Below are positions 1-30,379 of a stretch of DNA of 30,379 bases, piece after piece. The position numbers and the translations under genes are program-made. This DNA is from a virus, in the IMG/VR virus record IMGVR_UViG_3300042861_000924, positions 1 through 30,379 of that record. The stretch is one strand, 5' to 3'. Positions within the stretch are counted from its first letter, which is position 1; every line of letters starts with the position of its first letter. The notes below the pieces were generated by a model that saw nothing but the letters and a program-made list of their open reading frames with translations, did no database searches and was not told where the DNA came from.

Positions 1-1554
1 ACATTACGTTTTACTTTTTCTGGAAGTTCTTATTCAGACCCAATTGTTTTTGAAGACCTAACAACTGGTTGGGGTACTCAAATTGGTTCTGGAACATTTG
101 ACCCTTTAATCCCAGAAAAAACCGGTAAAACTTATTCAGATATGTTTATTAAAAAAATAAGTGTATTAACAGGTCTAACAATAAATAATAATGATAAAAT
201 AATAATTGATATAACACCAAGTCAATTAACAAATGAAACTAATTGGAGTTTATTTTTTAATGCTTGTTTAACAACATATGATTGTACAAGTTGTTTATTA
301 GATAACCCAATACCTTATTTAATAAGTGGTTCAACAATTTCTGCATACAATACAATTTGTGGTACAATAATTGGTTTTTTTGCATCAGGTTGTACATTTG
401 AAGATGTAATATATAGTGATTTATATCAATATGTTGGAATTGGAAATTACTATAATTTGCCCCCACCATATATTGACCAAAGTGGTAGTGGGTTTCAGTC
501 ACCACTTTCTAGTAACAATCACCAAACTTTATTAAACTATGGTCAAAACACATATCAGTGGCAAGGAAGTTTTTATAGTAACATCCCAAATTGTACTTGG
601 GCTTACGAAAGCAACACCTACCCAGAAAACTGTACTACAAATGGTAATAATTTAATAACTTATGAAAAATCAAATACTGGTGTTGGTGGTACTGGAATTT
701 TTAAAATGACGTTTAATAATATTAGTGATTTTAATTTTTACCTTAATCAAATTAATATTGCAAAAAATCGCGTTTTAACCGGATCAACCCAAACAAATTG
801 TACCGGACCTTTTTCTACAAACTCAAGCGATTGTGAATACTATAGAATGTTTACGGTTAGAGTACCTTACAATCCTACTAATCAAACTTCAAATTGTGGA
901 GACAGCACAACACCAATTATATATTATTTTCACGCAAGCTCTGTATTGACAACAGGTACAACTGGACCTTCTTATACTATTGAACTTACAATGCCAACAA
1001 TAGTAGACAATTACCCAAATCCTAGTTGTAGTAATTGTTTTGGTTTTACAGATACTATTCGCAGTTACATTAATTCTAGTTCAACAGGTACGACAGGAAT
1101 TGGACAAATTCTTAACTCACAAACAAATAATGGGTCAAAATATAATGGTTGCACTGAAACCTATATATTTTGTTGTCCAGCCTTTTCATCGCAACTGGCA
1201 AATACGTTTAGTAGTTCTTGGATATTACCAAAATACTGTAATGAAACATATATGTATTCTGGGTCACCATTAACATTAATTCCTGGTTTAAGTGCTGAAA
1301 CTTGTGATTTTACTGGAAGAGCTTATTTATCACCTCTTAGCCCTTCTAACTATAACCCAACAAATAATGGTGGCTCATATGTAAAATACCTAGCTAATTA
1401 TCAAGTTATTACAACGGATAGTAACGATATACAAAATAATTACAGCATTCAAACACAAACAAATGTTAATGGTATACCAACTGGAGCGTACTTTGATATT
1501 TATACTGTAGTTGGTGGTGTTGTAACATATTCAGATCCGACATACATAATATAA
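1..1554 (+). CDS. Cys-rich virion protein, 5'-truncated
   Basis: The frame is open from base 1, 47 codons before the first ATG at 142, so this is the 3' part of a larger gene with 517 residues visible. The protein is rich in Asn, Thr, Ser, Gly and Cys, with no obvious signal peptide or membrane segment in the visible part. Cys pairs such as TTYDCTSC (about residues 44-51 counted from the ATG), PSCSNC and FCCP resemble the CxxC units of the protein at 28483-30294, which suggests the same modular family. The composition suits an extended beta-rich tail fibre or decoration protein. I do not recognise a specific family. The frame ends in TAA 18 bases before the next gene. Function is inferred from composition and neighbours only. 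Confidence 0.75.
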   Translation, partial: TLRFTFSGSSYSDPIVFEDLTTGWGTQIGSGTFDPLIPEKTGKTYSDMFIKKISVLTGLTINNNDKIIIDITPSQLTNETNWSLFFNACLTTYDCTSCLLDNPIPYLISGSTISAYNTICGTIIGFFASGCTFEDVIYSDLYQYVGIGNYYNLPPPYIDQSGSGFQSPLSSNNHQTLLNYGQNTYQWQGSFYSNIPNCTWAYESNTYPENCTTNGNNLITYEKSNTGVGGTGIFKMTFNNISDFNFYLNQINIAKNRVLTGSTQTNCTGPFSTNSSDCEYYRMFTVRVPYNPTNQTSNCGDSTTPIIYYFHASSVLTTGTTGPSYTIELTMPTIVDNYPNPSCSNCFGFTDTIRSYINSSSTGTTGIGQILNSQTNNGSKYNGCTETYIFCCPAFSSQLANTFSSSWILPKYCNETYMYSGSPLTLIPGLSAETCDFTGRAYLSPLSPSNYNPTNNGGSYVKYLANYQVITTDSNDIQNNYSIQTQTNVNGIPTGAYFDIYTVVGGVVTYSDPTYII

Positions 1555-1572
1555 AAAATAAAATAATTTAAA

Positions 1573-1860
1573 ATGGCAACAACAGAAAGATTAGATTTTA
1601 GTCAACCAGATAATGAGTTATCTCAAATTGCTGAACAACAAAGACAAAGGCTTATACCAAAAAATGATTATAAGACATCAAATCAATATTCGGCAACAAA
1701 TAAAGATGCAATTTCCGATGGTGACGAACTTGGAAAAGGTACTGGTGGTTTTTTAGACACATCAAATGGTGGTTCCTCTATTGATAAATTAGAACGTATC
1801 AATGAAATTAAAATTAACGAATATCAAAAAGACAAACCGTATACCACACCGTCAGCATAA
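1573..1860 (+). CDS. small hypothetical protein, probably virion-associated
   Basis: This 95-residue protein is hydrophilic and low in complexity. It has a Gln/Glu-rich stretch near residues 15-28, a Gly/Ser-rich middle and a charged C-terminus. It has no Cys, membrane segment or motif that I recognise. The ATG is preceded by an A-rich leader (AATTTAAA) with no Shine-Dalgarno. Its TAA overlaps the ATG of the next gene by one base (TAATG), implying translational coupling with the WYL-domain gene. Position between structural genes suggests a virion or assembly role, but nothing in the sequence proves it. Confidence 0.7.
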   Translation: MATTERLDFSQPDNELSQIAEQQRQRLIPKNDYKTSNQYSATNKDAISDGDELGKGTGGFLDTSNGGSSIDKLERINEIKINEYQKDKPYTTPSA

Positions 1861-2510
1861 TGAAACTTTACAACAGCTTTAAAAACCTTATACTTGAAAT
1901 AGCGTCTATTGATACTATCGTGGATTCTATTAAACAAAAACGAAGGGTTATTATCTATTACGATGGTGACGAACCTGGAGGGAAAGGTTTAAGAATTGTT
2001 GAACCGGTTTGTTATGGTTATAGTAAAGCTGGAAACCCAGTATTAAGAGCTTGGGACGTAGAAGGGTCTTCACACAGGGCTTACTTGGGTGAAAAACCAT
2101 TACCAAGTTGGAGATTATTTAGGGTTGATAAAATTATTACTTTAAAACCAACAGCCGAAAAGTTTAATGAGATGAGACCAAACTATAACCCAAGTGGAGA
2201 TAAAAGTATGGAAAGGGTTATAATAAATGCTACGTTTGACCAAGGAGTACCAACACCAGTTACTAGTTCACTTAGTGAGGTTGTAAGAGAAGTTGTAAGC
2301 TCAATGGTTGATGAAATAAGACAAAGAGAAGGAGAAGGTGCTTTAAGGACTATTGATTTATCAAAAGCTGCCGATGCGTATAGACGTGTTTATCAAGTGT
2401 TAGAAAGACAAAGAGGTCAAAAATTATCAATAGAAGATAAAAACGGTATTAGAAGTGAGGTTGAGAATTTACTTAAACAAATACAAAATGAAATATTAAA
2501 TAATATATAA
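1860..2510 (+). CDS. WYL-domain-like protein with possible capsid-targeting N-terminus
   Basis: The protein has 216 residues. Residues about 28-95 look like a WYL domain: RRVIIYY strand, then RIVEPVCYGYSKAGNPVLRAW, then an SSHRAYLG segment and SWRLFRVDKI. WYL domains are ligand-sensing SH3-like folds, often in transcriptional regulators and defence-linked proteins; the usual N-terminal HTH is absent. The C-terminal 100 residues are helical and charged, with no family recognised. The N-terminus MKLYNSFKNLILE resembles the short propeptides that send T4 internal proteins into the prohead (as I recall, IPIII starts MKTYQEFIAE). LILE fits the (L/I)xE rule of the T4 prohead protease. Delivery into the host with the DNA is therefore possible but inferred. 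Confidence 0.7.
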   Translation: MKLYNSFKNLILEIASIDTIVDSIKQKRRVIIYYDGDEPGGKGLRIVEPVCYGYSKAGNPVLRAWDVEGSSHRAYLGEKPLPSWRLFRVDKIITLKPTAEKFNEMRPNYNPSGDKSMERVIINATFDQGVPTPVTSSLSEVVREVVSSMVDEIRQREGEGALRTIDLSKAADAYRRVYQVLERQRGQKLSIEDKNGIRSEVENLLKQIQNEILNNI

Positions 2511-2511
2511 T

Positions 2512-3102
2512 ATGGGAACAGAACAAGATTTAATACAAAAATTAATGATTTCCAAAAAGATCATGGAAAAACATAATGAAATGGGAAGAGGTCAATTACC
2601 AACCGGAAATTACAATGTGAATGTTGATAATTTTGAACCGGTACAAGGAAATTATAATATACCACAAGAATTTATGGCGGAACAACAAGCGCCAACAACA
2701 ACGTATTCTAATGAGATACCAACAAAAGATAGAATTTTAAATTCAAAACTACCGGATGAAATTAAAAGACTAATGATTGAACACCCAATAGAAAAACCTA
2801 CAAATTCAATGGCCGGACCAACATTGTCTAATGACCTTGTTGATAAAGCGGCAAGACTTATGAATTTAAATGCCAAGAGTGAACAAATTAGCGAACCGGT
2901 TAGAAGACAACCAACACAACAAACAAGTCCAGTTATTACAGAAGACATTAAATCAATCATTAGAGAAACGATTGAGGATGTATTAAGAGAAAACGGACTT
3001 ATTACAGAATCGGAAACATCAAGTAATGATGTATTTAAATTTAGAGTTGGTCAACATATTTTTGAAGGTAAGTTAACAAAGATTAAAAAAATAGCAAAAT
3101 AG
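2512..3102 (+). CDS. hypothetical virion or assembly protein
   Basis: This 196-residue protein begins two bases after the previous stop. Residues 1-30 are charged and helical, about 30-140 are Gln/Pro/Asn-rich and probably disordered, about 143-162 form a helix (EDIKSIIRETIEDVLRENG), and the last 25 residues form a compact basic tail (FKFRVGQHIFEGKLTKIKK). The helix resembles the N-terminus of the partial gene at 30299 (DRIIRKVLREEN). No enzyme motif is visible. It is the last gene before a strong terminator at 3125, so it closes a transcription unit. I do not recognise the family. A small structural or scaffold-like role fits composition and position. Confidence 0.7.
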   Translation: MGTEQDLIQKLMISKKIMEKHNEMGRGQLPTGNYNVNVDNFEPVQGNYNIPQEFMAEQQAPTTTYSNEIPTKDRILNSKLPDEIKRLMIEHPIEKPTNSMAGPTLSNDLVDKAARLMNLNAKSEQISEPVRRQPTQQTSPVITEDIKSIIRETIEDVLRENGLITESETSSNDVFKFRVGQHIFEGKLTKIKKIAK

Positions 3103-3124
3103 TCGTATCATCGTTTTTGTTATG

Positions 3125-3157
3125 AACCTCAACTTAACGGTTGGGGTTTTTTATTTT
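3125..3157 (+). terminator. intrinsic terminator
   Basis: A 9-bp stem AACCTCAAC / GTTGGGGTT (3125-3133 with 3140-3148, one G-U pair) closes a six-base loop and runs into a T-tract (TTTTTTATTTTT). It starts 22 bases after the stop of the 2512 gene. Confidence 0.9.
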
Positions 3158-3178
3158 TAAAAAAATGTAAAATAATAG

Positions 3179-3235
3179 TGTCATTACCAAAATTGTAAAT
3201 ATTTATTAATAAATAAACAAATAAAAAAAACAAAA
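3179..3235 (+). promoter_or_regulatory. candidate promoter/leader of the MPLNVD cassette
   Basis: This is the only long gap upstream of the cassette and follows the terminator, so a promoter is expected here. It contains TGTCATTACC at 3179-3188, nearly repeated as TGACATTACC at 5466-5475 after the second terminator. A purely A/T leader follows (AATAAACAAATAAAAAAAA, from 3212), which recurs before the 4561 gene. No clear -35/-10 pair or Bacteroidota-type TAnnTTTG is visible, so the exact promoter is not assigned. Confidence 0.3.
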
Positions 3236-3961
3236 ATGCCTTTAAACGTAGATCAAATTTCAGCGTCATCAGTACTTGTTGATGGGGTTGAAATCAAAAA
3301 CAAACCAAAAGACCCAAGAGATTATATCTTAAGTAAAGAAGATTTTGAAACAGTTACTTACTCACTAGACAGTGGAGAATTTATATTAAATAACGACTAT
3401 TTTACATTTCCAGAAGACGAGCTTTATGTTTTAGCTGGAGTAGAAACCTATTTAAAATTCCAAGAAGCCCAAACTAGTATTGAACCATCAGTTCTTCAAA
3501 ATAAAAAAATTAATGTAACCTCGTCAATTGAAACTAATTTAAAGTTTTTAGAAGCGGTTGCTGTAAATTACAACTACAATAGTAAAACAGGCTTCCAACA
3601 ACAATTATTAGAACTAATAAATGATACAACTTATTTTGATGAGGGTGTATTGCAAACAAAGACTAATTTTACTGATAGACTTTTAGATAAAGGGATTGTT
3701 GAGTTTGGACAAATTGGTGGTGGTTCAAAATTAGTGTACAGCGAAATCCTAAAAAAAGCCATCGCAACAGTTCAGATGGTTATAAATAATATGCAGAACG
3801 GAAATTTAGAAAATTATGATTTATTAAAAAATCTTTTTGATACTATAATAGATAAAGGAATTGTTGTTAGAACATATAAAAACAATCTAATTATTTCAAG
3901 TGTTGAAAAATACTTACAGTTTTTAGATGCGGAAAATGCTGGTGGTGCAGTTTCAGCATAA
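3236..3961 (+). CDS. MPLNVD-tag structural protein with SSxExxLKFLEA repeats
   Basis: The protein has 241 residues. Residues 1-20 (MPLNVDQISASSVLVDGVEI) match the N-termini of the proteins at 4561 and 5022, suggesting a common anchor to one virion site. The rest contains a recurring motif: LAGVETYLKFQEA (66-78), SSIETNLKFLEA (96-107) and SSVEKYLQFLDA (221-232). A second element, RLLDKGIVEFG (148-158) and TIIDKGIVVRT (203-213), precedes or alternates with it. The same two elements occur in the next gene. No catalytic motif is visible. The family is not recognised; tail-fibre or decoration proteins with an exchangeable body are the likeliest role. The ATG follows an A-rich leader. Confidence 0.75.
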   Translation: MPLNVDQISASSVLVDGVEIKNKPKDPRDYILSKEDFETVTYSLDSGEFILNNDYFTFPEDELYVLAGVETYLKFQEAQTSIEPSVLQNKKINVTSSIETNLKFLEAVAVNYNYNSKTGFQQQLLELINDTTYFDEGVLQTKTNFTDRLLDKGIVEFGQIGGGSKLVYSEILKKAIATVQMVINNMQNGNLENYDLLKNLFDTIIDKGIVVRTYKNNLIISSVEKYLQFLDAENAGGAVSA

Positions 3962-3984
3962 AATTAAATAAAAAATTAAATAAA
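3961..3984 (+). repeat. perfect 12-bp tandem repeat
   Basis: AAATTAAATAAA occurs twice head to tail (3961-3972 and 3973-3984), immediately upstream of the 3992 start codon. It could arise by slippage in A/T-rich leader DNA. Confidence 0.8.
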
Positions 3985-3991
3985 AAAAATT

Positions 3992-4531
3992 ATGAAAGAT
4001 ATATTAAAGTATTTTATAAATTATTGTAAAAATTCGTCTGGACAATTTAGTGTTGAGACTATGGATAGATTATTAGATAAAGGGTTTGTTATAACAAATA
4101 GTGATAATGAATTTAAAAAACCAACAAAAAACCTTTATGTTTTAAGTAGTAATGAATCGTTCCAAAAATTTTTAGACGCAACACAAAATTTTAATGAAAG
4201 AACACAAGATAATGGATTTGAAAATAATCTAATCAAACTACAAACATTACTTGGAAATAATTACCAAACACTAGAACAAATTGGTTTAGTTGAATTAATA
4301 GACGGTAATTCTACTTTTATAAATTACCAAGAACTATTTACATTATTTAATGGTACGTTTCGCTCAATTGAAAGGGGTGTTGTTGTTAATTATGATGAAC
4401 AAAATAATAACATAATAATATCCTCTATTGAAACATTTTTGAAATACTATGAAGCGGTAACACCTACAATACCTTCTGGTTTAGAATATAGTATTCTTGG
4501 CGAACTTGGTGGTGGAGCACAACCAGCATAA
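3992..4531 (+). CDS. untagged paralogue with SSxExxLKFLEA repeats
   Basis: This 179-residue protein shares repeat elements with the gene before it: MDRLLDKGFVI (24-34), SSNESFQKFLDA (52-63), a degenerate ERGVVVNY (127-134) and SSIETFLKYYEA (144-155). It lacks the MPLNVD tag, starting instead MKDILKYFINYCK. It may act as a partner subunit of the tagged protein, or be a duplicate that lost the anchor. The C-terminus is Gly-rich (GELGGGAQPA), like the GGAVSA end of its neighbour. The start ATG has AAAAAAAATT in front and no Shine-Dalgarno. The family is unknown to me. Confidence 0.75.
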   Translation: MKDILKYFINYCKNSSGQFSVETMDRLLDKGFVITNSDNEFKKPTKNLYVLSSNESFQKFLDATQNFNERTQDNGFENNLIKLQTLLGNNYQTLEQIGLVELIDGNSTFINYQELFTLFNGTFRSIERGVVVNYDEQNNNIIISSIETFLKYYEAVTPTIPSGLEYSILGELGGGAQPA

Positions 4532-4560
4532 ATAAACAAATAAAAAAAAAACAAAAAATT

Positions 4561-5004
4561 ATGCCTTTAAATGTAGACCAAATCTCAACTGGAACGTTGA
4601 GAGTAAACGGAATTGAAATTGATAAAAACACAGCTCATTACGAATTGGACATTACGCAAACTAATGTGGTTACTGTAAATACAACAACTGGTATTATTGA
4701 TATTCTTGGTATGGGAACATCTGGTCTTTTAACACCAACACCGTCATTTGGTACTGTAGTTGATATTATAATTGACAATCCAGGTTTAAACCTAACGTTA
4801 GCCAATCGGGATAATGTATATGTACAATACTCTCTATATTATAACCGGGCTGTTGATGACAATGCAATTCCTTATTTAGTTTCAACAGGGTTTATTTCTC
4901 AAGGTTTAAATTTTGAATTATTTAACGCAAACCCAAATGTTGCCGACCCTAATAACTGGACTGGCGCGTTGTATGTGTATTTTGAATTATATACAATAAA
5001 TTAA
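4561..5004 (+). CDS. MPLNVD-tag structural protein, beta-rich body
   Basis: This 147-residue protein opens with MPLNVDQISTGTLRVNGIEI, the cassette's common tag. The body (from about residue 25) alternates hydrophobic and polar residues, typical of a beta-sandwich, and has no Cys or catalytic motif (for example GTVVDIIIDNPGLNLTLANR and TGALYVYFELYTIN at the end). The A-rich leader AATAAACAAATAAAAAAAA before it is nearly identical to that upstream of the 3236 gene, so leader plus tag have probably been duplicated together. A virion surface or fibre-associated role is inferred from tag sharing, not from a recognised family. Confidence 0.75.
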   Translation: MPLNVDQISTGTLRVNGIEIDKNTAHYELDITQTNVVTVNTTTGIIDILGMGTSGLLTPTPSFGTVVDIIIDNPGLNLTLANRDNVYVQYSLYYNRAVDDNAIPYLVSTGFISQGLNFELFNANPNVADPNNWTGALYVYFELYTIN

Positions 5005-5021
5005 TTTAAAAACTAAAAATT

Positions 5022-5405
5022 ATGCCTTTAAATGTAGATAAGATATCAACCGGGTCATTAAGTGTTAATGGAACGGATATAACCGGAAACGCACCATATA
5101 AAGTTTATACTGCTCTCGTATTAATGGGTTCCGGTGCAGTAGTCACACTTTTTGAAAATACATTAGGAGTAGCAATAACATGGACATCTGGCGGTGGAGA
5201 AATATCCACAGGAACTGTTTCTGGATTAATTGGTCAAAATAATGTTTATGTTCAAGTTAGTAGTAGTACTCCAAGTTCAGTACCTAAAATTGTAAGTGGA
5301 AATTTTACACCTTCTCCTTGGCGAGTTGTAATCCAACAAATAGACAACGCAGGAATTCCTGATCTTACACAACAAGTTTTTGTGGAAATAAGAGTATACG
5401 AATAA
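5022..5405 (+). CDS. MPLNVD-tag structural protein, second beta-rich body
   Basis: The protein has 127 residues. Its first 20 (MPLNVDKISTGSLSVNGTDI) match the shared tag at amino-acid level and largely at DNA level with the 4561 gene. The body is different in sequence but of the same beta-rich type (AVVTLFENTLGVAITWTSGG, VYVQVSSST, WRVVIQQID, VFVEIRVYE). The gene ends 13 bases before the second terminator, so it closes the cassette. The pattern of constant tag with varied body suggests alternative heads on a common attachment site. No specific family is recognised. Confidence 0.75.
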   Translation: MPLNVDKISTGSLSVNGTDITGNAPYKVYTALVLMGSGAVVTLFENTLGVAITWTSGGGEISTGTVSGLIGQNNVYVQVSSSTPSSVPKIVSGNFTPSPWRVVIQQIDNAGIPDLTQQVFVEIRVYE

Positions 5406-5418
5406 ATCTAATTTTAAC

Positions 5419-5450
5419 CCCCATTTCAAAAGAGTGGGGTTTTTTATTTA
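5419..5450 (+). terminator. intrinsic terminator
   Basis: An 8-bp stem CCCCATTT / GAGTGGGG (5419-5426 with 5432-5439, two G-U pairs) closes a five-base CAAAA loop and is followed by TTTTTTATTT. It separates the MPLNVD cassette from the homing endonuclease and glycan genes. Confidence 0.9.
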
Positions 5451-5491
5451 TTAATATTTACCTTTTGACATTACCGGACTATTTATATATT

Positions 5492-6406
5492 ATGGGTAAA
5501 AAAATTAATTTAAACGAAGATTTAGTAATTAAAGAATATTTGTCTGGTAAAAGTTCTTTAGTACTAGCAAAAGAATTTAATGTGTCAAAACAAAAAATTC
5601 TTGGAATCTTAAAAAAGAATGAAGTAACAAGAAAAAGAGATAGGTGTAAATCATTAGAAATTAAAGAAGTTAATGGAAAATTTACAACAACTAGGATTTG
5701 TCCAAATTGTAAAAAAGAAGTTGATGTAACAACAACACACCCAACAACAACCTGTAGAAATTATTTTAAAGTTATAAAAGATAATTCTGTATGTAAAAAA
5801 TGTTTGGGTGATGTTATGACCGGAAAAGGAAATCCTTTTTATGGTAAAAAACATTCAGACAAAACAAAAGAACAAATTTCTAAAAGTAGAGTAGGTAAAG
5901 CTGCTGGTGAAAATAATCCTATGTCAAATCCAGAACATAGGAAAAAAGTAGCGGATATGATTAGAAAAAAATGGAAAGATGGTGAAATGGAGCACGTTAG
6001 AAAAATTTTTTCTGAAACTATGAAAGAAACCAGAAGATTAGGAAAAATTAAATCTGTAATAAGATCTAAAACCGAAAAACAAATTATTAATGAAATAAAA
6101 AAATTAGGTTACGTTGTTAAACATTCCCATAAGGTTGATACAAAAATTTGTGATATATTTTTACCCCAATTTAATTTAATAATAGAATACAATGGTGACT
6201 ACTGGCATTGTAACCCAAATAAATACGATAAAGACTATTTTCACCAAGTAAAAGGTATGACAGCTGAAAAACTTTGGGAATATGATAAAAACAAAGTTGA
6301 CATAATAATAAATAATGGTTATAATTTAGAAGTGGTTTGGGAATCGGATTATAAATCGGACAAAACCATAATAAATAAACTAATTAAAAAATATGACACA
6401 AAATAA
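5492..6406 (+). CDS. homing endonuclease (NUMOD3 repeats, Vsr-like nuclease domain)
   Basis: The protein has 304 residues from the ATG at 5492; an in-frame TTG at 5465 is less likely. Domain order: an HTH-like N-terminus (about 10-40, EYLSGKSSLVLAKEFNVSKQ), a Cys cluster that may bind zinc (C70, C73, C88, C101, C104), two NUMOD3-type DNA-binding motifs (GKGNPFYGKKHSDKTKEQIS near 111-130 and NNPMSNPEHRKK near 141-152), and a nuclease domain (about 190-290). In the nuclease, E195, D221 (CDIFLPQFNLIIEYNGDYWH) and H239 are candidate active-site residues of the Vsr/PD-(D/E)xK type. Free-standing HEGs spread by cutting an allele that lacks them. It ends inside the next gene's first codons (overlap 6393-6406), so its target is probably the start of that glycosyltransferase gene. 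Confidence 0.85.
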   Translation: MGKKINLNEDLVIKEYLSGKSSLVLAKEFNVSKQKILGILKKNEVTRKRDRCKSLEIKEVNGKFTTTRICPNCKKEVDVTTTHPTTTCRNYFKVIKDNSVCKKCLGDVMTGKGNPFYGKKHSDKTKEQISKSRVGKAAGENNPMSNPEHRKKVADMIRKKWKDGEMEHVRKIFSETMKETRRLGKIKSVIRSKTEKQIINEIKKLGYVVKHSHKVDTKICDIFLPQFNLIIEYNGDYWHCNPNKYDKDYFHQVKGMTAEKLWEYDKNKVDIIINNGYNLEVVWESDYKSDKTIINKLIKKYDTK

Positions 6407-7640
6407 CCCCTTGAATGGTCGTGAGAGAATCAGAGTATTGGTTCTCCCAAGTGACCAGTCGGGGGTTGGCTGAGGTAAATTCCGTTCAGTTGACCCCCAC
6501 GTTAAACTCCAAAATATGTATCCAGACGATTTTCACGTAGATATTGAGTATAACCCAAATATAAATGATTTAAATTTCTGGAAAAAATATCAGATTGTAC
6601 ATTTTCATAGAAGTATTGGGCAAGACTATGACAGAAGTGCTGAGTTTATAAAACAATTACGTTCTATGGGTATTGTTGTTATTGGTGATATTGACGATTA
6701 TTGGTTACCAACAAAAGAACACCCAATACATCAGTTGATTGTTCAAAACAAAATGCACGAAAAAATTATTGCAAATCTAAAAGTTGCTGATTATGTTATT
6801 ACAACAACCGAAATCTTTGCAAATGAAATTAGGAAATTTAATAAGAATGTAATTGTATTACCAAATGCAATAGACCCTATTGATCCACAATTTAATGAAC
6901 CAACATTGTCTTCAGATAAAGTTAGAGTTGGTTGGCTTGGCGGGTCTTCTCACTTACACGATTTAAAATTACTTAATGGTATGGTTTCAAAATTGTCACC
7001 AATACAAGATAAGTTACAATATTATGTTTGTGGGTTTGATATTCGTGGGTCTATTACAGAAATTAACCAACAAACTGGTGAAAAAACACAAAGACCAATT
7101 AAACCAGAAGAAACTGTTTGGGTTAAATACGAACAAATTTTTACAGACGATTATAAAATTATCACACCAAAATATAAAACCTATTTGGAAACATTTACAG
7201 AAAATGATTACCCTGGTGTTGAAAACGAAAACTATGTAAGGGTATGGACAAGACCTGTAACAACGTACGCAAAAAACTATTCTAAGTTTGATATTTCATT
7301 AGCTCCAATTAAAAATCACATCTTTAACAGAATGAAATCACAATTAAAAGTTATTGAAGCTGGTTTCTATAAAAAAGCTTTAATCGCATCAAATGTTGGT
7401 CCATATACAATTGATTTAAAACACGCACTTAAAAATGGTCAATTTACTGATGGTAATGCACTACTTGTAAACGAAACTAATAATCATAGTGATTGGGCTA
7501 AGAACATTAAAAAACTAGTTGAGAACCCAAATCTTATAACAGATCTTGGTGAAAGACTGTATGAATCAGTAAAAGACAAGTATGACTTGAATAACGTTAC
7601 CAACACAAGGGCAGAATTTTACAAATCTTTAATTAAATAA
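6393..7640 (+). CDS. GT-B glycosyltransferase with in-frame TGA at codon 27
   Basis: From the ATG at 6393 the frame runs to 7640 (416 codons with the stop) with one internal TGA at 6471-6473. Codons 12-26 (RIRVLVLPSDQSGVG) look like the first strand and loop of a GT-B fold. Codons 28-41 (GKFRSVDPHVKLQN) continue the same protein directly into the ATG at 6516, so both sides of the TGA are coding in one frame. Further motifs, counted from 6516: GDIDDYW (57-63), RVGWLGGSSHLHDL (137-150) and an EX7E-like segment KSQLKVIEAGFYKKALIAS (274-292). If translation starts only at 6516 the protein has 374 residues and lacks the start of the N-terminal Rossmann domain. The first 120 bases use codons rare elsewhere here (TCG, GGG, GGC, CTC, CCC). 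The TGA could be read through, hopped, or be a real nonsense mutation. Confidence 0.75.
6416..6498 (+). other. paired RNA hairpins around the in-frame TGA (candidate recoding element)
   Basis: Hairpin 1: outer pairs 6416-6422 with 6451-6457, an internal loop, then nine pairs 6425-6433 with 6438-6446 closing an AGTA loop. Three bases later, hairpin 2 has 14 consecutive pairs, GGGGGTTGGCTGAG (6461-6474) with GTT-start strand 6485-6498 ending GACCCCC; four pairs are G-U. TGA 6471-6473 pairs fully with TCA 6486-6488. AACCCC at 6405-6410 could alternatively pair with GGGGTT 6462-6467, which would open hairpin 2. All pairs were checked base by base by eye; folding energies were not computed. Function is inferred. 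Confidence 0.6.
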
Positions 7641-7642
7641 AA

Positions 7643-8359
7643 ATGATAAACATACCTATTACAAAAATTTTATTTTTAGACATTGAAACTGTTGGTGGTT
7701 GTCCGGATTTTGAATCTTGTGAAAGATTTAGTCCACAGATTGCCGAACAATTTCACAAATATTTTGATTGGTTTTTAAAAAGATTTCCTGAAGATGAGGC
7801 ATTAAGTCCTCGTACCGAACTTAAAGATTTTATGTTTAAAAAACGAGCGGCACTTGTTCCGGAATTTGCAAAAATTGTTTGTGTGTCTGTAGCATTTGTT
7901 TTAGATAACGGTGAAACAAAAAAACAATCTTTTTATGGTGAAGACGAAAAAACTTTATTAAAAGAGGTTAGAGTTCTTTTGGATCGTTGTGAAAAACTTG
8001 GGTTCTATCTTTGTGGACACAATCTAAAAAACTTTGATATTCCGATGCTCGCAAAAAGAATGATTATAAATGGGATTCGTCCATCTAAAATTCTTCCATC
8101 TTATGACACAAAACCTTGGGAAATAAAAGCGATTGACACAAAAGAAATTTGGCAATATGGTTCTTATACGTCAATTGGGTCATTAGATTTATTATGTTCT
8201 TGTTTAGATATACCAACACCAAAAGATGGTGAGATTACCGGAGCAAATGTACATAAAGCATACTGGGAAGAACAAAAAATAAAAGAAATTGCAGAATACT
8301 GTGAAAAGGATGTCAATGTATTAATTGATGTCATAATGAAATTAAAAAGTTTGGAATGA
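7643..8359 (+). CDS. DEDD-family 3'-5' exonuclease
   Basis: This 238-residue protein matches the RNase H-fold exonuclease family found as proofreading domains of family B polymerases (PolB_2-like). Exo I is FLDIETVGG with D13 and E15; Exo II is GHNLKNFDIP (N127, D132); Exo III is YCEKDV with Y219 and D223, making it the DEDDy subtype. It stands alone, with no polymerase domain. It would remove 3' nucleotides from DNA or RNA using two metal ions, probably for proofreading, repair or recombination, or nucleotide recycling. It starts two bases after the glycosyltransferase stop and overlaps the dUTPase start as ATGA. Its TGA stop is followed at once by TAG. Confidence 0.85.
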   Translation: MINIPITKILFLDIETVGGCPDFESCERFSPQIAEQFHKYFDWFLKRFPEDEALSPRTELKDFMFKKRAALVPEFAKIVCVSVAFVLDNGETKKQSFYGEDEKTLLKEVRVLLDRCEKLGFYLCGHNLKNFDIPMLAKRMIINGIRPSKILPSYDTKPWEIKAIDTKEIWQYGSYTSIGSLDLLCSCLDIPTPKDGEITGANVHKAYWEEQKIKEIAEYCEKDVNVLIDVIMKLKSLE

Positions 8360-8949
8360 TAGAAAATAATAATATAGAAAATGAAATTAAAAAATTGGTT
8401 GATGAATATGCTGACGACGATTCAACAATTGATTATGAAAAGTTAATTAATGATTTTGGAATTGATATTGAAGGAATTGAAAGGGAATTAACAAATTATT
8501 TACCAAGATTAACTTTTAATTTCTCCACATCACATCCAGACGTTGTTGAACCAAATTACGCATACCCAACGGACTCTGGTTTTGATTTACATTCCGTTGA
8601 AGAAATTAGTATTGGGGGTTTTGGTAGAGCATTAGTACCAACTGGACTACATCTAGATATTCCAGAAAATTATGAAATCCAAGTAAGATCAAAGAGTGGT
8701 CTGGCATTAAAACAAGGACTTATGGTTTTAAATTCTCCTGGAACTGTGGATCAAGGATACACCGGTGAAATTAAAGTTATAATTTTTAACACAACAAAAG
8801 AAACTGTGAAAATAGAAAAAAGACAAAAAATTGCGCAAGCCGTATTATGTCCAGTTGTATGTGGAAAATGGTTGGACTTTAAGATGGTTGATGACATTGA
8901 AGATAAAGATAGGTCTGATAATGGTTTTGGTAGTACTGGTTTAGTTTAA
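8356..8949 (+). CDS. dut: dUTPase (dUTP diphosphatase), trimeric type
   Basis: All five motifs of trimeric dUTPases are present in order: I, DSGFDLHS (73-80); II, RSKSGLA (111-117); III, GTVDQGYTGE (129-138) with the catalytic D132; IV, RQKIAQ (156-161); V, DRSDNGFGSTG (185-195). The enzyme converts dUTP to dUMP and diphosphate, keeping uracil out of phage DNA and supplying dUMP for dTMP synthesis. Length is 197 residues instead of the usual 140-150 because of an acidic N-terminal extension of about 50 residues of unknown role. It overlaps the exonuclease upstream (ATGA) and the next gene downstream (TAATG), so the three are probably translated together. Confidence 0.95.
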   Translation: MIENNNIENEIKKLVDEYADDDSTIDYEKLINDFGIDIEGIERELTNYLPRLTFNFSTSHPDVVEPNYAYPTDSGFDLHSVEEISIGGFGRALVPTGLHLDIPENYEIQVRSKSGLALKQGLMVLNSPGTVDQGYTGEIKVIIFNTTKETVKIEKRQKIAQAVLCPVVCGKWLDFKMVDDIEDKDRSDNGFGSTGLV

Positions 8950-9623
8950 TGAAAAATTTAATAATCTCACCAACGGGAGAAAAAACATTATTAAAAAACT
9001 GGGTTGGTGAAAATAGTAATTTTGATATACACCTTTTATATTATTCTGAAAATGAAAAAGAATATGAAAAATTACTAAATCAAGGATACAAAACCCAAAA
9101 AGTAAAAGGTGAGAAATGGTTTTGTTTAAAAGAATATATAACTCAAAATCCAAATTTACTGGAAGAGTATGACACATTTTGGTTTCCAGATGACGATCTT
9201 TTTATTGAAACCGATTCAATAAACAAACTTTTTGATATTCATAACTCATATAATTTATTTTTGTCTCAACCGGCAGCAATAGGTTATACGTCACACGAAA
9301 TAACAAAACCACAAAATTGTAAGTTACGGTATACAAGTTTTGTTGAGATTATGTGTCCTATGATGTCAAAAGAAACTTTAAAACTTCTTTTGGAATCTTT
9401 TGATATATCTAAATCAGGTTGGGGACTAGACATTATGTGGCCAAAGATATTAAATTACCCAAAAGATAAAATTGCAATTATTGATGAAGTTGTCATAATA
9501 CATACAAAACCAATTGGTCAAAATTATGAAAATAGATTTAATGTTTCACCTATGGATGAATTTAATATGATTAGAAATAGATATTCTGTTAATTTTAATT
9601 TTACTGAACACTCAAGAATTTAA
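8949..9623 (+). CDS. DUF707-like glycosyltransferase
   Basis: This 224-residue protein has an alpha/beta N-terminus (NLIISPTGEKTLLKNW) and the acidic signature FWFPDDDLF at 77-85, which looks like the metal- and nucleotide-sugar-binding DxD of GT-A enzymes. A later SGWGLDIMWP (156-165) resembles the GxGxD/W segment of the DUF707 family of putative glycosyltransferases. It lacks a signal peptide or membrane segment, so it should act in the cytoplasm. It begins a run of five consecutive glycosyltransferase genes (8949-12647). Sugar and acceptor cannot be read from the sequence. Confidence 0.65.
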   Translation: MKNLIISPTGEKTLLKNWVGENSNFDIHLLYYSENEKEYEKLLNQGYKTQKVKGEKWFCLKEYITQNPNLLEEYDTFWFPDDDLFIETDSINKLFDIHNSYNLFLSQPAAIGYTSHEITKPQNCKLRYTSFVEIMCPMMSKETLKLLLESFDISKSGWGLDIMWPKILNYPKDKIAIIDEVVIIHTKPIGQNYENRFNVSPMDEFNMIRNRYSVNFNFTEHSRI

Positions 9624-9628
9624 TAAGT

Positions 9629-10501
9629 ATGAAAAAAATAGATGTATGTATAAATGTTTATGGAAAACCATATCAAACAATATTAACATTAAAGTCCCTT
9701 TTAAAACACTCAAGTCAACATATAGATAAGATTTATTTTATTGAGGAGAATCAACAACGACCTGGTTATGACTTTGATTTTATATCAAAAAATGTTGGGT
9801 ATGATAATCTGATTAGATATATACCACAACACTACCTATGGGTAAACCCAACAAACAAGGAACAAGTTTTTTCTGACGAAAATTATAGATTGTCTTGTAG
9901 GTATGAATATGGTTTATCAAATTCGGATAAATCACATATGTTATTAATTCATAATGATGTCTTATTTCATTCTGATATTGTTGGTAAATTTTTGGAAGAA
10001 GATGAAAATTATTTTGGTATTGGTCTTGTTGGTCAATGTTGGAATTGTCCTTTAAATTATGATAATATTTGTTCTGGAGAAAGACTAGAAGAAAATTTAA
10101 AAAATCAAAATTTTCATTTCATATTTGGTGTTGTAAACAAATATCCAAACACAAGACTATATGGTAAAAGAAAAAAAATAAATGTTGATAAACCACTTCC
10201 ATTATCTGAATGTAGAATAAATGAATGGTGTATGTTTATTAATTTAAATTTTTATAGAGATGAGGTTTTAAATAAAAAAGAGGTTGTACCAATTGGTGGT
10301 TATTTTCTAGGTGACATTGGTGATTTGTGGTTTAGACAAATGGTTGATAAAGGATATAAATTTAAACATTTTAATATAGACAATTATTACACACATGCTT
10401 ATTTTTCTAACAACGCAAACGGTCATTCAGCACTTCTAGACCAAAATAAATATGATTTAGAAGAAAGTTTGGCAAAAAAATATTTAGAAGAAAATTTTTA
10501 A
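9629..10501 (+). CDS. GT2-like glycosyltransferase
   Basis: This 290-residue protein starts with a GT-A type strand and loop (KKIDVCINVYGKPYQTILTL) and has the candidate DxD equivalent LLIHNDVLF (HND at 108-110). The same HND variant is in the N-terminal domain of the next protein, so the two genes are probably related. A later GGYFLGDIGDLWFRQM supplies a second acidic site where GT2 enzymes place the catalytic base. No membrane segment is seen. It most likely transfers one sugar in the pathway encoded by the island; the donor is unknown. Confidence 0.7.
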   Translation: MKKIDVCINVYGKPYQTILTLKSLLKHSSQHIDKIYFIEENQQRPGYDFDFISKNVGYDNLIRYIPQHYLWVNPTNKEQVFSDENYRLSCRYEYGLSNSDKSHMLLIHNDVLFHSDIVGKFLEEDENYFGIGLVGQCWNCPLNYDNICSGERLEENLKNQNFHFIFGVVNKYPNTRLYGKRKKINVDKPLPLSECRINEWCMFINLNFYRDEVLNKKEVVPIGGYFLGDIGDLWFRQMVDKGYKFKHFNIDNYYTHAYFSNNANGHSALLDQNKYDLEESLAKKYLEENF

Positions 10502-10502
10502 T

Positions 10503-12008
10503 ATGATTACAGTAATATACTCAACACATAGAACAAAAGAATACAATGATAAGTTTAACGACCATCTTATATTAACTTCTGGACTTCAAGAAGTTCAAGT
10601 TCTACCTTATGAAAATCATAATGAATATTCATTAGCTGAACTTTATAATAAGGGAATTAAAGATTCTAAATATGATATTGTTATATGTTGTCATAATGAT
10701 ATTAAATTAGAAAAAAACTGGGGAAAAAAATTATTAGAAGATTTTTCCAATAACCCAGAATTTGGTCTTATAGGAAAAGCAGGTTCTTGTTATTTTCCAG
10801 AGTCAGGTGTTTATTGGGAAAAAATGAATCAGACAATGGTAGGACAAGTATATCACCATCCACCAAATCATAATAAATGGTTAAGTAGATATTCACCAAA
10901 ATTACCAATCCTTATTCCAGTTGTAACGCTTGATGGTTTATTTTTGTCGTTTGATAAGACAAAGATTAAACATAAGTTTGACGAATCATATGGAAAATTC
11001 CATTTTTATGACCACGGGTTTTGCGTACCAAATTATTTAGATGGAGTAAAACTTGGCGTTACCTCATCTTTTGAAATTACACACGAATCAATTGGACAAC
11101 CAAATGAGGAGTTTTATCAATCAAAAGAAATGTTCTTACAAAAGTGGGGTGATAAACTACCACTTGATTTAAAACCAGAAAACCTTTTTATTCCAGAAAT
11201 TAAAAGACAGACATTTAAAAAATTTGGGAAGGTTGCAATTATAATACCAACAAAAGGAAAAATTGAAATTCTTTTTGATTGTATTAAGTCATATTTTGAC
11301 AATTGTGATATGAACATTTTTGAAATCTTTATTGCTGACACTGGGTCAACAGATGAAGAAAAAACACAAATTAAAAATTTTATATCCGAATATAATAACA
11401 TTAATCTTATTGAATTTGATTATTATAATTTTGCAAAGATTAATAATGAGGTTGTAAAAAATTATCTAGATAATAAACACGAATTTATCTTGTTTTCAAA
11501 TAACGATATTAAAATTATGAATGATATTTTATCTGGAATGTTACAAATTTTTAAAGAAAACCCAAGAACAGGTACAGTTGGTTGCAGATTACATTTTGAA
11601 GACAATACAATACAGCACGATGGAATATTTGTTGCAAAATCAAAAACTAACAATCTAACCTTAAGCCACATAAATTTTAAAAATTACTACAACTACTTCA
11701 ACAACACAAAAGAAGTTATTGGTAATACTGGTGGTTTAATGTTAATACGAAAAAATGTTTTTGAAAATATTGGACTTTTTAGTGAAAATTATTTATCTTG
11801 TTTTGAAGATGTTGATTTAAATATAAAGTTAGTTTCTATTAATTTAAAAAATTATATCTGTGGTAAGTGTGTCGCATATCATTATGAATCACAAACAAGA
11901 AAAGAGGATCCAGAAAATTTGGACAAACAAAAAATAGATTATAGTAAATTAGTACCAGTTATAAGTAATCACTGGGAAAAAATAAAAGAAAAAGTTTTTT
12001 TAATTTAA
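10503..12008 (+). CDS. two-domain GT2 glycosyltransferase
   Basis: The protein has 501 residues with two GT-A domains. The first (about 1-220) has a start like MITVIYSTHR and the site ICCHNDI (HND 64-66). The second (about 243-450) is a clearer GT2: VAIIIPTKGK (244-253), ADTGSTDE (278-285), SNND (332-335) as DxD, and FEDVDLNIKL (434-443) as acceptor-binding/base region, like rhamnosyl- or GlcNAc-transferases of O-antigen pathways. Fused domains often add two successive sugars or make a disaccharide repeat. Its gene follows the previous one by a single base. Confidence 0.8.
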   Translation: MITVIYSTHRTKEYNDKFNDHLILTSGLQEVQVLPYENHNEYSLAELYNKGIKDSKYDIVICCHNDIKLEKNWGKKLLEDFSNNPEFGLIGKAGSCYFPESGVYWEKMNQTMVGQVYHHPPNHNKWLSRYSPKLPILIPVVTLDGLFLSFDKTKIKHKFDESYGKFHFYDHGFCVPNYLDGVKLGVTSSFEITHESIGQPNEEFYQSKEMFLQKWGDKLPLDLKPENLFIPEIKRQTFKKFGKVAIIIPTKGKIEILFDCIKSYFDNCDMNIFEIFIADTGSTDEEKTQIKNFISEYNNINLIEFDYYNFAKINNEVVKNYLDNKHEFILFSNNDIKIMNDILSGMLQIFKENPRTGTVGCRLHFEDNTIQHDGIFVAKSKTNNLTLSHINFKNYYNYFNNTKEVIGNTGGLMLIRKNVFENIGLFSENYLSCFEDVDLNIKLVSINLKNYICGKCVAYHYESQTRKEDPENLDKQKIDYSKLVPVISNHWEKIKEKVFLI

Positions 12009-12011
12009 ATT

Positions 12012-12647
12012 ATGTTTAATGTAATAACACCTTTAGCTAGATATGAAAATATCGAAAAACTAAAATTAAATTTAGTTGGTCAGAATATAATCTGGCATGT
12101 TGTAACGGACGATGACCGTAAAGAAAAGGTAAATTTTACTGAATCCTGGATAAACCATTATGTCTGCCCAAACAATAGTGTAGACTTTTGGGCCAGATCA
12201 AATTTTTCAATAAATTGGCTTTTAGAAACTCAAGACATAAAAGACGAAGAATATTATTGTATTTTAAACGATGACGACGGGTATAGTGAAAACTTCTTTG
12301 AAGAATTGAAAACTGAAATAAATCTATCTAAAGAAAATAATTTACCGACTGATTTAGTCATTGTCTCAATGAAACGTGGAGATAACATCCCGCCTAATTT
12401 ACCACCAGTTAAGAGACACCCAACAAATACATTATTTGCCAGACAAGAAAATATGTTAGTAGGTGGTGTTGGTGTGGAACAATTTTTTATGAAAGGAAAA
12501 CATATAAAAAATCATAGATTACCCTTAACTGTGTATGGAGACGGAGAACTAATATCACAATTAGTAAAAATTTATCCAACACTATATGTCCCTAATTTAT
12601 TTGTTAAGTTTAATTTTTTTGAACCTGGTAGATGGGAAAATTTGTAA
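12012..12647 (+). CDS. GT2-like glycosyltransferase, compact
   Basis: This 211-residue protein has the GT-A hallmarks FNVITPLARYENI (first strand) and ILNDDDGYSENFF (84-96) with NDDD as the probable metal-binding site. The C-terminal third (RQENMLVGGVGVEQFF, YGDGELI) fits the acceptor side of GT-A folds. It is shorter than most GT2 enzymes and has no membrane helix. It ends 13 bases before the epimerase-type gene. Family assignment rests on the acidic motif and its neighbours, so the exact class is uncertain. Confidence 0.65.
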   Translation: MFNVITPLARYENIEKLKLNLVGQNIIWHVVTDDDRKEKVNFTESWINHYVCPNNSVDFWARSNFSINWLLETQDIKDEEYYCILNDDDGYSENFFEELKTEINLSKENNLPTDLVIVSMKRGDNIPPNLPPVKRHPTNTLFARQENMLVGGVGVEQFFMKGKHIKNHRLPLTVYGDGELISQLVKIYPTLYVPNLFVKFNFFEPGRWENL

Positions 12648-12660
12648 ATTATTTAACTTT

Positions 12661-13614
12661 ATGAAAATATTAATTACTGGAATTCTTGGACAAGATGGGC
12701 AAATTCTTACAGAACTATTAAAAAAAAATCATCAAATTTTTGGTGTAACTCATTTAGAAACATCAGAAAATAGGATTAAAAATTTTGAAATTAAACATAA
12801 TATAAAAATATATAAAAAAGATTTAATTCATATAAAAAATTGTATGGATTTAATTGAAGATGTGCAACCAGATGTTATTGTAAATTTTGCTGGGGTAACA
12901 AATGTTTTTAATCCTTGGGACAATCAATTAGAATTAGTAAATCAAAATCTAATAATTCCAGTAAACATATTAAATACAATTAAAGAAATAAATCAAAACA
13001 TATTTTTTTTCCAGGCATCATCTTCGCTTATGTTTGGTAATTCGGGAACAAATGAGATTTGTGAAAAAACTAATTTGAGTCCTATTTACCCATATGGTAT
13101 TGCAAAAGCATTTGTTCATAACTTAATTGATGAATATAGAATAAATTTAAACTTACAGTGTTCGTCTGGTATTTTCTTTAATCACGATTCTTTTTTTAGA
13201 AAAAATAAATTTCTTACAAAAAAATTGGCATCTTTTGTTGCGAACATTGAGAAGACCGACCCAAAAAAAATTTCATTAGGAAATTTAGATGGTTTTATTG
13301 ATATTAGTCATGCATATGATTTTATGAGTGGTGTTAAATTAATAATTGAAAATAAAATGAATGAAAATTATGTATTTAGTAGTGGTAAATTAGTTAAAGT
13401 TTATGATTTGGTTAAATTATTTTTTGAATTTAAAAATCTTGATATTGAAAATTACGTAGAATATGATAAAACGCTAGATAGGAAAAATCAAACACAAATT
13501 TATGGTAATAATAATAAGTTGAGAAGTTTGGGGTGGGAGCCAAAATTTGATTTAAAATTATTAGTTAAAGACTTAATAGAAATGGAGGTAAGATATGAAA
13601 ATATTATTTGTTAA
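12661..13614 (+). CDS. GMD-like extended SDR lacking the catalytic Glu
   Basis: From the ATG at 12661 the protein has 317 residues and begins with the NAD(P) site ITGILGQDG (5-13). An upstream in-frame ATG at 12586 would overlap the previous gene by 62 bases and add residues before the Rossmann strand, so it is rejected. The sequence parallels the clear Gmd at 17666 throughout: QASSSLMFG (118-126), PYGIAK with Y145 and K149, FNHDS (173-177), and LGNLDGFIDISHAYDFM against LGNLDATRDWGHAKDYV. The catalytic Glu of GDP-mannose dehydratases (SSSE in the paralogue) is Leu123 here, so 4,6-dehydration is unlikely. A 4-keto reductase or epimerase acting on the Gmd product is a better guess. The conserved PRRG after the NHES motif is also lost. 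Confidence 0.8.
   Translation: MKILITGILGQDGQILTELLKKNHQIFGVTHLETSENRIKNFEIKHNIKIYKKDLIHIKNCMDLIEDVQPDVIVNFAGVTNVFNPWDNQLELVNQNLIIPVNILNTIKEINQNIFFFQASSSLMFGNSGTNEICEKTNLSPIYPYGIAKAFVHNLIDEYRINLNLQCSSGIFFNHDSFFRKNKFLTKKLASFVANIEKTDPKKISLGNLDGFIDISHAYDFMSGVKLIIENKMNENYVFSSGKLVKVYDLVKLFFEFKNLDIENYVEYDKTLDRKNQTQIYGNNNKLRSLGWEPKFDLKLLVKDLIEMEVRYENIIC
13584..13589 (+). promoter_or_regulatory. Shine-Dalgarno sequence GGAGGT
   Basis: GGAGGT lies five bases before the ATG at 13595, inside the end of the upstream gene. It is the only full Shine-Dalgarno match I noticed before a start in this window; other starts have A/T-rich leaders. It may be chance coding sequence (it encodes part of MEVR). Confidence 0.4.
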
Positions 13615-14512
13615 TCACAAACAAACAAAATGCGGTGTTTACCAATATGGTAAACGATTATACGAGATTTTAAAAAAATCAAAAACGTATCAAATAATGT
13701 ATTTTGAATTGGGGTCAAGTACAGAGTTAACTCAAGTGTTAGAAGAAACTAAACCTAATTTAATATTATACAATTGGCATGAATTAACAATGTCTTGGGT
13801 TAATCAAAAATTAACAAATGAATTATCAAAATATAAACAAATTTTTATATACCACGAAGCCGGATTTAATACCAATATGAAATATGATGGGTTAATTTAT
13901 ATTAACTTTTTTGAAGATGAAGATAAAAAAATTTTTACAATACCAAGACCCATTTATGAAAATAATTTTACAAAACAAAATAATGAAATTGTTACTTTTG
14001 GTAGTTTTGGTTTTGGGTTTCATAACAAGGGTTTTGAAAGGATTTGTCATTTAGTAAACTCAACGTTTGATACTGCAAAAATTAGGCTACACATACCAAA
14101 CTCACATTTTTGTGACTTTACAGGTAGTATATCTAATTCAGTAATTGACAATTGTAGAAAGATAGTAAAAAAAACAATTGATTTAGAAATAACAACTCAT
14201 TTTATGAGCGATTATGAAATTTTAGAGTTTTTAAATTCAAACGACGTAAATTTATTTTTATATGATCAAATGCCTGGTAGAGGTGTTTCATCATCAACAG
14301 ATTATGCTGTTAGTGTTGACACACCATTAGTTATTAACGATTCGGTAATGTTTAGACATATCACAGATAAAAAACCAGAAATATCAATTGACAATAATAA
14401 TCTAGAAACTATACTTTCACTAGGTTTAGAACCTATTCATTTTTTTAGAAAAGAATGGAGCAATGAAAACCTAATAAATAAATTCATTAAAATTATAGAA
14501 AAAATATGTTAG
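13595..14512 (+). CDS. GT-B glycosyltransferase (GT4-like)
   Basis: This 305-residue protein starts MKILFVNHKQTKCGVYQYGK, a typical first strand and Gly loop of GT-B enzymes. The linker-to-C-domain segment is VTFGSFGFGFHNKGFERI (133-150). The C-domain includes FLYDQMPGRGVSSSTDYAVS, where GT4 enzymes bind the nucleotide sugar and carry the E-x7-E region, although the Glu pair is not obvious. It overlaps the end of the SDR gene by 20 bases and the next gene by 7, so all are read as one unit. Donor and acceptor are unknown. Confidence 0.7.
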   Translation: MKILFVNHKQTKCGVYQYGKRLYEILKKSKTYQIMYFELGSSTELTQVLEETKPNLILYNWHELTMSWVNQKLTNELSKYKQIFIYHEAGFNTNMKYDGLIYINFFEDEDKKIFTIPRPIYENNFTKQNNEIVTFGSFGFGFHNKGFERICHLVNSTFDTAKIRLHIPNSHFCDFTGSISNSVIDNCRKIVKKTIDLEITTHFMSDYEILEFLNSNDVNLFLYDQMPGRGVSSSTDYAVSVDTPLVINDSVMFRHITDKKPEISIDNNNLETILSLGLEPIHFFRKEWSNENLINKFIKIIEKIC

Positions 14513-15729
14513 AGGAACTATTCAACTTGGGAGACTTATATGTTTCCGATTTTTTAAAAGAAGACGATAAACCAAGAGGTGGTAAAGTTGATTTAAAACT
14601 TATGTTAGAACACGAAACTGGTGCTGTAAGACTTGAGCAATGCGCACCATTAGACACTATGTACGGAAAATACTGGTATAGGTCTGGAATTAATAATACA
14701 ATGAAAAAAGAACTAAACGATATTGTTAATTCTATTTTAGAAAATTACAAACTACAAGATTCTGATTTATGGGTTGATATTGCTTGTAACGATGGTACAC
14801 TATTAAGTAATTTACCAAAAACATTAATTAGGGTTGGTATTGATCCCGTTGATAATACATTTAAAAACGAATCAGAAAAACACGCAAATCTAATAATCCA
14901 AGACTATTTTAGTTCAGATGTTTTTAAAAAATCTAAATATGGTAATATAAAAGCTAAAGTTATTACAACAATTGCAATGTTTTATGATTTAGATAAACCA
15001 AAAGATTTTATCAACGGTGTTTATGAAGTGTTAGATGATAATGGTTTGTGGGTTTTACAAATGTCTTACACGCCATTAATGATTGAGCAAATGGCTTTTG
15101 ATAATATCTGTCACGAACACATATATTATTACTCACTTTTTAACATTAAAAAAATATTTGAGGAGTGTGGTTTTGACATAATTGATACTCAATTAAACGA
15201 TGTTAATGGTGGATCTTTTAGAATTTATTGTATGAAAAAAACTGGCGATAAAACTAAATTTGGAACACAACCATATAGAGATGTCTGTAAATTTAGAGTT
15301 GAGTCATTGTTGGAATATGAAAAAAGTTTAAAATTGGATTCACCGATTACTTGGTTTAACTTTTTTAAAAGTATTAACGAGTTAAAAGAAAAAACGGTTT
15401 CTTTTATTAAAGAAGAAAAAAATAAAGGAAAAAAAATATGGGCTTATGGAGCGTCAACAAAAGGGAATACGTTGTTACAGTATTTTGGTTTAGACAATAC
15501 TTTAATTGATGGTATTGCAGAAAGAAGTCCTTATAAATTTGGTTTAAAAACCGTTGGTACAAATATCCCAATTTTTTCTGAAGAGGAAATGAGAAAAGAA
15601 AACCCTGATTACTTGTTGGTATTACCTTGGCATTTTATAAATGAGTTTGTTGAACGTGAATCTGAATTTTTAAACTCTGGTGGGAAATTTATTGTTCCGT
15701 GCCCTAAATTTGAAATAATTGGTAAATGA
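14506..15729 (+). CDS. SAM-dependent sugar C-methyltransferase
   Basis: The 407 residues follow the three-part layout of NDP-sugar C-methyltransferases such as TylC3. An N-terminal part has LEQCAPLDTMYGKYWYRSG (43-61); the family's zinc-binding cysteines are mostly missing. The SAM-binding domain has WVDIACNDGTLL (89-100) and the family signature ICHEHIYYYSL (201-211). A C-terminal Rossmann-like domain begins KIWAYGASTKGNTLLQYFG (310-328). These enzymes methylate C3 of 4-keto-6-deoxy sugars, the kind of product Gmd makes, so a branched deoxysugar is plausible. Loss of zinc ligands may reflect divergence. It overlaps both neighbours (7 bases upstream, ATGA downstream). Confidence 0.8.
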   Translation: MLEELFNLGDLYVSDFLKEDDKPRGGKVDLKLMLEHETGAVRLEQCAPLDTMYGKYWYRSGINNTMKKELNDIVNSILENYKLQDSDLWVDIACNDGTLLSNLPKTLIRVGIDPVDNTFKNESEKHANLIIQDYFSSDVFKKSKYGNIKAKVITTIAMFYDLDKPKDFINGVYEVLDDNGLWVLQMSYTPLMIEQMAFDNICHEHIYYYSLFNIKKIFEECGFDIIDTQLNDVNGGSFRIYCMKKTGDKTKFGTQPYRDVCKFRVESLLEYEKSLKLDSPITWFNFFKSINELKEKTVSFIKEEKNKGKKIWAYGASTKGNTLLQYFGLDNTLIDGIAERSPYKFGLKTVGTNIPIFSEEEMRKENPDYLLVLPWHFINEFVERESEFLNSGGKFIVPCPKFEIIGK

Positions 15730-16361
15730 AATATTACGCAGAATTTGAAACGGACAAAATTATAAGAGAAACTTATTTTCCGGATTTAACCTTTAAAGGT
15801 ACTATTGTTGAGGTCGGTGGAGCAACACCTGAATTTTTGTCAATGTCAAAACATTTTAAAGATAATGGATGGCGAGCGGTGGTTATAGAACCAAACCCAA
15901 AGTTTGTTGAGGAACATAAAAACGTAAATAACGAAGTTTATCAATATGCGTGTTCAGATGAAAACAAATTTGGTGAGTTTACAATTGTTGAGCAACAGGT
16001 TAATGCTTACGGAGGAGTTGTAACTGATCACTCGTTTTCATCAATTGCAATAAAGGAAAGTTATTTGACTAAAACAAACTTATCACTTTCAGACTTAAAA
16101 ACAAAAAAAATTCAAGTAGAAATTAGAAGACTAGACTCTATACTCCAGGATTTAAATATTGACACCGTAGATATTTTATCTATAGATGTTGAAGGTTGGG
16201 AATTAGACGTTATGTTAGGTCTTGATACTGAAAAAATAAATTGTAAACTGATTGTTGTTGAAAATTTTTTAAATGATATAGAATATAATAACTATTTTGA
16301 AAAAATTGGTTATGTCTTGAAACAAGAAATAAACTATAACCAAATATATGTAAAAAAATGA
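15726..16361 (+). CDS. FkbM-family methyltransferase 1
   Basis: This 211-residue SAM methyltransferase has motif I TIVEVGGATPEF (26-37), the acidic post-II segment VIEPNP (53-58), and the FkbM signature LSIDVEGWELDVM (151-163). FkbM enzymes O-methylate hydroxyl groups on sugars or polyketides. It is the first of three consecutive FkbM genes; pairwise identity is low by eye, so they are not recent duplicates. ATGA overlaps join it to both neighbours. Exact acceptor is unknown. Confidence 0.85.
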   Translation: MKYYAEFETDKIIRETYFPDLTFKGTIVEVGGATPEFLSMSKHFKDNGWRAVVIEPNPKFVEEHKNVNNEVYQYACSDENKFGEFTIVEQQVNAYGGVVTDHSFSSIAIKESYLTKTNLSLSDLKTKKIQVEIRRLDSILQDLNIDTVDILSIDVEGWELDVMLGLDTEKINCKLIVVENFLNDIEYNNYFEKIGYVLKQEINYNQIYVKK

Positions 16362-17056
16362 AAAAAGAGATTATACATTTAAACAAAAAAATAACAATAA
16401 ACCTACACGAAAATGAAATTGTATCGTCGTCTATAAATGATAGTAGTAAGTTTTTTGAAGTGGAATTTTTAGAATTTGTAAGAAATAATTTTCAAAAACA
16501 AAAAACGATTATTGATATTGGCGCTAACATTGGCAACCATTCTTTATTTTTTTCAGAATTTTTAGAGTATGATGAAATAATTTGTTTTGAGCCCTTTGAA
16601 AAAAATGTTGAGTTACTTAAGCTTAATTTAAATGGTAAAAATTGTAAAATAATGGATTTTGCGCTTAGTGATTCGGAATCTGAAAAAATATTGTATAATA
16701 GTCAGTCAAATAATTTTGGTGGATTTTCATTACATTCTTATGATGGGAGTAAAGGAGAAAATAAGTCATTTATTGTTAAAGACAAAGTAACTACTAAAAC
16801 TTTAGATAGTTTAAACCTTACTAATGTTACTATGATTAAAATAGATGTTGAGGGTCATGAGAACGAGGTACTAAATGGTGGTGTAAAAACAATAAAAAGA
16901 AACTCTCCAGTAATTTTTATTGAAAATTTAAGTAGTGGGTATCCTCATTTATTTAAGGATTCACAATTTGATGAATTTTTTGAAAAAATAAACTACACTA
17001 GAATTCATAAAAACATTGAGGGGAGTTTTATGGATTTATGGGTACCAAAAAAATAA
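16358..17056 (+). CDS. FkbM-family methyltransferase 2
   Basis: The protein has 232 residues. Motif I is IIDIGANIGNHSLFF (51-65), the SAM ribose-binding acid is in CFEPF (76-80), and the FkbM signature is IKIDVEGHENEVLNG (160-174). It is the most canonical FkbM of the three. An N-terminal part (1-48) of beta strands probably binds the acceptor. It would O-methylate a sugar of the glycan encoded by its neighbours. The TAA is followed by seven bases before the next ATG. Confidence 0.88.
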   Translation: MKKEIIHLNKKITINLHENEIVSSSINDSSKFFEVEFLEFVRNNFQKQKTIIDIGANIGNHSLFFSEFLEYDEIICFEPFEKNVELLKLNLNGKNCKIMDFALSDSESEKILYNSQSNNFGGFSLHSYDGSKGENKSFIVKDKVTTKTLDSLNLTNVTMIKIDVEGHENEVLNGGVKTIKRNSPVIFIENLSSGYPHLFKDSQFDEFFEKINYTRIHKNIEGSFMDLWVPKK

Positions 17057-17062
17057 AAAAAG

Positions 17063-17662
17063 ATGTATTATTCACAATCTGATCAAGACAAATGGGTTAC
17101 AGAATTTTACCAAAACAAAAGAAATGGTTTCTTTGTTGAGGTGGGAGCTTATGACGGTATACAAACTAGTAATACTTTTTTCTTTGAACAAAGTTTAGGT
17201 TGGTCTGGAATCTGTATTGAAGCAAACCCAAACGTTTTTAATAGACTAATTAAAAATAGAAAGTCAATTAATTTAAACTATGCAGTCACTGACTATGAAG
17301 GTGAGTGTTTTTTTAGCAATGACAGAATTTCAAATACTGGGAGTAAAGTAAAATGTTTACCATTAGAAAAAATCTTAAAGGAAAATGACTGTCCAAGAAA
17401 AATTGATTATTTGTCAATGGATATTGAGGGGCATGAATACATAGTATTAAAAAATTTTAATTTTGATGAGTTTGAAATTGGTCTTATGACAATTGAGCAC
17501 AATCTTTATTGTGACGGAAACGAAAGAAAAGATTTAATCTATAACTTACTAACAAGTAAAGGTTTTACGAGAGTTGTAGATAACGCTGTCTGTTTAGATA
17601 AGAACCCATTATACTATAATAAACCTTACGAAGACTGGTACGTTAATAACAAACTATTATAA
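17063..17662 (+). CDS. FkbM-family methyltransferase 3
   Basis: This 199-residue protein opens MYYSQSDQDKWVTEFYQNKR, a start common in FkbM proteins annexed to glycan loci. Motif I is FFVEVGAYDGIQTSN (23-37), followed by CIEANP (51-56) and the signature LSMDIEGHEYIVL (117-129). The C-terminus contains an aromatic-rich tail (YYNKPYEDWYVNN). As the third methyltransferase in a row next to Gmd, it probably modifies another hydroxyl of the same glycan. It starts seven bases after the previous gene and ends three bases before the gmd ATG. Confidence 0.87.
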   Translation: MYYSQSDQDKWVTEFYQNKRNGFFVEVGAYDGIQTSNTFFFEQSLGWSGICIEANPNVFNRLIKNRKSINLNYAVTDYEGECFFSNDRISNTGSKVKCLPLEKILKENDCPRKIDYLSMDIEGHEYIVLKNFNFDEFEIGLMTIEHNLYCDGNERKDLIYNLLTSKGFTRVVDNAVCLDKNPLYYNKPYEDWYVNNKLL

Positions 17663-17665
17663 AAA

Positions 17666-18652
17666 ATGAAAAAAGCAGTAATAACAGGAATAAATGGTCA
17701 AGACGGTTCATATTTGGCAGAATTTCTTTTAGAGAAAGGTTATGATGTTCACGGTATAATGAAGCGTAACTCTGTATCGGAAACACAAGCAATTAGAGTT
17801 GAGCATATTAGTGATAAAATAACATTACATTACGGAGATATAACAGATTTATCTTCTTTAATACGTATTTTTAGTGAAGTACAACCTAATGAAATTTATA
17901 ATCTTGCTGCACAATCTCACGTTAGAATTTCGTTTGACGAACCAATATATACATCACAAGCAACCGGTGTTGGTGCTTTAAATGTTATTGAGGCGGTAAG
18001 ACTTTTAAAACTTAATTCTAAAATTTACCAAGCTTCTTCTTCTGAAATGTTTGGAAACAATATAGATGACGATGGTTACCAAAGAGAAACAACTAGAATG
18101 ATACCCGTGTCACCATATGGTGTTTCTAAATTATTTGCCCATAATATGGGTATAAATTATAGACATTCATATAATATGTTTATAAGTAATGGAATTTTAT
18201 TTAACCACGAATCCCCAAGAAGGGGTACAAACTTTGTAACAAATAAAGTTTGTAAAGAAGCGGTTAAAATAAAACTAGGTTTAACAGATAAATTAAAATT
18301 AGGAAATTTAGACGCAACAAGGGACTGGGGACACGCTAAAGATTATGTTGAGGCAATGTGGTTAATACTACAACAAGAAAGTCCAGAAGATTTTGTGTGC
18401 TCAACAGGAGTCTCACATTCCGTGAAGGATTTAGTGATTTATGTTTTTGAAAAATTAGAACTAAATTGGTCTAATTATATATCAACAGATAAAAAATACT
18501 TGAGACCAGAAGAATTAAACGATTTAAAAGGAGACTCAACAAAATTAAGGTCTTTAACAGGATGGAAACCAAAATATACTTTTGAGACTATGTTAGACGA
18601 AATGGTAGAATATTGGTTAGACTATTTTAATAAACAAACAAATAACAAATAA
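17666..18652 (+). CDS. gmd: GDP-mannose 4,6-dehydratase
   Basis: This 328-residue extended SDR has all key features of Gmd: NADP site ITGINGQDGSYL (6-17), YQASSSEMFG (121-130) with the Ser/Glu pair S125 and E127, PYGVSK with Y151 and K155, NHESPRRGTNFVT (180-192), and LGNLDATRDWGHAKDYV. It converts GDP-D-mannose to GDP-4-keto-6-deoxy-D-mannose, the precursor of GDP-fucose, GDP-rhamnose and related sugars. The usual Thr in the catalytic triad is Ser here, a conservative change. No fucose synthase (WcaG) is recognisable nearby; the diverged paralogue at 12661 is the only candidate for the next step. Its TAA overlaps the phoH ATG. Confidence 0.95.
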   Translation: MKKAVITGINGQDGSYLAEFLLEKGYDVHGIMKRNSVSETQAIRVEHISDKITLHYGDITDLSSLIRIFSEVQPNEIYNLAAQSHVRISFDEPIYTSQATGVGALNVIEAVRLLKLNSKIYQASSSEMFGNNIDDDGYQRETTRMIPVSPYGVSKLFAHNMGINYRHSYNMFISNGILFNHESPRRGTNFVTNKVCKEAVKIKLGLTDKLKLGNLDATRDWGHAKDYVEAMWLILQQESPEDFVCSTGVSHSVKDLVIYVFEKLELNWSNYISTDKKYLRPEELNDLKGDSTKLRSLTGWKPKYTFETMLDEMVEYWLDYFNKQTNNK

Positions 18653-19389
18653 TGACTAGAAAAAAACCAGTAACAACAACAAAAGAAGAAACGACACAAC
18701 AACCCCTTTCAAGAAAGGATTTTATCAATTCAGTGGTTAAAAAAAGACAAAAGAATAAATTTTTAACAGAACACCAAGAAGAGTATTACAATATTTTAAA
18801 AAACAATGAGATAACAGTTGCGTCTGGAGCTGCAGGTGTTGGTAAGTCATACATCGCTATGAAGGCCGCGGTAGATTTATTAATTGATCCAGATAATTCA
18901 TACGAAAAAATTATAATTGTTAGACCGGCTGTTGAAGCTGAAGAAAAATTAGGTTCACTTCCTGGTAATTTAGAAGAAAAATTGGATCCGTATATTTTTC
19001 CATCTTACTATTTGTTAAACAAAATTATAGGTAAAGACGCTAGAGAAAAATTAAAGGATGCCGAAATTATAGAAGTATTTGCTTTGGCTTATATGAGAGG
19101 TATGAATATTGACAATTCTATTTTAATTTTTGAAGAAGCTCAAAACTCAACACCAAACCAAATGAAATTACTATTGACAAGAATTGGTTATAATAGTAAA
19201 TTCTTTATATCTGGCGATTTAGAACAAACCGATAGATATAAAGATAAAAGACAGTCTGGTCTTTATGATGCAATACAAAGATTTACTGATATTCCAAATA
19301 TTGGTGTATATGATTTTAGAAACGCAAAAAATGTTCGTAACCCATTAATAGGTAAAATTTTAGCAAAATATGAAGAGAATAGGGATTGA
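18652..19389 (+). CDS. phoH: PhoH-like P-loop ATPase
   Basis: This 245-residue protein has a Lys/Thr-rich N-terminal tail (1-35), then a PhoH domain: Walker A GAAGVGKS (59-66), IIIVRPAVEAEEKLGSLPG (87-105), Walker B ILIFEEAQN (157-165), and FFISGDLEQTD. PhoH proteins are RNA- or DNA-remodelling ATPases common in marine and T4-like phages; the name comes from phosphate-starvation regulation in E. coli, which need not apply here. It is a housekeeping phage gene inserted in the glycan island. It overlaps the HAD-like gene by 20 bases. Confidence 0.92.
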   Translation: MTRKKPVTTTKEETTQQPLSRKDFINSVVKKRQKNKFLTEHQEEYYNILKNNEITVASGAAGVGKSYIAMKAAVDLLIDPDNSYEKIIIVRPAVEAEEKLGSLPGNLEEKLDPYIFPSYYLLNKIIGKDAREKLKDAEIIEVFALAYMRGMNIDNSILIFEEAQNSTPNQMKLLLTRIGYNSKFFISGDLEQTDRYKDKRQSGLYDAIQRFTDIPNIGVYDFRNAKNVRNPLIGKILAKYEENRD

Positions 19390-20032
19390 AATTAATGGTG
19401 TACTAAGAGACACTATTGGAAAGTTTAAACAGATTTATGAAAAAAACTTGTTAGATTCAAATTTAGAAGAGCAAACTATTAAAACTTTTGAACTTGATTA
19501 TTCTGGAAACACGGAAGAAATTACATTACCAGAGCCATTTAAATACGAAATTACTAGTGATGTAACATCTATGGATTTAATGTCACATTTTAAATTTCAA
19601 AACAACGAAGAACTTTATTCTTTTATGTATGAAGAATATACAATGGAATTATTTGGTCACGCACCATCTAGTGAAATGACAACATTTAATATGTTAAATG
19701 ATTTGTATTATGATTTAAGAGATAAGTTTGATTTATTAATTATTTCAGATGAAATTGGTAAATCAAAACCAGCATCACTATTTTTTTTAGCCAAGTTTGG
19801 TTGTTTAATTGAACAAGTTGTTTTTTATTCAGAATCAACAAAAAATAGATTATGGGATAAGGTTGATATATTAATCACGGCTAATCCTGCAACTATTGAA
19901 AGTCACCCAGAAGATAAAATTGTAATTAAATATCAAACAAAATACAACGAAAGCACAAAATGTGAGTTTGAAATATCCACTTTGTCTGATTTTAATTTAT
20001 TATTAAATAAAATCAATAAGGAATATGTTTAA
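19370..20032 (+). CDS. HAD-like protein with degenerate active site
   Basis: The 220 residues start MKRIGIEINGVLRDTIGKF, aligned by eye with the HAD/5'(3')-deoxyribonucleotidase start IGIDIDGVLRDT. Both catalytic Asp of the DxD are replaced (E7 and N9). Motif II-like LLIISDE (122-128) and Lys (K131/K133) remain, but motif IV DILITANP (166-173) lacks its usual second acid. A cap-like insertion sits between about 25 and 110. The protein may be a pseudoenzyme that binds a nucleotide or partner, or acts without phosphatase activity. It is tightly linked to phoH upstream and to a 97-residue acidic gene downstream. Confidence 0.7.
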   Translation: MKRIGIEINGVLRDTIGKFKQIYEKNLLDSNLEEQTIKTFELDYSGNTEEITLPEPFKYEITSDVTSMDLMSHFKFQNNEELYSFMYEEYTMELFGHAPSSEMTTFNMLNDLYYDLRDKFDLLIISDEIGKSKPASLFFLAKFGCLIEQVVFYSESTKNRLWDKVDILITANPATIESHPEDKIVIKYQTKYNESTKCEFEISTLSDFNLLLNKINKEYV

Positions 20033-20318
20033 AATTTTTAATGAAACCTACTACGTTGACATTGACAAAATTGACGAGTACGTACAATTCACAGAGGAAA
20101 CTGTAGAAGAAACCGATACGGAAAATGAAGAAGTTACCAAAGAGGAAAAACAAATTCATCTAGTAAGATATGAATTAGTAAAAAACTTTTTGGAGACAGT
20201 ATTAACCGAATCAAACGAAGTCGACGAAGACTTAGGTATGAAAACTAACGAAGTTTCAATACCATTTAAAATTGCTTTTAATTCGTTATTAGTAAAAAAA
20301 ATAATAAACAAAATATAA
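20025..20318 (+). CDS. small acidic hypothetical protein
   Basis: This 97-residue protein has an acidic, probably disordered centre (about 23-44, many Glu/Asp/Thr) and a helical C-terminus (IPFKIAFNSLLVKKIINKI). It overlaps the HAD-like gene by eight bases, suggesting the two products work together or are co-regulated. AAGGA precedes its ATG by a few bases, a weak Shine-Dalgarno match. No family was recognised. Confidence 0.65.
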   Translation: MFKIFNETYYVDIDKIDEYVQFTEETVEETDTENEEVTKEEKQIHLVRYELVKNFLETVLTESNEVDEDLGMKTNEVSIPFKIAFNSLLVKKIINKI

Positions 20319-20325
20319 AATTATT

Positions 20326-21384
20326 ATGAACACAGAAAATTTAGAAAAGTTAGAAAAGTCCATTGAGAATTTAAAAAATAAAAACTCAAGAATTTATTTT
20401 TTCGTTCAGGACACAAAAGGTAATGCAAGGGCATCTGTCAGATTGATTTATCAAATGGCACATAGTCTTAAAACGAAAGGGTATAATGCCATTATTTTAC
20501 ACGAAAAATCAGAGTATTTTGGTGTATCATCTTGGTTAGATGAAAAATTTATGGTGGATTTGGAACACAAATATGTTGAGGGTACGAATTTAGAAATTTC
20601 ACCAGAAGACTTTATTGTAATTCCAGAGATTTATGGTTTCCTTATGGATCAAATTACTAAACTTCCTTGTGGAAAAATTGTATTGTGTCAAGCTTATGAC
20701 CATATTTTTGAGACTTTACAACCAGGTGAAACTTGGCCAACCTTTGGGTTTTATAAATGTATTACAACTTCAGAAAAACAAAAAGATTATATTGAGTCTG
20801 TTATGAGAAATGTATCTGTTGATGTTGTTAATCCGGTAATTTCCGAGGTATTTGAAAAAAATCAATATCCACCAAAAACTGTTATTTCCATCCACACTAG
20901 AGAACAGCGTGATACGGTTAATTTAATTAAAACTTTTTATACAAAATTCCCACAATATAGATGGATTACTTTTAGAGATATGAGAGGTTTAAGTGAGGTA
21001 GAATTTGCTAATGGTATGAAAGATAGTTTTCTTTCTGTATGGATTGATGAAAGATCAGGTTTTGGAACATATCCTTTAGAGTCAATGAAAATGAATGTAC
21101 CAGTTATTGGTTTAGCACCTAATTTAGTACCAGAATGGATGACAGAGGATAACGGTATTTGGATTAATAATTTTAACGGTATTGTTGAGGTTGTTGCAGA
21201 CTTCATCCAAAATTGGTTAGAAGATAATATTAGTCCAGAATTATTTGTTGAAATGGAAAAAACAGCTAACACTTATTCAAACTATGAAAAATTTGAATCA
21301 AACGTTGAGGAATTATTCTCAACATATATTTCAACAAGATTAGAGTCTTTTGAAGAACAATTAAATAAATTTCAAACAATATAA
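20326..21384 (+). CDS. GT-B glycosyltransferase (GT4-like)
   Basis: The protein has 352 residues. A short helical N-terminus precedes RIYFFVQDTKGNARASVRL (22-40), the first GT-B strand. The C-domain has SIHTREQRDTVNL (188-200) and VWIDERSGFGTYPLESMKMN (238-257), a good E-x7-E sugar-nucleotide binding site of GT4 enzymes. It closes with a helical C-terminus. It is separated from the other glycosyltransferases by phoH and two small genes, yet directly precedes a GT2. The substrate is unknown. Confidence 0.8.
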   Translation: MNTENLEKLEKSIENLKNKNSRIYFFVQDTKGNARASVRLIYQMAHSLKTKGYNAIILHEKSEYFGVSSWLDEKFMVDLEHKYVEGTNLEISPEDFIVIPEIYGFLMDQITKLPCGKIVLCQAYDHIFETLQPGETWPTFGFYKCITTSEKQKDYIESVMRNVSVDVVNPVISEVFEKNQYPPKTVISIHTREQRDTVNLIKTFYTKFPQYRWITFRDMRGLSEVEFANGMKDSFLSVWIDERSGFGTYPLESMKMNVPVIGLAPNLVPEWMTEDNGIWINNFNGIVEVVADFIQNWLEDNISPELFVEMEKTANTYSNYEKFESNVEELFSTYISTRLESFEEQLNKFQTI

Positions 21385-21390
21385 TTAGAT

Positions 21391-22197
21391 ATGGAAAACG
21401 AAATTAAAATCTCCGTGGTATTACCAATTAAATCTGGTAAATCCCCATTTTTTGATGATTACTTTAATAAAGCAATAACATCTGTAAAAAACCAAGGTGA
21501 ATATGTACAAGAATTGATTATTGTACATACAGACGAAACTTTCTTGGTAAATCATTTAACTAACTATGACTTTGGTGATTTAAATGTGGTTTTGGAATCT
21601 TGGACTAGTGAACCTAGTTTTGGTGAACAAGTTAATAAGGGTGTTGAACTATCAAAATCTAATTGGGTTTCATTTATAGAATTTGACGATGAATACTCAA
21701 ATATATGGTTTAAAAATGTTGTAAACTATATTAACATCTATAAAGAAACTGATGTGTATCTTCCAGTTGTTGTTGATGTTGACGATAAAGGGGTATTTGT
21801 TGGGTTTACAAACGAAGCAACTTTTGCTGCCAACTTCTCACAAGAAATGGGTATATTAACCAACGAAACATTACTATCATACCAAAACTTTCAAATTTCA
21901 GGTATGGTTTTCAAAAAAGAAGTATTTAATAAATACGGAGGACTAAAACCATCAATTAAACTTACATTTGGATATGAGTTGTTATTAAGATTAACTAACA
22001 ATGCTGTTAATTTTATGACAATCCCTAGAATTGGTTACAAACATACAAATTTAAGAGAAGGTTCAATTTTCTGGAACTATAAAAATGGGTCTGAAAAATT
22101 GTCTGAAGATGAAGTTCGTTTTTGGATTGATACCGCTAAAAAAGAATATTTCTTTACACAAGATAGAAATATAAAATACGAACCACAAGAAGTTTAA
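21391..22197 (+). CDS. GT2 glycosyltransferase
   Basis: This 268-residue protein has KISVVLPIKSGKSPFFDDYF (6-25), the first strand and helix of GT2 enzymes, and the DxD region FIEFDDEYSN (95-104). The region around GMVFKKEVFNKYGGLKPSI fits the GT2 acceptor loop; FGYELLLRL supplies the acidic position that often carries the catalytic base. No transmembrane segments are seen, so it is a cytosolic enzyme. It shares TAATG with the sigma factor downstream, tying the end of the glycan island to the late-gene regulator. Confidence 0.8.
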   Translation: MENEIKISVVLPIKSGKSPFFDDYFNKAITSVKNQGEYVQELIIVHTDETFLVNHLTNYDFGDLNVVLESWTSEPSFGEQVNKGVELSKSNWVSFIEFDDEYSNIWFKNVVNYINIYKETDVYLPVVVDVDDKGVFVGFTNEATFAANFSQEMGILTNETLLSYQNFQISGMVFKKEVFNKYGGLKPSIKLTFGYELLLRLTNNAVNFMTIPRIGYKHTNLREGSIFWNYKNGSEKLSEDEVRFWIDTAKKEYFFTQDRNIKYEPQEV

Positions 22198-22943
22198 TGC
22201 TTGATGAAAACAGTTTAGAAACAGAAAACACAATACAGAAAAAGAAAGGACGAAAACCAAAAACAAATAATTATTTTGATGAGAGAGAAGAAAATGCGGT
22301 TAGGATGTTTTTAACCGCATCTACTTTTGACGAAAAGAATAAAATTTACAATGACTTTTTGAAGGATCCTTTAGATAAGATGATTTCGTCAATTATAAGA
22401 CGATACAAATTATACAGAAAAGATATGGACTTTAATGAAATCCATATAGACACTCACTCTTTTTTGATGACAAAAATAGAAAAATTTAAACCGTCAAAAG
22501 AAAAAAAAGCTTATTCATATTTTGGTACAATCTGTAAAAATTATTTGATGGGTCAAATAATGAAAGATCAAAAGGAGATGAATAGAAAAATTTCGTATGA
22601 AGATATTTCATCTGATTTACAAAATAATCCAGAAATGATATATCACATTGATAATGACCATTTGACTTCAGAAGAAATTATTGAGAAATATTTAGAAAAA
22701 CTAAAAGAAACAATGGAAGATGATTGCTCAACGGAGCAAGAAATAAAACTAGGTCAAGCACTTTACGACATTTTTATCAATTACGAAAACATTTTTTTTG
22801 ACACTAGTAATAATAAGTTCAATAAAAATGTAATTCTATTTGAAATTAGGGAGATGACAAATCTCACAACAAAAGAAATAAGAAGCTCAATAAAAAGGTA
22901 TAAAAAATTATATTTTCAATTGTTACAGGAATTACTAAAATAA
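22197..22943 (+). CDS. late-transcription sigma factor, T4 gp55-like
   Basis: The protein has 248 residues. After a charged N-terminal tail (1-30), residues about 55-125 resemble the reduced sigma region 2 of T4 gp55: DKMISSIIRRYKLYRK, DTHSFLMTKIEKFKPSK, AYSYFGTICKNYLMGQIM. The Tyr/Phe-rich AYSYF..IxKNYL block is the most telling. The C-terminus (TNLTTKEIRSSIKRYKKL) is HTH-like. Such proteins direct host RNA polymerase to late promoters with the help of a sliding clamp and coactivator. It precedes baseplate genes, consistent with control of structural genes. It is longer than T4 gp55 (185 residues). Confidence 0.75.
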   Translation: MLDENSLETENTIQKKKGRKPKTNNYFDEREENAVRMFLTASTFDEKNKIYNDFLKDPLDKMISSIIRRYKLYRKDMDFNEIHIDTHSFLMTKIEKFKPSKEKKAYSYFGTICKNYLMGQIMKDQKEMNRKISYEDISSDLQNNPEMIYHIDNDHLTSEEIIEKYLEKLKETMEDDCSTEQEIKLGQALYDIFINYENIFFDTSNNKFNKNVILFEIREMTNLTTKEIRSSIKRYKKLYFQLLQELLK

Positions 22944-22955
22944 ATATTTATTGTT

Positions 22956-23324
22956 ATGCCAAGACCACAAAAAAAACAAATCAATCTGACAAAAGAATCA
23001 ATGTTGTCGTTGATGCAGGAAATTTATAATGAACTTGTTGAACAAAGGAACACCGCAATGCGTATCCAAAATAAAATGTTGACAATGATGAAAGAACCAG
23101 AAGATATGACACTTATTGGTCCTGTGATTGAAAAACAACAAAAGATTATAAACGATTGCGTTGAGAAAAAATTATCCCTCTCAAAATTACAAGCACAAAT
23201 TTGGCAAAAATCACAAGATAAACAAGACGAATTTACTTTATCTGATATAGATTTAGATGATGATATTATGAAATCTTTAATAGAAAAAGACACATCCGAT
23301 AAAAACTATAAAATTAATAAGTAA
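22956..23324 (+). CDS. coiled-coil hypothetical virion protein
   Basis: This 122-residue protein is mostly helical. A basic start (MPRPQKKQINLTKE) is followed by a long helix (about 12-48) rich in Met, Gln and Glu, a second helix (58-90), and an acidic tail (EFTLSDIDLDDDIM). It sits between the late sigma factor and a large structural protein, whose ATG overlaps its TAA. A chaperone or small structural subunit is possible. No motif was recognised. Confidence 0.65.
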   Translation: MPRPQKKQINLTKESMLSLMQEIYNELVEQRNTAMRIQNKMLTMMKEPEDMTLIGPVIEKQQKIINDCVEKKLSLSKLQAQIWQKSQDKQDEFTLSDIDLDDDIMKSLIEKDTSDKNYKINK

Positions 23325-25261
23325 TGCCATTAGATTTATCTGAAGAATATAAGTTTCTCAAAAAAAAAGTTGAGAGTACAAAAAAATATAAAGAAGTAAA
23401 AAAAGATATTACTAATTTAAAAAAAAATAGTAATAAAAAATATTCCGATGTTAAAGGTGCAACAAAAGAATCTTTAAATGATTTTAAAGAAAAAAAACAA
23501 AAATATCAAAAAGATTTAAAAAATCAGTTTGATGAATTACTAGAGTTAAAGTTTATTTCTGATATAAAAACACAAAGTAAAACATCAAAATATATTAAAG
23601 AAACATTTGTTGAGGCTCTTATTAAGTTAAAACCAAAAATCCAAGAGATTGTAACAAATCTAGCAACTAAAGCTATTGGGTGTAGTCAAGACCAAAATTA
23701 TATTGGTAATCAAACATTTTACCTTAAAATATCATCTTTTGATATTTTTGGTATTTTAAAATTAGACCCAGATAGTCTAGAGGGTAAAATCACATATGAA
23801 CCAAAACCAACTCAATATTTTGTGACACCATTCACAATGAATAAAGAGTTATATAAAAGACTACAAAATCCAGTCCAACCGTTTTCAGATCCGTCTGTTA
23901 ATGGGTTTCCGTTTAAAGGTAAGTCTGGACAAGACTTATTTGATTTTTCCTACGTAACATCATATGTTGACCCATTTGGGAATACAGTTGTTGGTGACTT
24001 TTTAAAAGTCACAGTACTAGATAGGGTTGATAATAAAGTTGACACTTTTATTAAAGACTATTACTCAACAATTGATGTTTTTGATTATAAAGGATTTTTT
24101 AAAAACTTATTTAATCAAGTTTACGGTGCTTTTTTAAACGGTATACCAGGAGACACAAAAAGTGATTCAAAAGGAAGTAATAAAACAATTGAGACAGATT
24201 TAAAATTTCTTATTATAATTAAAAGACTTTTAGGTATTTGTAGTGACGCATATCAAAATGAAATTGATGTTAGTGGTATTGCTAAAGTGTCTGAATTGGA
24301 GGAAATTGACGATTCGTATTTTGAGTTTTCAAACGTAGATTTAAATTATTTGTATCAAACTCTTTCCGATATTCAGTTGGGTGTATACGAATTTGTTGAT
24401 TGTAATTTAAGTAAATTGACAATTAACTCACTTGATTTGGCACAAGCCATTAACACTATAAATTTTGTTGATGGTAATAATGCAAATCAAATAAATTTTG
24501 CAATAAATTTGACTAATGTTCCAGACGATGATTCTAATAACATTACAAGAGACTTTAATTTTTTAAGTGAATTCCCACGAGCTCTTATCACAACAATCCT
24601 TTCACCAAAAACAATCTTACCGATTATGGTTATGGGTAGAGCGTTAAATAAATCGTATGTTGATAAAGTTAATAATTCTTTAGAATTTGCAAATAATCTT
24701 AGGAAGTATATAACTGACTTGGTTGGTAAAATAGTATTTGAATTTGTTTTTATTCTTTATCAAATTATAAGAAGAGATTTAATTGATTTAGTTAAAAGTA
24801 TTGAAAGTGATATTAAGGAAGAATTGAAAAAAAAGAGGTATGAAAGAATTTTAATTTATATTGCTTTGGTATATAAAACAGCAAACATATTTTTTGACTA
24901 CAGAAAATGTAAAACAATTGTTGATGATTTAATTGCTATTGTTGGTCTAATTGCAAAATTGTATAAATCAAAAGATAAGGAAATTCCTTTTGCACTTCTT
25001 GTCACAACACGTCTATTAAGAGGGTTTTCATCAAATGGTGCTTTTTTAAAAGTAATTGAAAAATACGATGAGCTCGGTATACCAACGGGGCCAATGCCAG
25101 ACGGTAGTCCTAACTTATATTTAATATCGGCTAAAGCAATTATTGAAGCTTTTGATGAGGAAAAAAATGAAAACGAGAAAGTCCAGATTGCCGTTGAGCC
25201 ATTAACCGTATTACCAATTGGTGTAACAAAACCTAGGGTGATGTTTGGAAAAAGCACTTAA
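23324..25261 (+). CDS. large structural protein, probably baseplate-associated
   Basis: The protein has 645 residues. Residues 1-80 are Lys/Glu-rich and probably coiled coil. The middle combines beta-rich parts (YIGNQTFYLKISSFDIFGIL, ITYEPKPTQYFVTPF) with aromatic helices. Residues about 455-570 are helical with hydrophobic stretches (KIVFEFVFILYQIIRR; YERILIYIALVYKTA), which may pack inside the particle rather than span a membrane. The C-terminus is short and extended. Two genes downstream is the gp5-like hub protein, so a baseplate or tail-tube-end role is likely by position. I do not recognise a named family. Confidence 0.65.
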   Translation: MPLDLSEEYKFLKKKVESTKKYKEVKKDITNLKKNSNKKYSDVKGATKESLNDFKEKKQKYQKDLKNQFDELLELKFISDIKTQSKTSKYIKETFVEALIKLKPKIQEIVTNLATKAIGCSQDQNYIGNQTFYLKISSFDIFGILKLDPDSLEGKITYEPKPTQYFVTPFTMNKELYKRLQNPVQPFSDPSVNGFPFKGKSGQDLFDFSYVTSYVDPFGNTVVGDFLKVTVLDRVDNKVDTFIKDYYSTIDVFDYKGFFKNLFNQVYGAFLNGIPGDTKSDSKGSNKTIETDLKFLIIIKRLLGICSDAYQNEIDVSGIAKVSELEEIDDSYFEFSNVDLNYLYQTLSDIQLGVYEFVDCNLSKLTINSLDLAQAINTINFVDGNNANQINFAINLTNVPDDDSNNITRDFNFLSEFPRALITTILSPKTILPIMVMGRALNKSYVDKVNNSLEFANNLRKYITDLVGKIVFEFVFILYQIIRRDLIDLVKSIESDIKEELKKKRYERILIYIALVYKTANIFFDYRKCKTIVDDLIAIVGLIAKLYKSKDKEIPFALLVTTRLLRGFSSNGAFLKVIEKYDELGIPTGPMPDGSPNLYLISAKAIIEAFDEEKNENEKVQIAVEPLTVLPIGVTKPRVMFGKST

Positions 25262-25263
25262 TT

Positions 25264-25479
25264 ATGGGAACAAAAATAGTTCAATCAGAAGTATTAGATA
25301 TTATATCTGACCACCAAAATAGGTCAAATAAGGATATTCAATTAGCTCTAGAATTTATTCAAAAAGATTTTGAGGTTACTAAAGAAACATTAATAAAACT
25401 TACAAATCATCTAGATAAATTAGAACTTACTTATAACACATTATTAAAAGAATACAATAACAGAAATGGATCCAAATAA
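25264..25479 (+). CDS. small coiled-coil protein
   Basis: This 71-residue protein consists almost entirely of helix with a heptad-like pattern (ALEFIQKDFEVTKETLIKLT, NHLDKLELTYNTLLKEYNNR). It starts two bases after the large structural gene's stop and overlaps the gp5-like gene by 14 bases, so it is probably a small partner or chaperone of the hub proteins. No family was recognised. Confidence 0.7.
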   Translation: MGTKIVQSEVLDIISDHQNRSNKDIQLALEFIQKDFEVTKETLIKLTNHLDKLELTYNTLLKEYNNRNGSK

Positions 25480-26986
25480 GATATTATTCCCAGCACTTGT
25501 TTTAGACATTAACGACCCTTTAAATACTGGTCGTATACGGGCATTTGTTAAAACTGGTGAATATGAAACAGTAACACAAGTTCCAGAAGATAAAAAATGG
25601 GGTTATGAGGACACAATGGTTATACTACCATTAACACCAATGTATCTTTATGTAACACCAGTTGTTGGTGAATATGTACACGTAATTTATTATAACACAA
25701 AAGAAAGATTTGATAGTAATAAGTTTTATATTCCAGGACCATTAAGTAGACCTTGGAATAACAAAAAAGAAAATTATAGTAATGCTCAATCTGTTTTAGC
25801 CTCTGGTGAAAATTTAAAAGGTGCTTACCAACCACGTAATCCACAAACTGGGATTGTACAAAAACCATTAGAAGGTGTATACCCAAATCCTGGTGATAAT
25901 GCAATAATCGGTAGGGGTTCATCAGATATTATTATCAAAGAAAATGATATATTAATTAGATCTGGAAAATATAAGGGTACAACTAATACAAATATACCCA
26001 TACAAAAAAACGAAAATAGGTCATTTCTACAAATATCATCATTTGATTTAGAGAATAAAAGTGATGGGATAGAAACAGTAAGAGAAGAAGTACAACCTGA
26101 CGCTTTTGTTAAAAGATTTGTTCAATGGTCAATAACAAATTTAAACTCAACAGCCACAACATATGATTGTGAAATTAGATTTTATAATTTGACGGGTAAT
26201 AACGATTTATTTAAGGCTTCTGTAATTGACAATTCTTTTGAACTATTACAACCTTATTTGGGTAATTCATTATACACATTACAATTCACAGGAAAAACTT
26301 TAGATGAATCTGCGGAACTAATAAACACTTTTATAAGAAACGTAAATGATGGTCTTATAAACATACCTGGGTATAACCAATATCTTATTGATTCTCAATT
26401 TCCATATTTTTATGGTCCAGATAGTACATCGTATTCTTATGTTACATCAAATTCATCAACACAACAAAATGACCTTATAAACTCAAATAAAGTCAATCTT
26501 TTATATAATAAAATAACATTCAATCAAAAATTCACAGAAAAAGGTAAAGGTTTAATGTGGATAAAAAATCCCAACAAATTGGGCATATTGCCAAATTTTA
26601 TTGAAAAGAAATTTGCGAAAAGAAAGTATGTTGTAAATCAAGTTAATTATTCTGTACTAGGTGGAAATAAACTTTATTTATTAAGTCACGACTCAACGGG
26701 TAAATATAAATTAGATTTGACTAATACATTGTATGGTATTGATCAAGAAAAATTAGCTGTTGACATATATAACAATACAACACCAATGGTAAGAGGTGGT
26801 GAATTAATAGACCTATTAAAAAAGATTGTTAATTTTATGTTTAATCACGTGCACAACCCAAGTGCAATACCAATTCAGGAGTACACAAACACACAATTAC
26901 CTAACCCACCATCGGCAAAAGAGATAATCCAAATTTTAAATTCGGCCGAAGATAAACTATTAAGTAAAAATATTAGAATTAATTGA
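25466..26986 (+). CDS. baseplate hub protein, gp5-like OB-fold domain
   Basis: The protein has 506 residues. Residues about 8-80 look like the OB-fold of T4 gp5/VgrG-type proteins: PALVLDINDPLNTGRIRAFV, then PLTPMYLYVTPVVGEYVHVI. A Gly-rich turn with IGRGSSDIIIKENDILIRSG (about 148-167) resembles the start of the repeat region found after such domains. The C-terminus has MVRGGELIDLLKKIVNFMFN (441-460) followed by HVHNP, a segment common at the ends of phage baseplate proteins. No lysozyme domain is seen. It should sit at the tail tip where the tube meets the spike. Length is near that of T4 gp5 (575), but the middle differs. Confidence 0.72.
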   Translation: MDPNKILFPALVLDINDPLNTGRIRAFVKTGEYETVTQVPEDKKWGYEDTMVILPLTPMYLYVTPVVGEYVHVIYYNTKERFDSNKFYIPGPLSRPWNNKKENYSNAQSVLASGENLKGAYQPRNPQTGIVQKPLEGVYPNPGDNAIIGRGSSDIIIKENDILIRSGKYKGTTNTNIPIQKNENRSFLQISSFDLENKSDGIETVREEVQPDAFVKRFVQWSITNLNSTATTYDCEIRFYNLTGNNDLFKASVIDNSFELLQPYLGNSLYTLQFTGKTLDESAELINTFIRNVNDGLINIPGYNQYLIDSQFPYFYGPDSTSYSYVTSNSSTQQNDLINSNKVNLLYNKITFNQKFTEKGKGLMWIKNPNKLGILPNFIEKKFAKRKYVVNQVNYSVLGGNKLYLLSHDSTGKYKLDLTNTLYGIDQEKLAVDIYNNTTPMVRGGELIDLLKKIVNFMFNHVHNPSAIPIQEYTNTQLPNPPSAKEIIQILNSAEDKLLSKNIRIN

Positions 26987-27006
26987 TATTTATTGATAAA
27001 AGGTAA

Positions 27007-28470
27007 ATGTCAATTAACAACTCTTATTTTAGTAGAAATAATACAATCATTTCCAATAGTTTTGTAAATACCGGTAGAAACCCAGTATTTGAATTATTTT
27101 ATGGTGATTCCGGTATTGCAGTACCTATTGGTTATTCAAGATTTATTTTTGATTTAGATTTAACACTATTAAAAGAAAAAATAAATGAAGGTATAATTTC
27201 TTTAGATTGTAATAAAGAAGTAAAACACGTTTTAAAAGTTACAAACACAGTAAAGTTTAATAAAGAAGAATACCTTAATACAAGTAATTCTCAAGGAAGA
27301 AAACGTGCAACATCATTTGATTTAATTTTATTTAGAATACCTTATAGAGATTTAGACCCAAGTTTACCACAAAGATGGGATGAAGGTGTTGGGTATGACT
27401 TTGCAAATACCATTGGTAATATTTTTAACGATAAAAATTACTCTGACCGTCCTAGCAATTGGTATCAGACAACAACAATTGGTGTTTGGGAACAACCTGG
27501 AATTTATAATAACACAAACACTGGAACTACTAATTTTAATGATTTAATAATTGTTGACACACAACATTTTGAATTTGGTAATGAAGATATTGAATTTGAT
27601 ATGACAAGTGAAATCAACGCGATTTTAGATGGGTCGTTTGAAAATCCGGTAGGTTGGGGTATTGCATATCTTCCACAAGTAGAAAATCTTGAGGGGTTAG
27701 ACGGCACATATTCTGTTGAGTTTTTCTCAAGACACACTCAAACATTTTATGAACCATATTTGGAAACAACATACGATGACTTAATTGAAGATGACAGAAA
27801 TTCATTTTCTTTGGGTAAAGTAAATAAATTATATTTATACATTTATGAAGATGGTGATTTTCAGAATTTGGACCAGTTGCCTGTGGTTACAATAACTGAC
27901 GCATCTGGTGAACCAATTACAAATCTTACTAGTCTTACAGCTTGTAGTGTTACAAAGGGTGTTTATGAAATCACAATACCACCATTATTGGGGTATAAAA
28001 CACCTTGTACATTTGGGGATAAGTGGTCAAACATTAAATTAAATGGATTTACTTTACCAGATGTTTATAATGAATTTGTTTTATACCCAATTCAAAAATC
28101 AATTCAGATTGGTACAACATCAATAGACCCAAAAATCTATGGGTTTGATTATTATGGTATTAAACAAGATGAAAAAATATTAAATACGGACATTAGAAAA
28201 GTTGGGGTTATTATAAAACAAGCGTTTACAACAAATAAACAACTTCCAAATGCGGAAAGTTTTTATAGAATTTATGTTAGAGAAGGTCAAACAGAAGTTC
28301 AAGTCCAAGACTGGACAAAACTAAATAGAACACCAAATGAGTATTATTTCATTTTTGACACAAGAGATAAAATACCAAATGAATATTATATAGATTTAAA
28401 GGTAATTTCTAGTGGTGAAGTAAATACTTATAAGAAACAAATAAAATTTCAAATTGTGAATAAAAAATAA
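27007..28470 (+). CDS. tail or baseplate structural protein, DNRLRE-like beta region
   Basis: The protein has 487 residues. The N-terminal half (about 40-260) looks like a beta-sandwich similar to DNRLRE/CBM96 modules: FIFDLDLTLLKEKI, a segment of paired Trp (NWYQTTTIGVWEQPG), and SVEFFSRHTQTFYEPYLETT near 234-253, matching the usual ending of that fold. A second part (about 275-487) contains Ig-like strands and a C-terminal beta domain (VGVIIKQAF, YRIYVREGQTEVQVQDW). Such domains bind polysaccharide or make fibre stalks. It follows the baseplate hub gene, so a receptor-proximal structure is likely. Confidence 0.6.
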   Translation: MSINNSYFSRNNTIISNSFVNTGRNPVFELFYGDSGIAVPIGYSRFIFDLDLTLLKEKINEGIISLDCNKEVKHVLKVTNTVKFNKEEYLNTSNSQGRKRATSFDLILFRIPYRDLDPSLPQRWDEGVGYDFANTIGNIFNDKNYSDRPSNWYQTTTIGVWEQPGIYNNTNTGTTNFNDLIIVDTQHFEFGNEDIEFDMTSEINAILDGSFENPVGWGIAYLPQVENLEGLDGTYSVEFFSRHTQTFYEPYLETTYDDLIEDDRNSFSLGKVNKLYLYIYEDGDFQNLDQLPVVTITDASGEPITNLTSLTACSVTKGVYEITIPPLLGYKTPCTFGDKWSNIKLNGFTLPDVYNEFVLYPIQKSIQIGTTSIDPKIYGFDYYGIKQDEKILNTDIRKVGVIIKQAFTTNKQLPNAESFYRIYVREGQTEVQVQDWTKLNRTPNEYYFIFDTRDKIPNEYYIDLKVISSGEVNTYKKQIKFQIVNKK

Positions 28471-28482
28471 AAAAAATATATT

Positions 28483-30294
28483 ATGGCTTTAAATAACGCG
28501 ACTTACTGTCAAGATGAAAATAAACAAATACCAGTAAATTTTAACGGAAACACACCCTCAATTGGTGAAGTTTGGGGTACTTCGGATATTAATGATAAGG
28601 TATTATATTGTGTAACAATAACAACTGGAGTTACAGAAGTTACTAGCACAAAATTATTAACAACACAATATACCGATTGTTATGACTGTATGTCAAATAA
28701 TTATGGTGTTGTTAGGGTAACAGATTGTATTGGTGGTGGCAAAAGTAGACAATATAATTTAACATTAGAAAGTTTTGGTTTTTTACCAACAATTGGTGCT
28801 ACGTATTATTTAACATTTTTAATAGGATCTAATTTAATTACAACTTGTGTTACTGTTAATAGAGAGGGTATTAGCCAACTTACAGAAAGTGATTATAATA
28901 ATAGTATTGCTGATGGAAAAATAGGTGTAGTACAAATAGTACCAACATTAGAAACTGATTGTAAAGAGTGTTTATCTGGTAACTCACTTTCTTATGTAGT
29001 TCAAAGATGTACAGATAGTGAAACAGATTACGTCTTATTAATAAATAATAGTTTTATAAATCATATTATAGCATACTCAGATGGAGTTAACGAATATTGT
29101 GGAACTGTAGTTGGATTAGGTACCGGTGGTGTTCCATTTACATTTATTAATGATTATGGTTTAGGTGGTGACGGTGGTAGTGCAACTTGTGATCAGTGTC
29201 TTGCAACTGAAGGCTTAAAAATATTATTACGAAGTTGTACTGATGAAGAGTATACTGAAGTTGTTTGGGCAGCAAGTTTATTTGAAGCTGGTGATATATC
29301 AAATTTATCAACAGAAAATGGTTGTTTTATAGTTGAGGGTCCAATAGAAGATGCCGAGGTAACACTTAATTCTTATTTAAACTTTGATCCACAACCAGGG
29401 TGTGAACCTTGTATTGAGTGTAATGGTATTAATTATAGTTATACAACTTGTTCTGGTGAAGGAAGTGGTGATTTTAAATCTTATCAATATTTATCCGGTG
29501 GTACTAGGTTTTATCATTCAGCAATTGGTGAATGTTGTGAAGTTGTTGGTACTTCTTCTTCATATTATGATACATTATATAGTGTTGAAACCTTTGAAGA
29601 TTGTCCGGATTGTCAAGATAATGCAGATGTTGTTATTTGGAACGCTTCAGCTTGTACAAACTCAAATACATATAGTAGTATTTATGTTACGACGGACAGT
29701 ACAGCACAAATTGGTGATGTTGTTAAATTAATGTGGGGTTCAAATGAGTGGATTTGTGCTGGTCTTATTAATACGGCCAGTTCTTACAGTGGTTATTATA
29801 CTTATTACAATACACAAAAAAATGGACTTGGTTCAACATTAATTTATGATAGTTGTGAAACTTGTAACTCACAAGGATTAATTGGTGCTACATTAGTTAA
29901 TTGTGATACCCTTGTTGAGTCTTTTGTTAGTATAACACTTGATAATTACTTGTCAATTTATAATTTTGGTTCATTAACAAATTATAGTGTTAAAGATTCT
30001 AATGGTAGTTGTTATCAAATAACAAATCTTTGTCCAATACCTTTAGAAGAACAAGGATTTACTGCGGTTGAGTTTTATTTTAATTGTACATTTTGTGAAT
30101 CATTTAACCCAAACGCTCCAAGAAGTGCAAATACAGAAACGCTTGTTTGTGTTACTTGTTGTCCTTGTGATGGAACATCTGGATCAACATTTTCTGTTAT
30201 ACCACCACATCCAGTATGGACAGATGGTTATGGAACACCTGTTACACAATTAAATATGATTGTAATTGGTGGAATAAATGGATTAAATGGATAA
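28483..30294 (+). CDS. tandem CxxC-repeat virion protein
   Basis: The protein has 603 residues. CxxC pairs occur at C66/C69, C160/C163, C236/C239, C307/C310, C374/C377, C458/C461 and C535/C538, giving units of about 67-94 residues. Most units read [D/E/S]CxxC, about 10-16 residues, a further Cys (for example RCTD, SCTDEE, NCDT), about 25-40 residues, then another Cys before the next pair. The C-terminus has a Cys cluster (LVCVTCCPCDG) and a Gly-rich end. The Cys pairs could bind metal or form disulfides outside the cell. The partial gene at 1-1554 has similar pairs. A tail fibre or surface adhesin is likely by composition and position. Confidence 0.75.
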   Translation: MALNNATYCQDENKQIPVNFNGNTPSIGEVWGTSDINDKVLYCVTITTGVTEVTSTKLLTTQYTDCYDCMSNNYGVVRVTDCIGGGKSRQYNLTLESFGFLPTIGATYYLTFLIGSNLITTCVTVNREGISQLTESDYNNSIADGKIGVVQIVPTLETDCKECLSGNSLSYVVQRCTDSETDYVLLINNSFINHIIAYSDGVNEYCGTVVGLGTGGVPFTFINDYGLGGDGGSATCDQCLATEGLKILLRSCTDEEYTEVVWAASLFEAGDISNLSTENGCFIVEGPIEDAEVTLNSYLNFDPQPGCEPCIECNGINYSYTTCSGEGSGDFKSYQYLSGGTRFYHSAIGECCEVVGTSSSYYDTLYSVETFEDCPDCQDNADVVIWNASACTNSNTYSSIYVTTDSTAQIGDVVKLMWGSNEWICAGLINTASSYSGYYTYYNTQKNGLGSTLIYDSCETCNSQGLIGATLVNCDTLVESFVSITLDNYLSIYNFGSLTNYSVKDSNGSCYQITNLCPIPLEEQGFTAVEFYFNCTFCESFNPNAPRSANTETLVCVTCCPCDGTSGSTFSVIPPHPVWTDGYGTPVTQLNMIVIGGINGLNG

Positions 30295-30298
30295 AAAA

Positions 30299-30379
30299 AT
30301 GAATAGATTAGATAGAATTATAAGAAAAGTTTTAAGAGAAGAAAATGAAGAAAAATCTTCAAGATATATGTTTTTTTCT
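30299..30379 (+). CDS. N-terminus of a protein cut by the window edge
   Basis: The frame is open for 27 codons from the ATG at 30299 to the end: MNRLDRIIRKVLREENEEK then SSRYMFFS. It starts four bases after the previous stop with an A-rich leader. The amphipathic start ending in LRE also fits the (L/I)xE prohead-protease rule noted for the 1860 gene. Nothing more can be said without the rest. Confidence 0.6.
   Translation, partial: MNRLDRIIRKVLREENEEKSSRYMFFS

Follow-up and report, generated by a model that had tools for sequence, protein, structure and literature searches.

A cassette of small genes with a common N-terminal tag

The 30,379-base sequence analyzed here (the window) is an IMG/VR virus record, in which a cassette of four genes lies on the plus strand between two intrinsic terminator-like hairpins (3124-3149 and 5419-5439), flanked on either side as originally predicted. 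The first gene is preceded by a promoter-like element, TGTAAATATTTATTAATAAAT (3194-3214, 42 nt upstream of the start), which was missed in the earlier reading of the window, and by an A-rich leader (3215-3235). Its product, protein 1 (3236-3961, 241 aa), consists of a tag, MPLNVDQISASSVLVDGVEIK (3236-3298), and a repeat body with the motifs ..KGIV.. and SS(V/I)E.YLKFLEA. Protein 2 (3992-4531, 179 aa) lacks the tag. The second tagged gene, which follows an A-rich leader at 4528-4560, encodes protein 3 (4561-5004, 147 aa), composed of the tag MPLNVDQISTGTLRVNGIEIDK (4561-4626) and a body, termed here body A, that is predicted to form a beta-sandwich (residues 24-147). The third, again with an A-rich leader (4989-5021), encodes protein 4 (5022-5405, 127 aa), in which the tag MPLNVDKISTGSLSVNGTDITGN (5022-5090) is followed by body B, a predicted tailspike-tip/TNF-like beta-sandwich (residues 26-126). 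None of the four proteins was recognized above threshold by Pfam or PHROGs.

The tag follows the pattern MPLNVDxIS..(V/L)xV(D/N)G, and its conserved part, ca. 20 aa long, has no match among Pfam or PHROG families. The corresponding 27-nt pattern occurs in the window only at 3236, 4561 and 5022, and was absent from 100 shuffled versions. The three tags are identical to each other in 13/20, 12/20 and 15/20 positions, compared with 6/19 for the best other pair of N-termini among all genes in the window, which confirms the N-terminus reported previously for three of the four proteins. The BLASTP alignment of protein 3 with protein 4 is confined to residues 1-26 (62%, E 4e-8), hence their bodies are unrelated. 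Proteins 1 and 2, on the other hand, have homologous bodies (33%, E 9e-7), so the cassette comprises three types of body and not four.

In the window, conservation of the tag at the DNA level, proposed at the same time, found no support as a sign of recombination. We tested for selection on the DNA of the window tags and saw none: the pairs share 6, 7 and 6 identical codons versus 6.1, 4.8 and 6.5 expected, i.e. the tags diverge at synonymous sites as predicted from codon usage while the peptide is conserved, and the shared residues together with codon usage account for an ordinary likeness of the DNA. A repeat of 92 nt comprising leader and tag can be delineated at 3203-3294, 4528-4619 and 4989-5080. 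The A-rich leader was considered as a part of a recombination cassette and rejected, since such leaders are found upstream of many genes in the window phage. In Flavobacterium translation is promoted by adenines located upstream of the start (PMC6847099); thus the repeated leader, regarded earlier as a special feature, is ordinary for Bacteroidetes.

The remainder of the window contains several other genes of note. Directly past the cassette terminator there is a homing-endonuclease-like gene (5492-6406) with a NUMOD3 motif and a match to the PHROG homing endonuclease, followed by a long series of glycosyltransferase, sugar-epimerase-like and methyltransferase-like genes (6516-22197), among which PhoH and dUTPase are also found. 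Upstream of the cassette, the protein encoded at 1860-2510 begins with MKLYNSFKNLILEIAS, a start similar to a capsid-targeting sequence, and continues with a WYL-like domain that remains below threshold (Pfam E 0.001). No family was matched by two large, repeat-like proteins rich in Cys, encoded at 142-1554 and 28483-30294; the element AGTAAATACTTAT is located 64 nt upstream of the latter.

Distribution of the tag and of the bodies among relatives

Across related viruses (contigs and genomes are designated here by L numbers), tags of the form MPL(N/K/S)(V/I)D are N-terminal to at least seven types of body: those of the window (A, B and the body of protein 1), UspA1/beta-roll adhesin repeats, and three others of 121, 561 and 94 aa. 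The repeat proteins belong to relatives and not to the window, and two of them score above the Pfam gathering thresholds for both UspA1_rep and LbR, namely the protein at 2648-3760 in L004 (42.1 bits against a cut-off of 27 and 38.7 against 30, respectively) and a tagged protein in L030. In L039 two similar tagged repeat proteins are adjacent, and a spacer module, TISGxTFYGDGSGLxGVG, is common to two kinds of protein. We also looked for the tag on clearly non-virion proteins and saw no such case; all tagged proteins found were either fiber/adhesin-like or unknown small proteins.

Body A was detected in 18 viral loci by a search with protein 3. It follows MPLNVD in L007 and L004 and MPLKVD in L056, while in L008-L024 it is 54-68% conserved (68% identical in L008/L009) behind an unrelated tag of ca. 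56-60 aa that starts with MDILN(F/W), and that is cut off in L018. Several neighboring genes in these MDILN contigs also start with MDILN yet bear other bodies, including collagen repeats. The AlphaFold model of body A, built with relatives, is a beta-sandwich (pLDDT 74.6), for which Foldseek retrieved nothing from the PDB at E < 0.001 and VIA gave only weak matches spread over several unrelated beta-sandwich folds (best Z 5.2); hence we claim no fold for it. The body-A gene of L006 (3228-3320, minus strand) is disrupted by the loss of 47 nt right after the tag, whereas it is intact in the near-identical L004/L005.

Body B is distributed more widely: a profile search yielded 74 distinct proteins, whose N-termini fall into 32 clusters. 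The homolog in L033 is 79% identical to body B and has an unrelated N-terminus (MATFIKAGFWEQL...). Flavobacterium phage elemo, whose host is Flavobacterium sp. BAL314, is represented in this set by its isolates, in which the gene adjacent to the body-B gene has the same N-terminus (MAKIKTY/MARIKTY) and a different body. Flavobacterium genomes L119, L120 and L122, apparently at prophage loci, contain tandem genes with yet another common N-terminus, body B among them. The AlphaFold model of body B, also built with relatives, is a beta-sandwich as well (pLDDT 79.5). Its top VIA match is WSSV VP37 (Z 8.7), and many of the other top matches are spike tips or trimeric TNF-like knobs, e.g. the C-terminus of the phiAB6 tailspike (Z 7.6, 3.0 A over 91 residues), the Pam1 tailspike (6.6), the PRD1 spike protein P5 (6.4) and the LKA1 tailspike (6.0). 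These values are middling and Foldseek found no PDB fold at E < 0.001, so the common beta-sandwich may reflect a mere general arrangement; likewise, sequence comparison with solved structures gave no relative with a convincing E-value. The predicted viral structures matched in BFVD include a structural protein of Flavobacterium phage lotta8-1, the best of them being a tail fiber protein of Olleya phage Harreka_1 (E 9e-7).

For protein 1 a single-sequence search retrieved no viral relative, and the 'phages' collection contained no match to protein 1, protein 3 or the MDILN relative of protein 3. L041 contains a tandem pair of relatives of proteins 1 and 2, after which a body-B protein and collagen-repeat proteins come next. 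That row of genes (L041, 5322-11691) has Cys-rich N-termini on the protein-1 body, body B and the collagen repeats, and is possibly another set with a shared anchor.

The tag is therefore present on unrelated bodies, and the same bodies are present behind unrelated N-termini. The original prediction of a common anchor carrying alternative surface domains is borne out insofar as the bodies vary, recur behind other tags and look like surface or fiber domains; the anchoring itself would be a matter of function, to which we return below.

Upstream element, genomic setting and exchange of tags

In 11/11 cassettes examined, including that of the window (3194), the element TGTAAATA(C/T)TTAT is found 42-45 nt upstream of the first tagged gene. 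A broader version, TATTTATW, clusters upstream of genes in tag-bearing phages; e.g. 7/8 matches in L004 fall within 5% of the sequence. Such a distribution is as expected for a candidate late promoter; late promoters of T4 have the form TATAAATA. The long form of the element has one match in a 98.7-kb contig and one in an 83-kb contig, each at the cassette. In a 257-kb contig it has three matches: the known cassette, an ORF-internal position with two mismatches, and a gene that had been missed by the tag search. This gene turned out to be tagged (MPLKID): its 94-aa product begins with MPLKIDKLIATEVFVDGNEV, and it is located two genes upstream of the terminase large subunit (gp17). Its discovery through the upstream element is a successful blind prediction.

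A T4-like structural setting is seen in several relatives, each of which has the conserved upstream element. In L004, L026, L027, L030 and L031 the tagged genes are directly upstream of the T4-like terminase large subunit (gp17), and in L038/L039 they are located between the tail sheath and the tail tube. The nearest isolates of the tag-bearing contigs, according to both sheath and terminase, include Flavobacterium phage immuto. The window itself yielded no structural marker that would place its own phage, and the T4-likeness is known from the contigs of relatives: of its baseplate-like proteins, those at 23324 and 25466 had no match in other tag-bearing contigs, in a comparison that had no positive control, and the former had no match among known phages. 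The host of the window phage is probably Flavobacterium or a relative.

Evolution by recombination within the tag, as suggested in the original prediction, is indicated in relatives but left no trace in the tag DNA of the window. L030 and L032 are 99.4% identical over 4,840 nt, with more than 1.1 kb of the body and 260 nt downstream of it identical. In a comparison by 60-nt blocks every full block past the first is the same, the tags agree in 51/60 nt, there is no homology upstream of about -93, and the change occurs ca. 30-43 nt into the tag. At least one crossover thus appears to have taken place inside a tag, in metagenomic contigs where chimeric assembly at a repeated tag is possible. Bodies A and B are neighbors in L056, where the DNA of their tags is identical (60/60 nt, with a probability of ca. 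1e-6 from codon usage) and the sequences then diverge immediately; L061 is similar, with tag DNA identical for ca. 33 nt. In the MDILN lineage several tracts of high identity start 3-14 nt before a tag, and others start at untagged genes. We also tested concerted evolution of tags within phages as a general process and rejected it: the likeness of tags on different bodies within one phage is 0.696, versus 0.679 for tags on one type of body compared between phages. In general, belonging to one phage does not make tags more similar, which suggests that their exchange is occasional.

A putative docking peptide and competing explanations

We consider the cassette likely to be a late operon for structural proteins of a tailed phage, in which small surface proteins share a docking peptide and carry exchangeable host-facing bodies. 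The operon would encode virion surface proteins such as fibers, knobs or spikes, of which the first ca. 20 residues, MPL(N/K)(V/I)D-x-(I/L)...V-(N/D)-G, would serve to attach all of them at one kind of site on the particle. The remainder would be the host-facing part, often a beta domain of the trimeric type. New bodies would be acquired by fusion to the tag, sometimes via a crossover within the conserved stretch of promoter, leader and tag, and the displayed proteins would help the virus to bind its host. Points that weigh against this reading are the absence of the tag from protein 2 and the low confidence with which the tag is modeled (pLDDT <50 in its first half).

Short docking peptides of this kind have been described for receptor-binding proteins (RBPs) of K1-5/K1E/SP6 (MAKLTKP, 7 aa, and MIQRLGSSLVK, 11 aa), KP32 (29 aa) and KP34 (MALxxLV) (PMC6872550). 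As in those phages, a short conserved N-terminal peptide specific to a group of phages is found here on variable proteins, and exchange occurs at the junction of peptide and body with the peptide kept. The K1-5, KP32 and KP34 systems have two RBPs with different peptides, docked to an adapter or to a T4gp10-like domain (PMC6872550), whereas here one tag is present on up to four different small proteins per phage, the dock is putative and the hosts are probably Bacteroidetes. In PhiK64-1/RaK2, Menlow and CBA120-type phages several RBPs per virion reuse a few conserved N-terminal elements, as here, but they are large depolymerase tailspikes, some with T4gp10-like branching domains (PMC6872550), none of which was seen in our case. 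Tail fibers of T7 and K1F also combine an anchor with an exchangeable C-terminal part, but the T7 gp17-type anchor has ca. 140 aa, and our tag, with its ca. 20 aa and no family match, cannot be assigned to that type. The MPL-tagged repeat proteins of relatives resemble the heads of trimeric adhesins of the UspA1/YadA type, from which they differ in the absence of the autotransporter anchor. Near-identical N-termini on non-homologous C-terminal domains are well documented for phage RBPs (Smug et al., PMC10684548); the kind of arrangement is thus known and the variant new. That survey covers many protein classes, and its passages searched here contained no description of the MPL family. The most economical reading of these comparisons is that the tag would work as a short docking peptide in the manner of K1-5/SP6, KP32 and KP34.

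Four other explanations have to be weighed against docking. It is unlikely that the tag serves instead as a structural cap, as a starter of folding or trimerization, or as an aid to translation. In the models residues 13-15 and 18-20, right in front of the body, form short beta-strands, as would suit a cap, and A-rich leaders and the context of the start are important in Flavobacterium (PMC6847099); however, the same bodies dispense with the MPL tag behind other N-termini, and its six initial residues are near-constant over unrelated types of body.

Quite unlikely is a capsid-targeting role, in which the proteins would be sent inside the head for ejection, like T4 internal proteins with their CTS. 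T4-like phages do package tagged internal proteins, and the phages studied here also have a CTS-like family of tags (L007, L056 and L070). However, the T4 tag ends in a prohead-protease site, (L/I)-x-E, no conserved copy of which is present in or after the 23 MPL tags listed, and the bodies are similar to adhesin repeats and fiber tips and unlike internal proteins.

It is very improbable that the three tagged genes arose by ordinary tandem duplication, with bodies diverged past recognition. The genes are indeed in tandem, proteins 1 and 2 are paralogs and the pair in L039 is of this sort, but bodies A and B are unrelated and have their close relatives behind unrelated tags in L008/L009 and L033, by which homologs this explanation appears largely refuted for them. 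Least credible is that the stretch of promoter, leader and tag is kept chiefly for its DNA, which would serve recombination of cassettes as a homology arm or a target, with the peptide incidental, as the identical tags in L056, the crossover in L032 and the homing-endonuclease-like gene next to the cassette might suggest, since the window tags vary synonymously and retain the peptide.

We propose only tentatively, and with some doubt, that the two to four surface proteins which one operon provides with the same docking peptide compete for equivalent sites. Each particle would then display a mixture of heads, the phage population would be heterogeneous in host binding, and heads could be gained or lost by fusion to the tag with the dock unaltered. 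The cassette offers a natural case of several heads on one putative dock, in which mixed display of RBPs on identical sites becomes testable. A published study of Flavobacterium phages (PMC7077304) yielded no virion proteomics; parts of the idea are testable in laboratory strains, because the body-B module occurs in isolated Flavobacterium phages. The motif MPL(N/K)(V/I)D...V(N/D)G together with the promoter-like element provides a short handle for finding likely surface proteins, useful because annotation of this group of phages is poor and family libraries do not recognize such proteins.

The CTS-like tag mentioned above, MKK(T/I)IRLTESDL.RI(V/I)KRVIKE, is a second common tag, carried by numerous small proteins whose bodies differ (L007: 2038, 3061, 5230, 5591 and 5843; L056: 602; L070: 981 and 1433). 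It often ends with I-K-E, similarly to the T4 prohead-protease site, and therefore these proteins may be packaged internal proteins.
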